Source of the DNA: Dacryopinax spathularia | Taxonomy: Eukaryota; Basidiomycota; Dacrymycetes; Dacrymycetales; Dacrymycetaceae | Assembly (NCBI GenBank): GCA_037974965.1 | Contig: JBBPFI010000008.1 | Location: 310,001 to 374,000, forward strand | Direction of reading: 5' to 3' | Length of the DNA stretch: 64,000 nucleotides | Shown here: positions 1-64,000 of the stretch, one piece after another | Layout of the letters: the number at the start of each line of letters is the position of its first letter | How positions within the stretch are numbered: the first letter of the stretch is position 1 | Position numbers and translations under genes: made by a program | Notes under the pieces: model-generated | The model's input: only the letters and a program-made list of their open reading frames with translations | The model's database searches: none | What the model was told of the DNA's origin: nothing

Positions 1-3000
1 CCATGCGTCGAGAGAAGCGCGACAGGCGGCACTTCAAGTGTATGCGCTTCCCGCCATTCGACGATGAGGAGCCTCCCCTAGACTACGGCGACAATATCCT
101 CGATGTCGAGCCCCTCGAGGCTATCCAGCTGGAGCTCGACCCCGAGGAGGACGGGGCGATCGCCGACTGGTTCTACGATTTCAAGCCTCTTGTCGATACC
201 CCACACGTCAACGGCCCGTCCTACCGGTACTGGAACCTCAACCTGCCCATCATGTCCACCCTTTACCGATTTGGCCGCATGGTATTGTCCGACTACACGG
301 ACAACAACGTCTTCTACCTCTTTGACAAGAAATCCTTCTTCACCGCTAAAGCGCTCAACGTCGCCATCCCCGGCGGGCCAAAGTTCGAGCCCCTGTTTCG
401 CGACATGGACTCGTTCGACGAGGACTGAAACGAGTTCAACGACATAAACAAGATCATCATCCGCCAGCAGATAAGGACGGAGTACAAGGTCGCCTTCCAG
501 CACTTGTACAACTCGCTCCCTCGCTCGGTGCATATCAGCCCGTACCACGTGCCAAAGAGCATCTATATCCGGACGGACGATCCAGATCTGCCGGCGTTCT
601 ACTTCGACCCGCTCATCAACCCTATCTCTTCTCGCGCTGTTGCGCCGTCCAATGTCGGCCTGATAACGCACGAAGACGCGATATTCGGCCCGAACGGGGA
701 AGACGACGACGATTTTGAGCTGCCCGATGAAGTCGAGCCCTTCCTCGCCGAGAAAGAGATCGAGAACGACCATACAGCGGACGGGATCGCCCTCTGGTGG
801 GCTCCCGAACCCTACAACCGTCGGTCCGGCCGGATGCGCAGAGCAGAAGACGTCCCGCTGGTCAGAAACTGGTACCTCGAGCACTGCCCGCCCAACCAGC
901 CCGTCAAAGTCCGCGTCTCGTACCAAAAGTTGCTCAAGTGCTATGTCCTGAATGAGCTGCATCACCGCCATCCAAAGCCGATGACAAAGAAGAGCTTGTT
1001 TAGGAGTCTGAAGGCGACCAAGTTCTTCCAGACGACGACGCTGGATTGGGTCGAGGTCGGGCTGCAGGTCTGCAGGCAGGGGTATAATATGCTGAATTTG
1101 TTGATTCACCGGAAGGTGAGCACTTCCCCTGCTAAATTTCTAGAACGATTGACTGACTCGCGTATGTAGAACCTGAATTACCTGCATCTGGACTACAACA
1201 TGAACCTCAGGCCGGTCAAGACGCTCACCGCGAAGGAACGTAAGAAGTCTCGTTTCGGGAATGCGTTCCATCTGTGTCGTGAGATATTGCGCCTCACGAA
1301 GCTGGTCGGCGATGCGCATGTCCAATATCGGCTGGGTAACGTAGATGCGTTCCAACTGACGGACGCGCTGCAATATATCTTCCCGCATATTGGTGCGCTT
1401 ACTGGTATGTACCGGTACATGTACAAGGTCAGTCCTCCCTGTCCTCTTGTTGATTGAGTCTAAACTGATGGTGATTTGTAGCTTATGCATCAAGTACGGA
1501 TGTGCAAGGATCTCAAGCACCTGATCTACTACCGGCTCAACACCGGCCCCGTCGGCAAAGGCCCCGGATGCGGGTTCTGGGCTCCCGGCTGGCGGGTCTG
1601 GCTCTTTTTCATGCGCGGCATTGTCCCCCTTCTCGAGCGTTGGCTCGGTAACCTTCTCGCACGTCAGTTTGAGGGAAGGAACAGCAAGGGCATCGCCAAG
1701 ACCGTCACGAAGCAGCGTGTGGAGTCGCACTACGACCTCGAGCTGCGCGCGGCTGTCATGCACGATATTTTGGATATGATGCCCGAGTCGATCAAGCAGA
1801 ACAAGGCTAAGACAATCTTGCAGCATCTGTCTGAGGCCTGGCGCTGCTGGAAGGCCAATATCCCATGGAAGGTGCCCGGTACGCCTACTGCGATCGAGAA
1901 CATCATCCTCCGGTACATTAAGAGCAAGGCCGATTGGTGGGTCTCCGTCGCGCACTAACCGTGAGCGTATTCGCCGCGGTGCGACTGTCGACAAGGCTGT
2001 CGTCAAGAAGAACCTCGGCCGCCTCACTCGTCTCTACCTTAAGGCCGAGCAGGAATGGCAGCACGCGTACCTCAAGAATGGACCATACATCAGTGCTGAG
2101 GAGGCTGTGGCTATCTACACCTCCACGGTCCACTGGCTCGAGTCTCGCAAGTTCGCTCCGATTCCATTCCCGCCGCTGTCGTACAAGCACGATACCAAGC
2201 TCCTCGTACTGGCTCTCGAGAAGCTGAAGGAAGCGTACTCCGTCAAGGGCCGCCTAAACCAGTCGCAGCGTGAAAAGCTTGCGCTCATCGAGCAGGCCTA
2301 CGATAACCCGCACGCGTGTTTGTCCCGCATCAAGCGACTTCTGCTGACCCAGCGATCGTTCAAGGAAGCCGGTATTGAGTTCTTCGACACGTACGACAAG
2401 CTCATCCCGTGCTACGACATCACGACATCGAGCCCGTGGAGAAAATCACCGATGCATACCTCGATCAGTTCCTATTCTTTGAGGCTGACAAGCGCGGTCT
2501 TTTCCCCGCTTGGATCAAGCCTGCTGATACGGAGCCGCCTCCCTTGTTGGTCTACAAGTGGTGCCAAGGCATTAATAACTTGACCGATATCTGGGAAACT
2601 AGCGAGGTCGAGTGCAATGTCATGATGGAGACCGTTCTCTCTAGAGTATACGAGAAGATCGATCTTACTCTGCTCAACCGACTCCTCCGTTTGATCTTGG
2701 ACCACAACTTCGCCGACTACATTACCGCTAAGAACAACACCACCCTAACGTACAAGGACATGGCGCACGTGAACACATACGGTCTCATCCGAGGCTTGCA
2801 GTTCTCCGCTTTCGTCTTCCACCACTCTGGTCTCGTCCTCGATCTCCTCATTCTGGGTTTGCAACGCGCATCCGAGATGGCAGGCCCGCCACAGATGCCA
2901 AACAATTTCCTGCAGTACAAGGATCGCGCGACGGAGACTCGCCATCCTGTCCGGTTGTACTCTCGCTATGTGGACAGGATCCACATCCTTTTCCCCTTCA

Positions 3001-6000
3001 CTGCAGAAGAGGCTCGTGATCTCATCCAGCGGTACCTCAGCGCCAACCCGGATCCTACCAACAACAACGTTATTGGGTACAACAATAAGCGTTGCTGGCC
3101 TCGCGACTGCCGTATGCGACTGATCAAGCACGATGTCAACCTGGGCAGAGCGGTGTTCTGGAACGTCAAGCAGAGTCTGCCACGATCACTCACGACCATT
3201 GAGTGGGAAGACACATTTGTCAGTGTCTACTCGAAGGACAACCCGCAGCTCTTGTTCTCGATGTGTGGCTTCGAAGTTCGTATCCTGCCCAAGATTCGTA
3301 CCTTGAACGGGGAGCAGTTCTCACTCAAGGATGGTGTCTGGAACTTGACGAACGAAGCCACCAAGGAGCGCACGGCGCAACCCTTCTTGCGGGTATCTGA
3401 CGAGGGTATCCAGCAGTTCAACAACCGTATCCGCAAAGTTCTGATGAGCTCTGGTTCGACCACGTTCTCGAAGATCGTTAACAAGTGGAACACAGCTCTC
3501 ATTGGTCTGATGACTTACTACCGTGAAGCTGTCATCCACACCAACGAGCTTCTGGATGCGCTTGTCAAGGCCGAGAACAAGATTCAAACCCGTGTCAAGA
3601 TCGGGTTGAACAGTAAGATGACTTCGCGTTTCCCGCCCGTCGTCTTCTACACTCCAAAGGAACTCGGTGGTCTGGGCATGCTTTCCATGGGACATGTGCT
3701 CATTCCCCAGAGCGATCTCCGGTGGGCGAAGCAGACCGATGTCGCCATCTCGCATTTCCGATCTGGTATGACGCATGAAGAGGATCAACTGATTCCCAAC
3801 TTGTACCGATACCTGCAACCATGGGAAGCCGAATTCCTCGACTCTGCCCGTGTTTGGTCGGAGTATTCCCTGAAGCGGAAGGAGGCGAATGCACAGAATC
3901 GTCGTCTTACGCTGGAAGATCTGGAAGACAGCTGGGATCGTGGTATCCCTCGTATCAACCCCCTCTTCCAGAAAGACCGCCACACCTTGGCTTACGACAA
4001 GGGCTGGCGTGTGCGGACTGACTGGAAGCAGTACCAGCTGCTCAAGCACAATCCTTTCTGGTGGACCTCGCAACGCCACGATGGTAAACTCTGACAGCTC
4101 AACAACTATCGTGTCCATGTCATCGCTGCCCTTGGTGGTGTGGAAGGTATCTCGGAGCACACCCTGTTTAAGGGTACCTACTTCCCGACTTGGGAGGGTC
4201 TGCTCTGGGAGAAGGCCTCTGGCTTCGAGGAATCCATGCGGTACAACAAGCTCACGAACGCGCAGCGGTCCGGTCTCAATCAGATTCCTAACCGTCGATT
4301 CACGCTTTGGTGGAGTCCTACGATCAACCGTGCCAACGTCTACGTCGGTTTCCAAGTACAACTTGATTTGACTGGTATCTTCATGCACGGCAAGATCCCA
4401 ACGCTCAAGATCAGCTTAATTCAAATCTTCCGTGCCCATTTGTGGCAGAAGATTCATGAGTCAGTTGTTATGGATCTTTGCCAGGTCTTCGATCAAGAAC
4501 TGGAAGCCCTTCAGATCGAGACTGTGCAGAAGGAAACGATCCACCCGCGTAAGAGTTACAAGATGAACTCGTCTTGCGCCGACATCCTGCTCTTCTCTGC
4601 CTACAAGTGGAACATCGCGCGTTCCTCGCTCGTCTCCGACTCCAAGGACGTGTATGATGGAACCACCAGCAACAAGCACTGGATTGACGTTCAGCTCCGT
4701 TGGGGTGACTTCGACTCTCACGATATCGAGCGGTACACTCGTGCCAAATTCCTCGACTACGTATCTGATTCCATGTCTATCTACCCATCTCCAACGGGTG
4801 TCATGATCGGCATGGATCTTGCTTACAACATGTGGTCGGCTTACGGTAACTGGTTCCCTGGTATGAAGCCCCTCATTCAACAAGCGATGGCAAAGATTAT
4901 GAAGGCGAACCCTGCATGCCACGTGCTCCGCGAGCGTATCCCGGAATCGTCTTCAGCTCTACTCATCAGAACCGACTGAGCCATACCTGAACAGCCAGAA
5001 CTACTCCGAGCTCTTCTCGAACCAGATCATCTGGTTCGTGGATGATACCAATGTGTACCGTGTCACCATCCACAAGACGTTCGAGGGTAACTTGACGACT
5101 AAGCCCATCAACGGTGCTATCTTCATCTTCAACCCGCGGTCAGGTCAGCTGTTCTTGAAGATCATCCACACGAGTGTCTGGGCTGGACAGAAGCGTCTTG
5201 GTCAGCTTGCGAAGTGGAAGACTGCCGAAGAAGTCGCCGCCTTGGTCCGCTCGCTGCCAGTTGAAGAACAGCCCAAGCAAGTCATCGTCACCCGTAAGGG
5301 TATGCTTGACCCGCTCGAGGTCCACTTGCTCGACTTCCCGAACATCGTCATCAAGGGTAGCGAGCTTCAGCTTCCGTTCCAGGCGTGCATGAAGATGGAG
5401 AAGTTCGGTGACCTCATCCTGAGGGCCACTCAACCACAAATGGTGCTGTTCAACCTATACGACAACTGGCTGAAGTCCATTTCGAGCTACACTGCGTTCT
5501 CTCGTCTCATTCTCCTTCTTCGTGGTCTGCATGTCAACAATGAGAAGGCGAAGGTAATTCTGCGACCGGACAAGAACACGATTACGGAGCCGCACTTCGT
5601 TCGGCCCACGTTGTCGGATGAAGAGTGGGTAAAGGTGGAAGTCGCCATGAAGGATCTTATACTGACTGTGAGTGACATCTGCATTACTTCTGTTGTACAT
5701 ATGCTAATTTATGATCCAGGACTTCGGCAAGCGGAACAACGTCAATGTCGCTTCCCTGACAACTAGCGAAATTCGTGATGTCATCCTTGGTCAGGAAATC
5801 GCAGCACCTTCGATCCAGCGTCAACGAATGGCCGAGCTGGAGAAGTCTGCTGCGGCGCAAAGTCAAGTCACAGCCCTGCAGACCCGGACCACCAACATCC
5901 ATGGTGACGACCTGCAAGTCGTCACAACCACGAACTACGAGCAGCAAGTCTTCAGCAGCAAGACCGACTGGCGTAGTAAGGCCATCTCCGCTAGCAACCT

Positions 6001-6734
6001 TCCCCCCCGTCTCCAGCACATCTACGTCTCGAACGACGATGTCAAGGATGACGTTGCTTCATACACCTACGTGTTGCCGAAGAACATCCTCAAGACGTTC
6101 GTCATCAATGCGGATACGAAGACGCAAGCCGCTGCCTTCCTGTACGGTAGCTCGCCGCCGGATATCAAGCAGGTCAAAGAAATCCGCGCTATCGCCTTTG
6201 TGCCTCAGCGTGGAAAGCTTAATACCGTTGAGCTGCCAAGTCAACTGCCGCAGGATGATGTCTTCCTGAAGGATCTTGAGCCACTGGGGTGGATCAAGAC
6301 CCAAGCGCAGGAGATGCCTACACTTCCTCCGACGGATGTGACGACCCAAGCGAAGATCATGGCCGACCACCCAGAATGGGGCTCCGCCTCCATCTGCCTT
6401 ACCTTCTCCTTCACGCCCGGCTCCGTGTCCCTCTCCGCGTTCACGCCCACCGTCGCCGGCTTCGAATGGGGCCGCAAGAACACCGACAACACGCTCAACC
6501 CGCCGGGTTCAATCATAACATGTACGACCGCGTCCAGCTCCTCTTGTCCGACCGGATCCTGGGTATGACACTCGTCCCCGAGGGCAGAGTATGGAACTAA
6601 GGAGCTGGGCCTCACCCAGCTCCGCGCGAATCGGAGAAACCACTGTCTCACCGACGGGCGCCTGTTTAACCTCTCCCCAGCCTTGTTCTCTCAACTACGA
6701 GCCCCGTTCTCACTTCCTGGACTTCTTATCTTAG
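1..6734 (+). pseudogene. PRP8: PRP8, pre-mRNA-splicing factor 8, 5' end outside the window, broken copy
   Basis: Prp8 is the U5 snRNP protein that scaffolds the spliceosome active site in the nucleus. The translation follows Prp8 almost residue for residue from about human residue 150 to near the C-terminus: RT-like region about 2.4-4.0 kb, endonuclease-like and RNase H-like regions about 4.5-5.7 kb, Jab1/MPN domain about 6.0-6.57 kb. Three introns are kept with good borders (1116-1169, 1428-1481, 5668-5719), so this is not a processed copy. The frame is broken: a conserved Trp codon reads TGA at 426-428 and another at 4092-4094; two bases are missing near 1957; an 8-bp tandem duplication lies near 2420-2436; there is one extra base near 4940 and one missing near 6510; and the last ~40 codons after 6598 are scrambled. 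PRP8 is essential and normally single-copy, so this is either a decayed second copy or a region with assembly errors. The identification is sure; pseudogene status is less so. Confidence 0.85.
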
Positions 6735-7184
6735 TCGCTCTTCATGTCAGTATATGCGACCTTAGGAAAACATGATGCGATGGGCCTTGTGGCCTGTCTA
6801 CCTTCTATTACAACTCACCATTCTCGACCGCCGCGAACCTGACTTGGAAGTTCGTACTCTAACCGCACATCGAAACGACTGTCTGCGACTCTATGTCCAA
6901 AGGACGCTTTGTGCTCTTCGCAGAGCTTCTTGTATCAAGCCACCAAGCAAAACTGTATAGCACTTCATGAAGACAGAAAGGCCTTCACCCCGGCTCTTGC
7001 TCTTCCGCTTGTTTCGTCTCAACCCCCACGTCGTCATGTCTCATCACCATTTGCCGCCCCACTCGCTCCGTCACCTAGGTCCATATCGGCAGCCCCAATT
7101 CGCTTCCACCGCCCTATTCTTCTGCCCTACCCAGCAAAGGTGCCGCGACGCACTTGAACATCTCCGTACGCAAGCAGTGTCTTC

Positions 7185-7490
7185 TTGTTGCTTCTTCTGA
7201 CGCTATGTCCGAGTACAGGGCGTATGAATGCTACACCTTACAACTCAACCCTTTGTTCTTCGCTTGCGCAACTCGACCTCCTCATAGAGCAGGAGAAGAA
7301 CGGCCTAAGGCAACGACACGCCTCACAGTGGGCCGATATCAAAGCTGCCCTTAAGTTGGCACCCGGCACCGCCGCCTGTCAATTCATTGCGTTCCAGCAC
7401 CAGCTGTTTTTTCAGCAGGATAAGGAAGCGGCGGATCTCTGCGCTCAGTGGGAGACAGATCTCGATTGCATCCTTGGGAGTCTTCTATGA
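7185..7490 (+). CDS. small hypothetical ORF or exon (101 aa)
   Basis: An open frame whose last ~75 residues look coding: an amphipathic stretch rich in Gln, Glu, Lys and Ala with the segment QFIAFQHQLFFQQDKEAADL, ending in a normal stop. The first 25 residues are low-complexity and may not belong to it. No introns or partner exons could be placed, and I recognise no family. It lies about 450 bp beyond the PRP8 end on the same strand. It could equally be the last exon of a small gene or chance. Confidence 0.3.
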   Translation: MLLLLTLCPSTGRMNATPYNSTLCSSLAQLDLLIEQEKNGLRQRHASQWADIKAALKLAPGTAACQFIAFQHQLFFQQDKEAADLCAQWETDLDCILGSLL

Positions 7491-8637
7491 GACCAATAAC
7501 CGACCCTGATCTGCCGTTTACCAAACACTCTGGTTGTTCCCAACGACCGCCGGCGCATGGCAGGGAATAGACATCGATATTGTTATGTTTCCGTAGCGTT
7601 ACAACAGTTCTGTTCTAAGGCGAGAAACGTGTCCTTTAAAGTACAACACATCTGTTCCTAATGCGAGAAAACAACATGCAGACCTCTGTCCCGTTTTTAT
7701 CTGCTACAGCCTATACTTGACTTGTATACATATGCGTTGCAAATCTCGAGGCCGGAGGTAGGAGAGGATCTCATCCAGTATGTCTAGTCGACCTAGCAAT
7801 GACATGTTGTACAGAGGAGGCCGTCGTTATCGAAGGAGCCACTTGTACGCGTCAACGCGACCCACCACGGTGCGTCCTCCACGGTCCATGTGCGGAGTTC
7901 AAGCACGTCAATGCCATCGAGCACAATGAGTCTCCCCCCATGCATCAAAACAAAATCATATCACTATAAAATCATGACTATAGTTGAGGTAATAGAGGCT
8001 CAGACCATAACGGTCGAGGAAACGAGCACCAGACCGGGAGACCATTGGTTAGTCACCGACATCGCCACACGAGAGCGAGGGGATTTCAATGTATACCTCG
8101 GTTGGAACATATCATACAGCTTGCAGCCCACGACCATCTCCAAGCCCAGGTACGCTTTTGCAGATGAACATCTCCATTGACCCTCTTATCTCATAAACTT
8201 CACAGTCCATCTCACATCGATAACAAATACAGACAAGCATGTCGATGAATGTCACCTTGCAGAGCGACGCGATACAGTTAGAAGAGGAGTCCGAGAATGA
8301 AGCATGATTGTGTACACCATGGTAGAACAAGAGTGGAAATGTTACAGTATCGATCCCGATTACCGTCCCTTGCAGAAGAAACCTGAAAATAAAACACTTT
8401 GGCGGAATGACAGGCTCGAATCCAGTGCTTATTCATCGCCGTCCCCGAAAAGCGCGCTGAACTGCAGATTGTTACCAACCTTCGTCTCACGTGTGATCGA
8501 AAAAACTTCACCTTACGCTTGCCTCGAGGCGGGGTTGGACCCAACTCGGTCAGATCGTACTGAGTTCCAACTAACTCGGCTCCCCCGAACTTCTTTGTGT
8601 CGGGAAAAGGTGTTTCTGGATTTCTCTGCGGCGGAGA
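7491..8637. other. intergenic stretch, nothing recognised
   Basis: This stretch lies between the small ORF and the 3' end of RAD9. Only short, overlapping open frames are present and none shows consistent coding character or paired splice sites. No tandem repeat, palindrome or transposon end was seen. Confidence 0.6.
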
Positions 8638-10496
8638 TCAGATGAAGGATTGACGCCCAACCAAGTAGCCTACCCTGTACACACTCTGTTCCGGGCTGTC
8701 GACAAAAACATTCAACTGATGAGCGCGAGAATCCAGAAGATCGTTGCCCTCCCAGGCGCCCCTCGCCACCAAGGAAATCTGCGACCCAGGCAAAAAGTAC
8801 GGATCGCCCATGCTGGAAACAATATCCGCACTATCGCCGTGGACGTCCTCCTCATTGAGCTCCCCGGGAATAGCGTCAACATGTCCAAGACGTTTGGTGC
8901 GATCGGACAAAACTGGACCAGCGCGTTCGACGACCATACGATACTCCGAGGACAGACCTTGAGATACCGCGGCCTGTAAGACTGGCGAGCCCCCATGGAC
9001 GTTCGATGCGCCAGAGAGCGGACAATCTGTGCGGACCATTGGCACGCCAGAGATGTGCGAAACCCCGCGGTGCGTTGAAGCAAAATTCGGACCAGAACTC
9101 GCCTGTGACAGCTCGTCCACGTCACGACCCCCGTCCAAGTCGTCGGGCGGAGCATTCTCTTCCTCCATAGCATCGTCGTTTAATTTGGCTGGGGAAGGCC
9201 GAGGCTCTAACACGTGCAACCCGCCGGCCCCTTGATCATCAAAGATCGTGGCGGACCCACACGACGACCTCTCACGACGAGACCTGATCGGTTCCACAAT
9301 GTCCCAAGTTGCGATGTACACTTCAGATTCGTAGGGCATGCCGGCGGTGTTCGAGGTTGATTCAGCTGATTCAATCTCGATGATGACGGGGGCCGGAGGT
9401 TCCGTAAAACTCAACCTCAACCCCGCACCAACAGCATGCGCCAAGTTGAAGCAAGCCTACACCATTTTCAGCCAAATACAGACAGGGTCAATAACAGAAG
9501 ACTAACCGCGAATTCTCGTATATGACAGGCAAAACCTGTATCGATAGGTCCCACCTCGTACTTGCACAGGTCGGAAGCATCGACCGCAATCTCAGTATAA
9601 ATATCCCCACGATCTAGTGCATCGGCTCGGAAAAACATACCATACCCACAAGACAAACGTACCTGCGACGACACGAAGCGTCAACCCACTCGGCGAAGCC
9701 TGAACCATGACCTCGCCATCCGCCTTTTGCACCGCGACACGCATATGATTCATCAACTGCTTCACCGTCTTCTCAGAGACCACAATAATCTTCGGCTCTT
9801 CATCTTCGTCCCGATGTGCACGGAGTATCTCCTCCACTGTATCCGTCGCCAACCTATGGCGTTTCGTGATGCCTAGTACAAGACGCGGATATACTTAGCG
9901 TCGACTCCAACCACATGCAAAAACACACACGCACCATGCTCGCAAACCAGGCGTACGATCAACCTCGTCTCTATAGTGTCTTCGTCGTCGCCACTATCAG
10001 CATACTCCTCATCCACGTCCCCACCCTCAACAGCCGGTTCGCGAATACAGAGCTCGACCGACTTCACTCCGCGGTTTTGGGAACAATGCTTCAGGTATGT
10101 TGTAAGCAGCTTGGTCTTGATCCGTGCTTCAAACCACTCGTTCACGCATTCAGACGCGTCATCTTCGTCAGACGTCGTTTGTAGCTTCAGACGATATGAG
10201 CTAAACATCTTTTCTGATACGCCCAGACGCATATATGCCGACTTTGCTGCGTTTACAGCAGAGAATACCAGCTGAAGAACAATGTCACGCTACCGAAACT
10301 CCAGAAAGAGCAACGAGCTCACCTGAGACGTCTCAACCACAATATTCATGGCGTCATCAAAGCGCGACATGCAGCTCAGAAACTTCACCAACCCTGACAG
10401 AGAACTTTCAGCTACGACACCTCACCAAGATGACCCGTAGTTACCTTTGGAGCTGTCCACAGACATTACAGCCTCCAGTCTTGTGACAGACGGCAT
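8638..10496 (-). CDS. RAD9: RAD9, checkpoint clamp (9-1-1) subunit
   Basis: Rad9 joins Rad1 and Hus1 in the PCNA-like ring that is loaded at damaged DNA and activates the Mec1/ATR checkpoint in the nucleus. The model has six exons: 10496-10445, 10411-10323, 10271-9935, 9872-9663, 9613-9507, 9456-8638. They sum to 1614 nt (537 aa) with all joins in frame. Family marks in order: LSGLVKFLSCMSRFDD near the N-terminus; EDTIETRLIVRLVCEHG; CKYEVGPIDTGFACHIREF; GAGLRLSFTEPPAPVIIEIE closing the second PCNA-like domain. A ~230-residue acidic, low-complexity tail follows, as expected for the phosphorylated Rad9 tail. The first intron is only 33 nt, so exon 1 is the weak point; a start at 10466 is in frame and may be the true one. 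The other introns are 49-62 nt. The gene appears intact. Confidence 0.85.
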
Positions 10497-10750
10497 ACTG
10501 ACGCGTTCGAAGACCTTTTTGTACGACTCACCAGGCAGTAGAAGAACAGAAAGAGGAGACATGGCGCGTCTGCACTTGGCGCGAGGTAGAAGATATACGA
10601 TTAATCCTCCCAATCACGTTACTCGCGTTTCAGATGAGTCATCCCACCTGTCTCGCCGCGCCCGTCACACGGCGCGCAAAGTAGTCCTTGCTGCATCATT
10701 CCCTCCTTCACTCATTCTTCACCTCACATCTCGTCCGGCTTGTGATACAA

Positions 10751-11949
10751 ATGGCCCGTCGAAAATGGTCTAACCGCAAACGGTCAGCTCAACAGGCAAG
10801 TCGAACTGGTGATCAAAGTCCGGCTGGCTCGGGCGCGACAGGGAACGTTGTCGGAGGAGGACGGTCACAACCTCGAGATAATACAAGGTTGCCCGAGGAC
10901 GAGATTCGTGGGCTCATATCCCAGTTACCCCGGGATCCGCTGGAGACAGAGTTCATGACTCACTTTACACCTCTTTTGGAAGGGACGACCTTCGCAGGCC
11001 GATCGATCGCAACGAATCGTGCACCGTCCATGACGGGGGAGCTCGCCATTGTACCCTCCACTTTGGACGGAGAGTCCCCTTTGCCGCCAGACTGGGATGC
11101 ACGTGCTGTGTGGCCGGGTTTGGGTCGTAGTGTGAATCCGCCTATCATACGGTTTTCCCCGTGGAGAGACATCGACGAATTCTTCTTAGCGGTCGTCGGC
11201 TTTGTCACCGCGCGCAATATCGATCTCGGCCTCCGCATACGCGGTTACGAGAGAACGGCGGAGTTGACCCTCGAGACACGGTTTCCTCTATCCGCAATCT
11301 ACTACAATATCGTGATGCCGTTTGTGCCTACGGGTAGTGAAGAAGAGCCAATTATACAGATAGGACACCCCTTCAACTTTGGCCGGTGCGTAAATCCATC
11401 CGCTCCAGTCGCATAGCTGATGACCTTGCCATAAGGGGTCGGCCAGAAGTCGCTGCAAGTCTGATCCAGGCCTGTGTTGCCCGCCTGGTGCGCTCCAACA
11501 CCCCTGGCTTTCAAAATGGTGCTCGCATCAGGAGGTTGTACACTCGGTGGGCACAACCCATTCTAGATGGCCAGTAAACTTTCTAAGGCCTGCATAGTGG
11601 CAAGAAGCACCGCGAAGATACCTCCACTCTACCTGTCGACCAGAAGGGAAACTACATTCTTCCCGAAGAACGCGTACCGGATCACTGGACGAGCGAGGTC
11701 TACGACACACGAGGCCGTCAAATAGGCGCCGTACACAGCGAATGGTCTCTCCTGTTCCAGCCGAGGAACGAAGGCTCAGACGAAGATAGCGAGGAAGAGG
11801 CCAGGCCACCTCCGGGTCCACCGATTACGTTCCATGGACGTAGTAATGCCGAAGATGATGAAGATACAGATCCGGAAGGGGATAATCAAGTCGCTGGACC
11901 TAGCAGGGGTTTTGCTGCTCACCCTGCTGCTGCAGGTTGGGTCTATTGA
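10751..11949 (+). CDS. hypothetical protein, paralogue 1 of a duplicated pair (365 aa)
   Basis: Three exons: 10751-11385, 11436-11546, 11598-11949. They join in frame to 365 aa; the introns are 50 and 51 nt. Function unknown. The N-terminus is basic and Ser/Gln-rich. A conserved core follows with SQPRDNTR, ELAIVPST, a Trp-rich FSPW.DID.FFLAVV segment, RIRGYERTAELTLETRFP and EEEPIIQIGHPFNFGR. The third exon carries a PDHWTSEVYDTRGRQIG motif and an acidic, Gly/Ala-rich tail. I chose the ATG at 10751 because it lines up with the start of paralogue 2; an upstream in-frame ATG at 10688 adds only low-complexity residues. The pair shares exon 2 and exon 3 lengths exactly (111 and 352 nt), so it arose by gene duplication. 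Its start lies about 250 bp from the divergently oriented RAD9 start. Confidence 0.75.
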
Positions 11950-12506
11950 AGGTGGACGCCCAACGTTCCTCCTCCATGTATGTAACATACTTCTGCTGTA
12001 ATGGATTAAGCAGCGGTTCTACCTTCATTGATGACGGATAGAGTCTTCAAGTGTTAACGTCACCATAAGCAGATTCCATTGTCCCTACCTCTCTCTCTCT
12101 CCCTCTTGACCAAACCCTCCCAACTCTTTCGTATTCCACAAGGACCACCGGTGGGGGTCTTGGGGTCGTTTGGACCACACACACATACTACTAGTAGCCC
12201 AACAGCAGCGATGCTATGCAATCCAACTGGGCATGCTGAAGAGCCGTCCCGCATCACAAGGAGGGACGCGAGCCACACAAAAACAGAACTTGAAAGATCG
12301 CACGCAAGCCGGGTGGTGCTAAGCTGCCATCCAAAGGAACAACCTTCGCCTTGGGGGACGGCCGACGCATTTCTCTTATCCAGCGTGCGCAGGAGGCACG
12401 AAACCGGATCTCCGTGTCACCGAATGCCAAGTGTCCGAGCTCCGGTTGCGCACCTGTGCCCACGCCTTCCAAGTTGGAAGACGCACATGGGAACGGACCT
12501 CCACAC
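11950..12506. repeat. intergenic, with a diverged repeat unit at about 12383-12505
   Basis: Most of this stretch holds nothing recognised. From about 12383 to 12505 it resembles an internal part of the 2.8-kb repeat (about 13053-13190): both have a GTGCGCAGGAG core, then a CGGANNTCCG palindrome, then GAGCTCCGGTTG, then CCTTCCAAGTT and GCACATG followed by CGGACCTCC. So the left flank of repeat copy A is itself an older, diverged member of the same family. Confidence 0.5.
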
Positions 12507-12715
12507 GTCGCACATACGAAACTCCGGCGATCCAAATATCCACCTGCGTCTTCAACAGGCAGTCAATCCCTTCAACCTTTGTCTTTGCAACACAAAACCA
12601 GCCACACTCCAACTCCTCTCGTTTGGCACAAGCTAGTTCAGCTGAATCTTTGCAGAGCGCAGGGTTCCTTCACGGCCGGTCCATCTGTGCCCTGTCCGCT
12701 TGCCCCTCTGCCCGC

Positions 12716-12899
12716 CAGTCGGGAGTCCGTCAGTCCGCCAATCCGTCAGTCCGCCAATCCGTCAGTCCGCCAATCCGTCAGTCCACCAATGCGTCAGTCC
12801 ACCAGTCCGTCAGTCCGCCAGTCCGTCAGTCCGCCAATCCGTCAGTCCGCCAGTCCGCCAGTCCGCCAATCCGCCAGTCCGCCAGTCCGCCAGTCCGCC
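12716..12899 (+). repeat. 8-bp minisatellite, copy A (about 23 units)
   Basis: Tandem array of CAGTCCGN / CAATCCGT units with occasional variants. Because 8 is not a multiple of 3, all three forward frames read the same Arg-Gln-Ser-Val-Ser-Pro-Pro peptide repeat with no stop, which creates long spurious ORFs. Copy B of the repeat has eight more units (64 bp). Confidence 0.95.
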
Positions 12900-14885
12900 G
12901 ACTTGCCAGTACCCATCATCGGGCTGCATTCAAGATCGCATCATCCTATACCAGACGCGCGCTGTACCACTTGACACCTCAACATTGTATAAAAGCATGC
13001 CTTTTGAGATCTGCCACGTCATACCTTCAGATAAGTAGTGACTAGGGACCCAGTGTGCGCAGGAGCCCCCAAAACGGACCTCCGGCATGCTGAATGAGGA
13101 CGTTCGGAGCTCCGGTTGAGGGCCTTTCATAGTACGCGGGTGGAAGGTGACCTTCCAAGTTCAAAGATAGCACATGCCAACGGACCTCCGGAATACACGA
13201 TTTCGCCCTCAACAAGGCGGCAGACGATCCTTCGTCCGACTCGTTTATAGGATGGACTGAACCACTGAGCCCCTCGTTTCCGCTCCGAGGTGGAGACAAG
13301 TAGCCTTCCGTCACGTCTTTGTTGTGGCCAGACAAAAGGACGTCCGGATCAGCGGGTTGCCGGAGGATCCGATCTCGCAGGTCCGCAGAAGTGCCCCGCT
13401 CCATTGAGAGTATTTTTACCTGGCAACTTCCGAGGAAGTAGGAAAGGAAAAAGAAATACAATGGTGTGACAGCCAATGTGGAGAATCCACTGGCACAAAA
13501 GACGTGTGTACTTCTTCCAGTTACAACTCATCCGCGGCCGCGCGGTTCAGTGGGAAGTCCCGATCGAGCCGCAAGAAAGGAGGAAGACCATTAAGAGAGA
13601 CAGAGACTAGGACTGGAAAATGAACAGTCCCCATCTTCCTCGGTAGGGAAACACAGGCCGGATTCACGGACCATGTGGCTACCCTAGGCTTACGGACTTC
13701 ACAGGGAGACGAGTTGTAAACCCTCGTCGTGGGCACGGAGCTCCGTTTCGGCAATCTGTCTGGAATCATGCTAAACGGACGACCGTACATAAAAAGCGCC
13801 GGGCACATAACGAATTGCTCCTGGCGTGTATCGTGACATGAAGGTCACTTCTACCATAACAAACTCAATGCGATCCAGTTCCTAAACGTACCCAACACTG
13901 TTTCGTCCGACTCGTGGACAGTGCGCAAAAGGCCTTTCAGGCTGATGCCGCCGTGGGCGTCACACTGGCAGGTGCGCGGGGAAAGTGACTTCCAGGCTAG
14001 AACACCCCGCATTCGATGACAAAATGCATTCATTACGCAAAACCAGCAGGAACGTTGATTGAAACACTAAACCGGAGTTCCATTTGAACTTTTGGCCGCA
14101 AGGACTAGTTAAAGGTTCGGCTGACCATCTGGTCCAAGGTCTGCAACGGATAGGGCTGGAGTCACCAACCATTGCGCGGCACGGCTGGTCACACATTTGT
14201 CACCGGCGTTTACTTTCGGCCTCGGAGCAAAGCTGGAATCCATCAGGCGTTCTGAAGTTGTTGTTTGGGGGATTGGAGTTAGGATCCCGCATGGGCCGCG
14301 GGCCACAGACCACAATCGGAGCTCCGTTCTCTTCCTGTGTTGATTAGTCCGGACGGACGACGGTGTTCCGGTTCAAGCATTGCTGTAGCCCGTTGCAGCT
14401 GGATCTGATTCAGGTGTGCGACGGACGCTGCACTGTCGTTGGATGCGAACTCCGGTCGGAGTCTTTAGAGGAAGTTTTGTTTTTCTGCTGTTCTTCGGTC
14501 AAGTTATTCACATCAATCAAGCCCATTGGGACGACCGCGAAGACCAACGAATTGTCCGTTTCAGCCCATGTTGGGTCTTTACCTCTACGCGGGGACGACC
14601 AACTGCAGGTAGATCAGGGTTTATCTCTCCTTTGACGACGTACTTCTAGATCTCTTGTCGCCTCCTCAATGGGTCAGCGGGCCTCTGAACACCGTCTGAC
14701 AGGAATGTTCCGGTGACTGACCATGGGGGAAGAGTTTAGGTGCCCTTCTGTTCAAGAGAGGGGGGGGGGGGACACTATGGTCGCAGTGCTTGTATGCCCT
14801 CCCGATGCAAAAGATTCCAGTTGGAAGGCGAAAACAGCTGACGCATCCATACAGGACGGAAATGTTGTTCTGCGTCATTCGTCAG

Positions 14886-15210
14886 CGGACATCCGCTAAG
14901 GAATGTGTCCTCTTGCGGAGGCAAATCCCGGTGACGCGAACACCCACAACGGAGAAGTCGTTGAGCGTTGTGTTCCAAACGGACATCCGCTTCAGCTCGA
15001 TGTTTGCGCGGAGGCAATTCTAGGTGACGCATACACCCACAACGGAGATGTCGCTGAGCGTTGTGTTCCAAACGGACATCCGCCTTATGCCCAGGTCTAC
15101 CACGGAGCAGCGTTGTCCTCCAAACGGACAACGGACATCCGCTTCACTCCCATGTCTACTGCGGAGGCAATTCTAGGCGACACATACACCCACAACGGAG
15201 ATGCCGATCC
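14886..15210 (+). repeat. internal imperfect repeats (about three units) carrying CGGACATCCG
   Basis: Three imperfect units, each with the palindrome CGGACATCCG, a GCGGAGGCAA block, a GGTGACGC-like block, ACACCCACAACGGAGA and (two of three) GAGCGTTGTG. Palindromes begin at 14886, about 14973, about 15073 and about 15134. The same block recurs in copy B, offset 11,969. Confidence 0.75.
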
Positions 15211-15482
15211 ATATTATTCATTGCCGAGACCACCAATCAAGGTCTCCAAACCCTTTGCGCTGCAATGTGCAAAACGAGGACTGCGAGATCTATTTTGAAG
15301 CGATCCAAGCATGATACTGATACTTGGTCGCCTGCCATGACTCTTTCAATCAAGAAAATTCTGCTCGGGAGTCAAGAATCATCGCCCAAGTTGTTTAATC
15401 AGCAGAAGCAAAAATACACCGTAGGTATAGCTTTTAAGGTCCTTGGGCATCGTTGCTGATATGCTCTTCGGACCTTGCGAAG

Positions 15483-16236
15483 ATGATCTATACGCATGCA
15501 CCGGAGTTCTGCCTGGAGCTTCCGCGGAGCTTGCTCGCGCCCTTCCCGTCTACCACTCGGAAGGAGCTCGAAATCGCCGGCGATCTTTCGCAAAGCGGCG
15601 AGTCCGCAGGGAACAGCAATGGATCCAAGACCATTTCTCCATCCAAGCGCAGTGAGCTCCCCGCATCCGGAAGGGTGACTAAGAGCGATCAAGAAAGGTC
15701 TTACCGGAAGTCAAATCGACTGCGGTATCGAATCAGGCGTGGGGGCGCACACCAGTGCCGCGCATAGCGAAGAAATCGCTCCGCATTCTTCTCCCTCCTG
15801 TACCTCCGCAAGAGGAGGCGATCGATGGGTATGCAGATGTTACGGGTACCCCAGCGTCTCTGTCCGGCGAGCAAGTTCCGCCTGACGCAGTCGTGCCTAC
15901 AGGTCTGAAGTCTACAGCCAAACACGGGACCGTGCGTGAGGCTGAAGAGAAGTCAGTGGATGGTGCTCAGCCAGCCCACCGCTCATCCAGGGTTTGTTCC
16001 GACTACCAGCCCACCTACAGGCTCTGACACTCTTCCGCAGAAGCGAGGGCTGAGCTCGAGCGCTCCCACACTGTTTTCAAATCTGCGCAATCCTTCAAGA
16101 GCGCCGCGTTCGAGCAGCTGACCGCTTTAGAGGCAGATATTCACCTACTGCAGCAGTACGAGAAGGCAAGGGTGAGCGGATATCGCTTTGCCTGTACTTC
16201 GTCCGTTTGACGCCAAACTACTAGAATGGCATTTGA
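15483..16236 (+). CDS. small hypothetical protein with a C-terminal coiled coil (186 aa)
   Basis: Four exons give an in-frame total of 561 nt: 15483-15674, 15737-15962, 16041-16171, 16225-16236; introns of 62, 78 and 53 nt with GT-AG ends. I do not recognise the family. The N-terminal half is Ser/Pro/Lys-rich and probably disordered (KTISPSKRSELPASG). The last third is a likely coiled coil (EARAELERSHTVFK, then FEQLTALEADIHLLQQYEKAR), which fixes the reading frame across the second intron. The short last exon adds three residues. An in-frame upstream ATG at 15453 is possible. The gene begins about 150 bp beyond repeat copy A and lies upstream of paralogue 2 on the same strand. Confidence 0.55.
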
Positions 16237-17132
16237 ATGTATCCTGCACGATGGAAGGGGAGCGGATGGTGGGATATTCTCTTTTCTAACGCGTTTCATC
16301 GCCTTCCGCACGGGTCATAGGTAGGTATATATATATACGGAGACTTAGCTTATGCGCACTTAGAACGCACGACTATATTGGGTTGGCGTTCGTCCAGGCG
16401 AGACGAATCGGCTCAGGAGGGAAGTCCCTCAGGGGACGAGCCCCACGTGATACCTTGCCATGCACACTGCCTAAGCCATATCCCCTCACGCAATGATGCT
16501 CACCATTCGGCTGAAGTTTGTGACGGGCTTTCCTTCCTAGATCGGGCAAGGCGGGATTTGCGCGGTACTTGAGAAGCTGTCGTGGAGCACTGACTGACGT
16601 TACGAGTCGGAGGTCCGTTCCGCCCAGGGTTTGTTCGGGTCTTCAATGAAACGGAGCTCCGCTTTATTATGCCGCAACGTTTCTCTCATCCAAGTGGCGG
16701 CAGATTGTGGGAAACAGTTTGGTGGGACGGAGGTGAACATGCGGTTCTCTGTCCGGCGATACACACGAACGGCAAATCGAAAAGGATGGAGCCTCTTAGG
16801 AGTTACTGCATGAAGCAACAAGAAGCGCCTTGCACACGACCAACCCGTTAGTGTGGAATGGCACCTCAGCTTATGATGGTGCGGCATTCCAACAGATCAT
16901 GTTCGAGCTTGTTTCTCTCAGAATACTGAAGGGTACAAGAGAGCAAGAAGCCGCTGTGGGACGCAGCTGCTCGCAGCAATGTATCGTCCCAAAGCGTCTC
17001 CTAAGCATTACATAATTATGTGACCCGGAGGACAAAGGGGTGTCTAGGTCGCACGAATGTTGCCTCCGATTCCCTCCTTGCTTTATTGCTTCTTGCGCGG
17101 CTGGTGACACCTTCGTCTGTCTCCCTACTCAA
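16237..17132. other. intergenic, with palindromes but no gene seen
   Basis: This stretch holds a short TA-rich patch near 16322-16340, a CGGAGGTCCG palindrome near 16606 and the exact decamer at 16652. Short open frames are present but none has paired splice sites or recognisable motifs. Confidence 0.5.
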
Positions 17133-18345
17133 ATGGATCGCAAGAGCCATCCGGACAACAAGGCTTCGAAGCAAGCAGGCCACAGTAACGACAGACGTCA
17201 ACCTAACGCCGGCGCGTGTGTGAGTGCTCACGTCGACATGGGAGGTTCATCACAACCCCGAGACAATACGCGCATGCCCGAGGACGACATTCGTTTGTTG
17301 ATATCCCAACTGCCTCTCGATCCACTGCACACGGAGTTCATGACTCGCTTCACTCCTATTCTCGAGGGTCCCAGCTGCCCAATCCGATCCGGAAGAGCAA
17401 GGCATACACCGTCGTCGACACAGCAGCTCGCCATTGTACCTTCGACTCCAGATGGGGAGTTCGAGCTGGCGGAGGATTGGGATGAGCGAGCGGTTTGGCC
17501 TGGACTGGATGAGGAGCAGGATGTCCCTGCCCGTCTTCCGATGCACTTTTCTCCGTGGGAAGACATCGACCGCTTCTTCTTGGCCGTCGTGGCCTTTGTG
17601 ACGGCTAGGAGTCTCATCTTGGGCACTCGAATACGAGGGTACGAGAGAAGCGCGGAGTTGACGCTTCGGACCGAGTTTCCTGTTGCCGTGATATATTACA
17701 ATGTGCAGATGCCGCTCATATCTGCCGGAAGCCAGGAAGAGCCCATCATACAAATTGGACACCCCTTTGACTTCGGCCGGCGAGTTCTGCAGCTCTTGTG
17801 TTCTGTCCCCTTGCTGACTGCTCCGTCTTCAGGGGCCGTCCCGAGATTGCTGCGAGCCTGCTCCAAGCTTGTGTAGGGCGCCTTATGCAAGGTCCTACTC
17901 CCGGATTCGTACACGGAAGGCGGGTTAGCAGGGTGTATACCCGGTAAGTAAGGAGTGAATACAACGCCAACCACTAACGAAGTTGGAGCATAGTGGCAGG
18001 AAGCACCGGGAAAACACGGCTACTTTACCCCTTGATGATAAGGGAAATTATATCCTTCCGGAAGTGCGGGTTCCGGATCATTGGACAAGTGAAGTATATG
18101 ATACGAGGGGACGCCAAATTGGGAAGCTACACTGCGAGTGGTCTCTGCTGTTCCGGCCAACCCTCAAGGCGGACGAACAGCACGAGGAGGAGGAAGTTCT
18201 CCCATCCCTTGATCCGCCAATCGTCTTCCACGGCCGCAGGAAGCAGGATGATGATTATGACGATGATGGACCCAACAACAATCAAGGTGCTGACGGGACA
18301 GGTCACCACGCTGTTCGTGGTGGGGTTGCTGCTTGTTCGCATTGA
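17133..18345 (+). CDS. hypothetical protein, paralogue 2 of a duplicated pair (369 aa), with a GC-AG intron
   Basis: Three exons: 17133-17779, 17833-17943, 17994-18345, joining to 369 aa. Exons 2 and 3 are exactly as long as in paralogue 1 (111 and 352 nt) and the proteins align throughout: SQPRDNTRMPEDDIR, ELAEDWDERAVWPGL, DIDRFFLAVVAFVTAR, EEPIIQIGHPFDFGR, PDHWTSEVYDTRGRQIG. Function unknown. Intron 1 must use a GC donor: only cutting before GCGAGT at 17780 keeps the frame that matches paralogue 1, whose donor at the same place is GTGCGT. Cutting at the nearby GT instead gives an unrelated, quickly terminated tail. Intron 2 (17944-17993) has a clear CTAAC branch site. No breaks seen. Confidence 0.75.
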
Positions 18346-18964
18346 GCTGGTTAAGGAATCCTGGCCGGCACTCGCCCTTAGATATAGAATTGTATGGCCT
18401 AACCTCGGAGCAAGAGATCCTTTCCCACGCCATTGATCCAAGGCACTTAAGTGCACTGCCCCGCCGTCGAGAAGACAGGCTGATAGTAGTTTGCCCGCTT
18501 GCACCCCATGTCGAGGCGCATATATCAGCAATATGCACTACCCTGTTGTGGAAGGGGCGGCAGACCCTCAGTGATTTACTACTCCAGACCACCGTCCGGC
18601 CTTTGAGAAGGGCAAGCGTTTGGGGGGGAACCCTTGTCTTCTGACCGCTTTGGTCAATGTGTCACTGTTTTGACCGCAATTACTAGCTCGTTCTGCACCG
18701 CAAAGCGTGTTCTCTTTGAAACTCTGTATCCTCATTGCTTAGGACTTTGCTTACTGTCTGTCTACCTGTTGAAGTATCATAAGTTATCCTCCTATCTTAG
18801 CCACGTAGACTCTCATCATCGATAAATATGTCCGCCAGGTTGTACACGCGCCCCATTGGCATTATAGAAGTGCGTCTAAGTCGAGAATGGTTGTGTCATG
18901 AGGCCGGCGTACTAGCTTGCCATTCTGCTTGACGCGATACGTACTCGTTTGCGACCTCGTTCCT
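18346..18964. other. intergenic stretch, nothing recognised
   Basis: This lies between the 3' ends of two convergent genes. No repeat, transposon end or plausible ORF was found. Confidence 0.6.
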
Positions 18965-20521
18965 TCATGCTTTCCCGTCTTCGGGACCCGAGCTTCCCAA
19001 AGCCAGCTCCATCCGAGCCTTTGTCAGGACCTTCGCCGCATTAGATCTGCTATCCATCACAAGCTTCAAGCCTGGCCAAGCTCGACGCCAGATCCTTGCC
19101 AGTACGGTGGGCTCTCCCGATACCCAGGAAGCGTGCACGACGAGACCTTTGTTTTTCATGTGTAATGTGAATGGCAAATCCCACATCACTCCGCTCAGTC
19201 TGACCGATCGAAGGGTTGGACACACGTGGATGAGATTACTCAAGGTCTCGAGAGATACTCCTTGGTCGAGATCGCAGCCTAGTTTCCGAGTCTTCGTGAG
19301 CCTCATATAGGTAGCCGACCACAACAACTCCAGCCGTGCAAGCGAGCTCATCTTTCGGATAAGCTCCTCGAGGGCCGGCCCCTCCAGCAGTAACGGCTGG
19401 ATAGCATAATGATGGAAGGCCAGACACTGAAGCTGATCGCATTTCTCGAGGGCAGCCGTCGCCTTTCCGAAGTCGAGCTCATCTTCTGAGGGCGTTGGGT
19501 ACGAAGGGTAGACAGCGATGCGGAGGTGGACCAGACGTGAATGCTTCTTCGCAATAACCTGCGCTAGCTCTTCGTATTCTTCCTGTAAGCACTTGAATGT
19601 CAAAGAGAGGTCGAGAGTCATTAGCTGAGCATTGAAGGCCTCCAGCAAAAGTCTCGCCGGCCTAGATGGCATCGCAAGGGAAAGATATGTCAACTTTGCC
19701 CACGGTTGTCGCGGCTTAGGTCCAGAGAAGTAGGGGAAGCCCTCTAAAGGGAGGATGCGACCTTCAAAGTCAAGCCTCTCGATGGCAGGATGGTCTTGCA
19801 GTGCCTGGAAAACTTTCTCAACGCAACATTCGATAGCAATCGAAACGCGTTGCAAGTTCGAGCGGGCTTTGAAATGCTTCAGAACCGATATTGTGTTGGT
19901 GTCCAGTGCTGCGGTAGCCGCTCCGGTTACTCCGAGATAATATATGTGCTCGCAGTGGTCATAGATGTGCGTGATAGATCTCTTGAAACAGTCCTGCCAG
20001 TCCGACCGCTCATGCGTAGTCTTCTTCTCGCATAGAGCTAGGTGTATGCGCGTGACTGTGGGACTGACCACCCTGGTCGCCAGGAGGAGTCCACGCGGAT
20101 CCGTTACGTCGATAATAACACTCTGTAGACGTGGGAAGGGCATGAGGTCCAGGGCATAAGCCAAGGTAGTGAGGTCGGCGTATAGCTTCGTGGACTCCCT
20201 CGTGTTGGACGTGCTCAGCTCGATCTTGACTGTCCACTCGCAATACCACTTCACGCGAGCGAGTGTCTGTATTATAACTGTCAGAGGGGCCAGAACTGTG
20301 CTTTTGCTCGCGCATACAGTTTGGTCGCCCAAGGGCTGTCCTAGGAGAGTGTTTACGAGCGATGCGAGCATTTTCTCGTTCACATTCTTCCATAGAACTT
20401 CCATCGCCCGACCCATATTCTTAGAAACTCTGGCGAGGCGTAGCAGATCTTTCCGATCTAGATAAGACAGAATGTCGTCCCGTAGATCGACATGCTGAAC
20501 GAGTGAATCGATGATTGACAT
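18965..20521 (-). CDS. F-box-like / leucine-rich-repeat-like protein 1
   Basis: A single open exon of 518 aa from the ATG at 20521; an in-frame ATG at 20602 would add 27 residues. The N-terminus (DDILSYLDRKDLLRLARVSK) has the shape of a degenerate F-box, which would bind Skp1 in an SCF ubiquitin ligase. The rest is a run of irregular leucine-rich segments (for example LTYLSLAMPSR, LMTLDLSLTFK, LVHLRIAVYP, LRSVRLSGVMW), typical of the large expanded F-box/RNI families of Agaricomycetes. No intron is needed and no break is seen. It is one of three such genes within 13 kb, all on the minus strand. The target is unknown; that it acts in ubiquitin ligase recruitment is inference from the fold. Confidence 0.7.
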   Translation of the reverse strand: MSIIDSLVQHVDLRDDILSYLDRKDLLRLARVSKNMGRAMEVLWKNVNEKMLASLVNTLLGQPLGDQTVCASKSTVLAPLTVIIQTLARVKWYCEWTVKIELSTSNTRESTKLYADLTTLAYALDLMPFPRLQSVIIDVTDPRGLLLATRVVSPTVTRIHLALCEKKTTHERSDWQDCFKRSITHIYDHCEHIYYLGVTGAATAALDTNTISVLKHFKARSNLQRVSIAIECCVEKVFQALQDHPAIERLDFEGRILPLEGFPYFSGPKPRQPWAKLTYLSLAMPSRPARLLLEAFNAQLMTLDLSLTFKCLQEEYEELAQVIAKKHSRLVHLRIAVYPSYPTPSEDELDFGKATAALEKCDQLQCLAFHHYAIQPLLLEGPALEELIRKMSSLARLELLWSATYMRLTKTRKLGCDLDQGVSLETLSNLIHVCPTLRSVRLSGVMWDLPFTLHMKNKGLVVHASWVSGEPTVLARIWRRAWPGLKLVMDSRSNAAKVLTKARMELALGSSGPEDGKA

Positions 20522-21063
20522 GCTGTCTAGATTACGGTGGTTGCAGACAGACTCGGGATCCGACGCGTCTCGCGCCTCTCCAATCGCAATGAGTCGATGC
20601 ACACGCGCGCGTTTTCGGCACGGTTGTTCCTTGGACCGCGCTTACTTCCTTCGTATCATCACCTCACGACCCACTCCAACTTCAAAGATCACAAATATGA
20701 CTTACTGTATGCGTTGAGACTGTCTGAACCTCACTCAGGGCGCATGATATATGTGCTAAAATTTCAGATGTAATACCTACAGTCCGCGAAGATCGTCATC
20801 ATGGTTGGGCGGCCATGCACAGAGCACAGGATCCATCACTCTGTTTTGTGTATATTGATCATCGTATCGTAACTCGGTATGAAAAGACCACGAAACCAGA
20901 AGTAAGCCGCTAGACCTTACAGACTGATAATGAAGCTGGAACAAAGAGAAAACCCATGCTCTATGCTGAGGTGAGTTGAGAAGGCGTTCATCACCAACGT
21001 AGGGGCGGGTGCGTGAAGCCTTCTCGTGTAATAAACCATGTATCGTTATTGGTTGGCCTCGCA
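20522..21063. other. intergenic between two F-box-like genes
   Basis: Short minus-strand open frames overlap the 3' end of the next gene but have no coding support. Nothing else recognised. Confidence 0.5.
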
Positions 21064-22699
21064 TCAGGTATTGTGGCCTAGTGAGCATGCAGTCAAGAAT
21101 GGCTTCCACTGGCACCTGAGGATAAACCTACGCACCGTGGCCTTTTGTTGAGTTTTAGAGATGTATTTCAGCGCGTTTGTAGCGAGTAACACGCGCTTCC
21201 ATCGTGCGGAGCAGTGATCTTCGACGACGATCTCCAAATCTCGCCAGAGGAACGCCAATATTGTGGCCAGATAGATGTAGTGTGGGTACGACACAGTGAT
21301 CGTGGAAAGCTTGAAAGGACGAGGAACCTTGGACGGTGCGATGAATTCGTACTCCGGGGAGAAGACTAGATATGTAATTCGCGCCGATGCGAGAACGGGA
21401 CATTGATCGCAGATGTCCACAAGAGCTTTGAAGGTCAAATCCCCTTTGTTCTCCAAACCGAAGGGACCTTCTTCTTCGTCCAAGTCCGGAACAACTGCAG
21501 TCTCGAACCACTCTACCGTCAAAGCCCCGAGAGACTTCCAGTTTCCCGTCAGATGGACAAGGTCTTGGTCCTTCAAGGAGAGGATCCGATCCATGTAGTG
21601 CTGAAAAGAGAAGACCCTCATACCAAGGCAGTTCCTCAGCGGCCATAGCTCCGTGAAGTTGAACGGAGTTGTGGCAACACATAATTCCGCTTGCCGGAAT
21701 TCCAACCCAAGGTACTGTAGATCAGGCTGTCGCTCCACGATCGCAGCTACCAAAGGTTGTATGCCACTGTCAGCATGCTGGAGCCTGCATCGCAGCCTGA
21801 GAGAGCGAAGCGTCCGAGAAACTTTCAGGACAACCTCATGCGCTTCCTGCAGAGCCAACGATAAGGATAGGCAGCGGAGAGCTTCAAATGTATAGCGGTA
21901 CTTGAAGACGGGGCCGAAAAGCGGTATGAACCCACCGCGCATCCTATCGGAGATCTCAAGTTCGACAAGACGATCGAGACCACCCAATAGGTGGGCGAGA
22001 ATAGCCGAGACGTGCGACGACTGGAGCTGGAGAGACACGAGCTCTTCAGAGCGCGCGATCAAGCTGTACAGCGCGCGATCAACCTTGTCGTGGCGTTTAG
22101 GATTGTCGTAAAGGAATCCCAGGGATTTGATCGCAGACGAGACGGTCTGAACGCGTTGGAGAAACGCGCATATACTCTCGTGCCAATCGTCCGACACGTC
22201 TATCATAAACGGTAACGCGAGTACTTGTATGGATCGTAGCGAAGGGCAGAGTTGGCGGGACATAGCAGTGATTACCGGGAGCTGTGATGTCTCCACGGTG
22301 AAGGTCTCTATGCAGGGGAAGAGTGGTTTGAAATCGTTGATCGTCCACAGGTCGTTTAGGAGGTCGGCGTCAGCGTCCGCGTCTTCACTGTGAGCAAATC
22401 GGAATGAGAGATGCCGTGTAGCAGTGAGGTACATCGAGAGCCGTCCCTTGACTATGTAAGCATGCGAAAGCCAGATGTATATCGCCACATACCGGGGCAA
22501 CACGACCTGCCCTCACCTCCAGCAGGAAGTTGCGTGCACGGGACACTTCGACTTCCCGCCAATTCAGCGCACAAAGAGGTAATAGGTGCTTGCAAGTGGC
22601 GGCGAAAGCAAAGACGTCAGACCGCTTGTCCAGCAATGTTGTCATAAGATAAACCACATCTTGATTGTCCCAGAATCGAAGTGTTTGTATGGTGGACAT
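21064..22699 (-). CDS. F-box-like / leucine-rich-repeat-like protein 2 (529 aa)
   Basis: Two exons, 22699-22493 and 22446-21064, join in frame to 1590 nt. The 46-nt intron has a GTATGT donor; the in-frame acceptor is CAAG at 22447, three bases into what at first looks like coding sequence, while the stronger-looking CATAG just before it would shift the frame. The N-terminus (MTTLLDKRSDVFAFAATCK) fits a degenerate F-box helix pair (compare ATCKHLLPLCALNW). The body is leucine-rich: SLRSIQVLALPF, LVSLQLQSSH, LVELEISDRM, LRCLSLSLAL, LRSLRLRCRL, DLQYLGLEFR. The architecture matches the neighbour at 18965-20521 but the two are not close copies. Probable substrate adaptor; target unknown. Confidence 0.7.
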
Positions 22700-23124
22700 A
22701 TTGGATGCTGATCAAGTAAAGAAGGCGTGGCGAAGCTACCGCATATGCACGCGTTGCACGTGAGTCATGTGAAGTCTTCTAGAATCTTTGCTCAGCCAGG
22801 GTCAACAAGTGACAACAACCTCGTTTCGGTCTCCATTGGTGGATGCGTGGGTTGATGGATATGAAGAAGAGAGGATGTGATTAAGTGAGAGTGGCGACGG
22901 ATGGCTTGGCATGTTCAACATCTCAGTCTAGATAGCAGTGTGTCAAACAACATAGCATGCGAAACAAGGGAGGTTAGATCCAGTTAGAGGATAAAACAGG
23001 CGTACGAATTCTGACCAACGCTTATTGCATGCTCAGAGTGGGAATCCAGGGCGTCGTCCTCAGACGAGGCAGGACCCTTATTATGCTATTAAATAATTGA
23101 CCGACCCGGCCACCGGGTAACCCC
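22700..23124. other. intergenic stretch, nothing recognised
   Basis: Upstream of F-box-like gene 2. No repeat or ORF of note. Confidence 0.5.
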
Positions 23125-23609
23125 CCGATTAACACGAACCTTTTACACTGTGAGTTACTGAATAAGTCTCTGTGTGCGACCACTGACTGTGGATGGACTG
23201 AACTTGAAGAAGTATCTGGAGTGTCGCTATGCTCGTGGACCGGGATATTGCGGTATGCACGTGCCCTGTATTCCCGGTTAGCACATAAACAAGCCCAAGA
23301 CGCCGGCTCACCATCCGCAAACGCCCCACACAGATTCATCTTCAAACGCCGGTATGTCCTTCCTTGACTTCGATGGATTGTCATAGCAGCGCATACGATG
23401 ATCGGGAGCTGTCCTTGCACATCAGCAACCGATATCTTCGAGCTCGGAATAATGCATCATCCGCTTACTTGGATGCGTTGGCAATCACCATATCCCCTTC
23501 CACCATCCATGAACAGCTCCGGTTCCACCAGAATGAAGTCTTTCCGATCGGCTGCGTCTGAGCGGACGACAGCCACTACAGGCAGAGAGACGTTCTCGCT
23601 GCTCAGGTC
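23125..23609 (-). pseudogene. duplicated 3' end of a PIF1-like helicase gene
   Basis: Matches 27474-27953, the 3' end of the intact helicase gene, at roughly 94% by eye, in the same orientation. It keeps the helicase motif TIHRSQG, the following intron and the last-exon motif HTAISRSTS, but everything upstream (Walker A, Walker B) is absent. The match stops abruptly at 23609 in the exon just before the 60-nt intron. It cannot make a helicase. It sits next to a scrap of the 2.8-kb repeat (23640-23757), whereas the intact gene sits beside repeat copy B, so helicase tail and repeat seem to have been duplicated in the same neighbourhood. Confidence 0.8.
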
Positions 23610-23639
23610 TGTGCGGCCGGTATATGGGTAAGCGCTTTT

Positions 23640-23757
23640 ACGGACGTCACAGGGAGACGAGTTGTAAACCCTCGCCGTGCGCACGGAGCTCCGTCCGGGC
23701 GGTCTGTCTGGAATCATGCTAAACGGACGACCGTGCATCAAACGCGCCGGGTATCGT
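23640..23757 (+). repeat. diverged fragment of the 2.8-kb repeat
   Basis: Resembles 13690-13803 (and its copy B counterpart): shared CACAGGGAGACGAGTTGTAA, the decamer palindrome, TCTGGAATCATGCTAAACGG. Around ten substitutions, so it is much older than the A/B duplication. Confidence 0.8.
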
Positions 23758-23790
23758 TCCACCCTTTAACGCTCCGCAATACCCTACTTT

Positions 23791-24381
23791 GTGTTTGACC
23801 TCGCGCATACAAGCCTCAACGCCTCTGGCAAAGCACCTGCTATCAATACGCTCTTCGATCGATTCGAGACAATATTCAAGCCCGAAAGGGGTTGTCGACC
23901 TGTTACCAAATATCACAAGTCCGCTCAAGCACAACACGACTGCGAGGCTCGCGAACGTAAAAAGAAAGAAGCCATTGCAAGAGGGAGTGAGACGGTCGTT
24001 CGAACCATCAAACGAAATGAAAGAACGCCGGTCGATGCAGTGTCCAGAACTGGGGAAACTTCAAAAGCACGTAATTGTACCAAAAATGATCCCGTGCCCC
24101 CCCAACAGCATAAACGGAAACGAGCGAAAGACGCCTCGCCAGGCCTTTTCTCGTCCGACACTGACGAAGACTTCACACGCTATGGCAATGGCCATCGAAA
24201 GCCAAAACGAGCGCGTCTGACTCGGTCCGAGGGAACGCAAGATTTCGCCGCCCAACAAGGTTGGGATGACGATATCCAGTTTGGACGCGACAAACACAGC
24301 ACTCAAGAAGCTCCACCTCCCAGTGCTACGCCCTTATCCACAGATGGGCCTCAGACAACACAGAGCAATTCGCCGGGATGA
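23791..24381 (+). CDS. hypothetical basic protein or gene fragment (196 aa)
   Basis: One open frame lying between the repeat fragment and repeat copy B. The N-terminal 30 residues could be folded (TLFDRFETIFKPERG); the rest is Lys/Arg- and Ser/Pro-rich and probably disordered, with possible nuclear-localisation clusters (HKRKRAK and RKPKRARL). No family recognised. The frame stops only about 30 bp before repeat copy B begins, so the repeat may have cut off its 3' end. It could also be a chance frame, though its length and composition make that less likely. Confidence 0.35.
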   Translation: MFDLAHTSLNASGKAPAINTLFDRFETIFKPERGCRPVTKYHKSAQAQHDCEARERKKKEAIARGSETVVRTIKRNERTPVDAVSRTGETSKARNCTKNDPVPPQQHKRKRAKDASPGLFSSDTDEDFTRYGNGHRKPKRARLTRSEGTQDFAAQQGWDDDIQFGRDKHSTQEAPPPSATPLSTDGPQTTQSNSPG

Positions 24382-24411
24382 TACAAATCGAGTCAGCCGT
24401 CACCAACACAT

Positions 24412-27304
24412 GTCGCACATACGAAACTCCGGCGATCCAAATATCGACCTCCGTCCTCAACAGGCAGTCAATCCCTATAACCTTTGTCTTTGCAACACAA
24501 AACCAGCCACACTCCAACTCCTCTCTTTTGGCACAAGCTAGTTCAGCTGAATCTTTGCAGAGCGCAGGGTTCCTTCACGGCCGGTCCATCTGTGCCCTGT
24601 CCGCTTGCCCCTCTGCCCGCCAGTCGGGAGTCCGTCAGTCCGCCAATCCGTCAGTCCGGCAATCCGTCAGTCCGGCAATCCGTCAGTCCACCAATGCGTC
24701 AGTCCACCAGTCCGTCAGTCCGCCAATCCGTCAGTCCGCCAATCCGTCAGTCCGCCAGTCCGTCGGTCCGCCAGTCCGTCAGTCCGCCAATCCGTCAGTC
24801 CGCCAATCCGCCAGTCCGCCAGTCCGCCAGTCCGCCAATCCGCCAGTCCGCCAGTCCGTCAGTCCGCCGACTTGCCAGTACCCATCATCGGGCTGCATTC
24901 AAGATCGCATCATCCTATACCAGACGCGCGCTGTACCACTTGACACCTCAACATTGTATAAAAGCATGCCTTTTGAGATCTGCCACGTCATACCTTGAGA
25001 TAAGTAGTGACTAGGGACCCAGTGTGCGCAGGAGCCCCCAAAACGGACCTCCGGCATGCTGAATGAGGACGTTCGGAGCTCCGGTTGAGGGCCTTTCATA
25101 GTACGCGGGTGGAAGGTGACCTTCCAAGTTCAAAGATAGCACATGCCAACGGACCTCCGGAATACACGATTTCGCCCTCAACAAGGCGGCAGACGATCCT
25201 TCGTCCGACTCGTTTATAGGATGGACTGAACCACTGAGCCCCTCGTTTCCGCTCCGAGGTGGAGACAAGTAGCCTTCCGTCACGTCTTTGTTGTGGCCAG
25301 ACAAAAGGACGTCCGGATCAGCGGGTTGCCGGAGGATCCGATCTCGCAGGTCCGCAGAAGTGCCCCGCTCCATTGAGAGTATTTTTACCTGGCAACTTCC
25401 GAGGAAGTAGGAAAGGAAAAAGAAATACAATGGTGTGACAGCCAATGTGGAGAATCCACTGGCACAAAAGACGTGTGTACTTCTTCCAGTTACAACTCAT
25501 CCGCGGCCGCGCGGTTCAGTGGGAAGTCCCGATCGAGCCGCAAGAAAGGAGGAAGACCATTAAGAGAGACAGAGACTAGGACTGGAAAATGAACAGTCCC
25601 CATCTTCCTCGGTAGGGAAACACAGGCCGGATTCACGGACCATGTGGCTACCCTAGGCTTACGGACTTCACAGGGAGACGAGTTGTAAACCCTCGTCGTG
25701 GGCACGGAGCTCCGTTTCGGCAATCTGTCTGGAATCATGCTAAACGGACGACCGTACATAAAAAGCGCCGGGCACATAACGAATTGCTCCTGGCGTGTAT
25801 CGTGACATGAAGGTCACTTCTACCATAACAAACTCAATGCGATCCAGTTCCTAAACGTACCCAACACTGTTTCGTCCGACTCGTGGACAGTGCGCAAAAG
25901 GCCTTTCAGGCTGATGCCGCCGTGGGCGTCACACTGGCAGGTGCGCGGGGAAAGTGACTTCCAGGCTAGAACACCCCGCATTCGATGACAAAATGCATTC
26001 ATTACGCAAAACCAGCAGGAACGTTGATTGAAACACTAAACCGGAGTTCCATTTGAACTTTTGGCCGCAAGGACTAGTTAAAGGTTCGGCTGACCATCTG
26101 GTCCAAGGTCTGCAACGGATAGGGCTGGAGTCACCAACCATTGCGCGGCACGGCTGGTCACACATTTGTCACCGGCGTTTACTTTCGGCCTCGGAGCAAA
26201 GCTGGAATCCATCAGGCGTTCTGAAGTTGTTGTTTGGGGGATTGGAGTTAGGATCCCGCATGGGCCGCGGGCCACAGACCACAATCGGAGCTCCGTTCTC
26301 TTCCTGTGTTGATTAGTCCGGACGGACGACGGTGTTCCGGTTCAAGCATTGCTGTAGCCCGTTGCAGCTGGATCTGATTCAGGTGTGCGACGGACGCTGC
26401 ACTGTCGTTGGATGCGAACTCCGGTCGGAGTCTTTAGAGGAAGTTTTGTTTTTCTGCTGTTCTTCGGTCAAGTTATTCACATCAATCAAGCCCATTGGGA
26501 CGACCGCGAAGACCAACGAATTGTCCGTTTCAGCCCATGTTGGGTCTTTACCTCTACGCGGGGACGACCAACTGCAGGTAGATCAGGGTTTATCTCTCCT
26601 TTGACGACGTACTTCTAGATCTCTTGTCGCCTCCTCAATGGGTCAGCGGGCCTCTGAACACCGTCTGACAGGAATGTTCCGGTGACTGACCATGGGGGAA
26701 GAGTTTAGGTGCCCTTCTGTTCAAGAGAGGGGGGGGGGGGACACTATGGTCGCAGTGCTTGTATGCCCTCCCGATGCAAAAGATTCCAGTTGGAAGGCGA
26801 AAACAGCTGACGCATCCATACAGGACGGAAATGTTGTTCTGCGTCATTCGTCAGCGGACATCCGCTAAGGAATGTGTCCTCTTGCGGAGGCAAATCCCGG
26901 TGACGCGAACACCCACAACGGAGAAGTCGTTGAGCGTTGTGGTCCAAACGGACATCCGCTTCAGCTCGATGTTTGCGCGGAGGCAATTCTAGGTGACGCA
27001 TACACCCACAACGGAGATGTCGCTGAGCGTTGTGTTCCAAACGGACATCCGCCTTATGCCCAGGTCTACCACGGAGCAGCGTTGTCCTCCAAACGGACAA
27101 CGGACATCCGCTTCACTCCCATGTCTACTGCGGAGGCAATTCTAGGCGACACATACACCCACAACGGAGATGCCGATCCATATTATTCATTGCCAAGACC
27201 ACCAATCAAGGTCTCCAAACCCTTTGCGCTGCAATGTGCAAAACGAGGACTGCGAGATCTATTTTGAAGCGATCCAAGCATGATACTGATACTTGGTCGG
27301 CTGC
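24412..27304 (+). repeat. 2.8-kb non-coding repeat, copy B
   Basis: Second copy of the element at 12507-15335, same orientation. It is longer only because its 8-bp array has eight more units; left of the array the offset is 11,905 bp, right of it 11,969 bp. A few substitutions fall in the ~200 bp left of the array and inside it; the 2.4 kb to its right is almost identical to copy A. Flanks differ from those of copy A: an unknown ORF on the left, and about 170 bp of unique DNA followed by the PIF1-like gene on the right. Confidence 0.9.
24621..24868 (+). repeat. 8-bp minisatellite, copy B (about 31 units)
   Basis: Same CAGTCCGN / CAATCCGT unit as at 12716-12899. The unit-variant pattern also differs slightly (for example CGGCAATC and TCGGTCC forms), so the array has changed since the duplication while its flanks have not. 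Confidence 0.95.
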
Positions 27305-27491
27305 CTTTAAACTTCTGCAACCCTCTCCTACAGGCTACGAGTCCCACGCGGAGCTGTTACGAATGTGTTCCCCCCATCATCTACAAATCATCGAACAGTT
27401 GAGAGTCGCTGGGAAGGCGGGCTGGTGGATCAAACACAGCTTTGGGAGTACTGCTGTACCATCGCTTGACCTTCCGATTAACACGAACCTG

Positions 27492-29400
27492 TTACACCGT
27501 GAATTCCTGAATACGTATCTGTGTGCGACCACTGACTGTGGATGGACTGAAAAGAAGTATCTGGAGTGACGCTACGCTCGTCGACCGGGATATTGCAGTA
27601 TATACGTGCCCTGTATTTCTGGTTAGCATATAAACAAGCCCAAGACGCCGGCTCACCATCCGCAAACGCCCCACACAGATTCATCTTCAAACGCCGGTAT
27701 GTCCTTCCTTGACTTCGATGGATTGTCATAGCAGCGCATACGATGATCGGGAGCTGTCCTTGCACATCAGCAACCGATATCTTCGAGCTCGGAATAATGC
27801 ATCCTCCGCTTACTTGGATGCGTTGGCAATCACCATATTCCCTTCCACCATCCATGAACAGCTCCGGTTCCACCAGAATGAAGTCTTTCCGATCGGCTGC
27901 GTCTGAGCGGACGAAAGCCACTACAGGCAGAGAGACGTTCTCGCTGCTCAGGTCAGTGCAAATGGGCTTCGTTTGGGTCGGCATCTGCTTGAGTCTGAGC
28001 ACGCTATGCCCACAGCTGTCCCACTCCTGTCGTGTGCAGAACGCTGCCACCATCCCCTCGCGGCCGTTTACCATAGACGCGTCCTCCCTGCTGTTCACGA
28101 CACGAATGACGTGTGCGCCGATCTTCAGTCCGAGTTCTCGCACGGCAGGGCAGCGATGGAGCATCTTCTCAGTCACATTGCCATCTTCAGGGCCGTCGTC
28201 AATGGCGCGATACACGTACACTGGACCGGGCATAGACACCAGCCTTCTTTTAATTGCACCATTGGCATCTTCTCGCATAGCGAAGCTAGTCAGCCAGTCA
28301 GATTGTGTCGTGATTCAAGCGGAATAGAGCTTGCAGTTCAATAGGTGGAACACCGTCCGCATATTCCACGCCTCTCGATAAGCCCTTCAATTTGTTGATA
28401 TCCACCTGCGTGAGTTCTCCAATGCGGAGACGATTTAGCAAATCGACCAGCTCTATCTGTATCATCAGCGCCATACCAACGCTCCCGTGCTGCATTTACA
28501 AGAGCGACTCACCCTGATCAAGCTGTCGGTGCACTTTTGTCAACGCGTATATCTTCGTGATGCATTGCCGCCATGACTTCGTCTCAAACGCAAAGGTGGG
28601 TTCAATCCCTCGAGGCGTAACAGGTGGCAGTTGGAAGAAGTCTCCCGAGATGATGAGCTGGGTTAATTTAGATTGCTGTGATGCGGTTCGCCAAAATGTG
28701 CTCAACTTGTATTGTACCGAACGGGCCCGTCTCTCCGCGAATTCTAGCTGCTGTTCCGCCGGCCGCCTCAAAAGCGTCGCCCTCGAGCATGGATACTAAG
28801 GGCCAGTTAATACAAGAAATAAACTAGTGGCAACACAGCACTCACTTTCTTCAATTATCCATACCTTGACTTCTTTGAACCTTTGCGTAAGCACCGGGCT
28901 CCTCAACACCCTCTGATACAGAGCGTCGGCGTCCACTTGTCCTGGCCATAGGCCACAAAAATTATGGAACGTCCTTCCACCCAGAGCATAGGCAGCTAGT
29001 CCTGTACTGGCCGTGACCGCCACGGCGTTCGGTTGATTGACATGATGTCCCATTCTTTCCGAAATAATATGCTTCAGGAGCATTGTCTTTCCACACCCTT
29101 GTATGCATGTGAGGTGGTACATATCGTGGTGATAAAACACAGCATCGACTTACCAGCCGGGCCAGTAATGAACAACGTCTCTCCATTCGCAGCCAGTCGC
29201 GCTATTTGCCGCTGTTCGTGCGTCAATTCTATCCACAACTCCTGATCGGGGTCCACCTGGTCGACTGTCTTGGCGCGACCACACCAATGCACGGGTTCGA
29301 TGCGTTCCAGAGGCAACCAGCCAGGCTTCTTGCTTGCTCTCGCGTCATCCTTCTTAACAACATCATCTATCGGACCTCGATCAAGAATGTTGAGGAGCAT
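27492..29400 (-). CDS. PIF1-like DNA helicase (512 aa), eight exons
   Basis: PIF1-family helicases unwind DNA 5'-3' and act at telomeres, G-quadruplexes and stalled forks. Exons: 29400-29154, 29097-28846, 28795-28707, 28657-28513, 28452-28335, 28285-27814, 27753-27657, 27610-27492; total 1539 nt, every join in frame. Motifs in order: LTHEQRQIARLAANGE, Walker A GPAGCGKT (built across intron 1), TASTGLAAYALGGRTFHNF, motif II WIIEEISML, motif III SGDFFQLPPV, VHRQLDQ, GVPPIEL, TIHRSQG, YTAISRSTS. Motif II has Glu where PIF1 proteins normally have Asp. Intron 5 (28286-28334) needs a GC-AG pair to keep frame; intron 6 (27754-27813) is 60 nt with no stop. No N-terminal extension or Helitron Rep domain is present. 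It is short but looks whole. Host gene or captured helicase cannot be told from sequence alone. Confidence 0.8.
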
Positions 29401-29436
29401 TTTCAGATCACTGAAGTCGACAGCGTGTGGAAAAGA

Positions 29437-29787
29437 ATGGCGCGACTGGAACAGACGCGGAACAACAACTGGGTGTCTCGAGTTGGCTGGGGTCCGTCCG
29501 CGCTGGGAGGAATCGCTGCGTCAGGGTCTCTGCAGCTGGAGCGGCTCTATACCCCAAACGGCGTTCCGTTTGCACGATTCTGCAAGCCCCTTCCTTCGCT
29601 GCCCAATACGGAGCTCGCATCTATATCTTCACTTCCAGGCGTAACGGCTGTTGCTCCTGTGCCATCCATCCTATCCGCCAGGGGCCTTTCGCTGCGTCCC
29701 GTATTCCCTCAGTTAGAACCGCACGACTCTCGCTTCTTGGAAGGATGGGTTGAGCCTGAAGCAGAGGGAACGGAGCTCCGATCCTAA
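29437..29787 (+). CDS. possible ORF or exon (116 aa), unknown
   Basis: An open frame just upstream of, and divergent from, the PIF1-like gene. The Trp/Gly-rich start (NNNWVSRVGWGPSALGG) and the Pro/Leu-rich remainder do not identify a family. The frame stays open upstream only because it runs antisense over PIF1 exon 1. The stop falls just after the decamer palindrome at 29771. Weak support. Confidence 0.2.
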   Translation: MARLEQTRNNNWVSRVGWGPSALGGIAASGSLQLERLYTPNGVPFARFCKPLPSLPNTELASISSLPGVTAVAPVPSILSARGLSLRPVFPQLEPHDSRFLEGWVEPEAEGTELRS

Positions 29788-30637
29788 AACGACTCAACCT
29801 CTTCCGACCGGTTCTCTCGTCCCGTGGGACACGGCTCTATTCCTCAAGTCAGGCGGGTTTTCGCATGCCAGTACGCAACATTGTCACAGCCTTGAGGCAA
29901 GAAGAGCGAAACTTAAGTCGAACTCGCTATAAGGATCCTGGGTGCCTACCGAAACGGACCTTACCACTGTTGCCGAATTCTGTCCTGAACGCTCATGAGG
30001 GTTGAGGAGCCCACATTCGCTGTCGAGACACATCGACCGACCGGGAGTGTATCTGGGCTGCAGTATGGTCAATTGGATTTGGGAAGGTAGGAGGAGCCAT
30101 CCCACCACAGGCAGCACCAACTTGTTGCCCGCCTTCCAATGTGTTCCAGGACATCGCGATCCCGCGTGGAAAGAACGGGAGTTTGCGGAGCAATCTTTGC
30201 GATCGGCCTGACAGATGTTTGATGTTTCTGAAGGGCAGCACCCGGTCAGACCGGAAAGGGACGCTTTGCTAGAACGGCCTTTGTCTTAGCTGTCGGCTTT
30301 GAGATACAGAGCGAACCCCAGTGGGCAACCTCAGGGAGCACATGACGGCAACCTTGCACTTGTTTGATTCCTTGGAAGGTGTGTGCTGAGGAGTACGACG
30401 GATTACAATGCAAATGGAGATGTAAACATAGAGTAAAGTGCATTTGGGAGGAACTTGTGTTACAATGCGTACGTGTGGGTCTACCGACGTATTCTCCGTC
30501 CGTCAGTGTCACCCTGTCCCGCAGCTCACTCCTGTGCGTATCACTCCGTGGATTCCACTCGTGAACGTAAAACAAGATGGTAGCTCTCCGGTCCTTTCCG
30601 AAGATGAAGCTCATCCCTCCTTCCACCCTTGATAGTT
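29788..30637. other. intergenic stretch, nothing firm
   Basis: Short open frames on both strands, none with coding support; no repeat recognised. Confidence 0.5.
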
Positions 30638-31643
30638 TCAGAAAGCAACGACATCCCATCCCGGTTCCCCCGGTTTCCTTCCAGCACGAAACATCATCTG
30701 AAGGCTTCTTCCGGCGCCAGTGTCTGTGATGCAGATCCTTGAGATTTCTGGAGCCAAACGCCGCATGTGTGCACACATCTCTTCATTCTCCTCTTGCAAG
30801 CCGGCGGACGGTAGATGAGCGGCAATAGACAGAGTTATCAACTGAGGCAAGCGAGTGAGGAAAATGAGGACGGAAGGGTCGCTCAACTCCTTGAACAGCT
30901 CCATGGATTTCAGTAGACATACCAACGAAAGTCAACGAAGGACAACTAAATACCTGATAATTGAGGCGAGTCGTGCGAATATGCAGCGTAGTGTAGGCGC
31001 TACCGCGACGAAGAAGCAGGGGAGCAATTTGGACGACGCTCCCCATGTCGCGCACGCAGACGCGCAGTAAGGAGAGAGTACGGCACTTGCAGATGTCCTC
31101 GCCAAGCTGGAATGCGAGAGACAGTTGTGCAAGAGGGGTTGACAGTTCCAGCGCAAGAAGGTTCTTATTCGGTATCAGGAAGGTAGATAGAGAGGCCGGT
31201 ACGCTTATCACTTCCAAACGAGGCAGCGCGCACTCGTCCAGCTGGGACACAGCAAGGAACAAGACCTCTTCAAGCGCGGGGTGAATAGCCAGGTCGCGAA
31301 GACTATGCATCGCCCGCAGCGCGCGTACAACAAGCCTTGTCACGGCAGTATGGGCCAGAGGAGTACCGGTAGGCAGACGATCCAGTACAAAGACTTCTAC
31401 GTATGCTGCGAGATAAGGCAACGTGTCGAGAGTTTGCAGAAGCTTGAGGTTTGCGGAGGATGTCAGTGCTTTATATAGCTGCGGTCTGCGGTAGACTAAG
31501 CGTTCTCGTCGGCGACGAAGAACACGGCAGGTGAAGCCTAGAGCATTCAGCGTTGCGAGATCTTTGCTAGCATCAACTTCGTCCATAATGTCAAGCAGGA
31601 GGTCAAGGGGATAAGGCGTTGCGGAAGGAAAGGTCGGCGACAT
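30638..31643 (-). CDS. F-box-like / leucine-rich-repeat-like protein 3 (313 aa)
   Basis: Two exons, 31643-30954 and 30889-30638, total 942 nt in frame; the 64-nt intron has a GTATTT donor and a CAAG acceptor. The N-terminus (PLDLLLDIMDEVDASKDLAT) matches the start of many Agaricomycete F-box proteins, followed by a Cys/Arg-rich helix (TCRVLRRRRERLVY) and then leucine-rich segments (LLALELSTPLAQLSLAFQL, LPQLITLSIAAHLP). It is shorter than the other two F-box-like genes here and may be a shorter member of the family. It probably acts as a substrate adaptor of an SCF ligase; no target can be inferred. Confidence 0.65.
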
Positions 31644-32082
31644 GACGAATATATGCGTTACAGGACGTCCTGGTGGATGGATACGAACGCGCGTCTGCAG
31701 CTGCCCTCAAATTCTGAAAGGGCTGCATCCAGACTAGCCGGAGTAGCGGTGTTCCACCAAGCATCGCAAATGTGAGGGCGGAGCTCCGAATTTACTGTCA
31801 CAACACGGCCTGCCCACTCACTCGGACCTAGGCTACACCACACCGTTGCAGCACGCCGTCCTCCCTCACAAATCGTTTCAGCTCACGACCACACGGGGAG
31901 AAGTCCTGACCTCATCGATAGAGATTGGGTTTCAGGAACTTCTGCTTGACATTGAAGAACGAACCGCAACCCATTAGGGCAAGTGGTTGCTTGTGCCCTG
32001 CCTCGTAGATTTGAAACTCAGCAGGCCGTGGGAGCGCAGGGGTACACCCTGCACAGCTCACCCTCTACACGCCTAATGGATC

Positions 32083-32514
32083 TATGGCCAAATCCTGGAA
32101 TGGTATTGCGAGTGCATTCACTGCATTGATCGAAGCTTGTGACGACTCCGTTCGCACTGTCTCCAATGCATGTGATGGGGGCAAGAACGGCCAGGTTGTA
32201 TTTCGGCCAGAGCCGAATTGCCTGAGATTGTCCTGGGTTAATCCGCTACCGTGACGGTATCCCCACCGGTTCACTGGCAGGGCGGTCTCACCACGGGTAC
32301 ACCTGCCGTCATGGTTCATGCGTCCACAGACTTCCAGCACCTCCCGGCGACTGCCTTTAATGGGGTTGGGAGTTGGAGCTCCACCGGGGCGCTCTCCCTT
32401 TGCAGCAGCACGACTACCCTGGGCACTCGACGATCTGATCTTCTCGACCTGAGAGCGCCTTCAATACCGCCCAGGCTGCCTTGGGGGGAAACATCGCAAT
32501 CCTTAGTCCAGTGA
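32083..32514 (+). CDS. possible two-exon gene or gene remnant, unknown
   Basis: A stretch from the ATG at 32083 reads well as protein (SWNGIASAFTALIEACDDS, then NACDGGKNGQVVFRPEPN). A GT donor follows at about 32237 and an AG acceptor near 32280, after which another frame stays open to 32514. Both parts look coding but the join is uncertain and no family is recognised. Confidence 0.25.
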
Positions 32515-33079
32515 AGGTATGCATAAGCAAGAAGCAGGTGCACCTTACGGTGGATCGATAACACCGTTATGAATTTGGCTAGTACAAGAAACTACAAGAA
32601 TCAATCCTGCGAAGGAGTGCTGCTACACGTGATCTCCTGCATTGCCGCGAGAAACTTGGACCCGCCTAAAGCGCTGTCCATCGCCTTGGACAGATAGCCA
32701 TGGGCGAATCGAAGCTCCCGATTGATCTCTGTGGATAAGGTAAGACATTATGGCATCACTACGGACGAAAAGCCCACACCCGATAACATAGAAGTGACAT
32801 CTCTAAAGGGCGTGTGGTGACACTGTTTCCGAGAGCTCGAAGCAGAAACCCTTTTGCGTGTCCTCTTCGCTACAACTCCCGCGATCCAGTTGTCGAAGAG
32901 ATCAAGCCGCTCCGCTGTAAGCGGTGTGGGATCTGGAATAGGTTGGTCCTTGCGGTAATCTACCGTAGATCAGCTATCCGCCGGGAGGAGGGACACGCTG
33001 CACACGTTTGAAAGAGCAGGACCGTTTCAAAGTATAACGACACTTCTGGCAACCCCACTCAGCCCGGGAGCTAGTAACG

Positions 33080-33620
33080 GCACGACCGCTTGCTCGGTGA
33101 GCCATGTCCTTGCGGGGACCTCCACAGTCAGTATAGCAGGCGCCGCTGGCTACATCGACGACCGCTCGAAAGAGGCACAAATCGCACTATGTGAGTTCGT
33201 TGAGAGGAATGCATGGCGCTATGGACGGAAGCACGAACAGTCGTTTGCGGACCAAGATTGGTAAGCATCTGCACGTCTACTCCTTCCACAAGCTTTCTTC
33301 GCAAGAATCGTACCGTATCTCGCCGCTGCCTTTCCCAAGAGCACATGATACTACTGGCGCCAGGATACCTCAAGGGATCGTCGTCGCTGTCCAGCGCGTC
33401 ACCGAGAAGCTCGTTGATAAAAGGTTCCAGCACTGCATGAACGGGCCAGCGCGTCGACAGTCTTCCGGCCTGTCCCAGTGGGAGATGCGTGGGACGGTGA
33501 AGGAGCTGGGCGTTTCGAGCCGGCTCTAGGTCCGCATGAAGGGAAGTCTCCTGGCGGATCACGGGGATCGATTCCAGAGTTTCCGAAGTTGCACGAGCCA
33601 TTTAATCCAGCAGAGATATA
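33080..33620 (+). pseudogene. possible gene remnant, unknown
   Basis: Two coding-looking patches on the plus strand: SIAGAAGYIDDRSKEAQIAL and on to about 33258, ending at a GTAAGC donor, and a second near 33480-33617 with GSIPEFPKLHEPFNPAEI before a stop. What joins them is unclear; a start codon and upstream exons are missing. Minus-strand frames over the same DNA are longer but look non-coding. Confidence 0.25.
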
Positions 33621-33825
33621 GTGTTGAAGGTGGCCAGATTTGGGTCACGGTGTTCACTCTGCTGTAGGGGTCCATAGGAACGCCACAATGAGCGCGTGCT
33701 CACAGCCACAGGGTGAGCTGTTGTGCAGTAGTGTCTGTTTCAAGCAGCTCAGCTCTTTAGCTGTTTGGTTTTCAGGTTTTGGATGATTCATCTTCAATTG
33801 CCTCGGTTGCTCAGTCCTGCAATCC

Positions 33826-33912
33826 GCGAGTTTATGAGTCCTTCAGTTCTTCAGTTCTTCAGTTTTTCAGTCCTTCAGTTTTCCAGTTTTACAGTTTGTT
33901 AGTCTGTCAGTC
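33826..33912 (+). repeat. degenerate 8-bp tandem array
   Basis: About ten imperfect units of the form TTCAGTYC / TTCAGTTT. Unit length and the CAGTYC core are the same as in the minisatellite inside the 2.8-kb repeat, which suggests an old, eroded relative. Confidence 0.6.
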
Positions 33913-35057
33913 TGGTGGGATCCAAAGGCTTTTGGTGTAGCCTCGATTTGTGAAAAAGTTGAGCAAGCAGTCACCGCAAGTTCTTGGGGTGTATAGGAAG
34001 AGAAGTCAATCGCCGGGACGCGAAGATCTGCATGCTGAACGGAGCAAGTCGTCCGGATCCGTGAAGGCCAATGGCGCCGCAGTTGTCTATCACGCCCGGA
34101 GGAGATCGATATACAGAGGACTAAGGTTCTGGGAGGGAGCCCCACTCGTCCTCCACTTGGCCACACCTATACGAGAACAGCGGCCCAAGCGATAAAATCA
34201 GCAGGTTCCCAGGTTCAGGGAGGTGGCACCAGGAAGGGTGCGGAGGCAGATGTTCGGAGCTCCGCCTGGAGGGCGCTCACCGTGAACGGAGCTGGGTGGC
34301 AAACCCACCAAGCCTCCGGCCCGTCTTGGCAATACACAGGTTGTCCCACAACCAGGCTCCTCGCCTTCATAACGGTCCTGCTTTTAGTGATGACGCTTCT
34401 TCGATCCTCAGCAACAATGAAGGGCTGAACGGAGCTCCGCTTCTGGGCTGCCGTTGGTGCGGGAGTCTGGCGCATGGTAAGGCACCGAGCGGAGCTCCGG
34501 CCGTTCCAATCGACCCAATAGGTAATCCGCACCGAGCTCCGCGCGAAGCAAAGACATGGAGAACAGTCAAACCGGAGTTCCTTTCTGCATTCCGCCGTGA
34601 AACACGTCGTGCTTGCCGCCGAGACTGCCGCTGAGCACTCGCATCCCATTGGCAAGTCGGATGACAAATTTGGCCCTTGCAGGCAGGCATCGCATGCGCT
34701 GCAGGGGATTAAGCAGCGATTCTAGCTAGCACCCGCTTCGAATACACCCCTTCGTGGTAAGTGCACGCCGGCCACAAGCCTTCGAGCCGAATGCCCGAAC
34801 TCTCCATCGCTAGGTATTCAGGAGTCAGGGGTCATTATCCGTTACACATGTCGGTGGAAAGCCAGGCCTGGCCGGACGTCTCTATTTCCATGGGCACTTG
34901 AGAGCTCAGACTGATGTAAAATAAGTTGCTTTTCGGGCCCTTGGCCGCGTCGCGCGAGCAATGCGACTTGAACTCGGCTCTCTTCCTCTCACCCTCCGCA
35001 GGATCCGCTGGCCCAGATGGATACAAGGCATGAGGAGAGTATCCAGGAGTTCCTAGA

Positions 35058-36625
35058 ATGCATCGAATTGACGCGAGGCGCCCCAACGAGATGCCCACCA
35101 TGGATGGAGCGTATGGAGCTACGCCGCAGCCATTACGAGGTACGTATATGCTCTGGGACGATCAATCGAGGGTCATAACAAAGCAGACATTGGTCGACAC
35201 CATCGTCGAAGTCGCACCCCAATGCTGTGTTGACCTTCCTCACGGTTTCCTGTTCCCGTTTTCTGCAGCATATCGGGCGAAGCTTTGCACAGCCCGTGCT
35301 GAATCAAGGCGTGCCGGTTTGTCCGCTCCCGTTCTTAAAAAGACGGCCAGAGCAGATCACCCCAGCGTTGAACCACAATTCCCTTCGAATGAGACTCATA
35401 CTTCGAAAGATCCGAAGGAAGCTCAGGCAGCTTCAGATGGAGGGAGCGAGGAATCGGGCCTGGCAGTTACTGAACGTCTTGCCCCTTCGTTGGGGAAGCA
35501 CGGTGTCCCTGACGACGACACTGCCACGACTGAGCCCACGATTGACGCTGAAGAAGGACCCGAGCAATCCACAGAAGACGAGAAGGATCAAGCCAGCTGC
35601 CATACGAACCAGCCGGCGAACAGTTCAAAAGGCAGCACATCCGGCGAGGCCTCCCGATCTTCTAAAGTCGGAAATACTACGCGCTTTTGCGGAATGGAGA
35701 GCGATTCTTGCGAGGGCACGGAAGGAGACTCTCCAGGAGATCGTCACTCCTGTCCCCAGAATGAGGCCACATCCGCGGGCGCAGGGTCACCTGAGATTCC
35801 TGTCGAAATGATCGATCCGGTCCTGCGCGGTGCCCCTGATACTCTGCCTGCGTCTGATCCATACACCACACGTCGAACGCCTTTGCCGGATGATCTTGCC
35901 CTGCCAGAGGGTGTCGGTCCCGCGGGACCAGCCGAGATACAGGAGGTATGTTCAATCTTGTCCTCTCAATCCATCGTTTGAGAGGACTTTGTTTAGCTAC
36001 AGAATAACACGGCCGCCAGCTGCGTCACAACAGTGCAAGGAGAAACCCACGCATCGTCCCAGACAGCAGAAGGGTCAAGTTGCCCTGTACGTCCATTCAC
36101 TCTATTGGCCTTGTTCGTCGCCAACCGTTATGCTGATACCATTACTCCTCACCGCAGGAACCCCCCCCCGGCGTGGATCAACCACAGGTCCCTGCTCCTC
36201 AGGCTGACTTGCCTGCGAACGCTGTCGCCCAGCCAAGGGTAGGCCACCCCGTAGGGGAAGGAGATGTTCATCAATCCGATGATCAAGTGTCTTCTGCCAT
36301 GCCTTCTAAGCGGCCATTCGAAGGCGACGCCTCGCTTCCATCTTCCAAACGCCACAAGATTACATCTGATGCAACGGACCCGGCGGTGGGGAAGCGTCTC
36401 GGCAAAGGCTTAGTCGGCACGTGGCCATTCCCTCCTTCCCTTCGCTCGTTTTGCTCATGGCCATCAGATATTGGCGCAACGTTCAGTACGATCACCTCGG
36501 ATCTTGCCACAGCCGAAGGCTCTCTCATATCTGGTTGGAAAGTCCTCGGTGAGCTAGAGTCGGCCATGGCAAAGAAATTCGGTGGACGGCTGGGGGTCGC
36601 CTCTGGCAAAAGCTGCACGGAGTAA
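35058..36625 (+). CDS. hypothetical low-complexity protein (479 aa)
   Basis: Three exons, 35058-35945, 36003-36086, 36158-36625, join in frame to 1440 nt; introns of 57 and 71 nt have GT-AG ends. Function unknown. Residues 1-80 may be folded (MLWDDQSRVITKQTLVDTIV, then LPHGFLFPFSAAYRAKL). Residues ~90-400 are rich in Ser, Thr, Glu, Pro and Gly, so disordered. A short basic stretch (MPSKRPFEG, then SKRHKITSD) may be a nuclear signal. The last 80 residues look structured again (GTWPFPPSLRSFCSWPSDIG and ATAEGSLISGWKVLGELES). The start was taken as the first ATG of the open frame; an upstream exon cannot be excluded. Confidence 0.5.
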
Positions 36626-37277
36626 GGTATATAGTGTCCGGCCATTTTGTCCCTGTTTTCAGCCTGTGAGCTACTTTGTTCTTCTGCTGTTGTAGCTCAT
36701 CAGTAGGTGACCCTGTTTACCTATTCATTGTTTCACTAGCGAATAACATCGACGATCGAGCAGCAATCAAGGGACGTTCAACCGACCACCACATAAACCG
36801 AGAAGGAACCCCACTGATTGCCACGAATTAGCACTGCACAATTTGTGGGAGCTAGAAGATGAGTTTTTCCCACCAAGTCAAGGAAGTGGACGGGGCCTGC
36901 GTCATGTCTCAGTGAAGCAGTAGCTGTTGTAATATGCCGGACCGTCGACGAGCACGTCCACTAGGCAGACGCTGACGTCGTTAAGGCCCGCGCGGAGGTC
37001 CGCTTGCGTCTAAACAGGTTGCATACTAGGAATGAAAGCTCCGACGCGACGGGCGGCCTTTGTGTGATTGTGTGTGTTGCCTTGGTGATCGAGGGATATC
37101 ATGCAGGTATCGTCTTTGCTGCTCGGAATCGGAGCCCGGCGCGCAGTAGGGGTGTGAATGGATGTCCGAACGGGTCGTGAATGCGAACGCGCTCTTGATC
37201 GATCGATTCCTAGCTTCGGAGCTCTTGCAAGAAGTGGACACTCCCCTTTACACGCAAGCGGAGATCCGCTCGAAACA
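36626..37277. other. intergenic, with variant palindromes
   Basis: Holds CGGAGGTCCG near 36988 and CGGAGATCCG near 37259; no gene seen. Confidence 0.4.
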
Positions 37278-37873
37278 GAAGTTTTTAGTCCGATGCCATT
37301 GACAATGCGCGTTTATTCGTCGGATGCCACCGACTCCGCATATTTAGTCGGATGCCATCCGGCCAGGGTCTTTTGCAGCGTGCTTAAGTCTCCCAGACAT
37401 GAATATGGTGGCTTGGAGGGACGTTAAGTGTTGAACCTGTTGTAGAATATGTATATCAATATTTCTGCACTATTCTTCTTCCACCGTCAACAGGAGCTTT
37501 GGCCGCACTCATGTATAAGCATATATGCTTGGAAATGAAATGACAAATATGCTCTCCAAGAGCTTATCCCAGGTTGACTTTTTGACTTACTTACCAAGCA
37601 CAAATCACTCTACTTTCAGGCCCCTAAAACCTTGAAGTGCCTTAGCAGAGGAGCAGCCCATATTTGGAAACATATTTACGCCTTATTCACCTTGAGGCCA
37701 TGCTATACCACAGGTGGGGACACTTAACATCCCTACAACCCACCATATTCATGACTGCTGGAGTTAGGCGGCCTGCAAAAGACCCTAGCTGGACGGCATC
37801 CGACTAAATATGCGGAGTCGGTGGCATTCAACAAATCAGCGTGTATTGTTGATGGCATCCGACTGAAAACTTC
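37278..37873. mobile_element. MITE-like non-autonomous element with ~155-bp terminal inverted repeats
   Basis: The left arm (37278-37432) and right arm (37720-37873) are inverted copies, roughly 80-85% alike, around a ~290-bp centre. Both arms begin GAAGTTTT and contain two or three copies of GTCGGATGCCA/T. No ORF is present, so it would depend on a transposase elsewhere. GAAACA occurs directly left (37272-37277) and again at 37878-37883, four bases beyond the right arm; it may be a target duplication or chance. Superfamily not assigned. Confidence 0.65.
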
Positions 37874-38390
37874 ATTTGAAACATCAAAGGATGAGGCTCC
37901 ACAGCCACGGTTGAATGCTCTGTTTCTCCTTCCACACTATAATACATGACATTTGTCCCCATGTCAGAGTTGTCGTTGTCATGGTAGCAGCGACTCCATT
38001 GCTAGTTCCATGGTAGGAAACACATAGTGCCGGGCAGACTGCACCAAGTCCCATGCAGGCTCCAAGTGCTGCTAGTATGAGGTTACGGATGGGCCATAAC
38101 CCTGGGAACCTCCACCCTGCCGCACACCGCACCCCTCAAGCACCCGAAAAGCACCTGCCTCACCCTAGATGCACCCTGTAGTCACTCCAAACACAGTATT
38201 CACTCACCTGCCACCTTGTATTCACTCATCATGCACTCCCCACTCTCTGTGCATTCCTCTAGCATTCCCTGGACACCCGGGAATCACTCATACCTCTGCA
38301 CTCCCAATGCTCCCTGTGCGAGTGCAGCTCTGCTTGCTGTCAGGGTCCTCACCTTTGGCACCCCCTCCTTACTGCCTGCTCACCTTGCCA
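37874..38390. other. intergenic, C-rich, nothing recognised
   Basis: Pyrimidine-rich with many CACCC/CACTC words but no clear unit, ORF or transposon border. Confidence 0.4.
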
Positions 38391-38734
38391 GGGAAGAGAT
38401 ACTATTAGGTTAGACCCAGAGCATCAAGGGATAATGTCAATATGGCTTTTTGGTGGTGTCCCGTGCCTATTTCAGAGTTGAAAAGAATACTATAAAGCAG
38501 AGTCAAGTTGAAGAGGTAAAAGGAACTAGTAAGGGGCAAACAGAATTGATAATGAATGTCTACTACACATCCCGGCTTATATACAAGTCTATGTAATGGT
38601 TTTGGACCTTTACGTCCTCCTTTTTGTATCCAAAGCACAAGTTTTGGATCGCAGATCCAGTCCAGCAATCCCTCCCATGCACCCAGTCCCTGTGTTGAAG
38701 TTGCGAAAGTGCCAAAGTTCCAATAAGCAGCTCA
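38391..38734 (-). repeat. LTR of element 1, heavily CpG-depleted
   Basis: Read on the minus strand it begins TGAGCTGC at 38734 and follows the LTRs at 45202 and 54718 along its length. Many of the differences are CG in those copies against TG or CA here, the footprint of cytosine methylation and deamination or a RIP-like process. Confidence 0.85.
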
Positions 38735-38851
38735 TCCACGCCCCACCTTAGATCTTGACTGTCCCCAGTCAACTGAGTCGTGGAATGATATGCGGGCACA
38801 ACATGGAACAAAAGAGAGCATTGGAACAAGATGGGAAAAACAGAACAGGGA

Positions 38852-38977
<126 letters not shown>

Positions 38978-40242
38978 TGAATATTGGGCAGTGACCAAGA
39001 CATTGTTGGGATATATCCGGTACAAGTCTGATGGATTGGCGGCAGGCATATCCAATCATTATGGCAGCATTTGATCGGTTTTGCCATTTCGAATGTTGAC
39101 TTCTCTGAATTTCTGTCAGTCCCTGCCAGGGTCCTTGCCAAAGGTGAAGCACGTGTCAATGTCCGCATGCGGAACCAAAATTTCAACTCATCATGTATGT
39201 CTCTCATGTTGTCCATTTCATTGTCTCTCTCTTTTCTCCAGTCTTGTCACTATCGATATCGCCATCAACTCTTAATTCCTTTTCTTCAAATGTCTATGGC
39301 GCCTCGGATGCAGCCCAAAGAATGCCTTTGCCGGGCCGAAATGGAGCTTGCCGAGCTTTGCATCGCCCAGGACGAATGCAAGCAACGCGCTGCGGCGCGC
39401 AAGTCAACAACACCCGCCAGAACGACATCGAAGGCAGCGGAGGAGGAGGAGAAAGAGGAAGGAGAAGTAGGGGAGATTGAACCGGTGCGCCTGGTATTGT
39501 TTTTCGACTGAAATCTGTTGCTGACAACGTTATAGGAAGCCGACAGTGAGATGGAGGCAGCCGGTATCACTGCGCCCACCGATGATCAAGGCGAAATGGT
39601 CGCGCCGGCCAATGAGGCTGAAGAAGTGGCCAACATGGTCGTTGACGGTGCTGAGGAGGCCATCCCAACTGAAGAAGACATTGTGCCGGCTGCGGACAAC
39701 GTCGCGATCGCTCAGGATGTCCCGATAGAGGAAGACAATGTGCCCGCGCCTGCACCAAAGGTCGCGAAGACGGCCGCTGTGCCAAAGGTCGCCGAAAAGG
39801 CAAAGTCAACCTCCGTCCAGAGGTCAGCTACGCTGAAGCCCATCACGCCAAAGGAGAAGATGCCGGCACCGGTTGCTGAACCAGTCAAGAAGGTTGCAGC
39901 GAAGTCCATCGTTGCGCCCAAGAAGGTTGTTGCGGCTCTGGCCATTATCGACTATGTCGATGCGGAGGAGTCGTTTGAGGAGGCGCTGGAGTCAGAGGAG
40001 GAGGTGATTGAGTCGGAGGAGGAGATTACGGAGGTTGTCCCGGTCATTTGAAGCGTCCAGGAGGTCTCGATGGCCATCCCGGTGAGGCCGGAAGACCATT
40101 GGGTGTGGTTGGCGAAGGACGACAATGTTTGCACCTTTCGCGTAAGTTTCCTTTTTCTGTTTTGGTTTGCCCTGCGCTAATACGGGTTTGTAGCACAAAA
40201 TGATGGCTGCTCTGGCAGCCAAGAATGGCACGATCGCGGATG

Positions 40243-43200
40243 CGGTGTGTGATCCTTTCCTTCCCCAGGTGTGCAGGAGAGATCTTAGGTGCGATGGGCA
40301 GGTAGAAGACCGAGGGGAAATGGGACGACAAGATCAAAGTACCAAAACAATATTTCGTTTTGAGAAGGCGGTGCAAGATGTTTCAATGGGGCGAACAAGA
40401 CGGGGTTCACAATCCATAGTGGTCATTCGCATCTAGCTTCGTACCTACCGCTCCTGTATATGTAAGGCCTAGTGCAGGTACCAAATTTTACCTTCACTCC
40501 GGACGATACCAGAATCTCGCATGGAGATTTCAGTCTCCGCCTGGACCGGCTAACTGTTCCGAGATCTCGAGCCAAGCTGGCCAGCCCTAGATCCCGTTCT
40601 GAGATCCGGTCGCGACTACTTGTTCCGAGATTCTGCGCCCAGGGTCCATCGGCCACGAGTAACCACCTGTTGCCTCGTTCCCCGCTCAGGAGGAGAAAAC
40701 CCCTCACATAGTCCTAGGAACTTCAGACGTGGCCTTCCACGGCCATCCCCCCCCCCCCCCCCCCCCGGCTTTTCGTACTCCAGTATTTGTCTTGGTTACT
40801 CGGTTCGAGAAAGCAAATGAAGATGCTTCTGGATCGAATGGTTCCGGCCAAGTGGCGCCGGTATGCCCTTCGTCGTCTCGAACTTACAATGAACCGGCCG
40901 ACTCATTGCTCCAACCATCACTCTCGTCATGCCTACTCAAGGTCATCGCCGTTCACAATTCTGGAACCCGCCCCTGGATATCCGCCTCTCCATCCCGGAT
41001 GAGCCCTGGTCTCGCCCTTTGCAAGCTTGGGATGGATACCCTGCGAGATGGCGCAAGTTCGGTCCATCTGGGTGCATCCCACTGATTGCCTTCCTGGCTC
41101 TCTTGATGCAGTTCGTCTGACCACTTCTCCAGAGCGACCTTTGCCGGGAAGCGAATGAACACGTCGAGTGGTCCCCCACCAAGAGAGACACATTGGCCGG
41201 GTGGCTCGCCTTCGTCGCCAGTCGTCGACAAGCGGGGTGGTTCACGGATCACCAATTCGGCTGCTTTTCGTCCTTAGTCCAGACCGCCCCAAACAGAGTG
41301 TACCGCCGCGCCCTGCGCTACTTGGAAAAGTGGGGCCTTGTGGACAAGATGGGTACACCTCTCCCCATCTTTGCCAACTGCTCTTCTGAAGCCTCCGACC
41401 AGATTATTCCTTCTGATTTCGATCCGACCCGCCGCAACGTTGAAAACGGTTCTCCAATCGAGCTTCATAGCTGGTGGTATTCTCGGGGCAGGAACCTGCG
41501 GCAAGAAAGGGATCCGATGTTCCGTGACAAGACCACCCGGATAATGGTTGCGCAGCAGACGCTCTCTGGCGACTACACCAGGCGACTCTCCCTTGCCTAC
41601 CTCGAGCTCGTGCTTGGACGATTGTGCGGTGAAACTGTTCCGGGTCGTGCCACTAGACTCGCTGGCTTGGTGGTACGCCCATCCCTTTCCTTCCTCTCCC
41701 ACTTTCTCACGCCTTTCTTCTACACAGCGGACGTGCGTTACACATTATCGCTCTTCCTTTGTCCCGTTAGGCGACCTTGCCAACATCATTACCGCCGCGC
41801 TCTGCCTTGTCCTTGAGTGTCACTGGATGGCCTACAACGAGCTGAATCCCTTCCAGCTTTTTGGTTCCAATTTCCTTCTCCGTTTTTGACTTCCAGCCGG
41901 GAAACCAGAACAAGAATTCGCCCTGAGATTTGAGGAGCCGGTTGGCGCTGAGGAAAACCGCTCATACCCAGTTGACCGCGCGATCCGTCTCCTTGCTGGC
42001 TCCCCTTATCCATTGTCACCACGAAAACTGGTTAAATGGGCCAGCCGCATCGTGGACACCATCAACTCGCTTGCTGCTACCCTCGGACACCATCCTGATC
42101 AAGCCACCCCCCTCATCTACTCGATTCTGTATGTCTATGCCGACACCTTGCGTGGTATAGAGGTCGAGTGCGATGTCGTGTCCGACATGGATTACAGCAG
42201 GCTCGAGACGCTCCACGCCGAGTTCGGCCCCTGGCCTCCCGCCGTTTCTTACCAAAAGGATGAGATCCCTACCGACCTTGGGCTGTTCATGGCCTATGCC
42301 GCAGGGTTGGCCAATCACCTCCCGTCTCTCGATGGCGATGTTGCGACCTTGGGGGAAGCCCAAGAGTGGTCTTCCCAATTGTATCCTCTGGTACGTCATT
42401 CTCGCGTCAAGCTCTCCGTCCCGTTTCTCATTTCGAATCCTCCAGAGCGTTCCCCTACGCCGTTTCTTCGATACAAGAATCGTCTTTAGTCCCGGTTTTG
42501 GCGAGGCTGTTGGTCGCATTCTCGCCACTGCCATTAAACTCCGTAACCAATTCCGGATCCCTATTGCACTTCCTATCGAAACCCTTTTGCCTTCTTTCCT
42601 CTGCGTGCATGACCTGGCCGAATTCATCGAGTCCGGCGACAAAACCGACGGCGACATCTCCTCCTTGGGACACATTTCCAGCCCAGCACCTTCCCGCCAT
42701 ACCATTCTGAAGGGCGGACAGATTCTTGCATGCGATTCAATGCCTGCCGCTGCTTTCCACGAAGCTGTCTTCCCAGTGGAGACTACTCGGTACATCATGC
42801 GCGATGTCACCTCCGGCCGCGCTTCCCTACGCCCGTCCGGCTCCAAAGCCCCCGCAGAAGAAGAGGACAACTCTTCTCCTCCTTCCGGCTCGGAATTTGC
42901 CCCAGATTCTGGGGCCGAGACTCCCAATTTGGAAAACGACGTCATCGAGATTCTGACTCGAGATCTCAGATTGGGAATTCGGGCCGGACGATCGGGTCCA
43001 GCACCGCCACGCGGGATCAGAACCGCCGATCACATCCAGATGCGCGCCAGCACCCGTCACTCCGCCACTCTTCCCCAGATGCCATCTTCTTCTGCTCTCA
43101 GCCTCTACTACAAGATGCCCTCAAAACGCCCTGCGCCCTCCAATGCACTCAAGTGGGGCCCTGTCCTCCTGCTGCCCGACCTAAACGCTCACCCGCGCCC

Positions 43201-44919
43201 TCGCCTCGACGACCCCGTCCGCACCCAAGAGCTCCGCAACATGTTTGCCAACTTCCAAACGAAGAGCAAGGTCGTTGCTGGGATCGATCTGTTCGACTTG
43301 CTCCTCCCGTACGACCCTGTCGTTTTTGACATCCGCAGCAACAATGGGAAAGGACCCTCCTACTTGCAGGTGAACAAGTGGCAGTTCGTGCAGGTTATTG
43401 GGCATAAGTTGGCGACGCAGCGCCCCCTTCTGGTGCGCCTCCTATTTCCTCCTTTCTTGCATGGATCTTCCGAGCTGATTTCTCGATTCGATAGTTCGCT
43501 GGGGAGTTTTATGGTTGTGCTGGTGACCACCACGTCCCGAAGTCACAAAAGTACGGTTTGCTCTGGTTCTGCATCCATTTCGTCGGATACCCCTGCTTCA
43601 AATGCCAGTCTGGCACAGGGTGCTCCTTTTGGACCATCCGGTATTCTGACGGTGCGCCCTGCCTTTGTCTTACCGACATGCTCCCCTTGCTCATTCATAT
43701 CTTGCAGTTCCTTGTTGATTTGTCGACTTGCCCGACAAGCACGCGCCCCCTCGGTCCCAAGCGACATACGATGACGAGTTTGAAGACACCATGATGCGCT
43801 GGTTGTACCCGAAGCCTGAGCGCGCGAAGGTCCGAGGCAAGAAGTGGGACGTCCCAGTTGGGAACTACATTCCATTCAAAGCGCAGCCCAGTGTTGCTAG
43901 CAGCGAGGCCACTGCTAGCCCTGCGCCCGCCCGCGTAACCTCTCTCCCTTCCAAACCCAGTACGTATTACCCGCACGAGCTCTCGTTTCGAGATATGACC
44001 TCCTTTTCTCGATTCGGTTTTCCAGCCCGCGCATCCTCCCTCGCCTCCTCTCCTCTTCTCCAGACGCCTACGGCCAGGGCGTCCGCTACCCGCCTCGGGA
44101 CCGCGTCCCTGCTATCGAGACAGTGGGCGGAACGAAACACCCTTGCCCTCTCTCCCCTGTCCGGTCTACTACACAAGCACTAGTCCCCTCCGCCACACAG
44201 CGCATCAATTACAAGAAGCTTGTTGAAGTGGTCCGTGGTCTTCGCAAGTTGGCGGATATGCTGGAGCCAGGTGGAGATGTAATGATGGCAGAGCCCTCCC
44301 AGATGGACGGACTTCGTCGCGAAATTCAGAAGGAGCTCGTTCCTGCCTGGTCCTTCCTCCTCGCGCTATCTTCCCACCTCCGCGACCACCCTTCCTCCTA
44401 GTCCGTCAGTTTCTCCTTTTCTTCTACATAAGTGGTAGTAGCGTTCATCTGTATTCGGTCGGTAAAATGGGATTTTGTGTTTTTTGCCCACCTCGTCTTC
44501 GATTCGCGTTGAGATTTCGAATAGAGAATTTTGAATCAAGAAGAGAGATCTCTGTTCGAGAGTTCCCAGCAAGTGTCAACCAAAATGGTTGTTGTGGTTA
44601 ACTTGTTATAGCGTCGACCCGTGTCGAGGGTGTGTGCCAGCGAATATCGAGGCGCGGACGCGAATTCGACGTGTGACCCTTGTTTTCTTTCGTCCACCTT
44701 TCTTCCTCTGTGATCCCTACAAACCTTGATTCTGCTTCTATTCTCTTTTTTTGCTCGAAGCTCACACCTGTCTTCATCCATTCGTCTTCATCCATTCCAC
44801 GGTGTTCTATACTTTCGTTACTGTATCACGCTCCGAGATCTTGTCATCGGTTCTGGCATTCAATTCTCGAATTGAGACTTCTGGCCTGATTGTCATGGCG
44901 CTAAGGGCCCCTTCCCCTC
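40243..44919 (+). mobile_element. 4.68-kb insertion of unknown type inside the passenger gene
   Basis: Comparison with the intact passenger gene (element 2, near 53230-53300) shows that 40243-44919 is extra DNA: host sequence reads up to GATCGCGGATG on the left and resumes at GACAAAGTC on the right. CGG is present at both borders, compatible with a 3-bp target duplication. No terminal inverted or long terminal repeats were found. The insert contains a run of 18 or more C at about 40749 and one multi-exon gene (40929-44401). Its class is unknown. Confidence 0.6.
40929..44401 (+). pseudogene. unknown multi-exon gene inside the 4.68-kb insertion, probably broken
   Basis: Several long coding blocks are linked by introns of about 50-60 nt with GT-AG ends, for example about 41671-41771, 42390-42444 and 43431-43492. 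I do not recognise the protein. The N-terminus has DEPWSRPLQAWDGYPARWRK and a hydrophobic patch (CIPLIAFLALLMQ). Next come LAGWLAFVASRRQAGWFTDH and a Trp/Leu-rich central region (KWASRIVDTINSLAATLGHH, RRFFDTRIVFSPGFGEAVGR). A disordered Ser/Pro region follows, then a cysteine/histidine-rich segment (GCAGDHHVPKSQKYGLLWFC, then YPCFKCQSGTG), and the C-terminus has INYKKLVEVVRGLRKLADML. The frame appears broken in one or two places. It may be the defining gene of an unknown element, or a captured host gene. Confidence 0.5.
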
Positions 44920-45201
44920 GGACAAAGTCTGCATCTGTTACTTTGGTCCTGCAACGCAGGCGGCCTGGAAGAAGGCCTAGGTACCTTTTTTGGTCATTTC
45001 GATATCTTTTCGATCACTGACTTGCATTTATAGGGTGCTTCTGACTTCGTGGTCAGTGTATGCGGCCCTCCCATCGAGGAGGGGCAAGAGATTGCACCGA
45101 GCCCGGCACAGGTAAGCCTTTTTCGAACGTTTTTTGCAGGCATATGGCTAACTCATTGCTGTAGGTCATGGCAAAAGCGAAAGTGACGGCGCACAAACTG
45201 G

Positions 45202-45546
45202 TGAGCTGCTTACCGGAATTTCGGCCACTATCGCGACTTCGACATAGGGACCGGACGCACGGGCAGGAGCGCTGGGCTGGATCCGCGATCCGAAACCTGC
45301 GTTTCGGATATGAAAAGGGTGGCGGACGAGTCCGAACTCATTAGTTAGATTCGTATATAAGCAGAGATGTGTAGCAGACATCCGTTATCGATTCCGTTCT
45401 ACCCCTTTCTAGCTCTATCTATCACTTCGACTTGACCCCACGCCAGATCACTCTTTTCGACTCCGAAATATGTACGGGACACCACCGAAAAGCCATATCG
45501 ACGCTATCCCTTGATGCTTTGGGTCTAACCTAACAGTATCTATTCA
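45202..45546 (+). repeat. 5' LTR of element 2
   Basis: 345 bp, TGAGCTGC to TATTCA. It contains a TATATAAGC motif near 45354, a plausible promoter TATA box. Matches 54718-55061. Confidence 0.85.
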
Positions 45547-45777
45547 TTTGGAGGTCGATTTGGGATACCTTCGACTTGGCTTTCGACGTCCACTCACCGA
45601 TATAACGATACGAACGCTGTCAACCTGTCCACTCGTAGTGGAAAGCCGTACTCGACGGGCCCCTCTCGTCTACCGATTCGCGCTACCACTTCGAACCATA
45701 CCGTACGATCCCGCTCCGTCCCGGTCTCGTCCCGGATCATCGAAAAACTTTCTAACCGACACTCCGAAATATCCGAA

Positions 45778-48042
45778 ATGCCCACTGTAGACCCTGTTGT
45801 CTCAGCGCCACGCGGCAGCATGCCTCTCCGAACGGCTTGGCCGTACCTCGACAGTGTTGCACCCAAAACAGTGGTACGGTATTTCGAGGATGTGGAGCAG
45901 TGTGCCGAAAATGCTGGGCTACCCCCGAAAGACTGTATCAAATGGGCACTTCGGTACGCCCCCACCGATGTTGCCGAAACTTGGAAAACGTTCCCATCCG
46001 CAGAGGGCGAGGATTATCCGGCGTTCAAACGGGATGTCCTAGGACTCTACCCCGGCGCGGTCGAAGACGACTCCCTCTATACGCGAAGCAATCTCGAACG
46101 GGTCGTTAGTATGAGTGCCGGCATTCAAATGCTTAACCGTGCCCAGCTCGCGGAATACCGCCGTGTGTTCCTTCGTATTTCGACATGGCTCAGCAAGAAG
46201 AAGCGAATTTCGGACTACGAGAGAAACGCGCTGTTCATGCGGGGCTTTCATTACGAATTCCAGGACAAACTCCGGAACCGACTGCTCATTAAAAAGCCTG
46301 ACCAGCGTCCCAACGACCCATACGACATGGAGGACGTGATCGCGGCGGCTGAATTCATGTTAGCCGGCACATCTACAAGCGGGCCATATGTCCCCATCAC
46401 GACGGCCAGCTCGATACCTGCCGTACCGTCTCCGCCATCCGCTGGATATCAGTCCGGACCGGGCAATATCCCTCCGGTGAAGACCGAAACGGAAACCGGG
46501 CTCATGACAGCTATCTCGACACTCATGACAACGGTCGAAACGCTTCTGCGACGCGACATGGAACGCGGCGCGTTACCCCCGCAAGGAAACGGGAACTTTG
46601 GTCAAGGGTACCAAGGCCAGGCGCGGCGACCTGCGACAAATCCGAACTCATCTAACAACGGAGGGTGCTTGTGGTGCGGACAGTCCGGACACATGATGAG
46701 AGAGTGTAACGACCTCGAAGATCATCTTCGACGGGGCCTCGTGATCCGAAATGCTACTACGAACCGTCTCACGCTACCGAACGGCATGTTGTTGCCCCGT
46801 GTAATGGGTGCGAACATGAAAGAAAACGTTATTTCCTGGCATAGCCGCAATCAGAATCAGACGGTTGCAGACCTAAATGCCCGGGCAAACATTCCGAATC
46901 GTGCGAACGCCCCAGTAAACCTCGTCTCCGTTGTATCGGACGTTCCGCCCTTCACCATAGACGTACCCAATGATGCTTTGCCCTTTTCGGTTGCCGATGT
47001 CCACTTGGCCCCGGCCGCGGACGAAGACGATGTGAGAGATCTGGAACGAACACTAGCGGTGCTTCAGACACAGCTACACCGGGCCCGCAACCGGAGGCAA
47101 CAGGAAGGAAGGCCGCTCCCCATACGTCGAGATCGTCCGGCCGAACCAACGAGAGCTAAGGAGGTGCCGAACCGTCGCGTACGAGAAACAACACCGGAGG
47201 AAATTATCGAACGCTCGGTCGAGGAGCGGGAGATGGTCGATAAGCCAGTCGAAAACACCGAAATCAAGGAGCCGACTCGTACTCATCTCAGAGCCCCAGT
47301 AGAGGACGACAGTCGAGCGGAAAAAGTTATTTCGTCCATAATGGCTAGCGAGCTGACCGTGTCGGTCCGGGATATGCTCGCAATTTCTCCTCAAATCCGA
47401 AAATATTTTTGTCAACAAACCACCACGAAGCGCCTGCCGAAGCCCAACACAGTCTTATCGGCAGATCCTACGGCGCCCACGGAGGTCGTCTCGGAGGATA
47501 TTGAAAAACAGCTGCTGCCAGAGGCGCGAAGTGATATCTACGATTATGTGATGCATGTGTCCGGAAATCCGAAGGCACCCAAGGGAGCCATTGTGGCTCC
47601 ATCGATGGTCGAGCTTCGAACCATAAATGTGCTGGTTGGAGATGACGATGTAGCCGTCGCTGGTACGCTGGATTCCGGCGCATCGGTGGTTCTTATGAAC
47701 CACGACATCTGGAAGAAGTTGCACATCGTCTACGAACAGACTCCGGGACACATCCGTTCGGCCAACGGAGCGACTATGGCCACCGAAGGCCTTATCCGAA
47801 ATCTTCGTTTATCGGTCGGGCCGGTCACCGGTTTGTTTCTGGTTCACGTCATAAGGAATCTCCCGGTTCTACTGCTTTTGGGAAGGCCGTTCCTTACGCT
47901 ATTCAACGCCGAAATGAAGGACTTCGGTAATGGCGAATCGGAGCTGACCATAACATGCCCAAATACCGGGGTTACTGTTGTCCTCGCGACTCACGCAGCC
48001 GGAAATCATTCCGAACCGGCTGCGATTGAGGAGGATTTTTAG
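45778..48042 (+). CDS. Gag with zinc knuckle and retropepsin-like protease (754 aa), LTR element 2
   Basis: The N-terminal half has a Gag capsid-like helical region (KWALRYAPTDVAETWKTF and YERNALFMRGFHYEFQDKLR). A CCHC zinc knuckle follows (CLWCGQSGHMMREC), then a charged, Glu/Arg-rich linker, then an aspartic protease with the catalytic DSGA (GTLDSGASVVLMNH) and, downstream, LLLGRPFLTLF. This order is usual for Ty3-type elements, where Gag forms the particle and the protease cuts the polyprotein. The frame is open throughout. The matching fragment of element 1 lies inverted at 55062-56645. Confidence 0.8.
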   Translation: MPTVDPVVSAPRGSMPLRTAWPYLDSVAPKTVVRYFEDVEQCAENAGLPPKDCIKWALRYAPTDVAETWKTFPSAEGEDYPAFKRDVLGLYPGAVEDDSLYTRSNLERVVSMSAGIQMLNRAQLAEYRRVFLRISTWLSKKKRISDYERNALFMRGFHYEFQDKLRNRLLIKKPDQRPNDPYDMEDVIAAAEFMLAGTSTSGPYVPITTASSIPAVPSPPSAGYQSGPGNIPPVKTETETGLMTAISTLMTTVETLLRRDMERGALPPQGNGNFGQGYQGQARRPATNPNSSNNGGCLWCGQSGHMMRECNDLEDHLRRGLVIRNATTNRLTLPNGMLLPRVMGANMKENVISWHSRNQNQTVADLNARANIPNRANAPVNLVSVVSDVPPFTIDVPNDALPFSVADVHLAPAADEDDVRDLERTLAVLQTQLHRARNRRQQEGRPLPIRRDRPAEPTRAKEVPNRRVRETTPEEIIERSVEEREMVDKPVENTEIKEPTRTHLRAPVEDDSRAEKVISSIMASELTVSVRDMLAISPQIRKYFCQQTTTKRLPKPNTVLSADPTAPTEVVSEDIEKQLLPEARSDIYDYVMHVSGNPKAPKGAIVAPSMVELRTINVLVGDDDVAVAGTLDSGASVVLMNHDIWKKLHIVYEQTPGHIRSANGATMATEGLIRNLRLSVGPVTGLFLVHVIRNLPVLLLLGRPFLTLFNAEMKDFGNGESELTITCPNTGVTVVLATHAAGNHSEPAAIEEDF

Positions 48043-48080
48043 GAGTCAAGGACCCGGCAAACCTACGGCAAGACGACCAG

Positions 48081-51000
48081 ATGATATCGACATTAGCCCT
48101 TCTTATTCCACGAATAGACATTATCGATCGCGAAACCTTCTCTCAACATTATTACTTCGATACCATCCAACATGCGCTCGCGATCCGAAAATACAAGAAA
48201 GTCGACGAGCGCGTGAAGCCCGTTCCGGCACCACACCCGGAGCACCTAAAAATACGACGTCGTTTCCCTTCAAATCCTCTCGAGCACATGAAGGCTTTAC
48301 CGAAACATCCGCCCGAGTTTTCCCCGGGCTTTCGACTTACCCAGGAACGGTTCGATGCCTTGAACATCAACCGACATAACTTCCTTTGGCCGGAAGAGGA
48401 GAAACTGGTGGCGTGGATTTATCGTGAACACAAAAATGCTTTTTCTTGGACAGAGTCCGAAATTGGGCGTTTTCGTGATGACTACTTCGATCCAGTCGTT
48501 TTTCCTACAGTCGAACACACTCCATGGCAGGAGCGAAATATACCCATCCCTCCCGGTATCCTCGAGAGCGTCCTCGACATGCTTCGCGAGAAGGTTAAGG
48601 CCGGAACGTATGAGCCCTCCCAATCTGCGTACAGGTCGAAGTGGTTCGTTGTACCGAAAAAGAGTGGGGAGCACCGATTGGTTATCGATGCACAACCGCT
48701 CAATGGCGTCATGATCCGAAGCACGTCGGTCCCACCTATTATGGAACATCTCCTGGAAAGTTACGGCGGACGCGCCTGTTATGGACTCCTAGACTTCTAT
48801 CGCGGTTTTGAGCAACATTCGCTCGCCCCAGAATCGCGGGATCTGACGTCCTTCCAAACGCTCATCGGGCCTCTCCGCTATACTGTCGCCCCTATGGGAG
48901 CTCACAATATGCCTGGCATCATGCAGGATAATGTGAATTTCTTGTTTAGCGACGAGATTCCTCATATCACAACGCCCTTTATCGACGATCTAGGCATCAA
49001 AGGCCTACAACTTGTTACAAGACTAAAGGTGGGTACAAAACGATCTGCGAAAACAAGGGGATACACCGCTTTGTTTTCGAACACCTCACAAATGTTCACC
49101 GGATCATTACCTGAGCGGAAAATGCTGGAGCGACCTTTTCCAGGCCAAAGGCGGAGCTATGCTCACCCAAAATTATCCTTTTGGGCCATCGATGCTCATA
49201 CGAAGGGCGACATCCTGATCCAGCAAAGGTACAAAAGATAATCGAATGGAAACTACCTTGCAAAAACATTTCGGAGGTACGAGCCTTCTTGGGAACTGTT
49301 GGTATCATGCGAATTTTCATTCGTGATTTCGCCCGTATTGCTCGACCCCTGGAGAACCTCAAACGAAAGGATGTTGAGTTCCGTTTCGGCGATCGCGAAT
49401 GGAACACGGTACGCCAGCTCCAGGCAGCAGCCCTCGAAGCGGAACGCAACCACGTCTTGACCCCGATCGATTACAAAAGTGGACGCCGCGTCATCCTTGC
49501 TGTGGACTCTTCGAATATCGCGGTAGGTTTCGTACTATATCAAGAGGATGAAAAGGGGCGGCGGCGTCCATGTTGATTTGGCTCGGTCGCATGGAACGAC
49601 AGAGAATCGAAATACTCGCAGCCTAAGCTCGAGCTGTACGGGGTTTATCAGCCCCTCCGACATTACCGTATCTGGCTGGTCGGCTTGCCCGAATTCACGC
49701 TCGAAGTGGACGCGAAATATATCAAAGGAATGCTGAACAATCCCGACGCATGCCCAACTACGGTGCTTAACCGATGGGTGTCCTGGATTCACCTATTCCC
49801 ATTCAAACTCGTACACGTACCAGCTGACCGACATGTCGCTCCGGATGGTTTATCGCGCCGACCACCAGCCGATATTGCCGAAATTAAGGACCGACTCCCA
49901 GACGATTTTGAAGATGATACGCTTAACCTGTCTCAGGTGTTCACGTTAGAACTCGCGTCGCAGCCGCGAGTTCCGGTTCTTTTGGCCCAGGGGGGGGGGA
50001 TGATCCCGACGCAGAAGCGGAGATACCCCGTGACGCCAAGACCGCAAAGCAGGACGAGACGATCGAAAAGGTTATACGATACCTTCGGTCCTTCCGCCGG
50101 CCTCCACGTATGCTCGACAAGGAGTTCAAAGCGTTCTTACGGTATACCACGAAATTCTTCCTGCGAGGCGAAGACGATTTGTACAAGAGAGACAGCAACG
50201 GAAAGCACCGGCTTTACGTTTCATATCCAGATCGATTCGAGATATTAGAGGCAATGCATGACGACCTTGGTCACCGCAGGTTCAGGACGGTACACGCTCA
50301 CATCCGGCTCCGGTATTGGTGGCCCAGTCTTACACAAGACGTTAAGTGGTTTCTCAAGACGTGCGACCAATGCCAGGCGCAACAAATGAAGCATGTACAC
50401 ATTCCACCGGTTGCACAAATGCCGCAGAACCTCTTCTACAGAGCCCACTGCGACATGATGTTCATGCCAGTATCGCGAGGCAAGCAACGGGGTTATCGGT
50501 ACATATTTCAAGCTTGCTGCTCTCTTACACATTATCCGGAGTTCGCGATCTCGAAAACCGAAAATGCCGAAAATATCGCGGAGTTCCTCTATAGTTCCGT
50601 GCTATGCCGGTGGGGTGCTATTGCCAAAATCGTCAGCGACAATGGTACGCCTTGGGTTCGCGCGTTAGAACAGCTCGCGGAAAAGTATAACATAACGCAT
50701 ATCCGAATTTCGGGGTACAACTCGCGCGCAAATGGGACGGTCGAACAGAGTCATCGGAACGTTCGCAAATCTATCGTCAAGTTCTGCAAAGGGAATACAG
50801 CCGACTGGCCAGCTTCGGTACCAGCCGTATTCTGGGCGGAACGCATTTCGGTGCATACGGCAACCGGGATGAGTCCATATTACATGGCGCATGGCACTCA
50901 TCCTACGTTACCAATGGATATTGTTCAAGCAACCTGGTTGGTTCCACCTCCGGAGAAGATATTCAGCCGAGCAGAACTCATAGCCTACCGTGCAAGACAA

Positions 51001-51567
51001 TTGCTCAAACGCGAGATGGATTTGAATGAGATCCGGCGTCGAATCCTGCAGGCTCGGCAAGTATCGGCCGAGCGGTTTCGCAGAAAGTTCGAAAATATAA
51101 TATCGGACGAGACGTTTGAACCGGGCCGCCTGGTATTGATTCGAAACACTGCAAACGACGGACCGATGCAAGATAAAACCCTTCCTCGATATCTCGGTCC
51201 CTTCGTTGTTGTCAAACGTACACGGGGTGGAGCCTATGTGGTCGCAGACCTTGACGGCACCCCTTTTCGAAATTCCATCGCGGCCTTCAGGATTATTCCG
51301 TACTATGCTCGCTTGGATTTGAAGACGCACATCAACGCAATACTGCGTAAGCTTCGGGAAGCGCCATACGCGGTCGATGTGGACCCGCAGGCACGGCGGC
51401 CGAGAGAAGAATGGGAAGCCGCAGAAGACAACGAAGCAGAGAACGACGAAGAAGAAGAAGAAGGAGAAGAAGAAGAAGAAGAAGAAGAAGAAGAAGAAGA
51501 AGAAGAAGAAGAAGAAGAAGACGAGGACGAAGACGACGGAGAGGACGACGATGCGGCAGACATATGA
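48081..51567 (+). pseudogene. pol region of LTR element 2: reverse transcriptase, RNase H, integrase
   Basis: RT core at about 48.6-49.0 kb (YRSKWFVVPKKSG, LLDFYRGFEQH, catalytic FIDDLG). An RNase H-like part at about 49.4-49.9 kb includes AVDSSNIAVGFVLYQ and ends near PDGLSRRP. The integrase at about 50.1-51.4 kb has an HHCC zinc domain (HRRFRTVHAHI, then CDQCQAQQ), a DDE core (SDNGTPWV, then NGTVEQSHRN) and a C-terminal acidic tail. The domain order RT-RNase H-integrase identifies the Ty3 type. The region is a fossil, broken in about three or four places, mostly in its first half. Confidence 0.8.
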
Positions 51568-51820
51568 AAGCCGGAAAAATCCGAAATACCATTTCGAACC
51601 TAGACGACATAGACTTAGACGTCGCAAGCCTGCATACCAGACACCATAGGCCAAATATCCTAAAGTCCTTCGATCCGAAATTACCGAAATTCACGCGATT
51701 GGTTTTTCACACTGTTTCTTTCCACCGCACTATCTATCGTACAGCAAAAACTACCTGGAGCATTTCTAACTACCGCTCCCTCCATTTCGACCCGCTGCCG
51801 AAACCCACCCGGACTCCACC

Positions 51821-54233
51821 TTACTCCTCGTCGGACTTGACGCGCTCCATGTCGTCGTCCTTGGGGACAACACGGACGAGGCGCGACTCGTCGAACGACT
51901 TGCCGTCGCGCAGGATCGCGTAGACCGTGGCGTGGGTCTTCTTGTCCTCGAGCGCGTCCTGCAGGTTGCCGAGGGAGTGCGACATCATCGCGACAAGCGA
52001 GGCGGCCAGCTCGACCTCGTCGCGCAAGATGTCGACCGCTTTATCTATACCAAAGGTCAATCGAAATATACGAAATAAACAAAGTGAACTTACGAAGGGG
52101 GAGCCGGAGCGCAGCAGCGACGGGACAGTTTTCCGTCTTCGGGTTCGGCTCCGCGAGGATCGCGACCTTCGCCCGCTTGCTGGAGGGGCCGGGCGCCGCG
52201 TCGTCGACCTCGCCGATATCGCGTTTGACACCGACACGATGACGGCGGGCCGCTACAATCACAGATTAACGACATCCGAAATACACCGAAAAACCGAAAA
52301 CACTCACTGGCCTGGGCGAAGTCACATCCGCCGCGATCGCGATGCTTCAGGCACTGGTCGCAGATCCGCCCACGACGCAGAAGGAGATCGTCCGCCGTCG
52401 GATCGAAACGGTATCCGCCTGAGCAGGCTCGGCCCCGCTCAGAACACTGGTTGCACTAAAATCGCGTCAGTCCTCCCTATAACGTGAAGTAGGAAGGAAA
52501 ACACGTACCGGATCGTCGTTGGGAAGTCCGGGAGAGCGCTATCGGACCGAAGTTAGCTTGACATGCTCTCCTACATATCGCGAACACGTACCTCCTTCTT
52601 CTTCTCCTTTCCCTTCCCCTTCCCCTTCGCCTTCGGCTTCGGCTTCGCCTTGGCGGCAGTCGCGACCGACGGGAGCGACTCGACATCCTGCGTAGAGGAT
52701 CAGTACGTCTCGCGATGGTTGTTCGAAGGCACGCACCGACTCCGGCACAATCACGGCCAACTTGACCTTACGGCGGCGAGGGCCCTTTGCCGCGGACGAC
52801 TCCTTTTCCTATCGCACCGGTCAGAAGTATTCCGCGAACACTGCATAAAACAAACGTACCGTGTCCGACAGGACAACGACCACCTCTTCCCTCGTCCGCG
52901 GTTTCGCGACCTCCTTCTTCTCCTTCTTCACCTCCTTCGCCGGCTCCGGCATCTTCAAGACCGACCGCTTTGCGGTCTCGACCTTCTTCACGACGGGCGC
53001 CGGATCGTGCGCTGTCATTCTTGCCTTAGCCGCGACCTACAGCAATGTGTTAGCCTTCTGACCTGCCGAAAACACCGAAATGCCTACCTGTGCCGGGCTC
53101 GGCGCGATATCTTCACCCTCCTCGATGGGAGGGCCGCGTACACCAATCGCGAAGTCAGGAACCCCCTACAAAGTGCAAGTCAGTCATCGAAAAGAATATC
53201 GAAATGACCGAAAAACGTACCTTGGCCTTCTTCCAGGCCGCCTGCGTTGCAGGACCAAAATAACGGACGCGGACTTTGTCCACATCCGCGATCGTACCGT
53301 TCTTCGCTGCCAGAGCAGCTATCAAATGGCACTACAAATCCGTATCAGCCATAAACGAACCGAAAAGAAAAAGGAAAACGTACACGGACGGCGCGAACAT
53401 TATCGTCATTCGCCGCCCACACCGCTCTGTCTTCCGGCTTGGCCGGGATGGTCAGGACGACCTCCCGGACGCTTTGCACGACCGGGACGATCTCCGCGAT
53501 CTCTTCCTCCGACTCGATCGCCTCCTCCTCCGACTCCAGCGCCTCCTCGAACGACTCCTCCGCATCGACATAGTCGATAACGGCCGGAGCCGCCACGATC
53601 TTCTTTGGCGCGGCGACGGGCCTTGCCGCGATCTTTTTGGCCGGTTCGGCAACCGGTGCCGGCGTCTTCTCCTTCGTCGCGACAGCCTTCGGCGTAGCTG
53701 ACCTCCGGACGGAGGTCGACTTCGCCTTTTTGGCGGCCTTCGGCGTAGCGACCGTCTTCGTGACCTTCGGCGCAGGCGCGGGCGGTGCGACTTCCTCCAT
53801 CGGCTCGTCCTCAGCGATCGCGACGTTGTCTGCAGTCGGCACAACGTCTTCTTCAGCCGGGACAGCGCTGTCCACGACCATGTCGTCCGCCTCTTCAGCC
53901 TCAACGGCTGGCGCGACCGCTTCGCCTTGATCGTCGGCGGGCGCAGCAATATCGGCTGCCTCCGCTTCACTATCGGCCTGCTATAAAAATGTCAGCAGCA
54001 AGTTCTATCCGAAAAACAATACCGGGCGCACCTGTTCAACTTCCCCTACTTCTCCTTCCTCCTTCTCCTCCTCCTCCGCCGCCTTCGGAGTCGTCTCGGC
54101 GGGCGTCGTCGACTTGCGTGCCGCACGCTTGGCGCGTTCGTCCTGCTGGGTGTGAAGTCCAGCAAGCTCCATTTCGGCCTTGCGAAGCCGGTCTTCGGGC
54201 TGCATGCGGGGCGCCATAGACATTTGAAGTAAA
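51821..54233 (-). CDS. antisense passenger gene of LTR element 2, with a cysteine cluster
   Basis: A minus-strand, multi-exon gene lies between the integrase and the 3' LTR. Several introns of about 45-60 nt with GT-AG ends separate the coding blocks. In order: MSMAPRMQPEDRLRKAEMEL (probable short helix); an acidic block; a long Ala/Pro/Lys repeat-like middle; AVIDYVDAEESFEEALESEE; RYFGPATQAAWKKAK; PPIEEGEDIAPSPAQ; a Lys-rich linker; then CNQCSERGRACSGGYRFDP and CDQCLKHRDRGGCDFAQ, two CxxC-type clusters that could bind zinc; and a C-terminal helical part (DILRDEVELAASLVAMMSHS). The family is unknown. A second copy in the same relation to its LTR (39290-45201) shows that the gene travels with the element. 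Antisense extra ORFs are known in some plant Ty3 elements; whether this one is expressed is not known. Confidence 0.6.
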
Positions 54234-54702
54234 CTAAATTGAAAGTCGAGGTGTCGGTGGTGACAAAGGTGGAGAAAAGAGAGAGACAACGAAATGGGCG
54301 GCGTCAAAGACAAACATAATGAGTCGAAATTTTGGTTCCGCATGCGGATGCCGACACGTGCTTCTCTTTCGGCAAAGACCCTAGTGAGGACCAACAGAAA
54401 TTCGGACAAGTCGCCATTCGAAATGGCAAAACTGCTCAAACTCAGCTGTAATGGTTGGATAGGACTGCCGCCAATACGTCGCACCCGACTCCAGTACGAC
54501 CCAGCAGCATCTCGGTTGGTTCCAAACGTCCGCGATCATCTCTCTCTCTCTCTTTCTCTTTCTCTCTCTCTTTCTCTCCTTCTCTCTCTTCCTCTCGTCC
54601 CTTCCATCATTCTTGCCATTTTCTATTCACTCCTTTCCTTCCTTTCGTTTCCACCCCAACATGATGCCCTACAAGCCAGTTGACTGGGGACAGTCAAGAT
54701 CT

Positions 54703-54717
54703 AAGGTGGGGTGTGGA
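54703..54717 (+). promoter_or_regulatory. polypurine tract of LTR element 2
   Basis: AGGTGGGGTGTGGA directly precedes the 3' LTR, the usual place for the plus-strand primer in reverse transcription. The same tract, inverted, lies next to the LTR of element 1 (38735-38750). Confidence 0.7.
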
Positions 54718-55061
54718 TGAGCTGCTTATTGGAATTTCGGCCACTATCGCGACTTTGACATAGGGACCGGACACACAGGCAGGACTGCTGGGCTGGATCC
54801 GCGATCCGAAACCTGCGTTTCGGATACGAAAAGGGTGGCGGACGAGTCCGAACTCATTAGTTAGATTCGTATATAAGCAGAGATGTGTAGCAGACATTCG
54901 TTATCGATTCCGTTTGCCCCTTGTTTGCTCTATCTAACCCTCCGACTTGACCCCACGCCAGATCACTCTTTTCGACTCCGAAATACGTATGGGACACCAC
55001 CGAAAAGCCATATCGATGCTATCCCTTGATGCTTTGGGTCTAACCTAACAGTATCTATTCA
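54718..55061 (+). repeat. 3' LTR of element 2
   Basis: 344 bp, TGAGCTGC to TATTCA, with the same TATATAAGC motif as the 5' LTR. It is followed directly by the inverted gag fragment of element 1 rather than by unrelated host DNA. Confidence 0.85.
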
Positions 55062-56645
55062 CCGGGTCCTTGACTACTAAAAATCCTCCTCTACTGCAGC
55101 CAGTTCGGAATGATTTCCGGCCGCGTGAGTCGCAAGGACAACAGTGACTCCGGTATTTGGGCAGGTTATGGTCAGCTCCGATTCCCCATTACCGAAGTCT
55201 TTCATTTCACCATTGAATAGCGTAAGGAACGGCCTGCCTAAATGCAGTAGGACCGGAAGATTCTTTATGATGTGAACTTGAAAGAGCCTGGACGGTCCAA
55301 CCTATAAATGGAGGTTTCGGATCAGACCTTCGGTTGCCGTGGTCGCTCCTTTGGCAGAACAGATATGTCCTGAAGTTTGTTCGTAAACGATGTGCAGCTT
55401 CTTCCAAATATCGTGGTCCATAAGAACCACTGATGCGCCGGAATCCAGCGCACCAGCAACAGCTACATCGTCATCTCCAACCAGCACATTTATGGTCCGA
55501 AGCTCAACCATCGATGGAGCCACAATGGCTCCTGTAGGTGCTTTCGGATTTCCGGACACATGCATTACCTAATTGTAGATATCACTACGCGCCTCGAGAA
55601 GCAGCTGTTTTTCGATATCTTCCGAGATCACCTCTAGGGGTGCCTAGGGTCTACCGATAAAACCGTGTTGGTTTTGGGTAGCCGCTTCATGGTGGTTTGC
55701 TGACAAAAGTATTTTTGGATTTGAGGAGAGATGGCGAGCATATCCCGGACCGACACGGTGAGCTCGCTAGCCATTATCGACCAGATAACCTTTTCGGCTC
55801 AGGTGTCATCCTCTACTGGGGCTCTGAGATGGGTGCGAGCCTGCTCTTTGACTTTGGTGTTTTCGACTGGCTTATCGACCATCTCCCGCTCTTCGACCGA
55901 GCGTTCGATAATTTCCTCCGGCATTGTTTCCCGTACGCGACGGTTTGGTACATTCTTAGCTCTTGCTGGTTCGGGCGCATGCTCTCAATGTATTGGGAGT
56001 GGCTGCCCTTCTTGTTGTTTCCGGGTTTGGGCTCAATTTAGCTGTGTTTGGAGCACCGCGAGTGCCCGTTCCAGCTCCGTCATGTCATCTTCGTCCGCGG
56101 CTGGGGCCAAATGAACATCAGCGACCAAAAAGGGCAAGGCATCATTAGGCACATCTATCGTAAAGGGTGGGACATCCGAGATGACTGAGACAAGGTTTAC
56201 TGAGGCATTGGCATGGTTCAGAATATTTGCCCAAGCATTTAGGTCTGCAACCATCTGATTTGGATTGCGACTATGCCAAGAAATAACGTTCTCTTTCATA
56301 TTTGCTCCCATTATGTGGGGAAGCAGCATACCATTTGGCAGCGTCAGGCGGTTCATAGTAGCATTTCGGATTACCTGACCCCGTCAAAGGTGGTCTTCGA
56401 GGTCGTTACACTCTCGCAGCATGTGTCCAGACTGCCCGCACCACAGACACCCTCCATTATTGGACAGGTTCACATTCGCTGCAGGTTGCGGCACCTGTGT
56501 TGGGTACCCCTGACCAAAATTCCCATTTACAGCCGGTGGTAACGGGCCACGTTCCATGTTGTGTCGCAGAAGCGTTTTGACCATTGTCATAAGCGTCGAG
56601 ATAGCTGTCATTAGACCAGCTTCCGTTTCGATCTTGACGGGGGGG
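55062..56645 (-). pseudogene. gag/protease fragment of LTR element 1
   Basis: Inverted relative to element 2 and matching its gag from about 48056 back to about 46480: zinc knuckle (CLWCGQSGHMLREC), linker and protease (GALDSGASVVLMDHD). It is truncated at both ends, broken in several places, and clearly fossil. Confidence 0.8.
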
Positions 56646-56665
56646 TTAGGAACCGCTCCGGATTA

Positions 56666-56690
56666 CTGTACGTCCCAGCGAAGGTGCGCG
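56666..56690 (+). repeat. left terminal inverted repeat of the pogo-like transposon
   Basis: 25 bp, identical to the reverse complement of 59031-59055, preceded by TA. Confidence 0.95.
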
Positions 56691-56779
56691 TTAAGGGTTG
56701 GGCGGAAGCAAAGTTTTCGCCTACGAGACCACGCGAGAGCGCAGATTCGTGGTGACAGTGCGCGCTCTTGACTATAACC

Positions 56780-58928
56780 ATGGCTGGAAGAGCTGATGGA
56801 TATCTGCCTGGTGGTCTTCTGAGCTATCTGCCTCGTATCAGTGCAGCAGAATATAGAGATCAGACCAATGTTCAACTCAGAGAGAGCCAGGATGAGCGAG
56901 AGCAGCAGAGACGAGAGCGTAGACTTCAGGCAGCTGTGGAAGAGAGGCGGGCCAAGGAGGCACTGAAAGTGAGGAAGAGAGAGGATCAGAGACGCTCCAG
57001 AGCACAGAGAAGAGAGAGGGAGATTGAAGCAGGCTTGAGAAGTCCGCAGGGTACAAAGGTGCGCTCACCAGTGATATTCATCACTGTGCTCCGCGCTGAT
57101 TCCAATCTCCAGAAGCGACAGATCATTGAGCTCAGTGATTCAGACTCTTCAGCATCAGAATCTGAGCCACAACAGCAGCACACACTTCTTGTAGAGGGCT
57201 GGAAAGCAGAGCTATCACGTCCATACCGGAATCCTAATGCAACACCTGATGCACCGCTTGCGAAGAACATGAACTGGTTTGAGCCGTTCATATGGGTTCA
57301 GATCGATGCTGCCCGCAAAGCAGTGGGCTGGCATCCATATGAGATAGCCGCTCTTCTCAAGAAGCGGAATCCACAGACGTTCAATGGCAAACCAGCCATC
57401 CATCATGGCACAATCGTGCATTGGATCAAACCGGATGGTGGATGGACCGATGCAGTTCTGAGGCGGATGAAGATGGGCTCGCGTCAAGTCTACAATGCTA
57501 TAGGAGAGCATGGTGTACTGGTACGCACCATCTCCTCTCTTCAGACCACTGTACTGACCACTCAGAAAGGCTGGATGTGTTGATACTGTCGAGAAAATCA
57601 AGAAACAGCTTGTCGAGCTCCGCATCCCCGGTATTGCTCTCACCGCTCATTTGTGCCAAGGTATCATCATTGCACATCTTACCAAAGACCATCCAGAAGT
57701 GTTCACTCGCATTGTTGGGCGCACCAGACAGCCCTTTGAAGTCTCGCTCAATTTTGTCCGTCGGTTCCTCGAGCATCAGCTGAATTGGTCACTCCGCCGC
57801 GCAACAAAAGCAGCACAGAAGGTGCCCAATGATTTCCGAGACCAATGCTACAAGCTCTGCCTTCGAGTGGCCTGGTTGATCAAGCATTACAGTATCCCTG
57901 CAGACTGCATTGTTAATAGCGACCAAATGCAACTTCAGCTTCAGTATGGCGGAACAATCACATATGCAGGACTTGGGGCAAAGCAGGTTGCTGTTTTGGG
58001 GAAGGAGGAAAAGCGGGCCTGCACTGTAATGACCAGCCTTTCGATGAATGGCAAGCTCCTTCCCTTCCAGACAATCTGGGAAGGGACCCGGTCAATCTGT
58101 CTACCCTATGGCGGCAAAGTCAGCCAGTCCAAGGAGCTTCGAGATGCTATAGACGCCGGACACCTCTTCAACCTCTCCAAGGGCACGTACTGGTCTACTG
58201 AGCCAACAATGCACACATATGTCAACAAGTTGCTTGTCCCACACTTCCATTGCTATAACGAGCAGCATCATCGAGATCCAGAGGCAAGATGTGTTTGGAT
58301 CATCAATTGCTGGAGTGTTCATCGAAGCGAGGCTTTTCGGACTTGGATGCGGACAACATATCCCTGGATCCTCCTACAATTTGTCCCAGGTGGGTGCACC
58401 GGTGTCACACAACCTGCAGATACCGGCATGCAACAACCTCTGAAGAATGTCATCCGCAAAGCTGCTCTTGACGACGTGGTCAAGGAGACGCAAGAGAAGC
58501 TGAAGCGCGGGGTACCACCTGAAGAACTGCGAGTTGATGTCACAATGCCCACCATGCGAAAGCGAGCAGTCCGCTGGGTCACAAGAGCATATGCAGAATG
58601 CAACAAACAAGAACTGGTACTGCGGGCATGGCAGCTCTGTCGATGTGGTGTCGGAGACATGGCCCTCTCATATGACTGCCTTACAAGCCCCGCAACGCTC
58701 TGCCTTCTTGAAGAGCTGCCCTTTGACAACAATGAGCTATTCCGTCAGATCTTGCCTCGAGGAGGTGTTCATGATCTCACCCTCCAGGGGGTGCACTTTC
58801 CGGAGGACGATGTGGAAGTAGCAGGCACAGATGCAACCGACGTTGACATGGACAATGAAGAGCTCGGAAATGATGCAGAAGATTATCGCGCAGACCTCAT
58901 ACTGATGATAGACGATTTGACAATATAA
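56780..58928 (+). CDS. DDE_1-type (pogo-like) transposase, 699 aa
   Basis: Cuts and joins the transposon ends in the nucleus. Two exons, 56780-57520 and 57570-58928 (2100 nt); the 49-nt intron has a GTACGC donor and a GAAAG acceptor. The start at 56780 has the better context (CCATGG); an in-frame ATG lies at 56768. Order: Arg/Glu-rich coiled N-terminus (QQRRERRLQAAVEERRAKEA), an acidic Ser patch, a probable helix-turn-helix DNA-binding part (HYSIPADCIVN begins the next region), then the DDE_1 core. Catalytic positions: Asp in VNSDQMQ; the second site reads IINCWSVHR, where related transposases usually have Asp at the Asn position (AAT for GAT, a single transition); third Asp in QPADTGMQQPLK. 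The frame is otherwise intact. If the Asn is the catalytic position, the enzyme is probably inactive. Confidence 0.85.
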
Positions 58929-59030
58929 ATGGGCTCCGGCCCCTTCTCCCCTATGACAGTGCGCGATGCAAAGAAAAGCTGGTGACGGGTGCCCAAAAGT
59001 GCGCGACGAAGCGCCTGGTGACAGGTGACC

Positions 59031-59055
59031 CGCGCACCTTCGCTGGGACGTACAG
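59031..59055 (-). repeat. right terminal inverted repeat of the pogo-like transposon
   Basis: 25 bp, identical to the reverse complement of 56666-56690, followed by TA. Confidence 0.95.
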
Positions 59056-60098
59056 TATATTAACCCTCACGGATTACATCCGTAGCAGGCACAATGGCAT
59101 TGTCCGCTCGGACTTAGCCCGCCAGGGTTGCCCCTGCCTTAAGGCCGAGCCGAGCGGCTGTTCTCCCAGACGTAGCGGGAGCAAACGCCACAGAACCCTT
59201 TACCTTCAAAAGTCATGCGAAGTAAAGGCGCTTCCCCTGTCGTCATCGGCATTGCATACACTCATTCTGCTTCGGCTTATACTGTCTCTGCTGGTCGACA
59301 TACCCCACCACCAAGCTTGTGCTTCAACAACACTGACAGAATGCATGACTTCGGGAGGCCATACATAATCTCCTGGCATTGGTATCCATCTTGTCCCATC
59401 CACACGCCTTCCTGTCTACGTCTGGAACACGCCTACCGAACTGGATGTAACACTAGCCAAGAGGGCAAAGGGACCCGGGAAAAGGGGAAGAGGACGAGAC
59501 GGACGAGGGTAGGCTGAGCTGGTGGGGTCTGTTTGGAGATGCAGGAAGTGTGCGGGAAGGACGCATTCGAGCCCAGGGTAGCGAGATCCCATCACGTCGA
59601 ACAATCCCTTGTACGTGTCCATCCAAGACAATGAATGATGAGAAGCATGGCTAAATTGAAGACGCTGTAGAGTGTTTTCAGGCGAAGAAGATCATGTATC
59701 GGGACCCAGCGACATGCAATACCGCTGAAGTCACCCGCCGGCAATGTCTTCGCAGCTTCCCTGAAATTGACAAGTGTCCTGTTACGCAATTTTATGTAGC
59801 CTGGAACCGCAACGCTGTCGACCACAAGACTCTGGGCTCATTTCTAATCCGATACACATAGGATTATCTATCTTCCACACCAGAACCTTCGGCATAACAC
59901 TGTCACCATGATGGATGTTATTTGCTGAAGCCCGACCCCTGTCACGATAACACGGTGTACTGCGATGTACAGCAATGTACGGCAATGTACGGCAATGTAC
60001 GGCGATGTATGTGGAGGTACGGAGGTCAATATGCATTTACCTGGGCACGCCCGACTGGACAGGCACGAGAGTGTAGCCTGCGTGCCTCCGAGACTTCG
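59056..60098. other. intergenic, including a 10-bp tandem repeat and one doubtful ORF
   Basis: A minus-strand frame at 59592-59825 (77 aa, with YIKLRNRTLVNFREAAKTLP and CRWVPIHDLLRLKTLYSVF) reads like an exon but has no partners. Otherwise nothing but the tandem repeat at 59951-60010. Confidence 0.4.
59951..60010 (+). repeat. 10-bp tandem repeat (about five units of CAATGTACGG)
   Basis: Units run CGATGTACAG, then three CAATGTACGG, then CGATGTATGT. It ends 90 bp before the start of the DUF6532-like gene, so it lies in its likely promoter or leader. Confidence 0.9.
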
Positions 60099-62863
60099 AT
60101 GAGGATGGATGCGCACAGCCAATCGCATACGCAGCTACCTAAGAGCGCGGGAATACAGGATACCGTGGTAAGTCTTCTAGCATAGTCGCGAAGTATTGGG
60201 GCTGTCTGAATACAGTTGCTCAAGGCGACCCCGAACCCTGAGCCTGGACGCGACTTCGCGACATACCCAGGCGCGTGTCGGGCCTGCCTGCCTGTTCCCA
60301 TCCATCGCTCAGCCCTGGAGGAGTCAGGCGGTATCTCCAAGGTGTATCTGAAAATGGTTAGCACATTTCAGGTCAGGTTAGCATACTAAATGAGTGCTCA
60401 TGACTGATGCGTTATGCAGCGAGTGCAACAAGCGATAGACGAGGCCGATCAGTTGTGGGTAAGACAAGCAGTGGGACACGCGGATCTTTTCTGATACCCA
60501 TCTCGACAAGGGCATGCAAGAGTATGGCGTGGCCACCTACCTGAAAAACACACTCGAACAAGCGGATGAGGAGGAAGACCCCGATCTGGGCAGTCTTGGT
60601 AAGGCTTATCCACCGTACCCGCCATGCTGCATGCCGATCTGTCACCAGAGGGATTCACCGGCAGTCCCACATCCGGTGAAGCATTCATTCCCTGTACGCC
60701 CCTCCGGATCGCGCATATATGCGTCGTTTTTAATAGCAAACGTCTCAGACGACCGTTTCCGCCCAGAATTGGAGAGTCGGAAGTTCCGTAAAGGGAAGGG
60801 GATGGGCGAACGCGACTTCGAGGGGAAGCAGAGAGAAGCCTGTTGCAGCTCTGGGGATATTGCACCACAACAAGAGCCACACATGGATAGCGACATCGGA
60901 AAGATGATGGACTTGGACCACGAATACGACCAACAAATCACTCGATCAGCGGAATCGGACGCGGATTATAGCGACAAGACAGTGCCATTCAAAGCATTGG
61001 AAGTAAGTTCCGGTATGTTCAGACGGTTCCTCTCCTGATCATCTACAGGACGGTCCATCTGTCACTTCGAGTGATGAAGAGGACAACCCGGATCCCTTGG
61101 TCATCATCAACGATCCAGAACGAGAGAATGAAGTCTACTGGCAAGAAGCTATGCCACTCAGCCTTGCCCGTTTGCATCGAGTGGCGTATGAAGAACGTCT
61201 CGCAGCTCCAGCTCTTATGAGTCCCGAGGAGAAGGCGGTGCCAGTCAATACCCACGCGAGTATTCGTGACTTCGATGGCGCGTACTGTCCTTGCCGTTGT
61301 ATGTTGTCACGGCTCTAAATATGGTCTCTAGAACTCGTAGAGGAGGAATCTCCGTTGCAAGAAGTGAGCTATATTTCCACTTACTCCATCCGCGGCTCAT
61401 CATCGGAAAAGTTCTACAAAAACCTGGACGTCTCGTCTATGGATTTCGCTGTGCCATTGCGTGGGTCCGCAGCCGTATGTGGTACCTGTTCTCGTCAGGA
61501 CACGGCCTTACACGAGCTTGCAGACCATTGACAGAAAACGAATCCAGACAGAAAAGGACAGCGAGAGGCCGCGAAAGCGCCAGAAGAAGCAAGTAACAAC
61601 GGTAGGCGGGCAAGTGTCCTCGGCGAGAAACAGCATCCCTCATGCGCTCTAGAAGGGACGGAGAAGCGCAAAACGCGTTCCGCAGCGCAACGTAGCCTCC
61701 CAGGTAGGCAATTTCTAAACCGATCTGGACCGCTTCTCATGGGTATAGAAGGAATCCACGTCGACCGCCCGACATCCTGCGATACAACCGGAGGATGACA
61801 TGCACAATCGCGAACATCTCGTCTCACCAGCTCTGAATCCGCCGTATCAGATGCAAGCTTACTCGACCGAAATGCAAGCCAGCTTGACGGTCGCCAAAGG
61901 ATTTCTCAAGCTTTTCCATGCCCAGTTATTCCCCTTTCCATCCGACCAGGAACGCATCGAAAGTGTGAAGAAAGCTATCGTCGCCGCGAACCAGACAGCA
62001 CAGGGCGACAGGCCCAAGATCAACTTGTCTCGTTATCCATACATATTCCATGTGGTGCGCTCCCAGTATTTGCGCTTATCATAAACTTCTCAAACACCAA
62101 GATGCAGGTTGACGATGCCGGGAAATGGCTCAGATCGAAAATTCGTGAGAAAGCAATCCAACTTACCTTAACGTACTGGCGGAATGCGCTTTCGGGATCG
62201 CCTGCCGAAATCCAAGCCCGCGTTGACCGAATGCTGCACCAGAGCAAATTCCTACACGAGGGATTTGACCCATGTGATGTGCGCAACCCTCGCTGGATTT
62301 ATTACCCGATCTTACCACATACGTTAGCCGAGTTCCAAACCTGGACGTGCCTTTGGGAACCCAACTCTGGCAATGCTCATATCGACCGTATTCTATACTC
62401 CCGAAGGCGGTTCTGGGGAAGCATACAGGCACCCGACCCTTTTCGAACCTGGAGCCATACGAACAATTGCACTTGCAGCAACATATGTGAGTCGTCGTTG
62501 ATTCAGCCCGCGATCATGCTATTTATATCTAAACAGCTACGTCATGCGCTCGAACATTACCGATCCGGCGTATTTGTGAAGTTCACATCAACAAAGATTG
62601 AAGCCGCCAACTTCGAGAAATATATGGATGATCTTAGGAGGTACCGCTTGCATAAGGCGGTCAGATTCTATGCGCTACAGGACCAGTTGACGACGCAGTG
62701 CCCGTCCGTGTCCTTCCTCTACCCCCGTTATAGAGCCGCTGATTATCCTAAAGCAAACTCGCAACTCGTCAGATGGCGGACGCTACTGCAAAGGGGAGAC
62801 AAGCCATTACCCACGAAGAAGCCATGTCATTCGGTTCCCAAGATTCTGCCCATTAAGAGCTGA
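60099..62863 (+). CDS. hypothetical protein with a DUF6532-like C-terminal domain, ten or more exons
   Basis: Early exons placed in frame: 60099-60167, 60216-60356, 60420-60458, 60511-60598, 60649-60693, 60737-61002, then from 61049; introns of 43-63 nt. The exons between about 61280 and 61790 could not be resolved with confidence. The N-terminal two thirds are acidic and low-complexity with a basic cluster (RPRKRQKKQ). The C-terminal third has a conserved helical domain: LTVAKGFLKLFHAQLFPFPS, KWLRSKIREKAIQL, AFGNPTLAMLISTVFYTPEG, AYRHPTLFEPGAIRTIALAA, RHALEHYRSGVFVKF. The HP..., TIALAAT and AL-x-x-Y-x-x-G pattern matches DUF6532, a family of unknown function found mainly in Agaricomycetes. 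Introns at about 62280-62328 and 62476-62529 are needed to keep that pattern. Family assignment is from memory and moderate. Confidence 0.6.
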
Positions 62864-63280
62864 ACTGCGTGATGGACATCTGGATGTAATGCAAGTTCTA
62901 CAATGTATCAATATACTAGAGACAATGTCCTGGTAGCTACCTACTGTACATATGTCTTACACGGATAATCCAAGTGAATGCCTAAGGCCTCCATTGATGA
63001 CCTCTAAAATTTCGCCCAGGAATTCTTGCTTGAGTCGTGTTTACCACTGCCACAACCCCAAACGCACCACACAAAGACAGCCCAATTTCCACCACACAAA
63101 GGTCTGGATCCACTTACAGGCAAGCCACAAGCCTCCCGCGCTTCCTCGTGCTTTGCAGACTCGGTCAAGTTAACGCACCTAGCACTAGCAAAAGTCATTT
63201 GATCTGGTCAGTACTCTAATTTTTGTATCGCACCTGATTAGGTAAAGAGGTGAGAGGTGCTTACTAATCAAGCACTGCAG
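62864..63280. other. intergenic or unplaced 5' exons of the next gene
   Basis: No convincing exon found. An intron end with a CTAAT branch site and CTGCAG acceptor lies just before 63281, so an upstream exon of the next gene must be in or before this stretch. Confidence 0.4.
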
Positions 63281-64000
63281 TGGCGCCACTCCATTTGGTC
63301 CCTGCCGAGCCTCCCGCAATTCAAGGAAGTTGCCGAGCCGATGGGATTTGAGACAGAAGAGGTGCGGGAATGCATCCTCATCGCCAGTCCACAGGTGAAC
63401 GACTAATTTGCTTTACTATCTGCTACTGACGTAAACCACAGGCGTTGCAGGACAAAATCGATGGCATACTTGGCTCTCCTGAGTTCGCCGACATCGCCTG
63501 GATGCATGAAGGCTATCGCGTCCTGCTCAAGGAGAAGCTTCAAGCCAAAATTGAGTACGAGTTTCAATCTCTGTAAACTAGCACGTTGTTGACATTTAAT
63601 ATAGCGATCCCACCAGCAACATCAGCTTCTATCGACTTGTGGACACCAAAGAATGCGAAACCGGAATTCCTGTCGCGGGCGGACAGAGGTTGATGACCAT
63701 TTGGATGGAGATCGGGGATCTCATCTACCCCATCGCAGACGCCTGCAACTACATCAGTAAGTGTCTTGTTATAACCATGATGGGCGACTCTAAATGCTTT
63801 GCTAGTCCAGTTAGTGCGACAGATCCTTAAGCCGAAGACTCGGATGGAAAACGCGATGTCGTTGCTCTTGGCCTGGCATTGGTCATCTCTCATGTTCAGC
63901 CAAGACGACCTTCCCTTCGTAGTTTTTTCTTCTGCATGCTTAGACGAAGACGCGCATCGCTCCGATGAAGTACAGGCTCTCTTCAGATCATTGGCCGGTA
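63281..64000 (+). CDS. hypothetical protein, partial, runs off the window
   Basis: Exons 63281-63393, 63442-63554, 63605-63750 (approximate end) and a last open exon reaching the window edge; introns of 48-62 nt with GT-AG ends. The first visible exon begins at an acceptor, so the true start is upstream. Visible sequence: FKEVAEPMGFETEEVRECIL, DKIDGILGSPEFADIAWMHE, RLMTIWMEIGDLIYPIADAC, RMENAMSLLLAWHWSSLMFS. The protein is helical, without low complexity; I recognise no family or catalytic motif. Both ends are missing. Confidence 0.55.

Follow-up and report, generated by a model that had tools for sequence, protein, structure and literature searches.

The insertion described here lies in a 64,000-nucleotide stretch of Dacryopinax spathularia DNA (the window) and is very probably a piece of family A, a Ty3/gypsy LTR retrotransposon in which X is a real gene with an antisense accessory role. 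The window copy is a decayed piece consisting of one LTR and X. An earlier reading of the sequence, the original prediction, had taken it for an inserted mobile element holding a multi-exon gene of no recognised kind, and this is borne out by the empty site and by a seven-exon X that matches nothing in Pfam or PDB. Its assignment to an unknown class must be given up: the left end, the LTR, the target duplications and the full copies elsewhere in the genome all identify a Ty3/gypsy fragment. A DNA transposon was also rejected; the insertion has no transposase domain and, as predicted, its two ends are not paired by any inverted repeat with a length of at least 14.

Alignment to the empty site ends the left half at 40245 and starts the right half at 44920, against the adjacent bases 53280 and 53281 of an uninterrupted homologous copy on the minus strand. 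The prediction had taken exact borders from such a copy at 53.2-53.3 kb; that site is real, but the left edge had been placed at 40243, 3 bp early. CGG is seen at both junctions, as foreseen, and the CGG after the right border is common to the left flank. The junctions read GCGG on the left and (C)GGAC on the right. Because there is no clean 4-bp duplication and the target GCGG deviates from the RCGY pattern of other family A copies, the window site leaves room for a post-insertion deletion. The interrupted sequence, first thought to be host DNA, comes in turn from a second LTR retrotransposon, family B, of which it is a fragment and whose antisense gene gave no clear third-position bias.

Table. 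Features of the insertion and its surroundings (positions in the window)
Feature	Position	Strand	Basis or remark
Insertion: LTR and gene X, fragment of retrotransposon family A	40246..44919	+	4674 bp; empty-site alignment
LTR, 463 bp, TGTGTGATCC...CCCCTCACA	40246..40708		3' LTR relative to gag-pol, read on the - strand
Boundary motif R1, CCTAGGAACTTCAGAC, separating LTR from X	40713..40728	+	Motif recurs at other gene boundaries
Gene X, seven exons, decayed in the window copy	40929..44401	+	Frame-switching third-position bias, introns, dN/dS
Exons of X	40929-41071, 41133-41672, 41728-42390, 42446-43432, 43495-43651, 43708-43959, 44026-44401	+	
Exon 5 of X, CxxC / four-cysteine motif	43495..43651	+	Motif kept in distant homologues C15 and C3:885 kb
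Right border	44919..44920		Base 44919 corresponds to base 1 of the X|Y motif (R2) in full copies; host GGACAAAG follows
Recipient: family B fragment, LTR 38393-38738 and part of the antisense-gene region, without gag-pol	38393..45194	-	Window self-comparison, border reading
Family B copy with gag-pol frames 45529-51567; contains the intact site 53280/53281	45199..55061	+	
Antisense gene of the family B copy	about 51.8-54.6 kb	-	Extent judged by eye

A genome search with the 4674-bp insertion returned near-full copies at seven loci, the window locus included, and the 463-bp LTR alone at six further loci; the predicted check for other copies with the same ends thus yielded copies with the same left end. 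Five full family A elements of 14.6-14.9 kb were found elsewhere in the genome. All five carry a second copy of the LTR at the far end, their LTRs are about 463 bp long with a TG start and a CA end, and a solo LTR occurs at C18. Long terminal repeats had been reported absent, which holds for the window piece by itself; 40246-40708 is nevertheless an LTR, which lacks its counterpart at this locus but has it in the five other elements. Target duplications of 4 bp with the pattern RCGY flank these five elements and the solo LTR (6/6), being GCGT in four full elements, ACGC in one and GCGC at the solo LTR. On C6 (0.3 Mb) a family A element sits in a family B pol and has duplicated the bases that correspond to 49955-49958 of the window's intact form.

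The order in the full elements is LTR, gag, protease, RT, RNase H, integrase, Y (antisense), X (antisense) and LTR, with two frames, gag of 878 aa and pol of 1265 aa, running antisense to X. In the C1 copy, Pfam domains gag-asp_proteas, DUF4100, RVT_1, RNase H and Integrase_H2C2 were detected (RVT_1 at 29.0 bits against a cut-off of 29.6, and above the cut-off in another search). The integrase follows the RT, giving the PR-RT-RH-INT order of the Ty3/gypsy class. We found no literature connecting "DUF4100" with "retrotransposon". A putative primer-site sequence, TTGGAGCCCAACGCGAGG, adjoins the gag-side LTR; a 15-mer of it occurs at 10 places in the genome, and at nine of these a gag match is no more than about 0.5 kb away. 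A tRNA gene search of the window found none. Within the matched span, pol contains three to four stops in four of the five full copies.

Is X a real gene? A multi-exon gene had been predicted inside the insertion, and the full copies confirm it: the frame marked by third-position divergence changes across the predicted introns, which measure 54-65 nt in the reference copy, and a 1046-aa product of seven exons is intact in three of five full copies, shortened in frame in one and frameshifted in one. With a dN/dS of 0.12-0.23, X is kept by purifying selection within family A, as judged from sequence comparison. The window X is broken, with a frameshift and, when the segments homologous to the exons are spliced together unaltered, 14 stops. 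A processed retrocopy of X was considered and rejected, since the intron positions occur in all six aligned copies. The gene proved as unrecognisable as predicted, with nothing over cut-off in Pfam or PDB; of the Cys/His-rich segment also proposed, a cysteine feature is present but consists of just one four-cysteine motif. This conserved motif would fit zinc binding. Neither the 1046-aa X (Pfam scan, E up to 1) nor the two Y frames (E up to 0.1) matched TRP28 (PF04195). Mutual comparison of X, Y and the family B antisense frames gave a best E of 0.05. One exon 4 alignment included stretches outside the reading frame, and its 26-27% identity was set aside.

X and Y are present in all five full copies, antisense to gag-pol and between pol and the 3' LTR, with X proximal to the LTR. 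They would be transcribed from the 3'-LTR side. Because both are antisense, their introns would stay unspliced in the gag-pol-sense genomic RNA, and intron-bearing genes may therefore pass through reverse transcription unchanged, as the replication of LTR elements suggests. By analogy with proposals for plant antisense accessory proteins, we infer that X and Y may encode accessory proteins that reside in the nucleus or bind nucleic acids and that influence the expression, replication or targeting of the element itself.

A 16-bp motif with the palindromic core CCTAGG, which is not polypurine, stands at the LTR|X, X|Y and Y|pol boundaries in each of the five full copies (15 of 15 expected places). 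The window insertion ends at the X|Y motif, R2. A third copy between Y and pol led us to drop the idea that the near-repeats flanking X are the target duplication of an X insertion, and a minus-strand primer site was dropped because gag-pol runs antisense to X. Beyond the motif, the neighbourhoods of R1 and R2 gave a local score of 51, where 200 shuffles reached 45 at most, an observation that was set aside. The LTR-proximal sequence of family B has no repeat elsewhere in that element.

How might a fragment without gag-pol have entered the genome? Plus-strand priming in LTR elements occurs beside the 3' LTR. One copy of the motif is located there, and we give slightly less than even credence to the idea that it serves for strand transfer or as a second start of the plus strand. 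Just inside the breakpoint there is a run of purines, but the segment has nine other such runs of at least 12 and the motif is not polypurine, so that position is all that points to a priming role. A partial cDNA, running from the X|Y motif through X to the LTR end, would have integrated to give LTR and X without gag-pol, the 3-bp CGG would be a remnant of the target duplication, and the insertion would then have decayed and been copied once by segmental duplication. The second locus with LTR and X shares its flanks with the window copy and is therefore assigned to the same event by segmental duplication, so that the genome matches to the insertion include only one independent LTR+X event. A broader and doubtful extension would make family A modular: its spliced antisense genes would be cassettes bounded by the CCTAGG-core motif, which would act as secondary plus-strand start or strand-transfer site, and genes could be gained, lost or freed with one LTR as insertions lacking gag-pol.

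A full family A element might instead have inserted with a 4-bp duplication, a later deletion taking Y, gag-pol and the other LTR and ending inside the right target duplication. The left GCGG and the right remnant CGG do resemble a trimmed 4-bp duplication, and the one base common at the join is compatible with end-joining; however, one end of the deletion would have had to fall at the X|Y motif and the other inside the 4-bp duplication, sparing every host base, two coincidences that leave this course of events rather unlikely. We consider it very improbable that the insertion is an independent element of a class not yet described, whose 463-bp end merely resembles an LTR and next to which the retrotransposon later grew. 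The window copy has a single LTR and forms a sequence lineage of its own, diverged by about 11% from the full copies, yet LTR and X have diverged from those copies to a similar degree, and the retrotransposon has the same left end and the same LTR structure. The earlier view of the insertion as the best candidate in the window for an undescribed element is largely overturned.

Could X and Y be ordinary host genes captured by family A, with the element copies as passengers? Distant homologues of X occur at three further loci (C15, C3:885 kb and C3:127 kb; about 22-43% in local matches), the last matched by the C15 protein only and not by family A X. An X-Y pair in conserved order at C15:626.7-630 kb and the X homologue at C3:885 kb favour capture, two non-exhaustive searches having found no RT near either. 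Against it stand the purifying selection on X within family A and a sister element on C3 (recognised by gag, 56%, and pol, 71%), in which an X homologue (C3:127 kb) is antisense to gag-pol and some 5 kb past pol. Apart from the distant homologues, the searches outside family A returned only degenerate scraps, at C10 and C2 (48-58% over 30-69 aa). Capture of host genes appears improbable. The yield of distant homologues and scraps alone also speaks against a recently moved ordinary host gene, which the original prediction had named as an outcome that would undo it.

Antisense genes in LTR elements are known from plants and Botrytis; the spliced, motif-bordered pair of family A looks like a novel form of this known arrangement. 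Boty / BcGypsy1 of Botrytis cinerea and Sclerotinia sclerotiorum, as outlined in PMC7264820 and PMC8365987, is likewise a fungal LTR element with an extra antisense gene, brtn, between pol and the 3' LTR. Family A differs in its two antisense genes, seven-exon X and repeated boundary motif. The plant elements Grande, RIRE2, Retand and PvRetro13 are grouped as antisense aORF-3R elements (summary in PMC11963269), defined by a coding gene antisense between pol and the 3' LTR in most copies; X and Y occupy this place in 5/5 full copies. Family A has a fungal rather than a plant host, the word "intron" is absent from both main texts on the plant elements, and Retand proteins mostly carry TRP28, whereas X has no TRP28 match. 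In Sireviruses and other multi-polypurine-tract elements (Ty1, HIV-1), as sketched in PMC2829016, the LTR-proximal plus-strand priming motif is repeated internally, and family A repeats its LTR-adjacent motif, a candidate priming site, inside the element. The PPT of Sireviruses is a purine octamer (8 bp) whose copies cluster close to the LTR, while the family A motif is 16 bp, non-polypurine and placed kilobases apart at gene boundaries.

Several lineages of LTR retrotransposons harbour antisense accessory genes, whose function, and for the most part also whose origin, the reviews describe as unknown. X is large and intron-containing, its purifying selection is measurable, and its distant relatives include one next to a sister element and others at loci that yielded no RT. 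It is thus a good case for the origin of antisense accessory genes, and for whether antisense placement lets intron-containing genes travel in retrotransposons. The boundary motif provides a way to test how such an element gains accessory modules or has them split off.

A related stretch of sequence is present twice in the window in opposite orientations, continuous at 53.0-54.6 kb (-) and interrupted at 38.9-45.2 kb, and the interrupted sequence is a fragment of an LTR retrotransposon, family B. Against the adjacent bases 53280/53281, local alignments stop at 40245 to the left and resume at 44920 to the right, which therefore bound the insertion; since both junctions carry CGG, the borders are ambiguous by 1-3 bases. 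The original prediction had anticipated the CGG and placed the borders at 40243..44919; its right end stands, but its left edge lies 3 bp early. It had also described an insertion without inverted repeats, and indeed no inverted repeat of at least 14 joins the two ends.

Does the insertion occur elsewhere in the genome with the same ends, as the original prediction proposed to check? Searching all 29.2 Mb of the genome (24 contigs) at the DNA level yielded 16 matches, including near-full copies at seven loci counting the window, one of which is broken into two matches by a deletion. Bases 1-463 of the query occur alone at six more loci (one reaching 474), and a 156-bp relative (77%) occurs at two. 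On contig C1, the copy at 2494 kb is flanked by the same sequence as the one in the window (98.7-99.0% over positions 36001-51021) and is part of a large duplication between C1 and the window's own contig, C8, so it represents the same insertion event. The part of the window that is about 98.7-100% identical to C1:2488000-2510482, reversed, covers at least 22 kb (28500-36000 and 36001-51021), and weaker matches pair C8:387-413 kb with C1:2430-2456 kb; these point to C8 and C1 sharing a large segmental duplication of recent date, or else to an uncollapsed haplotype.

The remaining five near-full copies are the starts of 14.6-14.9 kb elements that close with a second 463-bp repeat, hereafter family A. 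Examined base by base, all six borders (five elements and a solo repeat on C18) show termini TGTGTGAT...CTCACA with the same 4 bp on either side, a duplication in 6 of 6. One of these elements, at 0.3 Mb of C6, sits within a family B pol whose uninterrupted form is in the window, where bases 49955-49958 correspond to the duplication. In the other four, 1-3 substitutions separate the two repeats along about 462 positions. The 463-bp repeats are LTRs of recently inserted elements. On the strand opposite the window's gene, the family A element on C1 carries an 878-aa frame with Pfam matches to DUF4100 and an aspartyl protease, and a 1265-aa frame with, in order, reverse transcriptase (RT), RNase H and Integrase_H2C2. 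RVT_1 scored 29.0 bits against a cut-off of 29.6; RNase H and H2C2 were well over theirs. RT followed by integrase is the arrangement of Ty3/gypsy elements. Directly following the gag-side LTR in gag orientation is TTGGAGCCCAACGCGAGG, a predicted tRNA-type primer site; a 15-mer from it occurs at 10 genome places, of which nine lie no further than about 0.5 kb from a gag match, and the tenth (C13:38026) is about 7 kb away. The gag frame is open in four of the five full copies, with a single TAG in C5. The matched span of pol has 3-4 stops in four of five, C1 being the query and so free of stops by construction, and the RT region is stop-free in four of five.

Coordinates of the features (window positions unless a contig is named)
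Feature	Position	Strand	Remarks
Insertion	40246-44919		4674 bp
Family B copy	45199-55061	gag-pol frames +; antisense gene -
End of family B integrase frame	51.4-51.6 kb		long Glu/Asp tract, simple-repeat encoded
Near-full copy, duplicate of the window insertion	C1:2494103
Family A element	C1:439713		flanks GCGT
Family A element	C9:461008		flanks GCGT
Family A element	C6:1417278		flanks GCGT
Family A element	C6:321358		flanks ACGC
Family A element	C5:1029093		flanks GCGT; broken by deletion
Solo repeat	C18		flanks GCGC
Gene Y	about C1:444.5-447.3 kb
X relative	C15:626.7-629.1 kb
X relative	C3:885-886.6 kb
X relative, probably of sister element	C3:127.2-128.6 kb	+
Sister element pol	C3:133.9-137.5 kb	-
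Sister element gag	C3:137.5-139.8 kb	-
X-like scraps	C10:1164-1180 kb; C2:34-50 kb		scrambled in order and orientation
Direct repeat	12728-15336; 24697-27305		2.6 kb, 99.5% identity, tandem repeats at one end; probably another mobile-element pair
Helicase-like frame	27478-28314	-	by eye only; no Pfam match at E 0.01
Transposase-like frames	56756-58928		second (57558-58928) matches DDE_1 PF03184, 22.2 bits, cut-off 22.0
Spliceosomal Prp8 gene	2379-4094 and neighbours		PF10597, PF10598

Two genes, X and Y, lie antisense to gag-pol between pol and one LTR, Y being the one next to pol. In the five full copies, third-codon-position bias shifts frame along X at the predicted introns (GT..AG, 54-65 nt), and the joined exons encode 1046 aa in three copies (C1, C9 and 1.4 Mb of C6) and a shorter but in-frame 960 aa in C5; the other C6 copy has a frameshift and 11 stops, and the window copy a frameshift and 14 stops. 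The original prediction of an unrecognised multi-exon gene is thus upheld as to its exons, and X has no Pfam match above cut-off and none in the PDB. X dN/dS is 0.12-0.22 for full copies compared with each other (10 pairs) and 0.19-0.23 in the five pairs involving the window copy. C-to-T or G-to-A changes make up 200 of that copy's 332 fixed differences, while its dN/dS stays low. Polymorphic columns are more frequent in introns (0.108) than in exons (0.079). The window copy is about 11% diverged from each full copy, and these are 1.6-6.8% from each other; we read it as an older lineage, long active, that decayed after insertion. Y has a frame-switching signal like that of X, and its long C-terminal frame matches the five full copies only.

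Weak matches pointed to relatives of X on C15 and C3. The C15 protein parallels X from exon 3 through the C-terminus at local identities of 22-35%, with tblastn E values (0.12, 2.5 and 0.049 in a 29-Mb search) that are weak taken singly; its cysteine stretch reads RICVRYPNAACYKCHRSKGGC vs RFCIRFVGYPCFKCQSGTGC in X. A third version at C3:885 kb (RLCVRFPNSACFKCHKGKGGC) matches both X (E 3e-9) and the C15 protein (E 5e-46), tying all three together. A Y homologue adjoins the C15 copy with order and orientation kept (26% over 171 aa; its E of 1e-10 comes from searching a very small database). Another C3 locus matches the C15 protein (E 2e-13), with no direct match to family A's X, and lies beyond the pol and gag of a sister element, which are 71% and 56% identical to their family A counterparts; from position and strand, we infer that it belongs to that element. 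No RT was seen near C15:627 kb or C3:885 kb, either among the 37 of 84 candidates scored in one search or in a separate RVT_1 search that lists no family B pol; each locus may therefore belong to an element or stand outside one. Repeat arrays close to the ends of C10 and C2 contain degenerate scraps of X (48-58% over 30-69 aa).

How might one LTR and X have inserted alone? A motif, CCTAGGAACTTC(A/T)GA(C/T), marks the LTR|X, X|Y and Y|pol junctions at 15 of 15 places in the five full copies, one C9 instance having G for the A of GA. It occurs once in the window, at LTR|X, and the insertion ends on the right with the opening base of the X|Y motif. Across 248,009 bases, comprising the window and selected genome loci other than those holding the duplicate of the insertion, the motif was found nowhere else with up to two mismatches, and at one further site with three. 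Read in gag orientation, the LTR|X motif precedes the 3' LTR by 3-5 bases, and plus-strand DNA synthesis of LTR elements is primed just upstream of the 3' LTR. In the reading proposed here, cDNA would have started at the X|Y motif, run to the LTR end and been integrated; the junction CGG|LTR...X|(C)GG is compatible with a 4-bp duplication, GCGG, minus one base. Its main rival is a precise deletion from a full family A insertion. On the gag strand, the purine run GAGGGGAAGGGG immediately within the right border might represent a primer that was retained, but the same C1 segment has nine more purine runs of at least 12. Internal copies of plus-strand priming sites are described for Ty1, HIV-1, Athila4, Calypso and Sireviruses in PMC2829016. 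No repeat of LTR-proximal sequence was found in family B between 51.4 and 54.7 kb, and the motif arrangement is therefore not general.

Family B also has an antisense gene; one 211-aa frame of it has matches on the strand opposite gag in another four elements (C2, C4, C7 and C17) and also beside a decayed element on C9. Families A and B thus both carry antisense genes, and we infer one in the C3 sister element too. The family B antisense frames show no similarity to X or Y better than chance. Antisense genes in LTR elements are treated in PMC11963269 and PMC8365987, the former stating their function as unknown. For fungal, basidiomycete or spliced antisense genes of LTR elements, a literature search that covered few subscription journals and the top-ranked entries found no account of the present arrangement, and earlier descriptions may exist. 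What appears to be new is the combination: two antisense genes, six introns in X, measured selection, homologues located both by a sister element and where no RT is visible, and a motif at the gene boundaries.
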